Positions 1 through 64,000 of a stretch of 64,000 bases of DNA are shown here, one piece after another; position 1 is the stretch's first letter; each line of letters begins with the position of its first letter. Made by a program: the position numbers and the translations under genes. The notes beneath the pieces are model-generated. The model was not told the origin of the DNA. It saw only the letters and a list, made by a program, of their open reading frames with translations, and made no database searches. The DNA comes from Puccinia triticina (Eukaryota; Basidiomycota; Pucciniomycetes; Pucciniales; Pucciniaceae), in the NCBI RefSeq assembly GCF_026914185.1, contig NC_070568.1:2128001-2192000 (forward strand), read 5' to 3'.

Positions 1-118
1 TGGCGGGTACTAGGTACCTGTGGACGGGTACCCATGGAAGTACGCAGGTAACTTCCAGCGGGTTCCGGGTGTCCATTCAGGCAGGTACCCACACCCGCTG
101 CGGGTACCCGGGTGCAAA
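1..118. repeat. GGTACC-rich degenerate repeat patch (partial)
   Basis: A cluster of near-palindromic GGGTACC, GGTACCC and CAGGTA words separated by 10-25 bp. It is the right part of the patch seen complete at 24096-24422 and 47249-47575. No coding signal is visible. It looks like a degenerate minisatellite or the end of a mobile element. Confidence 0.6.
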
Positions 119-231
119 GTGTCAGCTCTAGTGGGAGGTCTGATTTTTCTCTGGTACTACGGTTTGACTTTTGTGCTGTAGGGCCAGCTGTCACACAACC
201 ATGTAACCTGTGCGGGTTTCTGTGACACATT

Positions 232-269
232 GTGTCACACAAACGTACGCGCGCGCGTTTGTGTGACAC
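232..269. repeat. Palindrome with CG-alternating centre
   Basis: Arms GTGTCACACAAACG (232-245) and CGTTTGTGTGACAC (256-269) are exact reverse complements around a 10-bp TACGCGCGCG centre. Related TGTCACA and TGTGACA words lie just upstream (190-230). It could be a foldback-element terminus or a protein-binding palindrome. Confidence 0.8.
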
Positions 270-1306
270 GTAGACCATCACCCAGCCATATCATGCCAAG
301 ATGAGTGCCCTGAAATCCCAGGGTTGAATTAGCTGAATCCTTTAAGAATGGTATCTGATCTTCATCCATCAGTACAGAAATCCTGTTGAGGAGATTTTCT
401 GAATTCGTACACAAACCCTGGGTAATCTGAGGTTCCCCTGGACTTGTCCCAGAATTCTAACTCCCTTGGGACAAAATTTAGCAGCTGAAGAATGTGCCAC
501 ACAAATTTACACATGTGTGCTGGTGTGTCACATTTTTCATCACTGAGCCAAGTGATGCCAGCCTGAGTGCTCATGCAGAGCCAGGGGCTTAGGTGGACCC
601 TTCAAAAATTGTTTATAACGTTCAGCCATATGTGCACAAATGATTTTGGGGATATTTTCTGAAGTCATACACAACTCCTGATTAATATGAGGTTTTTTTC
701 CATTTCCAAGAAAATGGGTTTGACTCATTTTACTGCAACATTTCCACATTCCATTATTCTAAAACCAGTAATACCAAGTTGACTTTTACTTTAATTTTTT
801 ACATGAGGGCCAATAATGTGCATTACAAGAAACTCATTTTTTCAGAGGAGTTGATTTTGAGAATTCCAATTTTGCTTTGCTATCCTTCAACCCTTATTAT
901 ATTTGACATTTACCCACTTTTTTTATGCACTCCTTGAATTAGCATGACACCATCTTTCATCTCTCATTCCACTTTTTGCCTGTATTTAGTATCTTCTGAA
1001 ACCAATTAGACACAGCCCACCAGCTAAAATATCTCATCCAGGGATAGACATCAAAGAGCATATCACATTTGCACCTTGCTTTTAAATACTAAAAAGAAAT
1101 AACAACTGGAGAATTGAGAGAGGCAGAGTCGCCAAGATCACACTGAGTTTAATAAGCTTCAATTATCAAACTTTCAAGTATAATTATCATGTATTGATGC
1201 AAGAATTACTCAAAAGGGAGGCTAAAGGTGTTCAACTTTAGGACCAGTTTGGCTTAGAACTGATGATGAAATTTCTTGAATGGGAAAACAATCTTCAAGT
1301 AGCAAA
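270..1306. other. Gene-free stretch, no recognisable feature
   Basis: AT-rich sequence with only short open frames (under 90 codons) on the minus strand, no codon bias and no family motif. The matching stretches in units 2 and 3 (24574-25610 and 47727-48763) are the same apart from a few SNPs. I see nothing to annotate. Confidence 0.5.
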
Positions 1307-3794
1307 CACCAGGGGGGAAAGTGTGGCACTCCCTGGAGAGTGCCAGACCGTATGTTCCTTTGGGAAGACTGTCTGATGTCAAATTATGTGTGAGCATGTG
1401 GGATTTAGGCTTCAAATATGTTGACCTTATGTTCAACTCAGGCTGATCTTTGATCCACTCCATGGTGAACATGTTGGTAATTGAGTTGAGAGTACCCCCA
1501 CTTGATGCCTGGTACACCCTGGTATTCTACACTTAGTGGTGTGTTTCAGGAATCAATTTGAGACCCCCTCCACTCAATGAATGGGTTGTAAAGTCATTGA
1601 GTGGAGATTCCCTCCACTTGATGACTGTTGGACAACCATTGATTGGAGGTTGTGTCCACTCAATGACCATATCTAAATTACCAGCCACCAAGTGGAGACA
1701 TCCTCCACTCGATGACTGGTTTTTAATGTCATTGAGTGGAGGGATTCTCCACTCGAGGACTGGTGTGTATACTGGCTGTTGAGTGGGGGGGTTCCTTACT
1801 CGGTGACTGGTTCTACTGGCCATTGAGTGGAGACACCCTCCACTTGATCACAGTTCACTAGGCTGGGAAAATCCCAGAGCAGTGACCAGTACTGCATGTT
1901 GGTCATTAAGCCGGGCCTCTCCCAGCTTTAAGGACTGTATGTACTGTACTCAGCGCGGGGAAAGTCCCGGCTTGATGGACAGTATGTACTGTCCATCCTG
2001 CTGCACTTTTCCAAGCTGAGTGGCCAGTGTAGGCTGCCTACCGCGCTCGGAAAGGCTGACTAGATGATCAGCATTTGCTGGTCGTTGGGCCAGGGCTTCT
2101 CGCTGGATGACCAGTATCTACTGGTCATCGGATTTGAGCTCGGAGAGGCTGCAGATCGATGACCAGGGCATGATGCCTGTCAAGCGCGGCCTCTCTGAAC
2201 TCAATGGCCAGTTTGTGTTGACCATCCAGTCGGAGAAGCCCTGGTCCAATGACCAGCACCTATTGGTCATTGTTCTGGGCCTGTCTGAGCTTGGTGAGCA
2301 GTCTGTACTGTCCACCAACCTCGGAAAAGCCAAGCTGAATGAACAGTATTTGATGTACTGTTCATTGAGTTGGGGCTTTCCCAGCTCCATGACCAGCAAA
2401 CAAAGGTCATCGAGCCCGTGTAAACAAGCAACTCGCCAATGTCCACCCTGATGTTTGGCCGAACATGACGGTGGACATAGCGACAAAAAAAACACGCTCC
2501 CCGGGGACACCCGGGGATGCAGAGCTGATCCCTGTTGCCCCGCTGCCACCGTAGTTGACTTGTGCACAGATTGAAACTCCTGGAACACAAGCTTTTTTGG
2601 TGATTTGAAACACATATGAACACCATTTTTGCCACTACAAAATGATGATGATTTTGATTGTTCTGGATACAGCAGGTCAAAAGAGCATCATTCTTATCTT
2701 ACACCTGGTGCTAATAATTACCATGTGATAAGAGCAATCAACACCATTTTGTTGCACAATGGCCATGGACATAATGGTAGGTGTGATGAAGGTATGCTAC
2801 CTGAAGGAAAAAATTGCCCAAAACAGTCAGGCAAAAGGTGTGAAGATGACCAATCTGCAAGACAAACGGTATGACCCTGCATGCTGAGATGTGTGTGGAC
2901 ATTTCAGAGTTGACTTTTCACCTCAGAGTTCAGACCAGCTATTGAAATCTTTCTCCTGCTGGTTCCAGGATCATCAAAATGTTGATGCATCTATTGATAT
3001 CCACCAATCTGCCCCCTTCCCTCTGTGAAGCTTAATAATTTTAACCTCTAGCTGCTGCATTTTTCAGTCAGATGGAGGTCAAGTGAAGGAAAATTTTGCA
3101 ATGTGTATTCACATACAAAAGGTGCATGGACCCAAATGAACAGCTGACCGTATGGCAAACTTTAGCCTGCATAAGTGGACCATCACTTGGTAAACATGGT
3201 TGGTGAAAAGGCCTCTTTGATTGTTCACATTTCATATTACAGGGAGGGAAGACAGGTTACAGAGGTTTTCCCAGCTTTGACACTGTGTGATACTCAAAAA
3301 AGAGAAATTTAATTTTACATAAATTTCCTCCCAATTGATAAAGGGAACAAGCATGGCAGAAATATCCCACAAGGATTAATCTACCAGTTAGCTGAGTCTT
3401 TGCGGTTGCTATAATTTACAGCTATCTTTCATTATGTGATTTTATGTGGGTTTTGATTGAAAAAAATCAGCCCTGAAAAATCTTCCTTCTCACTTGGTCA
3501 AGGATATATTGAGCATCAGGATAGTTACATTCTTGGCAAAACATGTTGTGAATTGAAGCTCACATCCTGGATTTTGTTTGATATGAACCAAACAGAAAAT
3601 TTCAACTAAGATATTTCCATGTGTTGGAATTGAGTTACAGATCATCCCGCAACCACTTCACCTACAGTTACACATCTGTTGGGAAGAAAATTGAACAAGG
3701 AGTTGCAACTCACATCTAACTCACATCAGACCATTTGACTGACAGAATTACGGCCTGGCACTCTCCAGAGAGTGCCACACTTTCCCCCCTGGTG
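1307..3794. mobile_element. 2.49-kb non-autonomous DNA element with 46-bp terminal inverted repeats (unit 1)
   Basis: The left end (1307-1352) starts CACCAGGGGGGAAAGTG and the right end (3749-3794) is its reverse complement, with 44 of 46 positions matching. Each terminal repeat contains a small palindrome, GGCACTC..GAGAGTGCC. The outer flanks both show AAA, compatible with a 3-bp target duplication, but the low complexity makes this weak. CACC termini with a 2-3 bp duplication would suit a CACTA-like (CMC) element; that assignment is inference. No transposase frame is visible. The interior carries a hairpin-chain minisatellite (1560-2432) and otherwise featureless DNA (2480-3748). Confidence 0.7.
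1560..2432. repeat. Hairpin-chain minisatellite, about 44-45 bp period (unit 1)
   Basis: About 19-20 degenerate units, each built from short inverted repeats. The left part alternates CATTGAGTGGAG with CTCCACTCGATGACTG. The right part alternates CCAGTA/TACTGG stems with CGGGAAAG/CCCGGCTT stems. Two 24-bp hairpins are perfect: 1974-1997 (GATGGACAGTA, 2-nt loop, then its complement) and 2106-2129 (GATGACCAGTA, 2-nt loop). They lie 132 bp apart, which is three periods. A further imperfect hairpin follows at 2438-2477. Overlapping open frames of 114-165 codons on both strands are by-products of the repeat. Confidence 0.8.
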
Positions 3795-5315
3795 AAATAA
3801 ATATTTTGCAGAATGTTGTCACATGATATGCATGAGCAATGCATAAGAATAAATACACAACAAAATGAAGTGACATTCAAGGGATTTTGAGTTACAAGAA
3901 AAGGAAAGTGACATGAAATGGAAAGAGAGAATTACACCATGACAGTTGAGTACACCCACTCTTTGAAGAGAACACAGACTTTTTTACCATGAGCTGTCAT
4001 TATGGTCACTCTTGGGCTCAAGAGCTGCAGTAATCCAGCTTAGTGTTTCCACTTGCATATTGCCTGATTTGGATAAAAGATGATGTTTTGTCTGAGAAAA
4101 TACCACTGCTTGAAACTTGATTATGCTGTGAAGATTTTTCAAAGACTTTTGGGGTGGTGGGATAATTTGGTTCTCCATTTGTTGGCTATCATCCATCATA
4201 TTTGTTGAAGTGAAATTGCATGCAATTTTGCTGCTGTTTGAATATCTACATACATGTTTTTGAGGATATTTCCTCCTGAAGTATCCAGTTCATCACATAA
4301 GAGATGTGGGGTGGGGTTGTGGGTTATGTTATGTTACCCTCTTCCCCTGAAAGTGCAGCAGTGTAGCCGCCTTGAACTCTAGTATTACTTGTATCATAGT
4401 CCCCACTTATGCGTAACGGAATATGAGTGTGAGAAGGGATAAATGAGTGATACCCTGTTACGAGTTCATTTCCCGTGTACTGTAATATTCAGGTGTACTG
4501 TAATTATGGTCTTCAAAGTTGAAGTTCATGCATGTATAAATGCATAAATCATAAATTCATAAAACTTTGTTGTTAAGATAAAGTAGCCCGTATGTACTAC
4601 TTGTATTCTTATAGTTAGTTATGCTTTTTCATGAATTTATGATTTACACATTTATGCATGCGTGAATTCCAACTTTGAAAACCATAAATATTAAGGTGTA
4701 CTGTAATATTAATGTTACATGTAACTAAACTCTTATAATGACAGTACATTGATGTAACTAGATGTATATGTGTAATACAGATGTAAAATAGAGTACTGTG
4801 TGTAATGTAGACAATTGCAGGTACTTGGTATGTGTACAGTACTGTGACCACTGACGTGTACTCTGTGGCTGACATCTTATCCACCAAATACACCACTCCT
4901 TCACAGAATTTACTTGCTCATAATGTGCATGTTAAGAAACACAGCATGTGCCAACCACATTTAGATAGGATATTAAGGATATTATGTAATCAAAGTTTGA
5001 AAATTTAAGAGCACAGTCACACCTTCTTCTGGAGGATACTCTAGTTTTTCAGACACTCAGAACCACAAAAACCCACATCAAACTAGGATCAACCACATTA
5101 CTGCACAACACTCAAATATATTGATGGTTATTAACCTTCCTGTGATTTTTTTTCTTCTTCTCAATTTCACCTTCTCTGGCCTCCTTGACGTGCTTGTCTT
5201 TCCTCCCCTGTATCTTGAAAATCATCAAATCATATATCTGTAATCATCCAATCCAATCAAAGATCACCTCAAAATCATGATGTATCATTCTCTTTCTGCA
5301 GTTTTTCAACGGTGT
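3795..5315. other. Gene-free AT-rich stretch with a foldback sequence
   Basis: No gene is visible. The only structure is an imperfect inverted repeat of about 63 bp per arm (4502-4564 and 4626-4690) within repeated GTGTACTGTAAT words. Equivalent stretches are 28100-29620 and 51253-52773. Confidence 0.5.
4502..4690. repeat. AT-rich foldback (imperfect inverted repeat), unit 1
   Basis: The left arm (TTCAAAGTTGAAGTTCATGC ... CATAAATCATAAATTCAT) pairs with the right arm (ATGAATTTATGATTTA ... TTCCAACTTTGAA) around a loop of about 60 nt. Both outer sides carry GTGTACTGTAAT. It resembles a degenerate MITE. Confidence 0.65.
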
Positions 5316-5462
5316 ATCCGCTGGGCTACACTAAAAAAAGCAACCTTTTAGCGTAGCGCAGCAGTTGACCGCTACATGGCCAGACCAAAGAGGAATAGCG
5401 CAGCGACAACACCGCTGCGCTACTCGCTAAGCGCAGCAATCGTCCGCTACCCTAGCGGAACA
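5316..5462. repeat. Short GC-rich hairpin element with GTAGCGCAGC words (unit 1)
   Basis: About 147 bp, much more GC-rich than its flanks. The ends resemble each other inverted (TCCGCTGGGCTA against TACCCTAGCGGA). Inside is a perfect hairpin, TAGCGCAGCG (5396-5405) with CGCTGCGCTA (5413-5422), and several further AGCGCAGC words. It is probably a tiny non-autonomous element and sits just upstream of the small-gene array. Confidence 0.6.
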
Positions 5463-5748
5463 GATCCTTTGAATGTATAATTGGTGGAATGTTGGAGGAT
5501 GTTTGAAAGGTTGATGGCGACTTCCAGCATCTTGATCCTACATAACATGCATACCTCAAGCATGTGCTCGTAGCGCCAGATAGTGGTCTTTTTGTGTGTG
5601 TTTCACTGAGACAGTATTGGCCACCGATTATAGGTCAACCTCTTCCAGCGGGGCGAGTTGGGTAGGTCTCTTATGTGGCTAGCGACGTGGCAATGCGGCT
5701 TAGTATTCTGTCAGAGTGCTTCAATGAGAACACGACTCGCGCGTCCCC

Positions 5749-5836
5749 TTTGCGATCACGGGGCAATCACCTGAACGAGGGTCTTGGCAGCTTGCGCAGC
5801 GCAAAGCACGGAGCCCACCTTCGGCAGCCTATAAAG
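5749..5836 (+). promoter_or_regulatory. Array promoter block and TATA box, locus 1
   Basis: Shared block: GATCAC, GAGGGTCTTGGCAGC, TTGCGCAGCGC, GAGCCCACCTT, then TATAAAG at 5830-5836. The ATG lies 70 bp past the TATA box. Here the usual ACGCGGCGGTCGCC part has decayed to ACGGGGCAATCACC. Confidence 0.7.
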
Positions 5837-5899
5837 AACGCACCACCAAGACCGGACTACCTAGCTCCAACACTCCTCCCTACCCACTCAAAAAAGAAG

Positions 5900-6172
5900 A
5901 TGCCTCCTCCACAATTTGTCGTCGTCAAGAACGAGGGTGGCAAGGAGATTGGAGGCGGCAACCACTACTGCATCATCTGCCGCGCCCCCGCTTCATCTAC
6001 CCCTTCCGGTAAGCACCCCAAGTCCTCTTCATCACATTCCTCTCACAGAATCCCCCGCACACAGCTTAAAAGTTTGAGTTTTGTAAAGCTTGATTTATTT
6101 GAATGTATGAGGTCGGGTTGGATGTGGCCGCAAGACCTGGCTAGCCCTATGACTTCCGAACCCCTGCCCTAA
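5900..6172 (+). CDS. Small-protein array locus 1 (unit 1), NEGG type, splice acceptor lost
   Basis: Exon 1 (5900-6008) encodes 36 residues starting MPPPQ and containing KNEGG and KEIGGGNHYCIICRAP. The usual phase-1 donor (GTAAGC) follows, but the intron's 3' half, the CCTGA mini-exon and the downstream exons are gone. Intron DNA joins at about 6060 to sequence resembling that downstream of locus 5 (about 11215). If unspliced, the frame stays open to 6172, giving 90 residues with a new basic and Ser-rich tail. A CACAG at 6048-6052 could serve as a cryptic acceptor. Unit 1 alone has Phe at residue 6; units 2 and 3 have Val. The ATG at 5900 is preferred over one at 5675 because the TATA box at 5830 lies between them. 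It may be a pseudogene. Confidence 0.5.
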   Translation: MPPPQFVVVKNEGGKEIGGGNHYCIICRAPASSTPSGKHPKSSSSHSSHRIPRTQLKSLSFVKLDLFECMRSGWMWPQDLASPMTSEPLP

Positions 6173-6516
6173 TATAATGGGGTATGAGCCAATCGAGCTC
6201 TAGAGAAAACTAGAGTTTAAGCTCCCTAGGTCGAACCAGAAACACACACAGCTGAGAATTCTGAGGCGATTGAGTTCGGTGAGGTCCGGTGGATGTGGCC
6301 GTCACACCACCTGAGGCCTCTCACTTCCCCGAAAGGAGGAATAATCTTTACTGCCAGGCAAAGGCCGGATGAGTGTCTCCAGTTTCTGAGAAGACTTACA
6401 GCGTAGTCGCGACGCGGGTTAGGATTCCGTCCGAGTGCTACACGATCCGCGCGCGCCCTTTGAGATTGAGATCACGCGGTGACTTGTTGCATAAGCAGAA
6501 CACGAGTCGCACGTCC

Positions 6517-6605
6517 TTTGTGGACACGCGGCGGTTGCCTGGACGAGGGTCTTGGCAGTTTGCGCAGCGCGAGACGCTGAGCCCACCCTCGCCTGTTTAT
6601 AAAAG
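6517..6605 (+). promoter_or_regulatory. Array promoter block and TATA box, locus 2
   Basis: ACACGCGGCGGTTGCC, GACGAGGGTCTTGGCAG, TTGCGCAGCGCGAGAC, then TATAAAAG at 6598-6605. Unit 1 has TGTTTATAAAAG where units 2 and 3 have TGTCTATAAAAG. An extra TCACGCGGTGACTTG copy lies upstream (6476-6490). Confidence 0.75.
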
Positions 6606-6682
6606 ACGAACCACCAAGACCGAACTACCTACCTCCAACCACCAACTCGCCCTCCTCCTCACCCCCTCAGAAAAACAAAAAA

Positions 6683-6873
6683 ATGCCTCCCGTTACCTGC
6701 ACCAACCACGGCAAGGAGATTGGTGGCGGCAACCACTACTGCATTATCTGCCGCGCCCCCGCTCCCCCCACCCCTCCCGGTAAGTGAAAAGAATCCTCTT
6801 CACACAACCCGACTCCTGCAGAACGACTCGACTGACCCAAGATTCCACTTATACTTTGATGTTCCCAGCCTGA
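6683..6873 (+). CDS. Small-protein array locus 2 (unit 1), CTNHG type
   Basis: Exon 1 (6683-6779) encodes 32 residues: MPPVTCTNHG, then KEIGGGNHYCIICRAP and a PPTPP tail. A phase-1 intron (6780-6868, 89 nt, GTAAGT..CAG, CTGAC branch-like site) leads to CCTGA, so the last codon is G+CC (Ala) and the stop follows: 33 residues. If the intron is retained, translation ends after Gly-Lys at a TGA two codons past the donor. There is no signal peptide or membrane segment; a cytosolic protein is likely. The leader is C-rich, then A-rich up to the ATG. Further splice signals follow the stop: a GTAGGT donor at 6951 and a 64-nt exon at 7024-7087. A branch-like site in that second intron reads TACCAAT in unit 1 but TACTAAT in units 2 and 3. 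The family is unrecognised. Confidence 0.8.
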
Positions 6874-7749
6874 ATTCTCCTCCCGCCTGAGGCTCCTGCA
6901 AACTTACTTTGGCCTTTCTGGAACTCTTTCTTTTTTTCTCCGAGCAAACCGTAGGTCTCTTTCAACATCCACATCCTCCTCACTCGAAATCAGCCTTGTA
7001 CCAATTTTTTCCTCCACTATCAGTCTGTGTATCACACTCGGGCACCATCATGGCTGAGCATCTTATTATCTCAATTGATAAATCGAGGTAAGGTATTGGA
7101 TACTATTGCAATCCTTTCGGTTGAATCACACACTGATATCCTTCCTCTCTTCTCTTAACACTGTGGCGTTTCCGACGGCGGTGGTTTCTTTACTCTCCCA
7201 GTTTCCTTTCTGATTTGCAGCCATATTGTTGTATATTTAGTTCTCTCTTTTTTTGCAGATGTTTTTGAAATTCAATGCCTCTTGCCTTGATCGAGCTCTG
7301 AGAAAAAATAGTCTTTTCATGGAAAGAATTTTGCAATTTTATGTGATCTGTACAATGAACATGATAAAATTTGATGACACTCTTACTCGATCCTTCCTCT
7401 GGCAGGACATTGGGAGATTGAACAGTATTCTTGCTTCTTAAAGCATAGGACACCAATATGCGTCACTTGTCTGTCACCGCCAGCTGAGTAACCAGGACAT
7501 TCGCAGCAAAATGGGGTTGAGTCTGATTCCTCCCAATGTGCCAGGTCCGGGTGGATGCGGCTGCCCCACCTTAATTTTACCCTTCTCACTTTCCCGAAAG
7601 GAGAATTGGGAATAATTTAGTGTTTTTTTATATTTGTCCGAACCAGGCCGGCAGAAGGTGTATAGTTTTTTTAGGGGGCTAGCCAAGTCGCGAGGCGGGT
7701 CAGCATTCCGTACGAGTGCTTTGATGCGAAACCCGACTCGCGCGGCCCC

Positions 7750-7838
7750 TTTGTGATCACGCGGCGGTCGCCTCGACGAGGGTGTTGGCAGCTTGCGCAG
7801 CGTGAGACGCTGAGCCCACCTTCCCCTGTCTATAAAAG
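7750..7838 (+). promoter_or_regulatory. Array promoter block and TATA box, locus 3
   Basis: TTTGTGATCACGCGGCGGTC, GACGAGGGTGTTGGCAGC, TTGCGCAGCG, GAGCCCACCTT and TATAAAAG at 7831-7838. The leader to the ATG is 98 bp, pyrimidine-rich then A-rich. Confidence 0.75.
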
Positions 7839-7928
7839 ACTAACCACCAAGACCGAAGTACCTGCCTCCAACCATCACCTCGCCCTCCTCCTCACCCCCT
7901 CAGGAAAAACAAAAAGACAAAAACAAAA

Positions 7929-8122
7929 ATGCCTCCCGTTGTCTGCACCAACCACGGCAAGGAGATCGGTGGCGGCAACCACTACTGCATCATCTGCCGC
8001 GCCCCCGCTCCCCCCACCCCTGCCGGTAAGTGAAAAGAATCCTCTTTGTACAATCCGAGTCCTCAAGAGCGGCTCGATTGACCCAACATACCATTTTTAC
8101 TCTCATGTTCCTTGTAGCCTGA
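7929..8122 (+). CDS. Small-protein array locus 3 (unit 1), CTNHG type
   Basis: Exon 1 (7929-8025) gives MPPVVCTNHG, the KEIGGGNHYCIICRAP core and a PPTPA tail. The intron is 8026-8117 (92 nt, acceptor TGTAG), then CCTGA at 8118-8122: 33 residues. Nearly all third positions are C or G (AAC, CAC, TAC, TGC, CGC, AAG, GAG), a codon bias typical of highly expressed fungal genes and unlike the AT-rich surroundings. Downstream splice signals: donor GTAGGT at 8198, exon 8280-8335, intron 8336-8416, then an exon starting ACGGCGGCGG at 8417. The 8280-8335 exon happens to be open if the CCTGA exon is skipped, but this frame is not kept in loci 2 and 9, so I treat it as untranslated. Confidence 0.8.
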
Positions 8123-9372
8123 ATGTCCTTTCCCCCTCGTCACGCTTCTGGAATCTTTGTTCGGCCTTTCTCGAAATCTTGTTTACTTGAGCAAGTTGTA
8201 GGTCTCTTTTAGTATCCACATCTTCCTCGCTTGGCATCATCATCGGGCTAATTCCTCTGTGACTTTCCTTCAGTATCAGTCTCTGTTCTTCCTCATCATG
8301 GCCAACTAGTCAAGTATCTCAATGGGAACATCGAGGTAAAGCATTGGCTGGTATTGAAATCTCTCGGGATGAATTCCATACTGAATCATTTCTCTTTTCC
8401 CGAAATCTTGTTTCAGACGGCGGCGGTCTCTCTACTCTCTCAAACTTTTTTCTGACTTTTAAACTGGTCTTTGTATCTTTAGTTGTCCTTATTTTCGGGT
8501 GTTTCTCAAATCCAATGCCTTTGATTTGTGACCTTCTCAAACTGCGAAAGCCCTTCCTCAGAGTACTTCTTGAATTGTTTTTGGCCTTCAGGAACAAACC
8601 TGGGATACTCAAGCAATCCTAACTTTTCTTATCCTCATAGTCACCGAATGCATATATCTATATTCCAAGTTTTACAATCGTGCATGGTGTATTTTCCGAA
8701 AGAGAGAAAGAAATCACAATTTACCCTTGCTTAATGTTATTTGGGGAACACGAGCTGCCTCTGTTTCCTGGTCTTCGAGCAGAGTGCAAGCTCTTCCGAA
8801 GTGCCCGGGATTGCCTTAAGAGACAAAGACAAATGTAGTGGCTCGCAAAATGTCCAGAAACAACAATATATATAAGGCCTACCGCTGTCAACCAGCGTCA
8901 CCTCGCTCCCATGTTGTGATTCTTTTCCAGTTTCTGCTCGGGGGTATTCACTCATCGAGCCCGATAGAAAACTGTATTTTACCTCCCCTTGGATAATATA
9001 GTTAGCCCTATTGCATGACTTCTGCCCCCCTCCCCTAGTGTAATCCTGTTTTGCTTTTTCCTCGGGGGTATTAACCAATTGAGCTCGATAGAAAAATTGA
9101 TTTTACTTACCCTCCCTAGGTTGACCCGTACACAGTTGAGAAGTCTGAGGCAGGTTGAGCTCGATAGTTCTGAGGGTTTGAGGTCTCGGTGGATGTGTCC
9201 GTCAGGCCACCTTAGCCCTATAGCTTCCCGAAAGGAGGCATATCTGATTCTTATTATTTGCCGGGAACGGGAAAAAGCATGCTGAGTGTGTAGTTTACAT
9301 GTACAGCAAAGTCGCGATGCGGTTTAGTATTCCGTGCGAGTGCTTTGATGAAAACACGTCGCGCGCGCCCCC

Positions 9373-9447
9373 TTTGAGATCACGCGGTCACGCCCCAATG
9401 CGTGCGCAGCGCAAGACGCCGAGCCCACCTGCACCGGTCTATAAAAG
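9373..9447 (+). promoter_or_regulatory. Array promoter block (short form) and TATA box, locus 4
   Basis: TTTGAGATCACGCGG is followed almost directly by TGCGCAGCGCAAGACG and TATAAAAG (9440-9447). The GACGAGGGTCTTGGCAGC segment found at the other loci is missing, so this promoter is a natural internal deletion. Confidence 0.7.
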
Positions 9448-9517
9448 ACCAACCACCAAGACCGCACTACCTACCTCCAACCATCACCTCGCCCTCCTCT
9501 TCACCCATAAAAAAAGA

Positions 9518-9714
9518 ATGCCTCCCCCACAAGTTGTCGTCTGCACCAACCACGGCAAGGAGATTGGTGGCGGCAACCACTACTGCATTATCTGCCGCAC
9601 CCCCGCTCCCGCCACCCCTCCCGGTAAGTTGAACAAACCCTCTTCGCACGATCCGATCACTTCTGAAACCGACTGACCAGTGATTCAACCTCTGTTCTAA
9701 TCTTCCCAGCCTGA
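9518..9714 (+). CDS. Small-protein array locus 4 (unit 1), hybrid MPPPQ/CTNHG type
   Basis: Exon 1 (9518-9623, 35 codons plus one base) combines the MPPPQVVV start of the NEGG subfamily with the CTNHG segment of the other, then KEIGGGNHYCIICR, TPAPATPP. Arg-Thr-Pro replaces Arg-Ala-Pro here only. Intron 9624-9709 (86 nt), then CCTGA at 9710-9714: 36 residues. With the intron retained, the frame stays open to a TGA at 9674-9676. Downstream: donor GTAGGT at 9798, exon 9882-9949, intron 9950-10037, next exon from ACGGCGGTGG at 10038. The promoter is the short form. The mosaic sequence suggests recombination or conversion between subfamilies. Confidence 0.78.
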
Positions 9715-10461
9715 ATTTCCCTTCTCGTTAACTTCTAGGCTCCTGCAATCTTGCTTTCGGCTTTCTGGAACTCCTTTTTGTTTTTCCTGAGAAAAGTGTA
9801 GGTGTGTCTCTTCCAGGATCCACATCGAAATCAGCCTTGTATTTGTTCCTTTGTCCTGACTTGATTTTCCACAAATTTCAGTGCGTGTACATATCATAGT
9901 CAGTTCAAATCACCCCCGAACAGCCAAGTATCTCAATGCGAACATCGAGGTGAGGTATTGGATACTATTGAAATCTCTCGGGTTGGATTCCACACTGAAT
10001 CCCTCTCCTTTCCCTGACAATTTGTGATATACTTCAGACGGCGGTGGCCTCTCCACTATCCCAATTGTTTCTCTGCTTTTCCACCATGTCTTTGTATCTT
10101 TAGTTTTCCCTGTTTTCCGGCCTTTCTGAAATTCAAAGCCTTCAATTTTTTTCCTTCTCAAAGTGGGAAAGCCCATTTACATTCCGTCTCAAAGCACTCG
10201 TCGGATACTCAAGCAATTCTTCATTGTATGTATACTTAGTGGTGAAATGTTGTTGGCCACTTCCAACGCCTTGATCCTACATGATCATGTTTTCATACTG
10301 CCAAATAGTGGGCTTGTTGCCTACGTTTAACTTTCACCTCGGCATATTCGCCACCGATAAATGCCACTCGTCCAACAAGGCAAGCTGAGTAGGATTCTGA
10401 GGTGGCTAGCGAAATGGCTGCGTTGTTTTAATATTCCGTCAGAGTGCTTTCGCGGGTCCCC

Positions 10462-10550
10462 ATTGTGATCACGCGGCGGTCGCTTGGACGAGGGTCTTGG
10501 CAGCTTGCGCAGCGCAAAGCACGGAGCCCACGTTCGGCGGTCTATAAAGA
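10462..10550 (+). promoter_or_regulatory. Array promoter block and TATA box, locus 5
   Basis: ATTGTGATCACGCGGCGGTC, GACGAGGGTCTTGGCAGC, TTGCGCAGCGCAAAGC and TATAAAGA at 10543-10550. Loci 1, 5 and 8 share the GCGCAAAGCAC variant. Confidence 0.75.
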
Positions 10551-10610
10551 ACGCACCACCAAGACCGGACTACCTAGCTCCAACACTCCTCCCTACCCAC
10601 TCAAAAAAAG

Positions 10611-10807
10611 ATGCCTCCTCCACAAGTTGTTGTCGTCAAGAACGAGGGTGGCAAGGAGATTGGAGGCGGCAACCACTACTGCATCATCTGCCGCGCCCCT
10701 GCTTCACCTACCCCTTCAGGTAAGCACCCCAAGTCCTCTGCATCACATTCCTCTCGCAGAATCCCTCGGCGGACTCGGCTTCTGATTTCACTCTATTCCC
10801 AGCCTGA
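10611..10807 (+). CDS. Small-protein array locus 5 (unit 1), NEGG type
   Basis: Exon 1 (10611-10719) encodes MPPPQVVVVKNEGG, the KEIGGGNHYCIICRAP core and ASPTPS. Intron 10720-10802 (83 nt), then CCTGA at 10803-10807: 37 residues. The NEGG subfamily lacks the first Cys and the His or Gln of the CTN(H/Q)G type, so any metal site would rest on the shared HYCIIC alone. Downstream splice signals: donor GTAGGT at 10880, exon 10954-11044 ending before GTAAGA. That exon contains a long A run (10979-10994) interrupted by G in unit 3. The ATG at 10611 is chosen because it follows the TATA box by 68 bp; an ATG at 10444 lies upstream of the box. Confidence 0.78.
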
Positions 10808-11673
10808 AAACCTTTTCTGCTTTTCTTGATCTGATGGTCGGGCGCCTGGAAGTCTCCCCACCATACTCTTCCTCATGCCGTAGGTTCCTTTCAATGTATA
10901 TTCATCTGGTCTCATTTGCACTGAACTCCCCAGACATTTCTGGTTGCCCTTAGCTCGCCCCTCACGTTTTCTCCGAAAAAAAAAAAAAAAAAAAGCCCTG
11001 TTGATCACAGCAGAAAAATCAAGTCGACATATCTACACAACCATGTAAGACTTGCTATCCTCCCAACATTGCTTGGCTATTGGGCTGATCTCTTGATCGT
11101 TCTCTCCCTTTCGGCCCTCTCGGTACATAGGATCCCCTCCTTTCTGATTTATCTATCTCTTGTTTTTATCACCATCTGTTGTAACTTTACCTTTTCGATC
11201 CTCAGAGTCGCGGAAGTCTGAGCTTTGTAAAGCTTGATTTATTTGAATGTATGAGGTCGGGTTGGATGTGGCCGCAAGACCTGGCTAGCCTTATGACTTC
11301 CGAACCCCTGCCCTAATATAATCCTGATCGGCTTTTTGGTCGGGGGTATGAACCAATCGAGCTCTAGGGAAAACTAGAGTTTAAGCTCACTAGGTTGAAC
11401 CAGAAACACACACAGCTGAGAATTCTGGGGCGAGTTGAGTTCGGTGAGGTCCAGTGGATGTGGCCGTCAGACCACCTGAGGCCTCTCACTTCCCCGACAG
11501 GAGGAATACTCTTTACTGCCAGGCAAGGGCCGGATGAGTGTCTCTAGTTTCTTAGAAGGCTTACAGCGTAGTCGCGACGTGGGTTAGGATTCCGTCCGAG
11601 TGTCCGCGCGCCCCTTTTGAGATTGAGATCACGCGGTGACTTGTTGCATAAGCAGAACACGAGTCGCACGTCC

Positions 11674-11762
11674 TTTGTGGACACGCGGCGGTTGCCTGGA
11701 CGAGGGTCTTGGTAGTTTGCGCAGCGCGAGACGCTGAGCCCACCTTGCCCTGCCTATAAAAG
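11674..11762 (+). promoter_or_regulatory. Array promoter block and TATA box, locus 6
   Basis: Closely matches the locus-2 promoter, including the duplicated CACGCGG words, with TATAAAAG at 11755-11762. Confidence 0.75.
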
Positions 11763-11835
11763 ACGAACCACCAAGACCGAACTACCTACCTCCAACCATC
11801 ACCTCGCCCTCCTCCTGACCTCAGGAAAAAAAACA

Positions 11836-12053
11836 ATGCCTCCCAAAGTTACTGTTGTCTGCACCAACCAGGGCAAGGAGATCGGTGGCGGCAACCACTA
11901 CTGCATCATCTGCCGCGCCCCCGCTCCCACCACCCCCCCCCAGTAAGTGAAAATAATCCTCTTCGCACAACACGACTCCTGCAGAACGACTCGACTGACC
12001 CAAGATTCCACTTTTACTTTGACGCTCCCAGCCTGAATTCTCCTCCCGCCTGA
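11836..12053 (+). CDS. Small-protein array locus 6 (unit 1), CTNQG type, frame-shifted tail
   Basis: Exon 1 starts MPPKVTVVCTNQG, then the KEIGGGNHYCIICRAP core. A run of nine C's (11933-11941) adds one base compared with locus 9 (CCCCTCCC), so the donor at 11943 is in phase 2. Splicing to the usual acceptor (exon 2 from 12032) gives a different tail, HLNSPPA, ending at 12053 (42 residues). Without splicing, CAG-TAA ends the protein at 11946 (36 residues). The C9 tract is the same in all three units. Downstream: donor GTAGGT at 12122 and exon 12195-12252. It is probably functional in either form, but it is the clearest candidate for a drifting copy. Confidence 0.65.
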
Positions 12054-12811
12054 GGCTCCTGCATCCTGCAAACTTACTTTGGCCTTTCTGGAACTCTTTT
12101 TTTTTTTTCTCCGAGCAAACCGTAGGTCTCTTTCAATATCCACATCCTCCTCACTCGAAACCAGCCTTGTACTAATTTTTTCCTCCACTATCAGTCTATC
12201 GCTCGGGCACCATCGTGGCTGAGCATCCGATTATCTCAATTGAAAAATCGAGGTAAGGTATTGGATATTGAAATCCCTCCGGTTGAATAACACACTGATA
12301 TCTTTCCACTCTTCTCTTAGCACTGTGGGATACATTTCCGACGGCGGTGGTTTCTTTACTCTCCTTTGTGATTTGCAGCCATGTCGTTATATATTTAGTT
12401 CTCTTTTCGTGCAGATGTTTTTGAAATTCAATGCCTCTTGCCTTAATCAAGCTCCGAGAAAAAATAGTCTTTTCATGATTGAACAGTATTCTTGTTTCTT
12501 AAAGCATAGGACACCAATATGCGTCACTTGTCCAGCACCGCCAGCTGAGTAAACAGGACATTCGCAGCAAAATGGGGTTGAGTCTGATCGCTCCCAATGT
12601 GCCAGGTCCGGGTGGATGCGGCTGCCCCACCTTAATTTTACCCTTTTCACTTTCCCAAAAGGAGAATTGGGAATAATCTAGTGTTTTTTTATATTTGTCT
12701 GAACCAGGCCGGCAGAAGGTGTACAGTTTTTTTTAGGGGGCTAGCCAAGTCGCGAGGCGAGTCAGCATTCCGTACGAGTGCTTTGATGTGAAACCCGACT
12801 CGCGCGCCCCC

Positions 12812-12900
12812 TTTGTGATCACGCGGCGGTCGCCTCGACGAGGGTGTTGGCAGCTTGCGCAGCGCGAGACGCTGAGCCCACCTTCGCCTGTCTATAAAAG
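12812..12900 (+). promoter_or_regulatory. Array promoter block and TATA box, locus 7
   Basis: Near-identical to the locus-3 promoter. TATAAAAG is at 12893-12900. In unit 2 the box has become TATATAAAAG (37195-37204). Confidence 0.75.
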
Positions 12901-13016
12901 ACGAACCACCAAGACCGAACTACCTCCCTCCAACCATCACCTCGCCTTCCTCCTCACCCCCTCAGGAAAAACAAAAACAAAAACAAAAAAACAAAAACAA
13001 AAAACAAAAAACAAAA

Positions 13017-13210
13017 ATGCCTCCGGTTACCTGCACCAACCACGGCAAGGAGATTGGTGGCGGCAACCACTACTGCATCATCTGCCGCGCCCCCGCTCCC
13101 CCCACCCCTGCCGGTAAGTGAAAAGAATCCTCTTTGCACAATCCGACTCCCGAAGAGCGACTCGACTGACCCAAATTTCCATTTTGACTCTGATCATGTT
13201 CCTAGCCTGA
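13017..13210 (+). CDS. Small-protein array locus 7 (unit 1), CTNHG type
   Basis: Exon 1 (13017-13113) gives MPPVTCTNHG, the core and PPTPA. Intron 13114-13205 (92 nt), then CCTGA at 13206-13210: 33 residues. The 124-bp leader from the TATA box is the longest because of a (CAAAAA)n-like tract at 12966-13016 ending directly at the ATG; units 2 and 3 carry CAACAAC in it. Downstream: GTAGGT at 13286, exon 13368-13423, intron 13424-13504, next exon at 13505. The stretch from here to about 13710 is almost identical to that of locus 3, showing an older internal block duplication. Confidence 0.8.
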
Positions 13211-13943
13211 ATTTCCTTTCCCCCTCGTCACGCTTCTGGACTCTTTCTTCGGCCTTTCCCGAAATATTGTTGACTTGAGCATGTTGTAGGTCTCTTTCAA
13301 TATCCACATCTTCCTCGCTTGGAATCATCATCGGGCTAATTCCTCTGTGACTTTCCTTCAGTATCAGTCTCTGCTCTTCCTCATCATGGCCAGCTAGTCA
13401 AGTATCTCAATGGGAACATCGAGGTAAAGCATTGGCTGGTATTGAAATCTCTCGGGATGAATTCCATACTGAATCATTTCTCTTTTCCCGAAATCTTGTT
13501 TCAGACGGCGGCGGTCTCTCTACTCTCTCAAACTTTTTTCTGACTTTTAAACTGGTCTTTGTATCTTTAGTTGTCCTTATTTTCGGGTGTTTCTGAAATC
13601 CAATGCCTTTGATTTGTGACCTTCTCAAACTGCGAAAGCCCTTCCTCAGAGTACTTCTTGAATTGTTTTTGGCCTTCAGGAACAAACCTGGGATACTCAA
13701 GCAATCCTTCATTGCATCCTTGCCGTTAAAAGGTTGTTATCACCTTGATCCTACATACCTGGATTATGCTCTCAGACCGCCAAATAGTGGGTGCGTCTCA
13801 CCGCAAAAGTATCGGCCACAGATGAGAGCCACTCGTCAAGCATTAAGGCAAGCGGAGTAGGCTTCTCAGGTGGCTTCCGGCATGACTATGCAGTTTAGTA
13901 TGCCGTCCGAGTGCTTTCGGGCGTCCCCTCTCGCCCGTCCTCC

Positions 13944-14025
13944 TTTGTCATCACGCGGCGGTCAGAGGGTCTTGGCACCTTGCGCAGCGCAAAGCACTGA
14001 GCCCACCTTTGCCGCTCTACAAAAG
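13944..14025 (+). promoter_or_regulatory. Array promoter block with altered TATA box, locus 8
   Basis: TTTGTCATCACGCGGCGGTC, AGAGGGTCTTGGCACC and TTGCGCAGCGCAAAGC, but the box reads TACAAAAG (14018-14025) in all three units. A weaker core promoter is plausible (inference). Confidence 0.7.
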
Positions 14026-14084
14026 ACGCACTACCAAGACCAGACTACCTACCTCCAACCTTCCTGCTTACCCACTAAAAACAG

Positions 14085-14285
14085 ATGCCTCCTCCACAAG
14101 TTATCGTCGTCAAGAACGAGGGTGGCAAGGAGATTGGAGGCGGCAACCACTACTGCATCATCTGCCGCGCCCCCGCTCCACCTACCCCTCCAAGTAAGCA
14201 CCCCAAATCCTCTTCATCGCATTACTCGCTAGCTTAGATCCCCTCGACAGGCTCATCTTCTGCTTTCCCACCATTCCCAGCCTGA
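14085..14285 (+). CDS. Small-protein array locus 8 (unit 1), NEGG type
   Basis: Exon 1 (14085-14193) gives MPPPQVIVVKNEGG, the core and APPTPP. The split codon is A+CC (Thr rather than Ala). Intron 14194-14280 (87 nt), CCTGA at 14281-14285: 37 residues. With the intron retained the frame opens for 14 more residues to a TAG. The TATA box is altered to TACAAAAG. Downstream: donor GTAGGT at 14358, exon 14431-14515 ending before GTAAGA, homologous to 10954-11044 of locus 5. The 72 bp at 13749-13820 upstream of this promoter are absent in units 2 and 3. Confidence 0.75.
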
Positions 14286-14632
14286 ACCCCTCTCCTGGTC
14301 TTATTTATATGATGCTTTGGCGCCTGGAAGTCTCCCCATCGTACTCCTCCTCGCGGCGTAGGTTCGCTTCAATGAATAATCATCTGGTATTATTTGTACT
14401 AACTCCTTAAATATTTTTGGTCGCCCTTAGTTCTCCCTCCTACCCATTCGCACAAACAACACTCCGGTCAGTTGATCACCGCAGAATGATCAAGCTGACA
14501 GATCTGCGCAACAATGTAAGACTTGTTGTGCTCTCAACATTGCTTGACTATTGGACTGATTTCTCTCTTTGATCCTCTCCCAGCTTTAAGTACATAGGAG
14601 CTCCCTCCTTTCTGATCTATTCATCATTTGTC

Positions 14633-14722
14633 TTTGTCGCCATCTTTTCTCTTTGTCGCCATCTTTTCTCTTTATCGCCGCTTTTCTCTTTATCGCCACT
14701 TTTCTCTTTATCGCCATCTTTC
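14633..14722. repeat. 18-19 bp minisatellite, five copies (unit 1)
   Basis: Tandem units of TTTGTCGCCATCTTTTCTC and TTTATCGCCACTTTTCTC, five in a row, downstream of locus 8. A Lys/Asp-rich minus-strand frame across it is a by-product. Confidence 0.85.
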
Positions 14723-15519
14723 ATAATGTTACCTTTTCTTGCTTTTTTGATCCTGAGAGTCACGGAATCCATATATTTATTCAAGCTTCCCGATCTTACA
14801 TCGTGTGTTATCCATAACAGAGAAAGATAGTACAAGTTACCCTTGTTTGATGTTACTTGGGGAGCAATGAGCTGCTTGTGTTTCCGGGTCTTCGAAAAGA
14901 GGGAAACCTCATCCCAAGGCAGGGCATTCAAGATATATGCATTGGCTCGGCAAGGGACCAGAGAAATAGGGCCGAGCGCTGTTCCGCCCCTGGTGTGATT
15001 TTGTTCCTGTACCCGTGTCCACTCGGGCGTATTCACTTATCGAGCTGGATAGAAAAATTTATTTTACGGCACCTATGTCAGCCCGTACACACCTTGGAAG
15101 TCTGAGGTGTGTAGAGCTTGATTTCTTTGAATGTTTGAGATCGGGGTTGGATGTGGCCGTAAGACCTGGCTAGCCCTATGACTTCCGACCCTCTCCCCCA
15201 GTGTAATCCTATTCGGCTTTTTGATCAGGGGTAGGAACCAATCGAGCTCTAGGGAAAGCTAGATTTTACGCTCAGGCGAGTAGAGTTCGGTGAGGTCCGG
15301 TGGGTGTGGCCGTCGCATCACCTGAGCCCTGTCAATTTCCGGAAAGGAGAAATAATCTTTACTATCAGGAAAGGAGAAATAATCTTTACTGTCAGGCAAA
15401 GGCCGGCTGAGTGTGTCCAGTTTCTTAGGAGGCTTACAGCGTAGTCGCGACGCCGGTTAGCATTCCGTCCGAGTGCTACACAATCCGCGCGCCCCCTTTG
15501 AGATCACTCGCGCGTCCCC

Positions 15520-15608
15520 TTTGTGATCACGCGGCGGTCGCCTCGACGAGGGTCTTGGCAGCTTGCGCAGCGCGAGACGCTGAGCCCACCTTCCCCTGTC
15601 TATAAAAG
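15520..15608 (+). promoter_or_regulatory. Array promoter block and TATA box, locus 9
   Basis: TTTGTGATCACGCGGCGGTC, GACGAGGGTCTTGGCAGC, TTGCGCAGCGCGAGAC and TATAAAAG at 15601-15608. A second, partial GAGATCACTCGCGCG copy lies just upstream. Confidence 0.75.
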
Positions 15609-15679
15609 ACGGACCACCAAGACCGAATTACCTACCTCCAACCATCACCTCGCCCTCCTCCTGACCTCAGGATAAAAAA

Positions 15680-15880
15680 ATGCCACCCAAAGTTACTGCT
15701 GTCTGCACCAACCAGGGCAAGGAGATCGGTGGCGGCAACCACTACTGCATCATCTGCCGCGCCCCCACTCCCCCCACCCCTCCCAGTAAGTGAAATAAAA
15801 TCTTCTTCGCACAATCTGACTGCTGAAGAGCGACTCGACTGACCCAACATTCCACTTTTACTCTCGTATCCCTAGCCTGA
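15680..15880 (+). CDS. Small-protein array locus 9 (unit 1), CTNQG type
   Basis: Exon 1 (15680-15785) gives MPPKVTAVCTNQG, the core with RAPTPPTPP. The split codon is A+CC (Thr). Intron 15786-15875 (90 nt), CCTGA at 15876-15880: 36 residues. Intron retention would add only Ser-Lys before TGA. Downstream: GTAGGT at 15954, exon 16038-16101, acceptor at 16188 followed by ACGGCGGCGG. This is the last locus of the array. Its 3' flank follows that of locus 2 until 16681, where a Helitron-like end begins, so a tenth locus was probably displaced or never copied. Confidence 0.78.
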
Positions 15881-16681
15881 ATTTTCATCCCCCCTCCTGA
15901 TCAGGCTCCTGGACCCTTGCTCCGTCTGGAACTCTTTTTTACACGAGCAAAGTGTAGGTCTCTTTCAATATCCACACACCTTCCCCGCCCCGAATTATCC
16001 TCATACTAATTCCTTCGTGATTTTCCTCCACTATCAGTCTGTGTATCACACTCGGTCCTGATCATGCCCGAAAATCAAAATATTTAAAGTGGAAAATCAA
16101 GGTGGGGATTGGATACTATTGAAATACTTTAGTTGAATTGTACACTGATATTCTCCCTCTCTTCCTAACACTTTGCGATATACCTCAGACGGCGGCGGTA
16201 TCTCCACTCTTCCTTTTTTGTTTTCCTGCTTTGCAGCTATATTTCTATTTATTTCTTTTTTGTTTGTTTTTTTTGTTGTAGCCATTTTTGAAATTGAATG
16301 CCTCTTGCCTTACTCAAGCTTTGAAAAAAGAAAAAAAAATCCATGATAACCTTGTGAACAAATGATGAACACTTTGACTGATCAACCCTCCCTCTTGCGG
16401 GTTATAAGGAGACTGAACTGCAGTCTTGTCTCTTTTCGACGGGCTAAGATAAGAAAACAGTGTCACTTCTCCAGTAACGCAAGCTGAGTAAACAGGACAT
16501 TTGCAGGTAGATAAGGTTGAGAACCAACCAACATGTTTTTCCAGCAATGCAAGATGAACATTTGCAAGGAAATAGGTTTGCACCTGATTGCTCCCAATTT
16601 TCCAGGGCCAGGTGGATATGGCTGTCCCACCTTTTTCCCAAAACTAGAATTGGGAATTATCCAGTTTTTTTTTTTTATACA

Positions 16682-16711
16682 CTAGAGGCCAAGGCAGCTG
16701 CGCCGCTGCAG
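16682..16711 (-). mobile_element. Helitron-like 3' terminus A (unit 1)
   Basis: Read on the minus strand, this is a GC hairpin (GCAGC, 6-nt loop, GCTGC), a spacer (CTTGGCCT) and a final CTAG followed by T. That matches the Helitron 3' signature: a hairpin about 10 nt before CTRR, with insertion next to T. The same roughly 30-bp end occurs at 17553 and 22171 with changed but still pairing stems. The matching 5' TC end was not found, so the element's length is unknown; it would extend to the right. It interrupts the 3' flank of array locus 9. Confidence 0.55.
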
Positions 16712-17552
16712 GGTACAACACCCTGAAGACCAGGAACCATTTTTTTATACATGTACAACAAAACATGTTTAACTATATACATGCAACATTCTAGGTTCAG
16801 GTTTAATAAATACCACTATTTGGCATCCACCAATGTGCTGCAGAGGGTGAAAAAGGAAACCCCTGTACTGCCAGTTCAACAGAACTCAAGGCTTGGTGAA
16901 AGCCAAGTTTAGCTCTCAGGATACCACCCATGTGGTGGATGCCACATCAGCTTGGGAGCTAACCATGGCTCACTGTTAGCACTGCATCCAGAAAGCTCCT
17001 GCGGTGAAGTTTCTCTCAGGTTTGATTCCTGACTTAAAAGTTAAAAGATGGGTGAGAATGAAATCACTGTGTAACTACTGTATGGACTAAACACATGTCA
17101 CAGATTGCACACTCATGTTTTGAGAGGCTGGAGATCCAAGCTCCTTCCTCATCCCAAAATCTACCATATTTGATCCAGAACCCCCAGAACCCCAGACCCC
17201 AGGTTGTCTCTTCCTCTCCACAGACCAGAACTTATTATGTACATATCCAGGTTTATTAAAGAGGCAGTTTTTACAAAATCCAAAAAAAATCCAGAACAAG
17301 GGTTCCCCCTGCAAAGTCACCACAACAACAATAATGGTTTCCTCAAGGTACAAATGTGAAAAAAAGTTGCAAAACAGTGACTTATCAACAAATAGACAGG
17401 ATAAATGTGAAGCACAAAATCTCTCTGTGAGTATATACAAATTTGATCTCAGAAGAAAAGGATAGAGAAAAAGGAAAGTGGTTCAGAATCTACAATAATA
17501 TTCTAAGTATTACATGTGTAAGATTCATGAATAATGTATCTTACATATATAA
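16712..17552. other. Interior next to Helitron-like end A, no gene seen
   Basis: Only a 117-codon low-complexity minus-strand frame (17087-17440) without recognisable motifs. The same applies to 40945-41785. Confidence 0.45.
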
Positions 17553-17582
17553 CTAGAGGCCAAAGCAGCTTTGCCGCTGCAG
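17553..17582 (-). mobile_element. Helitron-like 3' terminus B (unit 1)
   Basis: Same terminal signature (CTAGAGGCCAAAGCAGC on the plus strand), preceded by A. The stem is a variant of the other two. Beyond the first 30 bp the sequence diverges from ends A and C, so these are different elements or nested insertions. Confidence 0.55.
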
Positions 17583-17707
17583 GGAAGAGCTCCCCCTCCC
17601 TTCCCCTCCAAGGCAACCACTCCTTTCTGCCATCTTCCTCATTCCCAAGAGCCCCATCCCACGCAGTTGCCTTCACTTGTCAGGTGTCTCCTAGTCCTGG
17701 GCCAGCT

Positions 17708-17725
17708 CCTTTGTCTAATACATTA
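17708..17725. other. 18-bp filler at a 187-bp deletion (unit 1 only)
   Basis: Unit 2 has 187 bp here (41941-42127); unit 1 has 18 bp instead (CCTTTGTCTAATACATTA), which copies the adjacent sequence CTTTGTCTAATACATTA. This is a deletion repaired with a templated insertion. Confidence 0.8.
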
Positions 17726-17832
17726 TTCTTTGTCTAATACATTATCCAAGTCCACAATGTTTGTTTACGCGCTCCCAAGTCTTGGGTTGCTGTGGTGTAA
17801 GAGAAAACATCTCAACATAGTTAAGATGTGTA

Positions 17833-18239
17833 CAGTGGGTGCGCTATAGTTTTTGGTGCGGGGTGAAAACATGTAACAACCCAAGTTCACCCAAGTTTAA
17901 CTGAGAGGCATATCACCCATGACCCAGCTCACCTCTCATCATTGGTCAGCAATCAACACCAGCAACACCCCCAATACCTCATGAAACCATTCCCAACTCC
18001 CTCCGCATACCCTCATGATTCTCTCATATTTTTTGAAAAAATATCCAGCAAGTCAAACATTTTCTGATAATTTCATCATGTTTTATCTTTTCTTCTACTT
18101 GCTGTGTAATTATAATGTCTTTTGCATCTTTTTCCTTGACCCCTTGAGCCCTCCTGAGAAATAAAATGGAGCTTTAAAAGTCCTCCTTGTCCCTCAAAAA
18201 TTAAAAAATGGTGCGCCAAAAATTATAGCGCACCCACTG
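17833..18239. mobile_element. 407-bp Tc1/mariner-like MITE (unit 1)
   Basis: The terminal inverted repeat starts CAGTGGGTGCGCTATA and matches over 27 bp with two mismatches. It is flanked by TA on both sides (17831-17832 and 18240-18241), the Tc1/mariner target duplication. The interior is AT-rich with no transposase frame, so it is non-autonomous. The identical insertion at the same site in unit 2 predates the unit duplication. Confidence 0.85.
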
Positions 18240-18730
18240 TACATGTCAGGAGTTCAGGACTTTGAGTGATAGCATGATATGAGCAAGAGGGGCCATGATC
18301 CACATCATTAACCCAAAAAAAGTTAAATGCTAGTGGGAAGACCATGAAGGCTATCCATAAACCAGATGTTTTCAATGGGAAAACAGGCATGCCAATTACA
18401 TATCTATCAATCAAAGGATATGGTGTGTGAGAGCGGGTTGGGGAGACGGAAGGGTTAGAGCTCCAGTAGAGAATCACAATGATGGAGGTTCTGAGTCTAG
18501 ATGCACCATTAATGTTGACATATCCTATGCCCAGAGTTGTCAAGTGGCCTTGTGAATTGTGCTTGGCAAGGCGCTTGATACCCTTGGCTTGTTGGGCTCT
18601 GAGCTTGACAAGGCCAAGACCAGCAGAAAGAATTTCAGTGACAGGTGGTTTTGGATTCCATAGAAGCCTGTGGTAAATATCACAGCAAGAGCGCAATGTG
18701 GACAGCCAAAACAGCGGCCAGGATTGCTTG

Positions 18731-19133
18731 TTAGAAGCAAGACCCAAGAAAGCCCAGAGTGGAGGGGTTCATGTCCGCACCCCAAACTTGGACCTTGAGT
18801 TGGGAAGCTTTGGGGTCGCAGTTGAGGAGCCGGGCTGTCAAGTCTTGGTAGCCATTCTGGATGTTTGATATTGTCAGGTCTGGGTTGTATGTAGGGTCAT
18901 TGATGTCCTACCAGTTAAACTTAAACAAATATGTTTTTTTGTTAAGAAAATTGGCAATGCTTGGAGCCAAAGATGAGGTTTCTTACCCAGTCAAAGGGGA
19001 CACGGCACCAGCCCAGCCTTTTGCTCTTAATGGCTGACAGCAGATTATAAGTGGCCAAGACAAGTTTATTGTGGAGGAGGCCGTCGGCGTCTATTACAGT
19101 GAGCTTGACCTTATTGAACCCTTTGTCAGCTGG
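18731..19133 (-). pseudogene. Two-exon minus-strand gene fragment of unknown family (unit 1)
   Basis: Exon A (19133 down to 18987) encodes 49 residues including KVKLTVIDADGL and GWCRVPFDW. A 79-nt intron (GTAAGA..TAG, TTAAC branch-like site) leads in phase 0 to exon B (18907 down to 18731), 58 residues starting DINDPTYNPD and ending before TAA. A continuous frame across a clean intron suggests a genuine gene origin. There is no start codon at the left end; the next upstream sequence looks like another intron. Just after exon B a different frame stays open for about 170 codons (18747-18223), so a frameshift may have split a longer protein. It lies between Helitron-like ends, so gene capture is plausible. 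The family is unrecognised. Confidence 0.5.
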
Positions 19134-19450
19134 CTACTATGTCAGAGCCACCGTGACATAATATCCAAAGCAAACATGAAATATCATTAGATAAGACCTT
19201 ATTACTGCTATTACTTATACTTACAGATATAAAACCTGGAATATGATTCCGGATTCTGAATCTAAACCCAATTTAACTTAGGGTACCTCACTTCAAGGTA
19301 CCCTTAATTTTTACTGCTTCCTTGTGTAAATGTGCATTGAAAATTTAACAGGTACACTCAAAAGGAGTGATATGTATGCTCATAAGCGTATGTACATATG
19401 CTTATACCCCAGTTTCAGTAACAAAACTGAAGTGTTATGTTTAGCTTAGA

Positions 19451-20700
19451 TGTCAGGCTTGGTGATGCCAAGACACGAAGTCCTCTAGCTACACGAGTGA
19501 CTGCGGCGAGTGGGCGCGTCTGTAGATGCGGTAAGATGATGGTTTATAAAGATTTATATCCCTGATGGGATGTAACGGAGGGGCCGCGAGAGCAGCGGAA
19601 TGGTTAAGGTGCCCTCCGGGGCGGTTCTTACAGGGCCTGACAAGCAGGGGTAGTATGTCCTGTGTTGTCTGGGGTCCGACAAGCGGGGGTTGTTCGACAA
19701 GTTCCCAAGTATATAATTGATGGGGATTACTCCCGAGATGATAAAGAGAAAATGAGCTGGACTTACTGTTGGAGCAGGAGTCCAGCGACGAGCAATGAAT
19801 CTAAAAACAATCTAACACAAGCTGAGAGCGAACTGATCAACGAATATGTTCGGCGAAGTAGTGCGCTGCTGGGCGGTTAAAGTGATTGACGATTCTGGGG
19901 AGCCAGAGTCCTCCCAACACCGGCTTTTATGCTGTTTCTGGGAGGCTCGTCGGCTCGCTATTCTCCTGGATGGCCTTCCAATACATTTTGTTGGAAGGCA
20001 CAGCCTCTTTACTGGTCTTGCTACTCGTAAGACCCGTATCTCTTGGATACCGGTCACAAGGAAGATTCTTTCTTCTCGGAACTCGTTTAAAGAGTTCTAC
20101 TCGAAATGACACGCTAGAGATCCTCTGCTCTCGAGTGGAGGATCACTAGGAGTCGGTTCCTATGCGGAGCTCTTCGGCGATTCGTGTCCGAGTCTTTCCG
20201 CTACTGTTGCTGCGACGGAGCTCGGAAGAAGATTGCTACCACGCGACCAGGTACTGTAGTTCTCTGAGTCGCGTGGCTTGATTGTTTAGCCGCCTACTGG
20301 CGGCTGTTGTTTCCATGCGACCAGGTACTACAGTACTCTGTATCGCGTGGCTGAGTGATTTAGCCGCTAACAAGCCCACGTAGTTTTTGCGCAACCAGTG
20401 GCTGTCTGCTGAGTATTACGTGGGTCTTCTGAGTGGGTCTTTTTATACATGCTCCCTTGTTTTTGTTACTTGTACCTAGTTGGGATATATTGTACAGAAG
20501 AGATTCTGGACCGCGCGGCGGTCCCGTTGGTGTCTAGCTTCTCTAGGAAGCTATTTGTAATATTTAAAACAATTTAAAACAAATCTATGCTGCGCAGAGA
20601 TCCGCGCTGCGGTCTGCTCTGCACCCGGTTTACGGTGCTCTTGGCTGCGCTACCGGAGCTGCAGGCGGGGCTCTATTCTAGAATGGTAGCCCGGCTGACA
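19451..20700. mobile_element. 1250-bp solo LTR with TTAGA target duplication (unit 1 only)
   Basis: It starts TGTCAG and ends CTGACA (TG..CA with 6-bp inverted ends). It is flanked by TTAGA at 19446-19450 and 20701-20705. Unit 2 has the undisturbed site with one TTAGA at 43848-43852. No internal retrotransposon region is present, so this is a solo LTR left by LTR-LTR recombination. Inside are two related hairpin blocks: CCACGCGA..TCGCGTGG at 20239-20276 and a similar one ending near 20352. A TATA-like TTTTTATACATG lies near 20451. The superfamily cannot be told from the LTR alone. Confidence 0.92.
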
Positions 20701-21186
20701 TTAGAAGACAGCACAATACAGGTATGCTTTGCCAAAACCCGCGTGCTGTGCGCTGAATAACACAGCCCATGTGTGACAGGTTTCTCAGAGCCCGCGCGCT
20801 GCACACTACAGAAACCTGTGACAAACCATTTTGTATTATATGAGCGCAAACCCCCGTGCAGGCTTTTACATGTCCCCAAAGGGTTACAAGTACGCATCCT
20901 GGAAAGAATATGACATAATCAGCCCAAAACGTGACACGTTAAATGTTGTACAAATGCCCTACACATGGAATGATGTCATGGAACGTTCCTCATGCAACAG
21001 AAAGACTAGTACATATACAGTACGCCAGATTGGGAAAATTGGGAAATACTGTGGCCCATTCTAGAAAAAATGACCACACGTCTCAGCCCCCCTCTGTACG
21101 GATCTACACCACCACTTGAATTTGAGCTTGGGTTGACGTGGGCCCAACGGCGCGGTTGGCGAAAGGTTGGCCCGGGTGGGCGCCAA

Positions 21187-21309
21187 GGGGACCGGCATCC
21201 TGGAAACATACTTGTTTCAGACAGCACATGCGAAGTCATCCACATTGACTATGGCATCTGTTTTGGTCAAGGCTTGAACCTCATACACCCCAAAGTAGTT
21301 CCTTTTTGA
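21187..21309 (+). pseudogene. PI3K-related kinase catalytic-loop fragment (unit 1)
   Basis: A 40-residue frame begins GDRHPGN and continues to HIDYG and a terminal VPF before TGA. GDRHxxN is the catalytic loop and HID(F/Y)G the metal-binding motif of PI3K-related protein kinases (TOR, ATM/Tel1, SMG1). HIDYG-x-CF with a later PKVVPF looks closest to SMG1 or TOR, but this is from memory of motifs, not a search. The rest of the kinase domain is absent: the upstream frame from 21070 has no kinase features and the stop follows directly after VPF. It is a gene fragment, probably captured by a transposon, and not a functional kinase. Confidence 0.65.
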
Positions 21310-22170
21310 TTCACTCCCAACTTGGAGCTGCTCTTGCAGGATCTGACTATCAGGAGCCAGGGGCGGTGGCGCAAGGGAGCGAACAAGGATGACGAGTTGC
21401 GGATCTTCAAGCATTTTTTTGCCACCACCTTGTGGCATCTCAGTGGCACCCGAGGGGCGCCACCTATGCCCACAGTCCCGGTGGCTCCCCCTAGCATGAC
21501 AGAGTGACGCCTGTACGGCCCTGGGTCCCTGTCACGCCACCGTGGCGCATGGAGTGCTGGGACGCCAGCTGGACGCATTGGCTTTGCCCAATCTGCCCCG
21601 CTGTGTATGGCGGCATCAGACAGGCCAAAAATACGTGTGAAAGCGCCCACAAGTTGGCCAGAAGCCCTGTACTTCCCCTGAGCGCCCCAGAGAGCTTCCA
21701 CGAGTATCCAAAGGGCACTCTGTCCGCCCCAAAAGCCCTTTCCTCACGCTTTGACATACCTACTATAGCTTACCCGCCTTCAACACGTGCTCAATAGCCT
21801 GTTCCTAGTCTGGTAAGCCCCTTAGTAGTTGTTTTTTAGCCCCATTTTTCGCCAGAAACTGCCCAGTGTCCACCCAGCCTCCAGAATCAACCTCTTCAAG
21901 CGCTTCCAACTTCCCAGTTTCTACCCTGAAGAACCTCAAGACTTCAAGGGCTTTATACTAGTAATTTTAAACCCCTTCTCTTGAGATTCTCCACCATTCT
22001 TTACTGGGATTCAAAACACCCCTGTTCACAGGCCCCAGTGTGTAACAGGTACCTAAATCCTCTGTTTTTGCAAGATACCTTTGAGGGATTCAACACTCCT
22101 GATTTTATCAGGCCCCTCTGTATTTAATTGTATTAATTTTATTAATATAATGACACCATTTTCTCATATA
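21310..22170. other. Gene-free stretch, GC-rich then AT-rich
   Basis: 21310-21800 is GC-rich with overlapping open frames on both strands (up to 144 codons) and GTGGCACC/GGGCGCCAC inverted words, but no recognisable protein. A T7/T8 run difference between the units at about 21413 and 44560 shifts these frames, which argues against coding. 21800-22170 is AT-rich and featureless. The unit-2 equivalent is 44457-45319. Confidence 0.45.
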
Positions 22171-22200
22171 CTAGAGGCCAAGGCGGCTTTGCCGCTGCAA
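22171..22200 (-). mobile_element. Helitron-like 3' terminus C (unit 1)
   Basis: Minus-strand GCGGC-AAA-GCCGC hairpin, then CTTGGCCT and CTAG, followed by T. This is the best-formed stem of the three. An element ending here would contain the coding-like remnants at 22900-23700. Confidence 0.58.
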
Positions 22201-22900
22201 ATCCAAATTTGAATGGCTTTAATTCCTTGATATAATTCTCCCTCTTTGGAGCACTCTATCAATCCAGATGTTATATCAATTCAAAGCCCTCAAATTTCAG
22301 CACTCTTCATCATCATTGTTTTAGTCCCAAATGCAGTGGGTAGAACTCCCCAATATGTAACTTCATTCCCATTCTTATCAAAATTATGGATTTGATGGTC
22401 CTGCTCCTGCTGCCTTTAATGTCACTTGGATTCAAAAAGGTGGCCAAAAGCCATGAATTTGCCAAAGCTCTCATGCAGAAGAATCCCAATAACTCATAAG
22501 CCTTCCATTGGAGATGGGAGATGCTTCACATTGAGGTGATCTGCACCCCCAGTCCCAGGAGGCTTAGTTAATTCAGCCCCTCTCAGTGTTTTTATCATTC
22601 ATATGTTTTGGAAGATATCCTAACTTTAACACATTGTTCATCCTCAAATAGAGAGCTGAGAATATGATTATTACAAAGTTTCAATTGAGCTGATGACAAT
22701 GAGACATTTCTTTCCATCTCATTCATAAGCTCATTAAAACTTGGTGGTCTCAAGTGATTCATCATTCAGGCACTCTCAGGTGCAAGAGTATGTTTTCTTG
22801 TTGAGCAGTGTGACCTTGATTTTAGTAAAAGTGCAAGGGGAAAATTTAATGAAATGGTAGCTGCATTCTATAACAACATTGCAAACTTGGTTTTCATTTT
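22201..22900. other. Gene-free AT-rich stretch
   Basis: I see no coding, repeat or RNA signal here. The unit-2 equivalent is 45350-46050. Confidence 0.4.
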
Positions 22901-22924
22901 GGACCATCAAAGATCTTTTCCTCA

Positions 22925-23700
22925 TCAAAGTTCATAGCGGCTCCACATCTCTCTCAAGGTGGTTGTCCGGCCTTTGCCTTGCCCATTGGCACTTTTGGCT
23001 TCAGATACAACAGTTTTCTCCCTGGCAGCAACCTGAGCGGGTTCTTTGGAGGAGCGCAGCTGGGGGAAGACGTGGTTCTTCCAAAAAGGAAGCCGATGTG
23101 CAGAGGAAAATATAGGCAAGCAATGGAAGAGAGGGCGACTCATGAGGCCAAGGGTGAAGTTGATCATGGGCGAACTGGATACATGCTGTTTGAGCTCAAC
23201 TTGGTCCAGGTGCCCGGCCTCTAGAGCAGAATTGGAGAAAGGATTGGCGACGGGAAGACCTGGCCATGTTCCAACCAATGTGACCAGCCTTCATGGCGCC
23301 GAAGCCGTTGACGCAATCACCAATCACAAACAGGCACTTCTGGAAGGCCGGGTAATCCTTTTGCGGGATGGCGAAGGGGCAGGCAGAGGAGATCTGGAGC
23401 AATGCAAGCCCGGGTGCGCAGACGGAAATCTCCCCCGTTGGTGTCTCAATTGGCGACGGCCTCAGCCGCGGCTGCTCTTGTTAGAGCCCGACTCGACAGC
23501 CACGCGGCCTGATTTGCTCTTCTTATGTAGCTGCAGATCGCCCCCCAACTTGGCCAGATTCCCGCACTCTCCGAGGAAAAAATGAGCGCCAAAGTTGGCA
23601 AGGGCTTGGTTAGCTTTCTGGTTGATCTGATGGCCCAAAGAAAAGAACGTTTTAGAGCTTGTGTCACCATGGGAGTTTCCTCAGCACTTGCGTGCAAGTG
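22925..23700 (-). pseudogene. Degenerate coding-like remnant, minus strand (unit 1)
   Basis: GC-rich DNA with coding texture in several minus-strand frames: 23278-22925 (117 codons, ends LREMWSRYEL), 23402-23196 (contains KDYPAFQKCLFVIGDCVNG) and 23697-23446. A fourth frame around 23620-23460 reads NQALANFGAHFFLGECGNLA. The frames adjoin but do not join without splicing or frameshifts, so I read this as a broken gene or captured fragments. No family is recognised. Confidence 0.35.
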
Positions 23701-24095
23701 CCATCTCTTAACTCAGTCATAGATTTGGTTGGATCTCACTTAGATTCTGGTTTGAAGGCAAGGTTCATGTCTGCCATAAAATATCCTGAAAGGATCTGGA
23801 ACAATACTTGATGTATTGTGTAATGTATGTGTAAAATGTATACCACACCTATGCTGAAAACAAGGCCATTTTAATGATAAGTTTTACTTGATCCTCAAGC
23901 TTGACCAAAGTTCCTCATAACTCAATTATCATGATTTTTGAACTCTTTGAAAGCCCATACCCAGTAGTTTTCTCTGAAATGGTTTTTGTATTTATTTTCA
24001 GGGCACACACCAAAAAGCTGCCAGTTATTTCTAAGTTGTTTCTATTACACATGGTGAAAACTTTGGATGGAGTGTAGTGATACTATGGGAGGTAG
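23701..24095. other. Gene-free AT-rich stretch before the GGTACC patch
   Basis: No feature is seen. The unit-2 equivalent is 46854-47248. Confidence 0.4.
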
Positions 24096-24422
24096 AGCTG
24101 GTCCCTAGTACCCGTTGGCGGGTACCTGTGGAAGAGCGCAGGTATCCGCTGGGTGCAGGTGCGGGTGTCCAGTCTGGGTCCAAATTCAGGCAGGTACCCG
24201 CGCACAAATTGCTATTCTGGGGTGTCCAGTCTGGGTCCAAATTCAGGCAGGTACCCGCGCACAAATTGCTATTCTGCACAGCTCTGCTTGCCCCTAGTGC
24301 CCATTGGCGGGTACTAGGTACCTGTGGACGGGTACCCATGGAAGTACGCAGGTAACTTCCAGCGGGTTCCGGGTGTCCATTCAGGCAGGTACCCACACCC
24401 GCCGCGGGTACCCGGGTGCAAA
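24096..24422. repeat. GGTACC-rich degenerate repeat patch
   Basis: Full-length version at the unit 1/2 phase point. GGTACC and GGGTACC words recur about ten times, and a 57-bp direct duplication lies inside (24163-24276). No function is evident. Confidence 0.6.
24163..24276. repeat. 57-bp direct tandem duplication (2 copies)
   Basis: Two adjacent 57-bp copies, 24163-24219 and 24220-24276, each starting GGGTGTCCAGTCTGGG and ending GCTATTCTG. They appear identical. 57 is a multiple of three, so spurious repetitive peptides arise in open frames here; I do not regard these as genes. Confidence 0.85.
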
Positions 24423-24535
24423 GTGTCAGCTCTAGTGGGAGGTCTGATTTTTCTCTGGTACTACGGTTTGACTTTTGTGCTGTAGGGCCAGCTGTCACAC
24501 AACCATGTAACCTGTGCGGGTTTCTGTGACACATT

Positions 24536-24573
24536 GTGTCACACAAACGTACGCGCGCGCGTTTGTGTGACAC
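24536..24573. repeat. Palindrome with CG-alternating centre (unit 2)
   Basis: Exact copy of the 232-269 palindrome: 14-bp perfect arms and a 10-bp centre. Confidence 0.8.
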
Positions 24574-25610
24574 GTAGACCATCACCCAGCCATATCATGC
24601 CAAGATGAGTGCCCTGAAATCCCAGGGTTGAATTAGCTGAATCCTTTAAGAATGGTATCTGATCTTCATCCATCAGTACAGAAATCCTGTTGAGGAGATT
24701 TTCTGAATTCGTACACAAACCCTGGGTAATCTGAGGTTCCCCTGGACTTGTCCCAGAATTCTAACTCCCTTGGGACAAAATTTAGCAGCTGAAGAATGTG
24801 CCACACAAATTTACACATGTGTGCTGGTGTGTCACATTTTTCATCACTGAGCCAAGTGATGCCAGCCTGAGTGCTCATGCAGAGCCAGGGGCTTAGGTGG
24901 ACCCTTCAAAAATTGTTTATAACGTTCAGCCATATGTGCACAAATGATTTTGGGGATATTTTCTGAAGTCATACACAACTCCTGATTAATATGAGGTTTT
25001 TTTCCATTTCCAAGAAAATGGGTTTGACTCATTTTACTGCAACATTTCCACATTCCATTATTCTAAAACCAGTAATACCAAGTTGACTTTTACTTTAATT
25101 TTTTACATGAGGGCCAATAATGTGCATTACAAGAAACTCATTTTTTCAGAGGAGTTGATTTTGAGAATTCCAATTTTGCTTTGCTATCCTTCAACCCTTA
25201 TTATATTTGACATTTCCCCACTTTTTTTATGCACTCCTTGAATTAGCATGACACCATCTTTCATCTCTCATTCCACTTTTTGCCTGTATTTAGTATCTTC
25301 TGAAACCAATTAGACACAGCCCACCAGCTAAAATATCTCATCCAGGGATAGACATCAAAGAGCATATCACATTTGCACCTTGCTTTTAAATACTACAAAG
25401 AAATAACAACTGGAGAATTGAGAGAGGCAGAGTCGCCAAGATCACACTGAGTTTAATAAGCTTCAATTATCAAACTTTCAAGTATAATTATCATGTATTG
25501 ATGCAAGAATTACTCAAAAGGGAGGCTAAAGGTGTTCAACTTTAGGACCAGTTTGGCTTAGAACTGATGATGAAATTTCTTGAATGGGAAAACAATCTTC
25601 AAGTAGCAAA

Positions 25611-28099
25611 CACCAGGGGGGAAAGTGTGGCACTCCCTGGAGAGTGCCAGACCGTATGTTCCTTTGGGAAGACTGTCTGATGTCAAATTATGTGTGAGCA
25701 TGTGTGATTTAGGCTTCAAATATGTTGACCTTATGTTCAACTCAGGCTGATCTTTGATCCACTCCATGGTGAACATGTTGGTAATTGAGTTGAGAGTACC
25801 CCCACTTGATGCCTGGTACACCCTGGTATTCTACACTTAGTGGTGTGTTTCAGGAATCAATTTGAGACCCCCTCCACTCAATGAATGGGTTGTAAAGTCA
25901 TTGAGTGGAGATTCCCTCCACTTGATGACTGTTGGACAACCATTGATTGGAGGTTGTGTCCACTCAATGACCATATCTAAATTACCAGCCACCAAGTGGA
26001 GACATCCTCCACTCGATGACTGGTTTTTAATGTCATTGAGTGGAGGGATTCTCCACTCGAGGACTGGTGTGTATACTGGCTGTTGAGTGGGGGGGTTCCT
26101 TACTCGGTGACTGGTTCTACTGGCCATTGAGTGGAGACACCCTCCACTTGATCACAGTTCACTAGGCTGGGAAAATCCCAGAGCAGTGACCAGTACTGCA
26201 TGTTGGTCATTAAGCCGGGCCTCTCCCAGCTTTAAGGACTGTATGTACTGTACTCAGCGCGGGGAAAGTCCCGGCTTGATGGACAGTATGTACTGTCCAT
26301 CCTGCTGCACTTTTCCAAGCTGAGTGGCCAGTGTAGGCTGCCTACCGCGCTCGGAAAGGCTGACTAGATGATCAGCATTTGCTGGTCGTTGGGCCAGGGC
26401 TTCTCGCTGGATGACCAGTATCTACTGGTCATCGGATTTGAGCTCGGAGAGGCTGCAGATCGATGACCAGGGCATGATGCCTGTCAAGCGCGGCCTCTCT
26501 GAACTCAATGGCCAGTTTGTGTTGACCATCCAGTCGGAGAAGCCCTGGTCCAATGACCAGCACCTATTGGTCATTGTTCTGGGCCTGTCTGAGCTTGGTG
26601 AGCAGTCTGTACTGTCCACCAACCTCGGAAAAGCCAAGCTGAATGAACAGTATTTGATGTACTGTTCATTGAGTTGGGGCTTTCCCAGCTCCATGACCAG
26701 CAAACAAAGGTCATCGAGCCCGTGTAAACAAGCAACTCGCCAATGTCCACCCTGATGTTTGGCCGAACATGACGGTGGACATAGCGACAAAAAAAACACG
26801 CTCCCCGGGGACACCCGGGGATGCAGAGCTGATCCCTGTTGCCCCGCTGCCACCGTAGTTGACTTGTGCACAGATTGAAACTCCTGGAACACAAGCTTTT
26901 TTGGTGATTTGAAACACATATGAACACCATTTTTGCCACTACAAAATGATGATGATTTTGATTGTTCTGGATACAGCAGGTCAAAAGAGCATCATTCTTA
27001 TCTTACACCTGGTGCTAATAATTACCATGTGATAAGAGCAATCAACACCATTTTGTTGCACAATGGCCATGGACATAATGGTAGGTGTGATGAAGGTATG
27101 CTACCTGAAGGAAAAAATTGCCCAAAACAGTCAGGCAAAAGGTGTGAAGATGACCAATCTGCAAGACAAACGGTATGACCCTGCATGCTGAGATGTGTGT
27201 GGACATTTCAGAGTTGACTTTTCACCTCAGAGTTCAGACCAGCTATTGAAATCTTTCTCCTGCTGGTTCCAGGATCATCAAAATGTTGATGCATCTATTG
27301 ATATCCACCAATCTGCCCCCTTCCCTCTGTGAAGCTTAATAATTTTAACCTCTAGCTGCTGCATTTTTCAGTCAGATGGAGGTCAAGTGAAGGAAAATTG
27401 TGCAATGTGTATTCACATACAAAAGGTGCATGGACCCAAATGAACAGCTGACCGTATGGCAAACTTTAGCCTGCATAAGTGGACCATCACTTGGTAAACA
27501 TGGTTGGTGAAAAGGCCTCTTTGATTGTTCACATTTCATATTACAGGGAGGGAAGACAGGTTACAGAGGTTTTCCCAGCTTTGACACTGTGTGATACTCA
27601 AAAAAGAGAAATTTAATTTTACATAAATTTCCTCCCAATTGATAAAGGGAACAAGCATGGCAGAAATATCCCACAAGGATTAATCTACCAGTTAGCTGAG
27701 TCTTTGCGGTTGCTATAATTTACAGCTATCTTTCATTATGTGATTTTATGTGGGTTTTGATTGAAAAAAATCAGCCCTGAAAAATCTTCCTTCTCACTTG
27801 GTCAAGGATATCTTTGAGCATCAGGATAGTTACATTCTTGGCAAAACATGTTGTGAATTGAAGCTCACATCCTGGATTTTGTTTGATATGAACCAAACAG
27901 AAAATTTCAACTAAGATATTTCCATGTGTTGGAATTGAGTTACAGATCATCCCGCAACCACTTCACCTACAGTTACACATCTGTTGGGAAGAAAATTGAA
28001 CAAGGAGTTGCAACTCACATCTAACTCACATCAGACCATTTGACTGACAGAATTACGGCCTGGCATTCTCCAGAGAGTGCCACACTTTCCCCCCTGGTG
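25611..28099. mobile_element. DNA element with 46-bp TIRs (unit 2)
   Basis: Copy of the element at 1307-3794. Its right TIR has one further mismatch (GGCATTCTCC where unit 1 has GGCACTCTCC), so unit 1 keeps the more symmetrical pair. It moved with the macro-repeat rather than by independent transposition, because the flanks are identical. Confidence 0.7.
25864..26736. repeat. Hairpin-chain minisatellite (unit 2)
   Basis: Same array as 1560-2432 with no change in repeat number, consistent with recent duplication of the whole unit. Confidence 0.8.
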
Positions 28100-28806
28100 A
28101 AATAAATATTTTGCAGAATGTTGTCACATGATATGCATGAGCAATGCATAAGAATAAATACACAACAAAATGAAGTGACATTCAAGGGATTTTGAGTTAC
28201 AAGAAAAGGAAAGTGACATGAAATGGAAAGAGAGAATTACACCATGACAGTTGAGTACACCCACTCTTTGAAGAGAACACAGACTTTTTTACCATGAGCT
28301 GTCATTATGGTCACTCTTGGGCTCAAGAGCTGCAGTAATCCAGCTTAGTGTTTCCACTTGCATATTGCCTGATTTGGATAAAAGATGATGTTTTGTCTGA
28401 GAAAATACCACTGCTTGAAACTTGATTATGCTGTGAAGATTTTTCAAAGACTTTTGGGGTGGTGGGATAATTTGGTTCTCCATTTGTTGGCTATCATCCA
28501 TCATATTTGTTGAAGTGAAATTGCATGCAATTTTGCTGCTGTTTGAATATCTACATACATGTTTTTGAGGATATTTCCTCCTGAAGTATCCAGTTCATCA
28601 CATAAGAGATGTGGGGTGGGGTTGTGGGTTATGTTATGTTACCCTCTTCCCCTGAAAGTGCAGCAGTGTAGCCGCCTTGAACTCTAGTATTACTTGTATC
28701 ATAGTCCCCACTTATGCGTAACGGAATATGAGTGTGAGAAGGGATAAATGAGTGATACCCTGTTACGAGTTCATTTCCCGTGTACTGTAATATTCAGGTG
28801 TACTGT

Positions 28807-28995
28807 AATTATGGTCTTCAAAGTTGAAGTTCATGCATGTATAAATGCATAAATCATAAATTCATAAAACTTTGTTGTTAAGATAAAGTAGCCCGTATGT
28901 ACTACTTGTATTCTTATAGTTAGTTATGCTTTTTCATGAATTTATGATTTACACATTTATGCATGCGTGAATTCCAACTTTGAAAACCATAAATA
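28807..28995. repeat. AT-rich foldback, unit 2
   Basis: Copy of the foldback at 4502-4690. Confidence 0.65.
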
Positions 28996-29620
28996 TTAAG
29001 GTGTACTGTAATATTAATGTTACATGTAACTAAACTCTTATAATGACAGTACATTGATGTAACTAGATGTATATGTGTAATACAGATGTAAAATAGAGTA
29101 CTGTGTGTAATGTAGACAATTGCAGGTACTTGGTATGTGTACAGTACTGTGACCACTGACGTGTACTCTGTGGCTGACATCTTATCCACCAAATACACCA
29201 CTCCTTCACAGAATTTACTTGCTCATAATGTGCATGTTAAGAAACACAGCATGTGCCAACCACATTTAGATAGGATATTAAGGATATTATGTAATCAAAG
29301 TTTGAAAATTTAAGAGCACAGTCACACCTTCTTCTGGAGGATACTCTAGTTTTTCAGACACTCAGAACCACAAAAACCCACATCAAACTAGGATCAACCA
29401 CATTACTGCACAACACTCAAATATATTGATGGTTATTAACCTTCCTGTGATTTTTTTTCTTCTTCTCAATTTCACCTTCTCTGGCCTCCTTGACGTGCTT
29501 GTCTTTCCTCCCCTGTATCTTGAAAATCATCAAATCATATATCTGTAATCATCCAATCCAATCAAAGATCACCTCAAAATCATGATGTATCATTCTCTTT
29601 CTGCAGTTTTTCAACGGTGT

Positions 29621-29767
29621 ATCCGCTGGGCTACACTAAAAAAAGCAACCTTTTAGCGTAGCGCAGCAGTTGACCGCTACATGGCCAGACCAAAGAGGAA
29701 TAGCGCAGCGACAACACCGCTGCGCTACTCGCTAAGCGCAGCAATCGTCCGCTACCCTAGCGGAACA
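29621..29767. repeat. Short GC-rich hairpin element (unit 2)
   Basis: Copy of 5316-5462; the perfect 10-bp stem is at 29701-29710 and 29718-29727. Confidence 0.6.
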
Positions 29768-30204
29768 GATCCTTTGAATGTATAATTGGTGGAATGTTGG
29801 AGGATGTTTGAAAGGTTGATGGCGACTTCCAGCATCTTGATCCTACATAACATGCATACCTCAAGCATGTGCTCGTAGCGCCAGATAGTGGTCTTTTTGT
29901 GTGTGTTTCACTGAGACAGTATTGGCCACCGATTATAGGTCAACCTCTTCCAGCGGGGCGAGTTGGGTAGGTCTCTTATGTGGCTAGCGACGTGGCAATG
30001 CGGCTTAGTATTCTGTCAGAGTGCTTCAATGAGAACACGACTCGCGCGTCCCCTTTGCGATCACGGGGCAATCACCTGAACGAGGGTCTTGGCAGCTTGC
30101 GCAGCGCAAAGCACGGAGCCCACCTTCGGCAGCCTATAAAGAACGCACCACCAAGACCGGACTACCTAGCTCCAACACTCCTCCCTACCCACTCAAAAAA
30201 GAAG

Positions 30205-30477
30205 ATGCCTCCTCCACAAGTTGTCGTCGTCAAGAACGAGGGTGGCAAGGAGATTGGAGGCGGCAACCACTACTGCATCATCTGCCGCGCCCCCGCTTCA
30301 TCTACCCCTTCCGGTAAGCACCCCAAGTCCTCTTCATCACATTCCTCTCACAGAATCCCCCGCACACAGCTTAAAAGTTTGAGTTTTGTAAAGCTTGATT
30401 TATTTGAATGTATGAGGTCGGGTTGGATGTGGCCGCAAGACCTGGCTAGTCCTATGACTTCCGAACCCCTGCCCTAA
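30205..30477 (+). CDS. Small-protein array locus 1 (unit 2), acceptor lost
   Basis: Same structure as 5900-6172: exon 1 at 30205-30313, donor GTAAGC, no normal acceptor, unspliced frame open to 30477 (90 residues). TATA box at 30135. Residue 6 is Val, matching locus 5, so Phe in unit 1 is the derived state. Confidence 0.5.
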   Translation: MPPPQVVVVKNEGGKEIGGGNHYCIICRAPASSTPSGKHPKSSSSHSSHRIPRTQLKSLSFVKLDLFECMRSGWMWPQDLASPMTSEPLP

Positions 30478-30987
30478 TATAATGGGGTATGAGCCAATCG
30501 AGCTCTAGAGAAAACTAGAGTTTAAGCTCCCTAGGTCGAACCAGAAACACACACAGCTGAGAATTCTGAGGCGATTGAGTTCGGTGAGGTCCGGTGGATG
30601 TGGCCGTCACACCACCTGAGGCCTCTCACTTCCCCGAAAGGAGGAATAATCTTTACTGCCAGGCAAAGGCCGGATGAGTGTCTCCAGTTTCTGAGAAGAC
30701 TTACAGCGTAGTCGCGACGCGGGTTAGGATTCCGTCCGAGTGCTACACGATCCGCGCGCGCCCTTTGAGATTGAGATCACGCGGTGACTTGTTGCATAAG
30801 CAGAACACGAGTCGCACGTCCTTTGTGGACACGCGGCGGTTGCCTGGACGAGGGTCTTGGCAGTTTGCGCAGCGCGAGACGCTGAGCCCACCCTCGCCTG
30901 TCTATAAAAGACGAACCACCAAGACCGAACTACCTACCTCCAACCACCAACTCGCCCTCCTCCTCACCCCCTCAGAAAAACAAAAAA

Positions 30988-31178
30988 ATGCCTCCCGTTA
31001 CCTGCACCAACCACGGCAAGGAGATTGGTGGCGGCAACCACTACTGCATTATCTGCCGCGCCCCCGCTCCCCCCACCCCTCCCGGTAAGTGAAAAGAATC
31101 CTCTTCACACAACCCGACTCCTGCAGAACGACTCGACTGACCCAAGATTCCACTTATACTTTGATGTTCCCAGCCTGA
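30988..31178 (+). CDS. Small-protein array locus 2 (unit 2)
   Basis: Exon 1 30988-31084, intron 31085-31173, CCTGA 31174-31178; 33 residues identical to unit 1. TATAAAAG at 30903. The second intron has the consensus-like TACTAAT branch sequence that unit 1 lacks. Confidence 0.8.
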
Positions 31179-32233
31179 ATTCTCCTCCCGCCTGAGGCTC
31201 CTGCAAACTTACTTTGGCCTTTCTGGAACTCTTTCTTTTTTTCTCCGAGCAAACCGTAGGTCTCTTTCAACATCCACATCCTCCTCACTCGAAATCAGCC
31301 TTGTACTAATTTTTTCCTCCACTATCAGTCTGTGTATCACACTCGGGCACCATCATGGCTGAGCATCTTATTATCTCAATTGATAAATCGAGGTAAGGTA
31401 TTGGATACTATTGCAATCCTTTCGGTTGAATCACACACTGATATCCTTCCTCTCTTCTCTTAACACTGTGGCGTTTCCGACGGCGGTGGTTTCTTTACTC
31501 TCCCAGTTTCCTTTCTGATTTGCAGCCATATTGTTGTATATTTAGTTCTCTCTTTTTTTGCAGATGTTTTTGAAATTCAATGCCTCTTGCCTTGATCGAG
31601 CTCTGAGAAAAAATAGTCTTTTCATGGAAAGAATTTTGCAATTTTATGTGATCTGTACAATGAACATGATAAAATTTGATGACACTCTTACTCGATCCTT
31701 CCTCTGGCAGGACATTGGGAGATTGAACAGTATTCTTGCTTCTTAAAGCATAGGACACCAATATGCGTCACTTGTCCGTCACCGCCAGCTGAGTAACCAG
31801 GACATTCGCAGCAAAATGGGGTTGAGTCTGATTCCTCCCAATGTGCCAGGTCCGGGTGGATGCGGCTGCCCCACCTTAATTTTACCCTTCTCACTTTCCC
31901 GAAAGGAGAATTGGGAATAATTTAGTGTTTTTTTATATTTGTCCGAACCAGGCCGGCAGAAGGTGTATAGTTTTTTTAGGGGGCTAGCCAAGTCGCGAGG
32001 CGGGTCAGCATTCCGTACGAGTGCTTTGATGCGAAACCCGACTCGCGCGGCCCCTTTGTGATCACGCGGCGGTCGCCTCGACGAGGGTGTTGGCAGCTTG
32101 CGCAGCGTGAGACGCTGAGCCCACCTTCCCCTGTCTATAAAAGACGAACCACCAAGACCGAAGTACCTGCCTCCAACCATCACCTCGCCCTCCTCCTCAC
32201 CCCCTCAGGAAAAACAAAAAGACAAAAACAAAA

Positions 32234-32427
32234 ATGCCTCCCGTTGTCTGCACCAACCACGGCAAGGAGATCGGTGGCGGCAACCACTACTGCATCATCT
32301 GCCGCGCCCCCGCTCCCCCCACCCCTGCCGGTAAGTGAAAAGAATCCTCTTTGTACAATCCGAGTCCTCAAGAGCGGCTCGATTGACCCAACATACCATT
32401 TTTACTCTCATGTTCCTTGTAGCCTGA
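32234..32427 (+). CDS. Small-protein array locus 3 (unit 2)
   Basis: Exon 1 32234-32330, intron 32331-32422, CCTGA 32423-32427; 33 residues as in unit 1. TATAAAAG at 32136. The leader reads GACGAACCACC where unit 1 has GACTAACCACC. Confidence 0.8.
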
Positions 32428-33822
32428 ATGTCCTTTCCCCCTCGTCACGCTTCTGGAATCTTTGTTCGGCCTTTCTCGAAATCTTGTTTACTTGAGCAAG
32501 TTGTAGGTCTCTTTTAGTATCCACATCTTCCTCGCTTGGCATCATCATCGGGCTAATTCCTCTGTGACTTTCCTTCAGTATCAGTCTCTGTTCTTCCTCA
32601 TCATGGCCAACTAGTCAAGTATCTCAATGGGAACATCGAGGTAAAGCATTGGCTGGTATTGAAATCTCTCGGGATGAATTCCATACTGAATCATTTCTCT
32701 TTTCCCGAAATCTTGTTTCAGACGGCGGCGGTCTCTCTACTCTCTCAAACTTTTTTCTGACTTTTAAACTGGTCTTTGTATCTTTAGTTGTCCTTATTTT
32801 CGGGTGTTTCTCAAATCCAATGCCTTTGATTTGTGACCTTCTCAAACTGCGAAAGCCCTTCCTCAGAGTACTTCTTGAATTGTTTTTGGCCTTCAGGAAC
32901 AAACCTGGGATACTCAAGCAATCCTAACTTTTCTTATCCTCATAGTCACCGAATGCATATATCTATATTCCAAGTTTTACAATCGTGCATGGTGTATTTT
33001 CCGAAAGAGAGAAAGAAATCACAATTTACCCTTGCTTAATGTTATTTGGGGAACACGAGCTGCCTCTGTTTCCTGGTCTTCGAGCAGAGTGCAAGCTCTT
33101 CCGAAGTGCCCGGGATTGCCTTAAGAGACAAAGACAAATGTAGTGGCTCGCAAAATGTCCAGAAACAACAATATATATAAGGCCTACCGCTGTCAACCAG
33201 CGTCACCTCGCTCCCATGTTGTGATTCTTTTCCAGTTTCTGCTCGGGGGTATTCACTCATCGAGCCCGATAGAAAACTGTATTTTACCTCCCCTTGGATA
33301 ATATAGTTAGCCCTATTGCATGACTTCTGCCCCCCTCCCCTAGTGTAATCCTGTTTTGCTTTTTCCTCGGGGGTATTAACCAATTGAGCTCGATAGAAAA
33401 ATTGATTTTACTTACCCTCCCTAGGTTGACCCGTACACAGTTGAGAAGTCTGAGGCAGGTTGAGCTCGATAGTTCTGAGGGTTTGAGGTCTCGGTGGATG
33501 TGTCCGTCAGGCCACCTTAGCCCTATAGCTTCCCGAAAGGAGGCATATCTGATTCTTATTATTTGCCGGGAACGGGAAAAAGCATGCTGAGTGTGTAGTT
33601 TACATGTACAGCAAAGTCGCGATGCGGTTTAGTATTCCGTGCGAGTGCTTTGATGAAAACACGTCGCGCGCGCCCCCTTTGAGATCACGCGGTCACGCCC
33701 CAATGCGTGCGCAGCGCAAGACGCCGAGCCCACCTGCACCGGTCTATAAAAGACCAACCACCAAGACCGCACTACCTACCTCCAACCATCACCTCGCCCT
33801 CCTCTTCACCCATAAAAAAAGA

Positions 33823-34019
33823 ATGCCTCCCCCACAAGTTGTCGTCTGCACCAACCACGGCAAGGAGATTGGTGGCGGCAACCACTACTGCATTATCTGC
33901 CGCACCCCCGCTCCCGCCACCCCTCCCGGTAAGTTGAACAAACCCTCTTCGCACGATCCGATCACTTCTGAAACCGACTGACCAGTGATTCAACCTCTGT
34001 TCTAATCTTCCCAGCCTGA
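33823..34019 (+). CDS. Small-protein array locus 4 (unit 2)
   Basis: Exon 1 33823-33928, intron 33929-34014, CCTGA 34015-34019; 36 residues, hybrid type with the short promoter (TATAAAAG at 33745). Confidence 0.78.
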
Positions 34020-34915
34020 ATTTCCCTTCTCGTTAACTTCTAGGCTCCTGCAATCTTGCTTTCGGCTTTCTGGAACTCCTTTTTGTTTTTCCTGAGAAAA
34101 GTGTAGGTGTGTCTCTTCCAGGATCCACATCGAAATCAGCCTTGTATTTGTTCCTTTGTCCTGACTTGATTTTCCGCAAATTTCAGTGCGTGTACATATC
34201 ATAGTCAGTTCAAATCACCCCCGAACAGCCAAGTATCTCAATGCGAACATCGAGGTGAGGTATTGGATACTATTGAAATCTCTCGGGTTGGATTCCACAC
34301 TGAATCCCTCTCCTTTCCCTGACAATTTGTGATATACTTCAGACGGCGGTGGCCTCTCCACTATCCCAATTGTTTCTCTGCTTTTCCACCATGTCTTTGT
34401 ATCTTTAGTTTTCCCTGTTTTCCGGCCTTTCTGAAATTCAAAGCCTTCAATTTTTTTCCTTCTCAAAGTGGGAAAGCCCATTTACATTCCGTCTCAAAGC
34501 ACTCGTCGGATACTCAAGCAATTCTTCATTGTATGTATACTTAGTGGTGAAATGTTGTTGGCCACTTCCAACGCCTTGATCCTACATGATCATGTTTTCA
34601 TACTGCCAAATAGTGGGCTTGTTGCCTACGTTTAACTTTCACCTCGGCATATTCGCCACCGATAAATGCCACTCGTCCAACAAGGCAAGCTGAGTAGGAT
34701 TCTGAGGTGGCTAGCGAAATGGCTGCGTTGTTTTAATATTCCGTCAGAGTGCTTTCGCGGGTCCCCATTGTGATCACGCGGCGGTCGCTTGGACGAGGGT
34801 CTTGGCAGCTTGCGCAGCGCAAAGCACGGAGCCCACGTTCGGCGGTCTATAAAGAACGCACCACCAAGACCGGACTACCTAGCTCCAACACTCCTCCCTA
34901 CCCACTCAAAAAAAG

Positions 34916-35112
34916 ATGCCTCCTCCACAAGTTGTTGTCGTCAAGAACGAGGGTGGCAAGGAGATTGGAGGCGGCAACCACTACTGCATCATCTGCCGCG
35001 CCCCTGCTTCACCTACCCCTTCAGGTAAGCACCCCAAGTCCTCTGCATCACATTCCTCTCGCAGAATCCCTCGGCGGACTCGGCTTCTGATTTCACTCTA
35101 TTCCCAGCCTGA
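34916..35112 (+). CDS. Small-protein array locus 5 (unit 2)
   Basis: Exon 1 34916-35024, intron 35025-35107, CCTGA 35108-35112; 37 residues, NEGG type. TATAAAGA at 34848. Confidence 0.78.
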
Positions 35113-36139
35113 AAACCTTTTCTGCTTTTCTTGATCTGATGGTCGGGCGCCTGGAAGTCTCCCCACCATACTCTTCCTCATGCCGTAGGTTCCTTTCAAT
35201 GTATATTCATCTGGTCTCATTTGCACTGAACTCCCCAGACATTTCTGGTTGCCCTTAGCTCGCCCCTCACGTTTTCTCCGAAAAAAAAAAAAAAAAAAGC
35301 CCTGTTGATCACAGCAGAAAAATCAAGTCGACATATCTACACAACCATGTAAGACTTGCTATCCTCCCAACATTGCTTGGCTATTGGGCTGATCTCTTGA
35401 TCGTTCTCTCCCTTTCGGCCCTCTCGGTACATAGGATCCCCTCCTTTCTGATTTATCTATCTCTTGTTTTTATCACCATCTGTTGTAACTTTACCTTTTC
35501 GATCCTCAGAGTCGCGGAAGTCTGAGCTTTGTAAAGCTTGATTTATTTGAATGTATGAGGTCGGGTTGGATGTGGCCGCAAGACCTGGCTAGCCTTATGA
35601 CTTCCGAACCCCTGCCCTAATATAATCCTGATCGGCTTTTTGGTCGGGGGTATGAACCAATCGAGCTCTAGGGAAAACTAGAGTTTAAGCTCACTAGGTT
35701 GAACCAGAAACACACACAGCTGAGAATTCTGGGGCGAGTTGAGTTCGGTGAGGTCCAGTGGATGTGGCCGTCAGACCACCTGAGGCCTCTCACTTCCCCG
35801 ACAGGAGGAATACTCTTTACTGCCAGGCAAGGGCCGGATGAGTGTCTCTAGTTTCTTAGAAGGCTTACAGCGTAGTCGCGACGTGGGTTAGGATTCCGTC
35901 CGAGTGTCCGCGCGCCCCTTTTGAGATTGAGATCACGCGGTGACTTGTTGCATAAGCAGAACACGAGTCGCACGTCCTTTGTGGACACGCGGCGGTTGCC
36001 TGGACGAGGGTCTTGGTAGTTTGCGCAGCGCGAGACGCTGAGCCCACCTTGCCCTGCCTATAAAAGACGAACCACCAAGACCGAACTACCTACCTCCAAC
36101 CATCACCTCGCCCTCCTCCTGACCTCAGGAAAAAAAACA

Positions 36140-36357
36140 ATGCCTCCCAAAGTTACTGTTGTCTGCACCAACCAGGGCAAGGAGATCGGTGGCGGCAACC
36201 ACTACTGCATCATCTGCCGCGCCCCCGCTCCCACCACCCCCCCCCAGTAAGTGAAAATAATCCTCTTCGCACAACACGACTCCTGCAGAACGACTCGACT
36301 GACCCAAGATTCCACTTTTACTTTGACGCTCCCAGCCTGAATTCTCCTCCCGCCTGA
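36140..36357 (+). CDS. Small-protein array locus 6 (unit 2), frame-shifted tail
   Basis: Carries the same C9 tract as unit 1. Exon 1 ends at 36246 in phase 2; the spliced form ends at 36357 (HLNSPPA tail), and the unspliced form stops at TAA directly after the donor G. TATAAAAG at 36059. Confidence 0.65.
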
Positions 36358-37320
36358 GGCTCCTGCATCCTGCAAACTTACTTTGGCCTTTCTGGAACTC
36401 TTTTTTTTTTTTCTCCGAGCAAACCGTAGGTCTCTTTCAATATCCACATCCTCCTCACTCGAAACCAGCCTTGTACTAATTTTTTCCTCCACTATCAGTC
36501 TATCGCTCGGGCACCATCGTGGCTGAGCATCCGATTATCTCAATTGAAAAATCGAGGTAAGGTATTGGATATTGAAATCCCTCCGGTTGAATAACACACT
36601 GATATCTTTCCACTCTTCTCTTAGCACTGTGGGATACATTTCCGACGGCGGTGGTTTCTTTACTCTCCTTTGTGATTTGCAGCCATGTCGTTATATATTT
36701 AGTTCTCTTTTCGTGCAGATGTTTTTGAAATTCAATGCCTCTTGCCTTAATCAAGCTCCGAGAAAAAATAGTCTTTTCATGATTGAACAGTATTCTTGTT
36801 TCTTAAAGCATAGGACACCAATATGCGTCACTTGTCCAGCACCGCCAGCTGAGTAAACAGGACATTCGCAGCAAAATGGGGTTGAGTCTGATCGCTCCCA
36901 ATGTGCCAGGTCCGGGTGGATGCGGCTGCCCCACCTTAATTTTACCCTTTTCACTTTCCCAAAAGGAGAATTGGGAATAATCTAGTGTTTTTTTATATTT
37001 GTCTGAACCAGGCCGGCAGAAGGTGTACAGTTTTTTTTAGGGGGCTAGCCAAGTCGCGAGGCGAGTCAGCATTCCGTACGAGTGCTTTGATGTGAAACCC
37101 GACTCGCGCGCCCCCTTTGTGATCACGCGGCGGTCGCCTCGACGAGGGTGTTGGCAGCTTGCGCAGCGCGAGACGCTGAGCCCACCTTCGCCTGTATATA
37201 AAAGACGAACCACCAAGACCGAACTACCTCCCTCCAACCATCACCTCGCCTTCCTCCTCACCCCCTCAGGAAAAACAAAAACAAAAACAAAAAAACAACA
37301 ACAAAAAACAAAAAACAAAA

Positions 37321-37514
37321 ATGCCTCCGGTTACCTGCACCAACCACGGCAAGGAGATTGGTGGCGGCAACCACTACTGCATCATCTGCCGCGCCCCCGC
37401 TCCCCCCACCCCTGCCGGTAAGTGAAAAGAATCCTCTTTGCACAATCCGACTCCCGAAGAGCGACTCGACTGACCCAAATTTCCATTTTGACTCTGATCA
37501 TGTTCCTAGCCTGA
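37321..37514 (+). CDS. Small-protein array locus 7 (unit 2)
   Basis: Exon 1 37321-37417, intron 37418-37509, CCTGA 37510-37514; 33 residues. The core promoter is TATATAAAAG rather than CTATAAAAG, a change unique to this copy. The leader contains AACAACAACAA. Confidence 0.8.
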
Positions 37515-38316
37515 ATTTCCTTTCCCCCTCGTCACGCTTCTGGACTCTTTCTTCGGCCTTTCCCGAAATATTGTTGACTTGAGCATGTTGTAGGTCTCTT
37601 TCAATATCCACATCTTCCTCGCTTGGAATCATCATCGGGCTAATTCCTCTGTGACTTTCCTTCAGTATCAGTCTCTGCTCTTCCTCATCATGGCCAGCTA
37701 GTCAAGTATCTCAATGGGAACATCGAGGTAAAGCATTGGCTGGTATTGAAATCTCTCGGGATGAATTCCATACTGAATCATTTCTCTTTTCCCGAAATCT
37801 TGTTTCAGACGGCGGCGGTCTCTCTACTCTCTCAAACTTTTTTCTGACTTTTAAACTGGTCTTTGTATCTTTAGTTGTCCTTATTTTCGGGTGTTTCTGA
37901 AATCCAATGCCTTTGATTTGTGACCTTCTCAAACTGCGAAAGCCCTTCCTCAGAGTACTTCTTGAATTGTTTTTGGCCTTCAGGAACAAACCTGGGATAC
38001 TCAAGCAATCCTTCATTGCATCCTTGCCGTTAAAAGGATGTTATCACCTTGAGATGAGAGCCACTCGTCAAGCATTAAGGCAAGCGGAGTAGGCTTCTCA
38101 GGTGGCTTCCGGCATGACTATGCAGTTTAGTATGCCGTCCGAGTGCTTTCGGGCGTCCCCTCTCGCCCGTCCTCCTTTGTCATCACGCGGCGGTCAGAGG
38201 GTCTTGGCACCTTGCGCAGCGCAAAGCACTGAGCCCACCTTTGCCGCTCTACAAAAGACGCACTACCAAGACCAGACTACCTACCTCCAACCTTCCTGCT
38301 TACCCACTAAAAACAG

Positions 38317-38517
38317 ATGCCTCCTCCACAAGTTATCGTCGTCAAGAACGAGGGTGGCAAGGAGATTGGAGGCGGCAACCACTACTGCATCATCTGCCGC
38401 GCCCCCGCTCCACCTACCCCTCCAAGTAAGCACCCCAAATCCTCTTCATCGCATTACTCGCTAGCTTAGATCCCCTCGACAGGCTCATCTTCTGCTTTCC
38501 CACCATTCCCAGCCTGA
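38317..38517 (+). CDS. Small-protein array locus 8 (unit 2)
   Basis: Exon 1 38317-38425, intron 38426-38512, CCTGA 38513-38517; 37 residues, NEGG type. TACAAAAG at 38250. The upstream flank lacks the 72 bp present in unit 1 (junction 38052/38053). Confidence 0.75.
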
Positions 38518-38864
38518 ACCCCTCTCCTGGTCTTATTTATATGATGCTTTGGCGCCTGGAAGTCTCCCCATCGTACTCCTCCTCGCGGCGTAGGTTCGCT
38601 TCAATGAATAATCATCTGGTATTATTTGTACTAACTCCTTAAATATTTTTGGTCGCCCTTAGTTCTCCCTCCTACCCATTCGCACAAACAACACTCCGGT
38701 CAGTTGATCACCGCAGAATGATCAAGCTGACAGATCTGCGCAACAATGTAAGACTTGTTGTGCTCTCAACATTGCTTGACTATTGGACTGATTTCTCTCT
38801 TTGATCCTCTCCCAGCTTTAAGTACATAGGAGCTCCCTCCTTTCTGATCTATTCATCATTTGTC

Positions 38865-38954
38865 TTTGTCGCCATCTTTTCTCTTTGTCGCCATCTTTTC
38901 TCTTTATCGCCGCTTTTCTCTTTATCGCCACTTTTCTCTTTATCGCCATCTTTC
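38865..38954. repeat. 18-19 bp minisatellite, five copies (unit 2)
   Basis: Same array and copy number as 14633-14722. Confidence 0.85.
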
Positions 38955-39911
38955 ATAATGTTACCTTTTCTTGCTTTTTTGATCCTGAGAGTCACGGAAT
39001 CCATATATTTATTCAAGCTTCCCGATCTTACATCGTGTGTTATCCATAACAGAGAAAGATAGTACAAGTTACCCTTGTTTGATGTTACTTGGGGAGCAAT
39101 GAGCTGCTTGTGTTTCCGGGTCTTCGAAAAGAGGGAAACCTCATCCCAAGGCAGGGCATTCAAGATATATGCATTGGCTCGGCAAGGGACCAGAGAAATA
39201 GGGCCGAGCGCTGTTCCGCCCCTGGTGTGATTTTGTTCCTGTACCCGTGTCCACTCGGGCGTATTCACTTATCGAGCTGGATAGAAAAATTTATTTTACG
39301 GCACCTATGTCAGCCCGTACACACCTTGGAAGTCTGAGGTGTGTAGAGCTTGATTTCTTTGAATGTTTGAGATCGGGGTTGGATGTGGCCGTAAGACCTG
39401 GCTAGCCCTATGACTTCCGACCCTCTCCCCCAGTGTAATCCTATTCGGCTTTTTGATCAGGGGTAGGAACCAATCGAGCTCTAGGGAAAGCTAGATTTTA
39501 CGCTCAGGCGAGTAGAGTTCGGTGAGGTCCGGTGGGTGTGGCCGTCGCATCACCTGAGCCCTGTCAATTTCCGGAAAGGAGAAATAATCTTTACTATCAG
39601 GAAAGGAGAAATAATCTTTACTGTCAGGCAAAGGCCGGCTGAGTGTGTCCAGTTTCTTAGGAGGCTTACAGCGTAGTCGCGACGCCGGTTAGCATTCCGT
39701 CCGAGTGCTACACAATCCGCGCGCCCCCTTTGAGATCACTCGCGCGTCCCCTTTGTGATCACGCGGCGGTCGCCTCGACGAGGGTCTTGGCAGCTTGCGC
39801 AGCGCGAGACGCTGAGCCCACCTTCCCCTGTCTATAAAAGACGGACCACCAAGACCGAATTACCTACCTCCAACCATCACCTCGCCCTCCTCCTGACCTC
39901 AGGATAAAAAA

Positions 39912-40112
39912 ATGCCACCCAAAGTTACTGCTGTCTGCACCAACCAGGGCAAGGAGATCGGTGGCGGCAACCACTACTGCATCATCTGCCGCGCCCCCAC
40001 TCCCCCCACCCCTCCCAGTAAGTGAAATAAAATCTTCTTCGCACAATCTGACTGCTGAAGAGCGACTCGACTGACCCAACATTCCACTTTTACTCTCGTA
40101 TCCCTAGCCTGA
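39912..40112 (+). CDS. Small-protein array locus 9 (unit 2)
   Basis: Exon 1 39912-40017, intron 40018-40107, CCTGA 40108-40112; 36 residues, CTNQG type. TATAAAAG at 39833. The 3' flank runs into a Helitron-like end at 40915. Confidence 0.78.
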
Positions 40113-40914
40113 ATTTTCATCCCCCCTCCTGATCAGGCTCCTGGACCCTTGCTCCGTCTGGAACTCTTTTTTACACGAGCAAAGTGTAGGTCTCTTTCAA
40201 TATCCACACACCTTCCCCGCCCCGAATTATCCTCATACTAATTCCTTCGTGATTTTCCTCCACTATCAGTCTGTGTATCACACTCGGTCCTGATCATGCC
40301 CAAAAATCAAAATATTTAAAGTGGAAAATCAAGGTGGGGATTGGATACTATTGAAATACTTTCAGTTGAATTGTACACTGATATTCTCCCTCTCTTCCTA
40401 ACACTTTGCGATATACCTCAGACGGCGGCGGTATCTCCACTCTTCCTTTTTTGTTTTCCTGCTTTGCAGCTATATTTCTATTCATTTCTTTTTTGTTTGT
40501 TTTTTTTGTTGTAGCCATTTTTGAAATTGAATGCCTCTTGCCTTACTCAAGCTTTGAAAAAAGAAGAAAAAATCCATGATAACCTTGTGAACAAATGATG
40601 AACACTTTGACTGATCAACCCTCCCTCTTGCGGGTTATAAGGAGACTGAACTGCAGTCTTGTCTCTTTTCGACGGGCTAAGATAAGAAAACAGTGTCACT
40701 TCTCCAGTAACGCAAGCTGAGTAAACGGGACATTTGCAGGTAGATAAGGTTGAGAACCAACCAACATGTTTTTCCAGCAATGCAAGATGAACATTTGCAA
40801 GGAAATAGGTTTGCACCTGATTGCTCCCAATTTTCCAGGGCCAGGTGGATATGGCTGTCCCACCTTTTTCCCAAAACTAGAATTGGGAATTATCCAGTTT
40901 TTTTTTTTTATACA

Positions 40915-40944
40915 CTAGAGGCCAAGGCAGCTGCGCCGCTGCAG
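40915..40944 (-). mobile_element. Helitron-like 3' terminus A (unit 2)
   Basis: Copy of 16682-16711 at the same place after array locus 9. Confidence 0.55.
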
Positions 40945-41785
40945 GGTACAACACCCTGAAGACCAGGAACCATTTTTTTATACATGTACAACAAAACATG
41001 TTTAACTATATACATGCAACATTCTAGGTTCAGGTTTAATAAATACCACTATTTGGCATCCACCAATGTGCTGCAGAGGGTGAAAAAGGAAACCCCTGTA
41101 CTGCCAGTTCAACAGAACTCAAGGCTTGGTGAAAGCCAAGTTTAGCTCTCAGGATACCACCCATGTGGTGGATGCCACATCAGCTTGGGAGCTAACCATG
41201 GCTCACTGTTAGCACTGCATCCAGAAAGCTCCTGCGGTGAAGTTTCTCTCAGGTTTGATTCCTGACTTAAAAGTTAAAAGATGGGTGAGAATGAAATCAC
41301 TGTGTAACTACTGTATGGACTAAACACATGTCACAGATTGCACACTCATGTTTTGAGAGGCTGGAGATCCAAGCTCCTTCCTCATCCCAAAATCTACCAT
41401 ATTTGATCCAGAACCCCCAGAACCCCAGACCCCAGGTTGTCTCTTCCTCTCCACAGACCAGAACTTATTATGTACATATCCAGGTTTATTAAAGAGGCAG
41501 TTTTTACAAAATCCAAAAAAAATCCAGAACAAGGGTTCCCCCTGCAAAGTCACCACAACAACAATAATGGTTTCCTCAAGGTACAAATGTGAAAAAAAGT
41601 TGCAAAACAGTGACTTATCAACAAATAGACAGGATAAATGTGAAGCACAAAATCTCTCTGTGAGTATATACAAATTTGATCTCAGAAGAAAAGGATAGAG
41701 AAAAAGGAAAGTGGTTCAGAATCTACAATAATATTCTAAGTATTACATGTGTAAGATTCATGAATAATGTATCTTACATATATAA

Positions 41786-41815
41786 CTAGAGGCCAAAGCA
41801 GCTTTGCCGCTGCAG
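41786..41815 (-). mobile_element. Helitron-like 3' terminus B (unit 2)
   Basis: Copy of 17553-17582. The 187-bp segment missing from unit 1 is intact just to its right. Confidence 0.55.
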
Positions 41816-41940
41816 GGAAGAGCTCCCCCTCCCTTCCCCTCCAAGGCAACCACTCCTTTCTGCCATCTTCCTCATTCCCAAGAGCCCCATCCCACGCAGT
41901 TGCCTTCACTTGTCAGGTGTCTCCTAGTCCTGGGCCAGCT

Positions 41941-42127
41941 CATCAATCATTGCCAGGTGTCTCTTTGACTCTGTCAGCCGCCACAGATAGGCTATCAACA
42001 CAAGACATGACAACAATAGCAAAAGCCCAAAATCTAGCAGGAAACATCACATCCCCAATTTCTCTGGTGCAAAGTCTTGCTGAAATCAGTTGGAGGTCAA
42101 GACAGATGATAAACAAATATGACCAAG
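41941..42127. other. 187-bp segment present in unit 2, deleted in unit 1
   Basis: Unique sequence between shared flanks GGGCCAGCT and TTCTTTGTCTAATAC. It is taken as the ancestral state, because unit 1 shows a filler duplication at the same point. Confidence 0.75.
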
Positions 42128-42234
42128 TTCTTTGTCTAATACATTATCCAAGTCCACAATGTTTGTTTACGCGCTCCCAAGTCTTGGGTTGCTGTGGTGT
42201 AAGAGAAAACATCTCAACATAGTTAAGATGTGTA

Positions 42235-42641
42235 CAGTGGGTGCGCTATAGTTTTTGGTGCGGGGTGAAAACATGTAACAACCCAAGTTCACCCAAGTTT
42301 AACTGAGAGGCATATCACCCATGACCCAGCTCACCTCTCATCATTGGTCAGCAATCAACACCAGCAACACCCCCAATACCTCATGAAACCATTCCCAACT
42401 CCCTCCGCATACCCTCATGATTCTCTCATATTTTTTGAAAAAATATCCAGCAAGTCAAACATTTTCTGATAATTTCATCATGTTTTATCTTTTCTTCTAC
42501 TTGCTGTGTAATTATAATGTCTTTTGCATCTTTTTCCTTGACCCCTTGAGCCCTCCTGAGAAATAAAATGGAGCTTTAAAAGTCCTCCTTGTCCCTCAAA
42601 AATTAAAAAATGGTGCGCCAAAAATTATAGCGCACCCACTG
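42235..42641. mobile_element. 407-bp Tc1/mariner-like MITE (unit 2)
   Basis: Same element, same length and same TA flanks as 17833-18239. Confidence 0.85.
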
Positions 42642-43132
42642 TACATGTCAGGAGTTCAGGACTTTGAGTGATAGCATGATATGAGCAAGAGGGGCCATGA
42701 TCCACATCATTAACCCAAAAAAAGTTAAATGCTAGTGGGAAGACCATGAAGGCTATCCATAAACCAGATGTTTTCAATGGGAAAACAGGCATGCCAATTA
42801 CATATCTATCAATCAAAGGATATGGTGTGTGAGAGCGGGTTGGGGAGACGGAAGGGTTAGAGCTCCAGTAGAGAATCACAATGATGGAGGTTCTGAGTCT
42901 AGATGCACCATTAATGTTGACATATCCTATGCCCAGAGTTGTCAAGTGGCCTTGTGAATTGTGCTTGGCAAGGCGCTTGATACCCTTGGCTTGTTGGGCT
43001 CTGAGCTTGACAAGGCCAAGACCAGCAGAAAGAATTTCAGTGACAGGTGGTTTTGGATTCCATAGAAGCCTGTGGTAAATATCACAGCAAGAGCGCAATG
43101 TGGACAGCCAAAACAGCGGCCAGGATTGCTTG

Positions 43133-43535
43133 TTAGAAGCAAGACCCAAGAAAGCCCAGAGTGGAGGGGTTCATGTCCGCACCCCAAACTTGGACCTTGA
43201 GTTGGGAAGCTTTGGGGTCGCAGTTGAGGAGCCGGGCTGTCAAGTCTTGGTAGCCATTCTGGATGTTTGATATTGTCAGGTCTGGGTTGTATGTAGGGTC
43301 ATTGATGTCCTACCAGTTAAACTTAAACAAATATGTTTTTTTGTTAAGAAAATTGGCAATGCTTGGAGCCAAAGATGAGGTTTCTTACCCAGTCAAAGGG
43401 GACACGGCACCAGCCCAGCCTTTTGCTCTTAATGGCTGACAGCAGATTATAAGTGGCCAAGACAAGTTTATTGTGGAGGAGGCCGTCGGCGTCTATTACA
43501 GTGAGCTTGACCTTATTGAACCCTTTGTCAGCTGG
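43133..43535 (-). pseudogene. Two-exon minus-strand gene fragment of unknown family (unit 2)
   Basis: Exon A 43535-43389, intron 43388-43310, exon B 43309-43133; splice sites and frame as in unit 1. The neighbouring open frame of about 170 codons is at 43149-42625. Confidence 0.5.
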
Positions 43536-44333
43536 CTACTATGTCAGAGCCACTGTGACATAATATCCAAAGCAAACATGAAATATCATTAGATAAGACC
43601 TTATTACTGCTATTACTTATACTTACAGATATAAAACCTGGAATATGATTCCGGATTCTGAATCTAAACCCAATTTAACTTAGGGTACCTCACTTCAAGG
43701 TACCCTTAATTTTTACTGCTTCCTTGTGTAAATGTGCATTGAAAATTTAACAGGTACACTCAAAAGGAGTGATATGTATGCTCATAAGCGTATGTACATA
43801 TGCTTATACCCCAGTTTCAGTAACAAAACTGAAGTGTTATGTTTAGCTTAGAAGACAGCACAATACAGGTATGCTTTGCCAAAACCCGCGTGCTGTGCGC
43901 TGAATAACACAGCCCATGTGTGACAGGTTTCTCAGAGCCCGCGCGCTGCACACTACAGAAACCTGTGACAAACCATTTTGTATTATATGAGCGCAAACCC
44001 CCGTGCAGGCTTTTACATGTCCCCAAAGGGTTACAAGTACGCATCCTGGAAAGAATATGACATAATCAGCCCAAAACGTGACACGTTAAATGTTGTACAA
44101 ATGCCCTACACATGGAATGATGTCATGGAACGTTCCTCATGCAACAGAAAGACTAGTACATATACAGTACGCCAGATTGGGAAAATTGGGAAATACTGTG
44201 GCCCATTCTAGAAAAAATGACCACACGTCTCAGCCCCCCTCTGTACGGATCTACACCACCACTTGAATTTGAGCTTGGGTTGACGTGGGCCCAACGGCGC
44301 GGTTGGCGAAAGGTTGGCCCGGGTGGGCGCCAA

Positions 44334-44456
44334 GGGGACCGGCATCCTGGAAACATACTTGTTTCAGACAGCACATGCGAAGTCATCCACATTGACTATG
44401 GCATCTGTTTTGGTCAAGGCTTGAACCTCATACACCCCAAAGTAGTTCCTTTTTGA
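44334..44456 (+). pseudogene. PI3K-related kinase catalytic-loop fragment (unit 2)
   Basis: Same fragment as 21187-21309, with the same stop after VPF. Confidence 0.65.
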
Positions 44457-45319
44457 TTCACTCCCAACTTGGAGCTGCTCTTGCAGGATCTGACTATCAG
44501 GAGCAAGGGGCGGTGGCGCAAGGGAGCGAACAAGGATGACGAGTTGCGGATCTTCAAGCATTTTTTTTGCCACCACCTTGTGGCATCTCAGTGGCACCCG
44601 AGGGGCGCCACCTATGCCCACAGTCCCGGTGGCTCCCCCTAGCATGACAGAGTGGCGCCTGTACGGCCCTGGGTCCCTGTCACGCCACCGTGGCGCATGG
44701 AGTGCTGGGACGCCAGCTGGACGCATTGGCTTTGCCCAATCTGCCCCGCTGTGTATGGCGACATCAGACAGGCCAAAAATACGTGTGAAAGCGCCCACAA
44801 GTTGGCCAGAAGCCCTGTACTTCCCCTGAGCGCCCCAGAGAGCTTCCACGAGTATCCAAAGGGCACTCTGTCCGCCCCAAAAGCCCTTTCCTCACGCTTT
44901 GACATACCTACTATAGCTTACCCGCCTTCAACACGTGCTCAATAGCCTGTTCCTAGTCTGGTAAGCCCCTTAGTAGTTGTTTTTTAGCCCCATTTTTCGC
45001 CAGAAACTGCCCAGTGTCCACCCAGCCTCCAGAATCAACCTCTTCAAGCGCTTCCAACTTCCCAGTTTCTACCCTGAAGAACCTCAAGACTTCAAGGGCT
45101 TTATACTAGTAATTTTAAACCCCTTCTCTTGAGATTCTCCACCATTCTTTACTGGGATTCAAAACACCCCTGTTCACAGGCCCCAGTGTGTAACAGGTAC
45201 CTAAATCCTCTGTTTTTGCAAGATACCTTTGAGGGATTCAACACTCCTGTTTTTATCAGGCCCCTCTGTATTTAATTGTATTAATTTTATTAATATAATG
45301 ACACCATTTTCTCAATATA

Positions 45320-45349
45320 CTAGAGGCCAAGGCGGCTTTGCCGCTGCAA
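45320..45349 (-). mobile_element. Helitron-like 3' terminus C (unit 2)
   Basis: Copy of 22171-22200; the flank has one inserted A (CTCAATATA where unit 1 has CTCATATA). Confidence 0.58.
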
Positions 45350-46077
45350 ATCCAAATTTGAATGGCTTTAATTCCTTGATATAATTCTCCCTCTTTGGAG
45401 CACTCTATCAATCCAGATGTTATATCAATTCAAAGCCCTCAAATTTCAGCACTCTTCATCATTGATCATTGTTTTAGTCCCAAATGCAGTGGGTAGAACT
45501 CCCCAATATGTAACTTCATTCCCATTCTTATCAAAATTATGGATTTGATGGTCCTGCTCCTGCTGCCTTTAATGTCACTTGGATTCAAAAAGGTGGCCAA
45601 AAGCCATGAATTTGCCAAAGCTCTCATGCAGAAGAATCCCAATAACTCATAAGCCTTCCATTGGAGATGGGAGATGCTTCACATTGAGGTGATCTGCACC
45701 CCCAGTCCCAGGAGGCTTAGTTAATTCAGCCCCTCTCAGTGTTTTTATCATTCATATGTTTTGGAAGATATCCTAACTTTAACACATTGTTCATCCTCAA
45801 ATAGAGAGCTGAGAATATGATTATTACAAAGTTTCAATTGAGCTGATGACAATGAGACATTTCTTTCCATCTCATTCATAAGCTCATTAAAACTTGGTGG
45901 TCTCAAGTGATTCATCATTCAGGCACTCTCAGGTGCAAGAGTATGTTTTCTTGTTGAGCAGTGTGACCTTGATTTTAGTAAAAGTGCAAGGGGAAAATTT
46001 AATGAAATGGTAGCTGCATTCTATAACAACATTGCAAACTTGGTTTTCATTTTTGACCATCAAAGATCTTTTCCTCA

Positions 46078-46853
46078 TCAAAGTTCATAGCGGCTCCACA
46101 TCTCTCTCAAGGTGGTTGTCCGGCCTTTGCCTTGCCCATTGGCACTTTTGGCTTCAGATACAACAGTTTTCTCCCTGGCAGCAACCTGAGCGGGTTCTTT
46201 GGAGGAGCGCAGCTGGGGGAAGACGTGGTTCTTCCAAAAAGGAAGCCGATGTGCAGAGGAAAATATAGGCAAGCAATGGAAGAGAGGGCGACTCATGAGG
46301 CCAAGGGTGAAGTTGATCATGGGCGAACTGGATACATGCTGTTTGAGCTCAACTTGGTCCAGGTGCCCGGCCTCTAGAGCAGAATTGGAGAAAGGATTGG
46401 CGACGGGAAGACCTGGCCATGTTCCAACCAATGTGACCAGCCTTCATGGCGCCGAAGCCGTTGACGCAATCACCAATCACAAACAGGCACTTCTGGAAGG
46501 CCGGGTAATCCTTTTGCGGGATGGCGAAGGGGCAGGCAGAGGAGATCTGGAGCAATGCAAGCCCGGGTGCGCAGACGGAAATCTCCCCCGTCGGTGTCTC
46601 AATTGGCGACGGCCTCAGCCGCGGCTGCTCTTGTTAGAGCCCGACTCGACAGCCACGCGGCCTGATTTGCTCTTCTTATGTAGCTGCAGATCGCCCCCCA
46701 ACTTGGCCAGATTCCCGCACTCTCCGAGGAAAAAATGAGCGCCAAAGTTGGCAAGGGCTTGGTTAGCTTTCTGGTTGATCTGATGGCCCAAAGAAAAGAA
46801 CGTTTTAGAGCTTGTGTCACCATGGGAGTTTCCTCAGCACTTGCGTGCAAGTG
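46078..46853 (-). pseudogene. Degenerate coding-like remnant, minus strand (unit 2)
   Basis: Same set of minus-strand frames as 22925-23700 (46431-46078, 46555-46349, 46850-46599), with one or two SNPs. Confidence 0.35.
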
Positions 46854-47248
46854 CCATCTCTTAACTCAGTCATAGATTTGGTTGGATCTCACTTAGATTC
46901 TGGTTTGAAGGCAAGGTTCATGTCTGCCATAAAATATCCTGAAAGGATCTGGAACAATACTTGATGTATTGTGTAATGTATGTGTAAAATGTATACCACA
47001 CCTATGCTGAAAACAAGGCCATTTTAATGATAAGTTTTACTTGATCCTCAAGCTTGACCAAAGTTCCTCATAACTCAATTATCATGATTTTTGAACTCTT
47101 TGAAAGCCCATACCCAGTAGTTTTCTCTGAAATGGTTTTTGTATTTATTTTCAGGGCACACACCAAAAAGCTGCCAGTTATTTCTAAGTTGTTTCTATTA
47201 CACATGGTGAAAACTTTGGATGGAGTGTAGTGATACTATGGGAGGTAG

Positions 47249-47575
47249 AGCTGGTCCCTAGTACCCGTTGGCGGGTACCTGTGGAAGAGCGCAGGTATCC
47301 GCTGGGTGCAGGTGCGGGTGTCCAGTCTGGGTCCAAATTCAGGCAGGTACCCGCGCACAAATTGCTATTCTGGGGTGTCCAGTCTGGGTCCAAATTCAGG
47401 CAGGTACCCGCGCACAAATTGCTATTCTGCACAGCTCTGCTTGCCCCTAGTGCCCATTGGCGGGTACTAGGTACCTGTGGACGGGTACCCATGGAAGTAC
47501 GCAGGTAACTTCCAGCGGGTTCCGGGTGTCCATTCAGGCAGGTACCCACACCCGCCGCGGGTACCCGGGTGCAAA
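47249..47575. repeat. GGTACC-rich degenerate repeat patch
   Basis: Copy of the 24096-24422 patch at the unit 2/3 phase point, with the same internal 57-bp duplication (47316-47429). Confidence 0.6.
47316..47429. repeat. 57-bp direct tandem duplication (2 copies)
   Basis: Unit-2 copy of the duplication at 24163-24276, with identical structure. Confidence 0.85.
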
Positions 47576-47688
47576 GTGTCAGCTCTAGTGGGAGGTCTGA
47601 TTTTTCTCTGGTACTACGGTTTGACTTTTGTGCTGTAGGGCCAGCTGTCACACAACCATGTAACCTGTGCGGGTTTCTGTGACACATT

Positions 47689-47726
47689 GTGTCACACAAA
47701 CGTACGCGCGCGCGTTTGTGTGACAC
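47689..47726. repeat. Palindrome with CG-alternating centre (unit 3)
   Basis: Exact copy of the 232-269 palindrome. Confidence 0.8.
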
Positions 47727-48763
47727 GTAGACCATCACCCAGCCATATCATGCCAAGATGAGTGCCCTGAAATCCCAGGGTTGAATTAGCTGAATCCTTT
47801 AAGAATGGTATCTGATCTTCATCCATCAGTACAGAAATCCTGTTGAGGAGATTTTCTGAATTCGTACACAAACCCTGGGTAATCTGAGGTTCCCCTGGAC
47901 TTGTCCCAGAATTCTAACTCCCTTGGGACAAAATTTAGCAGCTGAAGAATGTGCCACACAAATTTACACATGTGTGCTGGTGTGTCACATTTTTCATCAC
48001 TGAGCCAAGTGATGCCAGCCTGAGTGCTCATGCAGAGCCAGGGGCTTAGGTGGACCCTTCAAAAATTGTTTATAACGTTCAGCCATATGTGCACAAATGA
48101 TTTTGGGGATATTTTCTGAAGTCATACACAACTCCTGATTAATATGAGGTTTTTTTCCATTTCCAAGAAAATGGGTTTGACTCATTTTACTGCAACATTT
48201 CCACATTCCATTATTCTAAAACCAGTAATACCAAGTTGACTTTTACTTTAATTTTTTACATGAGGGCCAATAATGTGCATTACAAGAAACTCATTTTTTC
48301 AGAGGAGTTGATTTTGAGAATTCCAATTTTGCTTTGCTATCCTTCAACCCTTATTATATTTGACATTTCCCCACTTTTTTTATGCACTCCTTGAATTAGC
48401 ATGACACCATCTTTCATCTCTCATTCCACTTTTTGCCTGTATTTAGTATCTTCTGAAACCAATTAGACACAGCCCACCAGCTAAAATATCTCATCCAGGG
48501 ATAGACATCAAAGAGCATATCACATTTGCACCTTGCTTTTAAATACTACAAAGAAATAACAACTGGAGAATTGAGAGAGGCAGAGTCGCCAAGATCACAC
48601 TGAGTTTAATAAGCTTCAATTATCAAACTTTCAAGTATAATTATCATGTATTGATGCAAGAATTACTCAAAAGGGAGGCTAAAGGTGTTCAACTTTAGGA
48701 CCAGTTTGGCTTAGAACTGATGATGAAATTTCTTGAATGGGAAAACAATCTTCAAGTAGCAAA

Positions 48764-51252
48764 CACCAGGGGGGAAAGTGTGGCACTCCCTGGAGAGTGC
48801 CAGACCGTATGTTCCTTTGGGAAGACTGTCTGATGTCAAATTATGTGTGAGCATGTGTGATTTAGGCTTCAAATATGTTGACCTTATGTTCAACTCAGGC
48901 TGATCTTTGATCCACTCCATGGTGAACATGTTGGTAATTGAGTTGAGAGTACCCCCACTTGATGCCTGGTACACCCTGGTATTCTACACTTAGTGGTGTG
49001 TTTCAGGAATCAATTTGAGACCCCCTCCACTCAATGAATGGGTTGTAAAGTCATTGAGTGGAGATTCCCTCCACTTGATGACTGTTGGACAACCATTGAT
49101 TGGAGGTTGTGTCCACTCAATGACCATATCTAAATTACCAGCCACCAAGTGGAGACATCCTCCACTCGATGACTGGTTTTTAATGTCATTGAGTGGAGGG
49201 ATTCTCCACTCGAGGACTGGTGTGTATACTGGCTGTTGAGTGGGGGGGTTCCTTACTCGGTGACTGGTTCTACTGGCCATTGAGTGGAGACACCCTCCAC
49301 TTGATCACAGTTCACTAGGCTGGGAAAATCCCAGAGCAGTGACCAGTACTGCATGTTGGTCATTAAGCCGGGCCTCTCCCAGCTTTAAGGACTGTATGTA
49401 CTGTACTCAGCGCGGGGAAAGTCCCGGCTTGATGGACAGTATGTACTGTCCATCCTGCTGCACTTTTCCAAGCTGAGTGGCCAGTGTAGGCTGCCTACCG
49501 CGCTCGGAAAGGCTGACTAGATGATCAGCATTTGCTGGTCGTTGGGCCAGGGCTTCTCGCTGGATGACCAGTATCTACTGGTCATCGGATTTGAGCTCGG
49601 AGAGGCTGCAGATCGATGACCAGGGCATGATGCCTGTCAAGCGCGGCCTCTCTGAACTCAATGGCCAGTTTGTGTTGACCATCCAGTCGGAGAAGCCCTG
49701 GTCCAATGACCAGCACCTATTGGTCATTGTTCTGGGCCTGTCTGAGCTTGGTGAGCAGTCTGTACTGTCCACCAACCTCGGAAAAGCCAAGCTGAATGAA
49801 CAGTATTTGATGTACTGTTCATTGAGTTGGGGCTTTCCCAGCTCCATGACCAGCAAACAAAGGTCATCGAGCCCGTGTAAACAAGCAACTCGCCAATGTC
49901 CACCCTGATGTTTGGCCGAACATGACGGTGGACATAGCGACAAAAAAAACACGCTCCCCGGGGACACCCGGGGATGCAGAGCTGATCCCTGTTGCCCCGC
50001 TGCCACCGTAGTTGACTTGTGCACAGATTGAAACTCCTGGAACACAAGCTTTTTTGGTGATTTGAAACACATATGAACACCATTTTTGCCACTACAAAAT
50101 GATGATGATTTTGATTGTTCTGGATACAGCAGGTCAAAAGAGCATCATTCTTATCTTACACCTGGTGCTAATAATTACCATGTGATAAGAGCAATCAACA
50201 CCATTTTGTTGCACAATGGCCATGGACATAATGGTAGGTGTGATGAAGGTATGCTACCTGAAGGAAAAAATTGCCCAAAACAGTCAGGCAAAAGGTGTGA
50301 AGATGACCAATCTGCAAGACAAACGGTATGACCCTGCATGCTGAGATGTGTGTGGACATTTCAGAGTTGACTTTTCACCTCAGAGTTCAGACCAGCTATT
50401 GAAATCTTTCTCCTGCTGGTTCCAGGATCATCAAAATGTTGATGCATCTATTGATATCCACCAATCTGCCCCCTTCCCTCTGTGAAGCTTAATAATTTTA
50501 ACCTCTAGCTGCTGCATTTTTCAGTCAGATGGAGGTCAAGTGAAGGAAAATTGTGCAATGTGTATTCACATACAAAAGGTGCATGGACCCAAATGAACAG
50601 CTGACCGTATGGCAAACTTTAGCCTGCATAAGTGGACCATCACTTGGTAAACATGGTTGGTGAAAAGGCCTCTTTGATTGTTCACATTTCATATTACAGG
50701 GAGGGAAGACAGGTTACAGAGGTTTTCCCAGCTTTGACACTGTGTGATACTCAAAAAAGAGAAATTTAATTTTACATAAATTTCCTCCCAATTGATAAAG
50801 GGAACAAGCATGGCAGAAATATCCCACAAGGATTAATCTACCAGTTAGCTGAGTCTTTGCGGTTGCTATAATTTACAGCTATCTTTCATTATGTGATTTT
50901 ATGTGGGTTTTGATTGAAAAAAATCAGCCCTGAAAAATCTTCCTTCTCACTTGGTCAAGGATATCTTTGAGCATCAGGATAGTTACATTCTTGGCAAAAC
51001 ATGTTGTGAATTGAAGCTCACATCCTGGATTTTGTTTGATATGAACCAAACAGAAAATTTCAACTAAGATATTTCCATGTGTTGGAATTGAGTTACAGAT
51101 CATCCCGCAACCACTTCACCTACAGTTACACATCTGTTGGGAAGAAAATTGAACAAGGAGTTGCAACTCACATCTAACTCACATCAGACCATTTGACTGA
51201 CAGAATTACGGCCTGGCATTCTCCAGAGAGTGCCACACTTTCCCCCCTGGTG
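48764..51252. mobile_element. DNA element with 46-bp TIRs (unit 3)
   Basis: Copy identical in structure to unit 2 at 25611-28099, including the extra right-TIR mismatch. Confidence 0.7.
49017..49889. repeat. Hairpin-chain minisatellite (unit 3)
   Basis: Same array as in unit 2, with repeat number conserved. Confidence 0.8.
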
Positions 51253-51959
51253 AAATAAATATTTTGCAGAATGTTGTCACATGATATGCATGAGCAATGC
51301 ATAAGAATAAATACACAACAAAATGAAGTGACATTCAAGGGATTTTGAGTTACAAGAAAAGGAAAGTGACATGAAATGGAAAGAGAGAATTACACCATGA
51401 CAGTTGAGTACACCCACTCTTTGAAGAGAACACAGACTTTTTTACCATGAGCTGTCATTATGGTCACTCTTGGGCTCAAGAGCTGCAGTAATCCAGCTTA
51501 GTGTTTCCACTTGCATATTGCCTGATTTGGATAAAAGATGATGTTTTGTCTGAGAAAATACCACTGCTTGAAACTTGATTATGCTGTGAAGATTTTTCAA
51601 AGACTTTTGGGGTGGTGGGATAATTTGGTTCTCCATTTGTTGGCTATCATCCATCATATTTGTTGAAGTGAAATTGCATGCAATTTTGCTGCTGTTTGAA
51701 TATCTACATACATGTTTTTGAGGATATTTCCTCCTGAAGTATCCAGTTCATCACATAAGAGATGTGGGGTGGGGTTGTGGGTTATGTTATGTTACCCTCT
51801 TCCCCTGAAAGTGCAGCAGTGTAGCCGCCTTGAACTCTAGTATTACTTGTATCATAGTCCCCACTTATGCGTAACGGAATATGAGTGTGAGAAGGGATAA
51901 ATGAGTGATACCCTGTTACGAGTTCATTTCCCGTGTACTGTAATATTCAGGTGTACTGT

Positions 51960-52148
51960 AATTATGGTCTTCAAAGTTGAAGTTCATGCATGTATAAATG
52001 CATAAATCATAAATTCATAAAACTTTGTTGTTAAGATAAAGTAGCCCGTATGTACTACTTGTATTCTTATAGTTAGTTATGCTTTTTCATGAATTTATGA
52101 TTTACACATTTATGCATGCGTGAATTCCAACTTTGAAAACCATAAATA
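51960..52148. repeat. AT-rich foldback, unit 3
   Basis: Copy of the foldback at 4502-4690. Confidence 0.65.
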
Positions 52149-52773
52149 TTAAGGTGTACTGTAATATTAATGTTACATGTAACTAAACTCTTATAATGAC
52201 AGTACATTGATGTAACTAGATGTATATGTGTAATACAGATGTAAAATAGAGTACTGTGTGTAATGTAGACAATTGCAGGTACTTGGTATGTGTACAGTAC
52301 TGTGACCACTGACGTGTACTCTGTGGCTGACATCTTATCCACCAAATACACCACTCCTTCACAGAATTTACTTGCTCATAATGTGCATGTTAAGAAACAC
52401 AGCATGTGCCAACCACATTTAGATAGGATATTAAGGATATTATGTAATCAAAGTTTGAAAATTTAAGAGCACAGTCACACCTTCTTCTGGAGGATACTCT
52501 AGTTTTTCAGACACTCAGAACCACAAAAACCCACATCAAACTAGGATCAACCACATTACTGCACAACACTCAAATATATTGATGGTTATTAACCTTCCTG
52601 TGATTTTTTTTCTTCTTCTCAATTTCAGCTTCTCTGGCCTCCTTGACGTGCTTGTCTTTCCTCCCCTGTATCTTGAAAATCATCAAATCATATATCTGTA
52701 ATCATCCAATCCAATCAAAGATCACCTCAAAATCATGATGTATCATTCTCTTTCTGCAGTTTTTCAACGGTGT

Positions 52774-52920
52774 ATCCGCTGGGCTACACTAAAAAAAGCA
52801 ACCTTTTAGCGTAGCGCAGCAGTTGACCGCTACATGGCCAGACCAAAGAGGAATAGCGCAGCGACAACACCGCTGCGCTACTCGCTAAGCGCAGCAATCG
52901 TCCGCTACCCTAGCGGAACA
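52774..52920. repeat. Short GC-rich hairpin element (unit 3)
   Basis: Copy of 5316-5462; the stem is at 52854-52863 and 52871-52880. Confidence 0.6.
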
Positions 52921-53357
52921 GATCCTTTGAATGTATAATTGGTGGAATGTTGGAGGATGTTTGAAAGGTTGATGGCGACTTCCAGCATCTTGATCCTACA
53001 TAACATGCATACCTCAAGCATGTGCTCGTAGCGCCAGATAGTGGTCTTTTTGTGTGTGTTTCACTGAGACAGTATTGGCCACCGATTATAGGTCAACCTC
53101 TTCCAGCGGGGCGAGTTGGGTAGGTCTCTTATGTGGCTAGCGACGTGGCAATGCGGCTTAGTATTCTGTCAGAGTGCTTCAATGAGAACACGACTCGCGC
53201 GTCCCCTTTGCGATCACGGGGCAATCACCTGAACGAGGGTCTTGGCAGCTTGCGCAGCGCAAAGCACGGAGCCCACCTTCGGCAGCCTATAAAGAACGCA
53301 CCACCAAGACCGGACTACCTAGCTCCAACACTCCTCCCTACCCACTCAAAAAAGAAG

Positions 53358-53630
53358 ATGCCTCCTCCACAAGTTGTCGTCGTCAAGAACGAGGGTGGCA
53401 AGGAGATTGGAGGCGGCAACCACTACTGCATCATCTGCCGCGCCCCCGCTTCATCTACCCCTTCCGGTAAGCACCCCAAGTCCTCTTCATCACATTCCTC
53501 TCACAGAATCCCCCGCACACAGCTTAAAAGTTTGAGTTTTGTAAAGCTTGATTTATTTGAATGTATGAGGTCGGGTTGGATGTGGCCGCAAGACCTGGCT
53601 AGCCCTATGACTTCCGAACCCCTGCCCTAA
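53358..53630 (+). CDS. Small-protein array locus 1 (unit 3), acceptor lost
   Basis: Exon 1 53358-53466 and unspliced frame to 53630, as in unit 2 (Val at residue 6). TATA box at 53288. Confidence 0.5.
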   Translation: MPPPQVVVVKNEGGKEIGGGNHYCIICRAPASSTPSGKHPKSSSSHSSHRIPRTQLKSLSFVKLDLFECMRSGWMWPQDLASPMTSEPLP

Positions 53631-54140
53631 TATAATGGGGTATGAGCCAATCGAGCTCTAGAGAAAACTAGAGTTTAAGCTCCCTAGGTCGAACCAGAAA
53701 CACACACAGCTGAGAATTCTGAGGCGATTGAGTTCGGTGAGGTCCGGTGGATGTGGCCGTCACACCACCTGAGGCCTCTCACTTCCCCGAAAGGAGGAAT
53801 AATCTTTACTGCCAGGCAAAGGCCGGATGAGTGTCTCCAGTTTCTGAGAAGACTTACAGCGTAGTCGCGACGCGGGTTAGGATTCCGTCCGAGTGCTACA
53901 CGATCCGCGCGCGCCCTTTGAGATTGAGATCACGCGGTGACTTGTTGCATAAGCAGAACACGAGTCGCACGTCCTTTGTGGACACGCGGCGGTTGCCTGG
54001 ACGAGGGTCTTGGCAGTTTGCGCAGCGCGAGACGCTGAGCCCACCCTCGCCTGTCTATAAAAGACGAACCACCAAGACCGAACTACCTACCTCCAACCAC
54101 CAACTCGCCCTCCTCCTCACCCCCTCAGAAAAACAAAAAA

Positions 54141-54331
54141 ATGCCTCCCGTTACCTGCACCAACCACGGCAAGGAGATTGGTGGCGGCAACCACTACTGC
54201 ATTATCTGCCGCGCCCCCGCTCCCCCCACCCCTCCCGGTAAGTGAAAAGAATCCTCTTCACACAACCCGACTCCTGCAGAACGACTCGACTGACCCAAGA
54301 TTCCACTTATACTTTGATGTTCCCAGCCTGA
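54141..54331 (+). CDS. Small-protein array locus 2 (unit 3)
   Basis: Exon 1 54141-54237, intron 54238-54326, CCTGA 54327-54331; 33 residues. TATAAAAG at 54056. Confidence 0.8.
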
Positions 54332-55386
54332 ATTCTCCTCCCGCCTGAGGCTCCTGCAAACTTACTTTGGCCTTTCTGGAACTCTTTCTTTTTTTCTCCG
54401 AGCAAACCGTAGGTCTCTTTCAACATCCACATCCTCCTCACTCGAAATCAGCCTTGTACTAATTTTTTCCTCCACTATCAGTCTGTGTATCACACTCGGG
54501 CACCATCATGGCTGAGCATCTTATTATCTCAATTGATAAATCGAGGTAAGGTATTGGATACTATTGCAATCCTTTCGGTTGAATCACACACTGATATCCT
54601 TCCTCTCTTCTCTTAACACTGTGGCGTTTCCGACGGCGGTGGTTTCTTTACTCTCCCAGTTTCCTTTCTGATTTGCAGCCATATTGTTGTATATTTAGTT
54701 CTCTCTTTTTTTGCAGATGTTTTTGAAATTCAATGCCTCTTGCCTTGATCGAGCTCTGAGAAAAAATAGTCTTTTCATGGAAAGAATTTTGCAATTTTAT
54801 GTGATCTGTACAATGAACATGATAAAATTTGATGACACTCTTACTCGATCCTTCCTCTGGCAGGACATTGGGAGATTGAACAGTATTCTTGCTTCTTAAA
54901 GCATAGGACACCAATATGCGTCACTTGTCCGTCACCGCCAGCTGAGTAACCAGGACATTCGCAGCAAAATGGGGTTGAGTCTGATTCCTCCCAATGTGCC
55001 AGGTCCGGGTGGATGCGGCTGCCCCACCTTAATTTTACCCTTCTCACTTTCCCGAAAGGAGAATTGGGAATAATTTAGTGTTTTTTTATATTTGTCCGAA
55101 CCAGGCCGGCAGAAGGTGTATAGTTTTTTTAGGGGGCTAGCCAAGTCGCGAGGCGGGTCAGCATTCCGTACGAGTGCTTTGATGCGAAACCCGACTCGCG
55201 CGGCCCCTTTGTGATCACGCGGCGGTCGCCTCGACGAGGGTGTTGGCAGCTTGCGCAGCGTGAGACGCTGAGCCCACCTTCCCCTGTCTATAAAAGACGA
55301 ACCACCAAGACCGAAGTACCTGCCTCCAACCATCACCTCGCCCTCCTCCTCACCCCCTCAGGAAAAACAAAAAGACAAAAACAAAA

Positions 55387-55580
55387 ATGCCTCCCGTTGT
55401 CTGCACCAACCACGGCAAGGAGATCGGTGGCGGCAACCACTACTGCATCATCTGCCGCGCCCCCGCTCCCCCCACCCCTGCCGGTAAGTGAAAAGAATCC
55501 TCTTTGTACAATCCGAGTCCTCAAGAGCGGCTCGATTGACCCAACATACCATTTTTACTCTCATGTTCCTTGTAGCCTGA
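55387..55580 (+). CDS. Small-protein array locus 3 (unit 3)
   Basis: Exon 1 55387-55483, intron 55484-55575, CCTGA 55576-55580; 33 residues. TATAAAAG at 55289. Confidence 0.8.
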
Positions 55581-56975
55581 ATGTCCTTTCCCCCTCGTCA
55601 CGCTTCTGGAATCTTTGTTCGGCCTTTCTCGAAATCTTGTTTACTTGAGCAAGTTGTAGGTCTCTTTTAGTATCCACATCTTCCTCGCTTGGCATCATCA
55701 TCGGGCTAATTCCTCTGTGACTTTCCTTCAGTATCAGTCTCTGTTCTTCCTCATCATGGCCAACTAGTCAAGTATCTCAATGGGAACATCGAGGTAAAGC
55801 ATTGGCTGGTATTGAAATCTCTCGGGATGAATTCCATACTGAATCATTTCTCTTTTCCCGAAATCTTGTTTCAGACGGCGGCGGTCTCTCTACTCTCTCA
55901 AACTTTTTTCTGACTTTTAAACTGGTCTTTGTATCTTTAGTTGTCCTTATTTTCGGGTGTTTCTCAAATCCAATGCCTTTGATTTGTGACCTTCTCAAAC
56001 TGCGAAAGCCCTTCCTCAGAGTACTTCTTGAATTGTTTTTGGCCTTCAGGAACAAACCTGGGATACTCAAGCAATCCTAACTTTTCTTATCCTCATAGTC
56101 ACCGAATGCATATATCTATATTCCAAGTTTTACAATCGTGCATGGTGTATTTTCCGAAAGAGAGAAAGAAATCACAATTTACCCTTGCTTAATGTTATTT
56201 GGGGAACACGAGCTGCCTCTGTTTCCTGGTCTTCGAGCAGAGTGCAAGCTCTTCCGAAGTGCCCGGGATTGCCTTAAGAGACAAAGACAAATGTAGTGGC
56301 TCGCAAAATGTCCAGAAACAACAATATATATAAGGCCTACCGCTGTCAACCAGCGTCACCTCGCTCCCATGTTGTGATTCTTTTCCAGTTTCTGCTCGGG
56401 GGTATTCACTCATCGAGCCCGATAGAAAACTGTATTTTACCTCCCCTTGGATAATATAGTTAGCCCTATTGCATGACTTCTGCCCCCCTCCCCTAGTGTA
56501 ATCCTGTTTTGCTTTTTCCTCGGGGGTATTAACCAATTGAGCTCGATAGAAAAATTGATTTTACTTACCCTCCCTAGGTTGACCCGTACACAGTTGAGAA
56601 GTCTGAGGCAGGTTGAGCTCGATAGTTCTGAGGGTTTGAGGTCTCGGTGGATGTGTCCGTCAGGCCACCTTAGCCCTATAGCTTCCCGAAAGGAGGCATA
56701 TCTGATTCTTATTATTTGCCGGGAACGGGAAAAAGCATGCTGAGTGTGTAGTTTACATGTACAGCAAAGTCGCGATGCGGTTTAGTATTCCGTGCGAGTG
56801 CTTTGATGAAAACACGTCGCGCGCGCCCCCTTTGAGATCACGCGGTCACGCCCCAATGCGTGCGCAGCGCAAGACGCCGAGCCCACCTGCACCGGTCTAT
56901 AAAAGACCAACCACCAAGACCGCACTACCTACCTCCAACCATCACCTCGCCCTCCTCTTCACCCATAAAAAAAGA

Positions 56976-57172
56976 ATGCCTCCCCCACAAGTTGTCGTCT
57001 GCACCAACCACGGCAAGGAGATTGGTGGCGGCAACCACTACTGCATTATCTGCCGCACCCCCGCTCCCGCCACCCCTCCCGGTAAGTTGAACAAACCCTC
57101 TTCGCACGATCCGATCACTTCTGAAACCGACTGACCAGTGATTCAACCTCTGTTCTAATCTTCCCAGCCTGA
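56976..57172 (+). CDS. Small-protein array locus 4 (unit 3)
   Basis: Exon 1 56976-57081, intron 57082-57167, CCTGA 57168-57172; 36 residues, hybrid type. TATAAAAG at 56898. Confidence 0.78.
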
Positions 57173-58068
57173 ATTTCCCTTCTCGTTAACTTCTAGGCTC
57201 CTGCAATCTTGCTTTCGGCTTTCTGGAACTCCTTTTTGTTTTTCCTGAGAAAAGTGTAGGTGTGTCTCTTCCAGGATCCACATCGAAATCAGCCTTGTAT
57301 TTGTTCCTTTGTCCTGACTTGATTTTCCACAAATTTCAGTGCGTGTACATATCATAGTCAGTTCAAATCACCCCCGAACAGCCAAGTATCTCAATGCGAA
57401 CATCGAGGTGAGGTATTGGATACTATTGAAATCTCTCGGGTTGGATTCCACACTGAATCCCTCTCCTTTCCCTGACAATTTGTGATATACTTCAGACGGC
57501 GGTGGCCTCTCCACTATCCCAATTGTTTCTCTGCTTTTCCACCATGTCTTTGTATCTTTAGTTTTCCCTGTTTTCCGGCCTTTCTGAAATTCAAAGCCTT
57601 CAATTTTTTTCCTTCTCAAAGTGGGAAAGCCCATTTACATTCCGTCTCAAAGCACTCGTCGGATACTCAAGCAATTCTTCATTGTATGTATACTTAGTGG
57701 TGAAATGTTGTTGGCCACTTCCAACGCCTTGATCCTACATGATCATGTTTTCATACTGCCAAATAGTGGGCTTGTTGCCTACGTTTAACTTTCACCTCGG
57801 CATATTCGCCACCGATAAATGCCACTCGTCCAACAAGGCAAGCTGAGTAGGATTCTGAGGTGGCTAGCGAAATGGCTGCGTTGTTTTAATATTCCGTCAG
57901 AGTGCTTTCGCGGGTCCCCATTGTGATCACGCGGCGGTCGCTTGGACGAGGGTCTTGGCAGCTTGCGCAGCGCAAAGCACGGAGCCCACGTTCGGCGGTC
58001 TATAAAGAACGCACCACCAAGACCGGACTACCTAGCTCCAACACTCCTCCCTACCCACTCAAAAAAAG

Positions 58069-58265
58069 ATGCCTCCTCCACAAGTTGTTGTCGTCAAGAA
58101 CGAGGGTGGCAAGGAGATTGGAGGCGGCAACCACTACTGCATCATCTGCCGCGCCCCTGCTTCACCTACCCCTTCAGGTAAGCACCCCAAGTCCTCTGCA
58201 TCACATTCCTCTCGCAGAATCCCTCGGCGGACTCGGCTTCTGATTTCACTCTATTCCCAGCCTGA
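58069..58265 (+). CDS. Small-protein array locus 5 (unit 3)
   Basis: Exon 1 58069-58177, intron 58178-58260, CCTGA 58261-58265; 37 residues, NEGG type. TATAAAGA at 58001. The A run in its downstream exon is broken by a G here. Confidence 0.78.
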
Positions 58266-59293
58266 AAACCTTTTCTGCTTTTCTTGATCTGATGGTCGGG
58301 CGCCTGGAAGTCTCCCCACCATACTCTTCCTCATGCCGTAGGTTCCTTTCAATGTATATTCATCTGGTCTCATTTGCACTGAACTCCCCAGACATTTCTG
58401 GTTGCCCTTAGCTCGCCCCTCACGTTTTCTCCGAAAAAAAAGAAAAAAAAAAGCCCTGTTGATCACAGCAGAAAAATCAAGTCGACATATCTACACAACC
58501 ATGTAAGACTTGCTATCCTCCCAACATTGCTTGGCTATTGGGCTGATCTCTTGATCGTTCTCTCCCTTTCGGCCCTCTCGGTACATAGGATCCCCTCCTT
58601 TCTGATTTATCTATCTCTTGTTTTTATCACCATCTGTTGTAACTTTACCTTTTCGATCCTCAGAGTCGCGGAAGTCTGAGCTTTGTAAAGCTTGATTTAT
58701 TTGAATGTATGAGGTCGGGTTGGATGTGGCCGCAAGACCTGGCTAGCCTTATGACTTCCGAACCCCTGCCCTAATATAATCCTGATCGGCTTTTTGGTCG
58801 GGGGTATGAACCAATCGAGCTCTAGGGAAAACTAGAGTTTAAGCTCACTAGGTTGAACCAGAAACACACACAGCTGAGAATTCTGGGGCGAGTTGAGTTC
58901 GGTGAGGTCCAGTGGATGTGGCCGTCAGACCACCTGAGGCCTCTCACTTCCCCGACAGGAGGAATACTCTTTACTGCCAGGCAAGGGCCGGATGAGTGTC
59001 TCTAGTTTCTTAGAAGGCTTACAGCGTAGTCGCGACGTGGGTTAGGATTCCGTCCGAGTGTCCGCGCGCCCCTTTTGAGATTGAGATCACGCGGTGACTT
59101 GTTGCATAAGCAGAACACGAGTCGCACGTCCTTTGTGGACACGCGGCGGTTGCCTGGACGAGGGTCTTGGTAGTTTGCGCAGCGCGAGACGCTGAGCCCA
59201 CCTTGCCCTGCCTATAAAAGACGAACCACCAAGACCGAACTACCTACCTCCAACCATCACCTCGCCCTCCTCCTGACCTCAGGAAAAAAAACA

Positions 59294-59511
59294 ATGCCTC
59301 CCAAAGTTACTGTTGTCTGCACCAACCAGGGCAAGGAGATCGGTGGCGGCAACCACTACTGCATCATCTGCCGCGCCCCCGCTCCCACCACCCCCCCCCA
59401 GTAAGTGAAAATAATCCTCTTCGCACAACACGACTCCTGCAGAACGACTCGACTGACCCAAGATTCCACTTTTACTTTGACGCTCCCAGCCTGAATTCTC
59501 CTCCCGCCTGA
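59294..59511 (+). CDS. Small-protein array locus 6 (unit 3), frame-shifted tail
   Basis: Same C9 tract as the other units. Exon 1 59294-59400; spliced end at 59511. TATAAAAG at 59213. Confidence 0.65.
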
Positions 59512-60474
59512 GGCTCCTGCATCCTGCAAACTTACTTTGGCCTTTCTGGAACTCTTTTTTTTTTTTCTCCAAGCAAACCGTAGGTCTCTTTCAATATCCA
59601 CATCCTCCTCACTCGAAACCAGCCTTGTACTAATTTTTTCCTCCACTATCAGTCTATCGCTCGGGCACCATCGTGGCTGAGCATCCGATTATCTCAATTG
59701 AAAAATCGAGGTAAGGTATTGGATATTGAAATCCCTCCGGTTGAATAACACACTGATATCTTTCCACTCTTCTCTTAGCACTGTGGGATACATTTCCGAC
59801 GGCGGTGGTTTCTTTACTCTCCTTTGTGATTTGCAGCCATGTCGTTATATATTTAGTTCTCTTTTCGTGCAGATGTTTTTGAAATTCAATGCCTCTTGCC
59901 TTAATCAAGCTCCGAGAAAAAATAGTCTTTTCATGATTGAACAGTATTCTTGTTTCTTAAAGCATAGGACACCAATATGCGTCACTTGTCCAGCACCGCC
60001 AGCTGAGTAAACAGGACATTCGCAGCAAAATGGGGTTGAGTCTGATCGCTCCCAATGTGCCAGGTCCGGGTGGATGCGGCTGCCCCACCTTAATTTTACC
60101 CTTTTCACTTTCCCAAAAGGAGAATTGGGAATAATCTAGTGTTTTTTTATATTTGTCTGAACCAGGCCGGCAGAAGGTGTACAGTTTTTTTTAGGGGGCT
60201 AGCCAAGTCGCGAGGCGAGTCAGCATTCCGTACGAGTGCTTTGATGTGAAACCCGACTCGCGCGCCCGCTTTGTGATCACGCGGCGGTCGCCTCGACGAG
60301 GGTGTTGGCAGCTTGCGCAGCGCGAGACGCTGAGCCCACCTTCGCCTGTCTATAAAAGACGAACCACCAAGACCGAACTACCTCCCTCCAACCATCACCT
60401 CGCCTTCCTCCTCACCCCCTCAGGAAAAACAAAAACAAAAACAAAAAAACAACAACAAAAAACAAAAAACAAAA

Positions 60475-60668
60475 ATGCCTCCGGTTACCTGCACCAACCA
60501 CGGCAAGGAGATTGGTGGCGGCAACCACTACTGCATCATCTGCCGCGCCCCCGCTCCCCCCACCCCTGCCGGTAAGTGAAAAGAATCCTCTTTGCACAAT
60601 CCGACTCCCGAAGAGCGACTCGACTGACCCAAATTTCCATTTTGACTCTGATCATGTTCCTAGCCTGA
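60475..60668 (+). CDS. Small-protein array locus 7 (unit 3)
   Basis: Exon 1 60475-60571, intron 60572-60663, CCTGA 60664-60668; 33 residues. TATAAAAG at 60351 with the ordinary CTATAAAAG context. Confidence 0.8.
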
Positions 60669-61470
60669 ATTTCCTTTCCCCCTCGTCACGCTTCTGGACT
60701 CTTTCTTCGGCCTTTCCCGAAATATTGTTGACTTGAGCATGTTGTAGGTCTCTTTCAATATCCACATCTTCCTCGCTTGGAATCATCATCGGGCTAATTC
60801 CTCTGTGACTTTCCTTCAGTATCAGTCTCTGCTCTTCCTCATCATGGCCAGCTAGTCAAGTATCTCAATGGGAACATCGAGGTAAAGCATTGGCTGGTAT
60901 TGAAATCTCTCGGGATGAATTCCATACTGAATCATTTCTCTTTTCCCGAAATCTTGTTTCAGACGGCGGCGGTCTCTCTACTCTCTCAAACTTTTTTCTG
61001 ACTTTTAAACTGGTCTTTGTATCTTTAGTTGTCCTTATTTTCGGGTGTTTCTGAAATCCAATGCCTTTGATTTGTGACCTTCTCAAACTGCGAAAGCCCT
61101 TCCTCAGAGTACTTCTTGAATTGTTTTTGGCCTTCAGGAACAAACCTGGGATACTCAAGCAATCCTTCATTGCATCCTTGCCGTTAAAAGGATGTTATCA
61201 CCTTGAGATGAGAGCCACTCGTCAAGCATTAAGGCAAGCGGAGTAGGCTTCTCAGGTGGCTTCCGGCATGACTATGCAGTTTAGTATGCCGTCCGAGTGC
61301 TTTCGGGCGTCCCCTCTCGCCCGTCCTCCTTTGTCATCACGCGGCGGTCAGAGGGTCTTGGCACCTTGCGCAGCGCAAAGCACTGAGCCCACCTTTGCCG
61401 CTCTACAAAAGACGCACTACCAAGACCAGACTACCTACCTCCAACCTTCCTGCTTACCCACTAAAAACAG

Positions 61471-61671
61471 ATGCCTCCTCCACAAGTTATCGTCGTCAAG
61501 AACGAGGGTGGCAAGGAGATTGGAGGCGGCAACCACTACTGCATCATCTGCCGCGCCCCCGCTCCACCTACCCCTCCAAGTAAGCACCCCAAATCCTCTT
61601 CATCGCATTACTCGCTAGCTTAGATCCCCTCGACAGGCTCATCTTCTGCTTTCCCACCATTCCCAGCCTGA
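61471..61671 (+). CDS. Small-protein array locus 8 (unit 3)
   Basis: Exon 1 61471-61579, intron 61580-61666, CCTGA 61667-61671; 37 residues. TACAAAAG at 61404. The upstream 72-bp deletion is shared with unit 2. Confidence 0.75.
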
Positions 61672-62018
61672 ACCCCTCCCCTGGTCTTATTTATATGATG
61701 CTTTGGCGCCTGGAAGTCTCCCCATCGTACTCCTCCTCGCGGCGTAGGTTCGCTTCAATGAATAATCATCTGGTATTATTTGTACTAACTCCTTAAATAT
61801 TTTTGGTCGCCCTTAGTTCTCCCTCCTACCCATTCGCACAAACAACACTCCGGTCAGTTGATCACCGCAGAATGATCAAGCTGACAGATCTGCGCAACAA
61901 TGTAAGACTTGTTGTGCTCTCAACATTGCTTGACTATTGGACTGATTTCTCTCTTTGATCCTCTCCCAGCTTTAAGTACATAGGAGCTCCCTCCTTTCTG
62001 ATCTATTCATCATTTGTC

Positions 62019-62108
62019 TTTGTCGCCATCTTTTCTCTTTGTCGCCATCTTTTCTCTTTATCGCCGCTTTTCTCTTTATCGCCACTTTTCTCTTTATCGC
62101 CATCTTTC
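62019..62108. repeat. 18-19 bp minisatellite, five copies (unit 3)
   Basis: Same array and copy number as 14633-14722. Confidence 0.85.
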
Positions 62109-63065
62109 ATAATGTTACCTTTTCTTGCTTTTTTGATCCTGAGAGTCACGGAATCCATATATTTATTCAAGCTTCCCGATCTTACATCGTGTGTTATCCA
62201 TAACAGAGAAAGATAGTACAAGTTACCCTTGTTTGATGTTACTTGGGGAGCAATGAGCTGCTTGTGTTTCCGGGTCTTCGAAAAGAGGGAAACCTCATCC
62301 CAAGGCAGGGCATTCAAGATATATGCATTGGCTCGGCAAGGGACCAGAGAAATAGGGCCGAGCGCTGTTCCGCCCCTGGTGTGATTTTGTTCCTGTACCC
62401 GTGTCCACTCGGGCGTATTCACTTATCGAGCTGGATAGAAAAATTTATTTTACGGCACCTATGTCAGCCCGTACACACCTTGGAAGTCTGAGGTGTGTAG
62501 AGCTTGATTTCTTTGAATGTTTGAGATCGGGGTTGGATGTGGCCGTAAGACCTGGCTAGCCCTATGACTTCCGACCCTCTCCCCCAGTGTAATCCTATTC
62601 GGCTTTTTGATCAGGGGTAGGAACCAATCGAGCTCTAGGGAAAGCTAGATTTTACGCTCAGGCGAGTAGAGTTCGGTGAGGTCCGGTGGGTGTGGCCGTC
62701 GCATCACCTGAGCCCTGTCAATTTCCGGAAAGGAGAAATAATCTTTACTATCAGGAAAGGAGAAATAATCTTTACTGTCAGGCAAAGGCCGGCTGAGTGT
62801 GTCCAGTTTCTTAGGAGGCTTACAGCGTAGTCGCGACGCCGGTTAGCATTCCGTCCGAGTGCTACACAATCCGCGCGCCCCCTTTGAGATCACTCGCGCG
62901 TCCCCTTTGTGATCACGCGGCGGTCGCCTCGACGAGGGTCTTGGCAGCTTGCGCAGCGCGAGACGCTGAGCCCACCTTCCCCTGTCTATAAAAGACGGAC
63001 CACCAAGACCGAATTACCTACCTCCAACCATCACCTCGCCCTCCTCCTGACCTCAGGATAAAAAA

Positions 63066-63266
63066 ATGCCACCCAAAGTTACTGCTGTCTGCACCAACCA
63101 GGGCAAGGAGATCGGTGGCGGCAACCACTACTGCATCATCTGCCGCGCCCCCACTCCCCCCACCCCTCCCAGTAAGTGAAATAAAATCTTCTTCGCACAA
63201 TCTGACTGCTGAAGAGCGACTCGACTGACCCAACATTCCACTTTTACTCTCGTATCCCTAGCCTGA
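63066..63266 (+). CDS. Small-protein array locus 9 (unit 3)
   Basis: Exon 1 63066-63171, intron 63172-63261, CCTGA 63262-63266; 36 residues, CTNQG type. TATAAAAG at 62987. The window ends in its 3' flank. Confidence 0.78.
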
Positions 63267-64000
63267 ATTTTCATCCCCCCTCCTGATCAGGCTCCTGGAC
63301 CCTTGCTCCGTCTGGAACTCTTTTTTACACGAGCAAAGTGTAGGTCTCTTTCAATATCCACACACCTTCCCCGCCCCGAATTATCCTCATACTAATTCCT
63401 TCGTGATTTTCCTCCACTATCAGTCTGTGTATCACACTCGGTCCTGATCATGCCCGAAAATCAAAATATTTAAAGTGGAAAATCAAGGTGGGGATTGGAT
63501 ACTATTGAAATACTTTCAGTTGAATTGTACACTGATATTCTCCCTCTCTTCCTAACACTTTGCGATATACCTCAGACGGCGGCGGTATCTCCACTCTTCC
63601 TTTTTTGTTTTCCTGCTTTGCAGCTATATTTCTATTTATTTCTTTTTTGTTTGTTTTTTTTGTTGTAGCCATTTTTGAAATTGAATGCCTCTTGCCTTAC
63701 TCAAGCTTTGAAAAAAGAAAAAAAAATCCATGATAACCTTGTGAACAAATGATGAACACTTTGACTGATCAACCCTCCCTCTTGCGGGTTATAAGGAGAC
63801 TGAACTGCAGTCTTGTCTCTTTTCGACGGGCTAAGATAAGAAAACAGTGTCACTTCTCCAGTAACGCAAGCTGAGTAAACGGGACATTTGCAGGTAGATA
63901 AGGTTGAGAACCAACCAACATGTTTTTCCAGCAATGCAAGATGAACATTTGCAAGGAAATAGGTTTGCACCTGATTGCTCCCAATTTTCCAGGGCCAGGT

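What the first reader, a model, noticed from the sequence alone, without database searches (positions are those of the whole stretch)
5900..16101. Amplified array of an unrecognised 33-37 residue protein family (27 loci in the window)
Nine loci per unit share a promoter block, TATA box, leader, coding exon, intron position and downstream exons. The core KEIGGGNHYCIICR is unchanged across all nine loci while codons vary at synonymous sites only (ATT/ATC, GGA/GGT, ATT/ATC), and codon use is strongly C/G-ending. This points to purifying selection and high expression of a tiny protein. I know of no family with this sequence.
Basis: partly seen in the sequence, partly recalled or inferred. Interest (0 to 1): 0.88.

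Follow-up and report, generated by a model that had tools for sequence, protein, structure and literature searches.

The report
Amplified pheromone-module gene array in rust
A rust fungus carries a cluster of dozens of tiny genes, on the same chromosome as its mating-pheromone gene and receptor, that each encode the end piece of that predicted pheromone but with an extra tail that hides the usual lipid-attachment signal.

Summary
In detail: 27 loci, nine in each of three near-identical tandem units (24.3 kb, 23.2 kb, third cut by the window). In the whole genome (122.8 Mb, 18 contigs; most likely one Puccinia triticina haplotype) the family forms one array of 81 open exon-1 copies over ~217 kb of contig C11. 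The family is not sequence-orphan. Its invariant core EIGGGNHYCIIC is identical to the last 12 residues of the pheromone precursor gene mfa2, which lies 874 bp from a STE3 receptor gene on the same contig, 0.25-0.47 Mb from the array. Those 12 codons differ at 6-7 synonymous and 0 nonsynonymous sites. Relatives occur in four other named Puccinia species. Unlike true precursors, no copy ends at the CaaX box: R and a tail follow CIIC in 81 of 81 copies, and all 23 homologues that keep the box also run on. Best reading: single-module, tail-capped pheromone precursors that must be trimmed before farnesylation; a capped decoy is the main rival. Expression, processing and activity are untested.

The parts
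1..24304 (.). array unit A (nine loci between 5900 and about 16100, the rest spacer)
   Evidence: self-BLAST; genome-wide unit map
24305..47457 (.). array unit B
47458..64000 (.). array unit C (cut by the window end)
5900..6008 (+). locus A1 exon 1; no shared exon 2 acceptor found; module EIGGGNHYCIIC at 5945-5980
6683..6779 (+). locus A2 exon 1; exon 2 starts 6869; module 6716-6751
7929..8025 (+). locus A3 exon 1; exon 2 starts 8118; module 7962-7997
9518..9623 (+). locus A4 exon 1; exon 2 starts 9710; module 9560-9595
10611..10719 (+). locus A5 exon 1; exon 2 starts 10803; module 10656-10691
11836..11942 (+). locus A6 exon 1 with one extra C before the donor (predicted 42 aa); exon 2 starts 12032; module 11878-11913
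13017..13113 (+). locus A7 exon 1; exon 2 starts 13206; module 13050-13085
14085..14193 (+). locus A8 exon 1; exon 2 starts 14281; module 14130-14165
15680..15785 (+). locus A9 exon 1; exon 2 starts 15876; module 15722-15757
30205..30313 (+). locus B1 exon 1 (no shared exon 2 acceptor found)
30988..31084 (+). locus B2 exon 1; exon 2 starts 31174
32234..32330 (+). locus B3 exon 1; exon 2 starts 32423
33823..33928 (+). locus B4 exon 1; exon 2 starts 34015
34916..35024 (+). locus B5 exon 1; exon 2 starts 35108
36140..36246 (+). locus B6 exon 1 (extra C as in A6); exon 2 starts 36336
37321..37417 (+). locus B7 exon 1; exon 2 starts 37510
38317..38425 (+). locus B8 exon 1; exon 2 starts 38513
39912..40017 (+). 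locus B9 exon 1; exon 2 starts 40108
53358..53466 (+). locus C1 exon 1 (no shared exon 2 acceptor found)
54141..54237 (+). locus C2 exon 1; exon 2 starts 54327
55387..55483 (+). locus C3 exon 1; exon 2 starts 55576
56976..57081 (+). locus C4 exon 1; exon 2 starts 57168
58069..58177 (+). locus C5 exon 1; exon 2 starts 58261
59294..59400 (+). locus C6 exon 1 (extra C as in A6); exon 2 starts 59490
60475..60571 (+). locus C7 exon 1; exon 2 starts 60664
61471..61579 (+). locus C8 exon 1; exon 2 starts 61667
63066..63171 (+). locus C9 exon 1; exon 2 starts 63262
9368..9517 (+). example (locus A4) of the shared promoter and leader block; TATA box 78 nt before the ATG
   Evidence: 150 nt before the ATG: 83% mean pairwise identity over 8 loci in ungapped columns, with 26% gap positions; TATA offsets

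Best explanation
The array encodes single-module, tail-capped mating-pheromone precursors of MFA2 type, amplified on the chromosome of the STE3/mfa2 (PR) mating-type locus of a Puccinia. Each predicted 33-37 aa peptide carries the pheromone end piece plus CaaX box (EIGGGNHYC-IIC; that the mature peptide begins at E is my inference). A lysine stands directly before it and, in this genome, an arginine directly after the box, followed by a Pro/Thr/Ala-rich tail. Proposed working (inferred): the peptide is cut at the flanking basic residues and the arginine trimmed, leaving a terminal CIIC box. The cysteine is then farnesylated, IIC removed, and the peptide exported as extra MFA2-type pheromone for the opposite receptor, STE3.2-3. 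Shown: the shared module, selection on it at protein level, the same-contig linkage, the copy number in this assembly, the lack of a terminal CaaX box. Inferred: expression, splicing, trimming, prenylation, receptor contact. My separate estimates: the core is the MFA2 module, 0.92; the peptides act somewhere in pheromone signalling, 0.65; the trimming-and-farnesylation route, about 0.42.
For: A 33-codon ORF at C11:1852382-1852480 ends in EIGGGNHYCIIC-stop. PF02076 (STE3) hits lie at C11:1850517-1851156 on the other strand. The 874 bp between start codons (receptor ATG at 1851508 by my reading) and the 99 bp ORF match Table 4 for STE3.2/mfa2 of P. triticina Pt64 (PMC8358450, passages). Cuomo et al. 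describe Ptmfa2 as 33 aa with CAAX and divergent from STE3.2 (PMC5295586, passages). mfa2 versus nine window loci: 6-7 synonymous, 0 nonsynonymous differences in 12 codons; 6 random substitutions leave the peptide unchanged in 7.5e-5 of 200,000 simulations. Array 0.25-0.47 Mb from mfa2. CaaX-like constraint: 23 of 25 homologues have C-x-I-C (a1 I 14, T 7, V 2); K before the module in 25 of 25; R after the box in 17 of 23. Published mature 9-mers of Pgt MFA1 and MFA3, QWGNGSHMC and QWGNGSHYC (PMC10977897, section 7), share G3, G5, H7 and C9 with EIGGGNHYC. Precedent: the rhodotorucine A precursor has tandem pheromone units separated by CAAX-like spacers (PMC3068285, passages).
Against: No copy ends at the CaaX box (0 of 81 here; 0 of 25 homologues), so none can be farnesylated as translated by the usual route. 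Of 23 homologues with the box, four (all P. coronata) have Q after it, one H and one C. PMC10977897 section 7 calls the mature MFA2 peptide sequence-specific in each species, yet the array module EIGGGNHYC is the same in proteins named P. striiformis and P. graminis and in this genome. I could not see those MFA2 sequences; if they differ inside the nine residues, the match is not kept species by species. The same section gives MFA2 as 34 aa and on the same strand as STE3.2-2; here, as in Cuomo and Pt64, it is 33 aa and on the opposite strand, and Cuomo gives 605 bp spacing. No signal peptide is evident by eye (no predictor run), and Kex2-type proteases are luminal while farnesyltransferase is cytosolic (general knowledge). 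In Trichoderma HPP1 the Kex2 sites were not essential. The leader does not resemble MFA2's. Conserved promoter words are not enriched in the mfa2/STE3 intergene over shuffles. No transcript or peptide data were available.
Confidence: 0.47

Rival explanations
1. Capped decoy: the tail permanently blocks prenylation, and the soluble, unlipidated pheromone body competes with or dampens MFA2 signalling, for example to prevent constant self-stimulation in a dikaryon that holds both pheromones and both receptors.
For: A tail follows the CaaX box in 81 of 81 copies and in 23 of 23 box-bearing homologues, so the cap is as conserved as the module. Leader and tail change while the module does not.
Against: A decoy of the mature peptide has no need of the a2 and X residues, yet I and C there are invariant in the 23 homologues that keep the box. 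Without lipid or an evident signal peptide it has no known way out of the cell.
Confidence: 0.25
2. Exapted module: the peptides once came from a pheromone gene, or gave rise to it, but have another intracellular role, for instance metal binding through the His and two or three Cys.
For: A distinct leader with a PPxVxVV pattern kept in the homologues; no promoter sharing with mfa2; the module is alike across species although MFA2 is reported as species-specific.
Against: The constraint covers the pheromone end piece plus CaaX box and follows CaaX habits. The array is on the STE3/mfa2 contig. AlphaFold2 gave mean pLDDT 51 and no secondary structure, which is uninformative either way.
Confidence: 0.2
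3. Passive satellite: a repeat that expanded in a poorly recombining mating-type region, with the core kept alike by gene conversion rather than by function.
For: Units are about 99.9% identical; published allele-specific repeat clusters around STE3.2-2 in P. triticina (PMC10977897, section 12).
Against: The paralogues differ strongly in intron 1 (66% mean identity), early exon 2 (63%) and leader, but show 0 nonsynonymous differences in the core; the core is kept in other Puccinia species.
Confidence: 0.07
4. The 12-residue identity with MFA2 is coincidence.
For: None found beyond the fact that the leaders do not align.
Against: Twelve consecutive identical residues; besides the array and one array-type pseudogene, the only match at E up to 10 in a 122.8 Mb genome is the ORF beside STE3.
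Confidence: 0.01

Closest known systems
Rust MFA2 pheromone precursor (mfa2, beside STE3.2-2)
   Same: Identical 12-residue end piece EIGGGNHYCIIC; similar length (33 aa against 33-37 aa); same contig.
   Different: mfa2 stops right after CIIC, is found once in this genome, and has another leader and promoter; the array peptides add a tail after CIIC and exist in 81 copies.
mfa amplification in Austropuccinia psidii (PMC12774611, passages and section 28)
   Same: Many pheromone genes in a rust: 137 mfa1 and 4 mfa3 clustered in the likely non-recombining STE3.2-3 region; 33 mfa2 on the PR chromosomes and 314 more elsewhere.
   Different: Those were picked by CAAX motifs (mfa2 by CAAX-stop) and the mfa2 copies were dispersed; here the modules are MFA2-type, not terminal, and in one tandem array.
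Tandem-module precursors: rhodotorucine A precursor, Trichoderma HPP1 (PMC3068285, passages), rust MFA1 (PMC10977897, section 7)
   Same: Pheromone modules followed by more residues, so that they would have to be cut out of a longer peptide.
   Different: Those hold several modules per protein, and HPP1 ends in a CAAX domain; here there is one module per protein, no terminal box, and repetition at gene level.

Membership tests
Fungal a-type (lipopeptide) mating pheromone precursor | Short precursor, about 30-80 aa | tested here: met
   33-37 aa, one 42 aa, by predicted splicing in 8 of 9 loci per unit
Fungal a-type (lipopeptide) mating pheromone precursor | CaaX box at the very C-terminus | tested here: not met
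   CIIC is followed by CGC (Arg) and a tail in all 12 distinct exon-1 sequences, 81 copies, and by more residues in 23 of 23 box-bearing homologues
Fungal a-type (lipopeptide) mating pheromone precursor | Contains a known pheromone module | tested here: met
   EIGGGNHYCIIC identical to the end of the STE3-linked mfa2 ORF; the exact mature peptide is a prediction
Fungal a-type (lipopeptide) mating pheromone precursor | Linked to a STE3 receptor gene | tested here: met
   Same contig, 0.25-0.47 Mb away; whether inside the non-recombining block was not tested, and linkage in other species was not tested
Fungal a-type (lipopeptide) mating pheromone precursor | Farnesylated, exported and recognised by the opposite receptor | not testable with these tools
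   needs peptide and mating data
Tandem-module pheromone precursor (rhodotorucine / HPP1 / MFA1 type) | Two or more modules in one protein | tested here: not met
   one module per predicted protein
Tandem-module pheromone precursor (rhodotorucine / HPP1 / MFA1 type) | Protease-type residues flanking the module | tested here: inconclusive
   K before it in 25 of 25 homologues, R after the box in 17 of 23; single basic residues only
Secreted rust effector | N-terminal signal peptide | tested here: inconclusive
   none evident by eye in the leaders; no predictor was run
Any Pfam family | hmmscan match | tested here: not met
   0 families listed at E up to 10 for three of the variants

The most novel reading that the evidence does not exclude
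A mating-type-chromosome array of capped pheromones: a second, amplified layer of mating-type signalling in Puccinia, in which unlipidated MFA2 mimics are made in bulk by one nucleus, either stored as tail-protected precursors or acting as decoys that stop the dikaryon from signalling to itself. It would be a gene family tied to the mating-type chromosome that CAAX-stop searches could not see.
Probability: 0.3. Interest if true: 0.88.

Novelty: new variant of a known kind. Interest (0 to 1): 0.72.

Why it matters
[quoted passage not shown] triticina without a gene named in them (section 12). This family may fill part of both gaps: it occurs in four named Puccinia species besides this genome and sits on the STE3/mfa2 contig here, though 0.25 Mb or more from the receptor; its place in the other species was not tested. 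It makes a question testable: does a dikaryon holding both pheromones and both receptors use copy number or tail-capping to control self-signalling? It also warns that searches requiring CAAX-stop would miss the 81 capped modules and see one in this genome. The published amplification in Austropuccinia psidii shows that pheromone-gene expansion in rusts is not unique, which lowers the surprise.

Tried and rejected
Known family: Pfam for three variants, PDB by sequence for one, Rfam over the window at gathering cut-offs and ARAGORN gave nothing for the family. A single-sequence protein search found no candidate; alignment searches did. Viral and bacterial/archaeal collections: 0 relatives (the tool says records near the window's genome may be left out). 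Fold: AlphaFold2 mean pLDDT 50.7, pTM 0.12, so no fold search was run. Co-regulation with mfa2: words conserved in the nine promoters are not enriched in the mfa2/STE3 intergene over 300 shuffles. The smut pheromone response element ACAAAGGGA (recalled) is in 0 of 9 promoters, its core ACAAAG in 6 of 9 and once in the intergene; I draw nothing from it. MFA1-type modules in this haplotype: one hit at E 1.46, taken as chance. Papers holding core fragments: 0; holding four homologue locus tags: 0. One search gave no paper that I used. Metallothionein-like and MSDIN-like peptides were considered from memory and dropped (two or three Cys only; a constant, not variable, core).


Full report
WHAT IS THERE. 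The window holds 27 loci of one gene family on the + strand, nine in each of three tandem units. Units start at 1, 24305 and 47458 (24.3 kb, 23.2 kb, third cut) and are about 99.86% identical over long blocks. In each unit eight of nine loci have the same plan: TATA-like box 67-124 nt before the ATG, a leader, exon 1 of 97-109 nt, an 83-92 nt intron starting GTAAG[TC], and an acceptor followed at once by CCTGA. In seven of the eight that gives a stop and a protein of 33-37 residues; locus 11836 has an extra C before the donor and would give 42. For the first locus of each unit no such acceptor was found. All splicing is predicted.

WHOLE GENOME. The window is G000:C11:2128001-2192000 of a 122.8 Mb, 18-contig genome. 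A protein search there gave 83 matches at E up to 10, all on C11: 81 in the array, one at 2018158 and one at 1852442. My map of C11:2090001-2330000 finds 81 exon-1 copies in ten units, the last two degenerate, over C11:2106639-2323202. That scan required an ATGCCNCC start and an HYC nearby, so broken copies could be missed; a second scan for core fragments in six frames found none beyond the 81, and the protein search reported no stop inside any array match. The 81 reduce to 12 distinct exon-1 sequences. The tool warns that counts of repeats are lower bounds. Units differ by several indels (72 nt, about 170 nt, 1.25 kb, 3.7 kb), which argues against a simple assembly stutter, but read depth was not available.

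THE PHEROMONE LINK. The match at C11:1852442 is the end of a 33-codon ORF, C11:1852382-1852480, that reads ...GEIGGGNHYCIIC and then stops. Pfam STE3 (PF02076) matches lie beside it at C11:1850517-1851156 on the other strand. The receptor ATG that I read is at 1851508, 874 bp from the ORF start. Table 4 of the Pt64 assembly paper gives STE3.2 on the minus strand, mfa2 on the plus strand as a 99 bp ORF, and 874 bp between them (PMC8358450, passages). Cuomo et al. [quoted passage not shown] PMC10977897 gives 34 aa, 500-1100 bp and the same strand (section 7), which the sequence here does not show. I conclude that the ORF is mfa2. A second STE3 match on C1 fits the published STE3.2-1 on chromosome 1.

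SELECTION. The last 12 residues of MFA2 are identical to the core of every array peptide. The 12 codons differ from the array versions at 6 or 7 positions, all synonymous. By Nei-Gojobori counting that is 6-7 differences on 7.0 synonymous sites and 0 on 29.0 nonsynonymous sites; six random substitutions leave the peptide unchanged in 7.5e-5 of 200,000 simulations. Among the nine window paralogues the 15-codon core has pS 0.149 and pN 0.000, the tail pS 0.229 and pN 0.130, and the last six leader codons pS 0.243 and pN 0.379. Over eight loci mean identity is 97% in the core, 83% in the 150 nt before the ATG (26% gap positions there), 66% in intron 1, 63% in the first 200 nt of exon 2 and 54% at -700 to -300. 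Selection is therefore sharpest on the pheromone module.

RELATIVES. Profile searches gave 11 proteins, then 25 that include those 11. Named sources: P. coronata 7, P. striiformis 3, P. sorghi 2, P. graminis 2, and one labelled Kocuria on a 755 bp contig that repeats locus 9518 with its 5' flank and is probably rust contamination; 10 have no species name. All 25 have K before the module. The nine residues are EIGGGNHYC in 15, EIGGSNHYC in 8 and EMGGGNHYC in 2; 23 have C-[ITV]-I-C, never terminal, and the next residue is R in 17, Q in 4, H in 1, C in 1. The two without the box, P0024 and P0025, are weak hits (E 0.03 and 0.13). These are gene models, and their tails beyond the module may be mispredicted. 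The search needs shared 5-residue words and is limited by length, so absence outside Puccinia is not shown.

MECHANISM. The array peptides contain the end piece of the pheromone precursor (EIGGGNHYC) and its CaaX box (IIC), but capped. The constraint on the box follows CaaX habits (recalled): the first aliphatic place varies, the second and the last residue do not. That suggests the box is still read as a prenylation signal at some stage, so I favour trimming at the basic residues that bracket the module, then farnesylation. Precedents for modules followed by more residues are the rhodotorucine A precursor and Trichoderma HPP1 (PMC3068285, passages) and rust MFA1 with three repeats (PMC10977897, section 7). 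Against it: four P. coronata homologues have Q after the box; Kex2-like enzymes act in the lumen while no signal peptide is evident; the HPP1 Kex2 sites were dispensable. Mature MFA2 is also reported as species-specific while the array module is the same in P. striiformis, P. graminis and this genome. The chief rival is a decoy that can never be lipidated. Nothing here measures expression, processing or receptor contact.

KNOWN OR NEW. [quoted passage not shown]). PMC11642970 notes a large allele-specific repetitive region beside the STE3.2 alleles in P. coronata (passages). PMC12774611 reports many mfa copies in Austropuccinia psidii and says that only two or three were known in other rusts (section 28). 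Text searches for core fragments found no paper. I rate it a new variant of a known kind: it carries a pheromone module but fails the terminal-CaaX test for a pheromone precursor.

Noticed in passing
window 21010-21504 + (unit B copy at about 44157 on): Fragment of a PI3K-like kinase domain, PF00454 E 1.7e-10, nearest to SMG1 in the PDB, broken by a stop at 21307-21309. 15 other open stretches of the unit tested gave no match above a curated cut-off.
   Followed up: partly
G000 C11:2018158-2018217 - (L049): Array-type pseudogene between mfa2 and the array: part of the module and the tail kept, start and leader gone; nearby stretches match the unit at 73-91%.
   Followed up: partly
window 13749-13819, 17709-17725, 19143-22883 and 19451-20700: Indel differences among units (about 72 nt, about 170 nt, 3.7 kb, 1.25 kb) that could mark unit lineages.
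   Followed up: partly
window 18000-19400: Spacer DNA with a 99% copy at C11:2050819, 88-92% relatives on C1 and C3, and an element of about 280 nt (about 19124-19400) repeated on many contigs at 82-88% (40 of 403 candidates scored).
   Followed up: no
window 24163-24276 and 47316-47429: Perfect two-copy 57-nt tandem repeat in the spacer.
   Followed up: no
protein P0020: Protein filed under Kocuria sp. on a 755 bp contig carries the peptide of locus 9518 and a near-identical translation of its upstream sequence: probably rust DNA in a bacterial assembly.
   Followed up: partly
window loci 7929, 9518 and 13017, exon 2: Candidate 3' UTR intron downstream of the stop, both edges matching in 3 of 8 loci examined; spliced transcripts could be NMD targets.
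   Followed up: no
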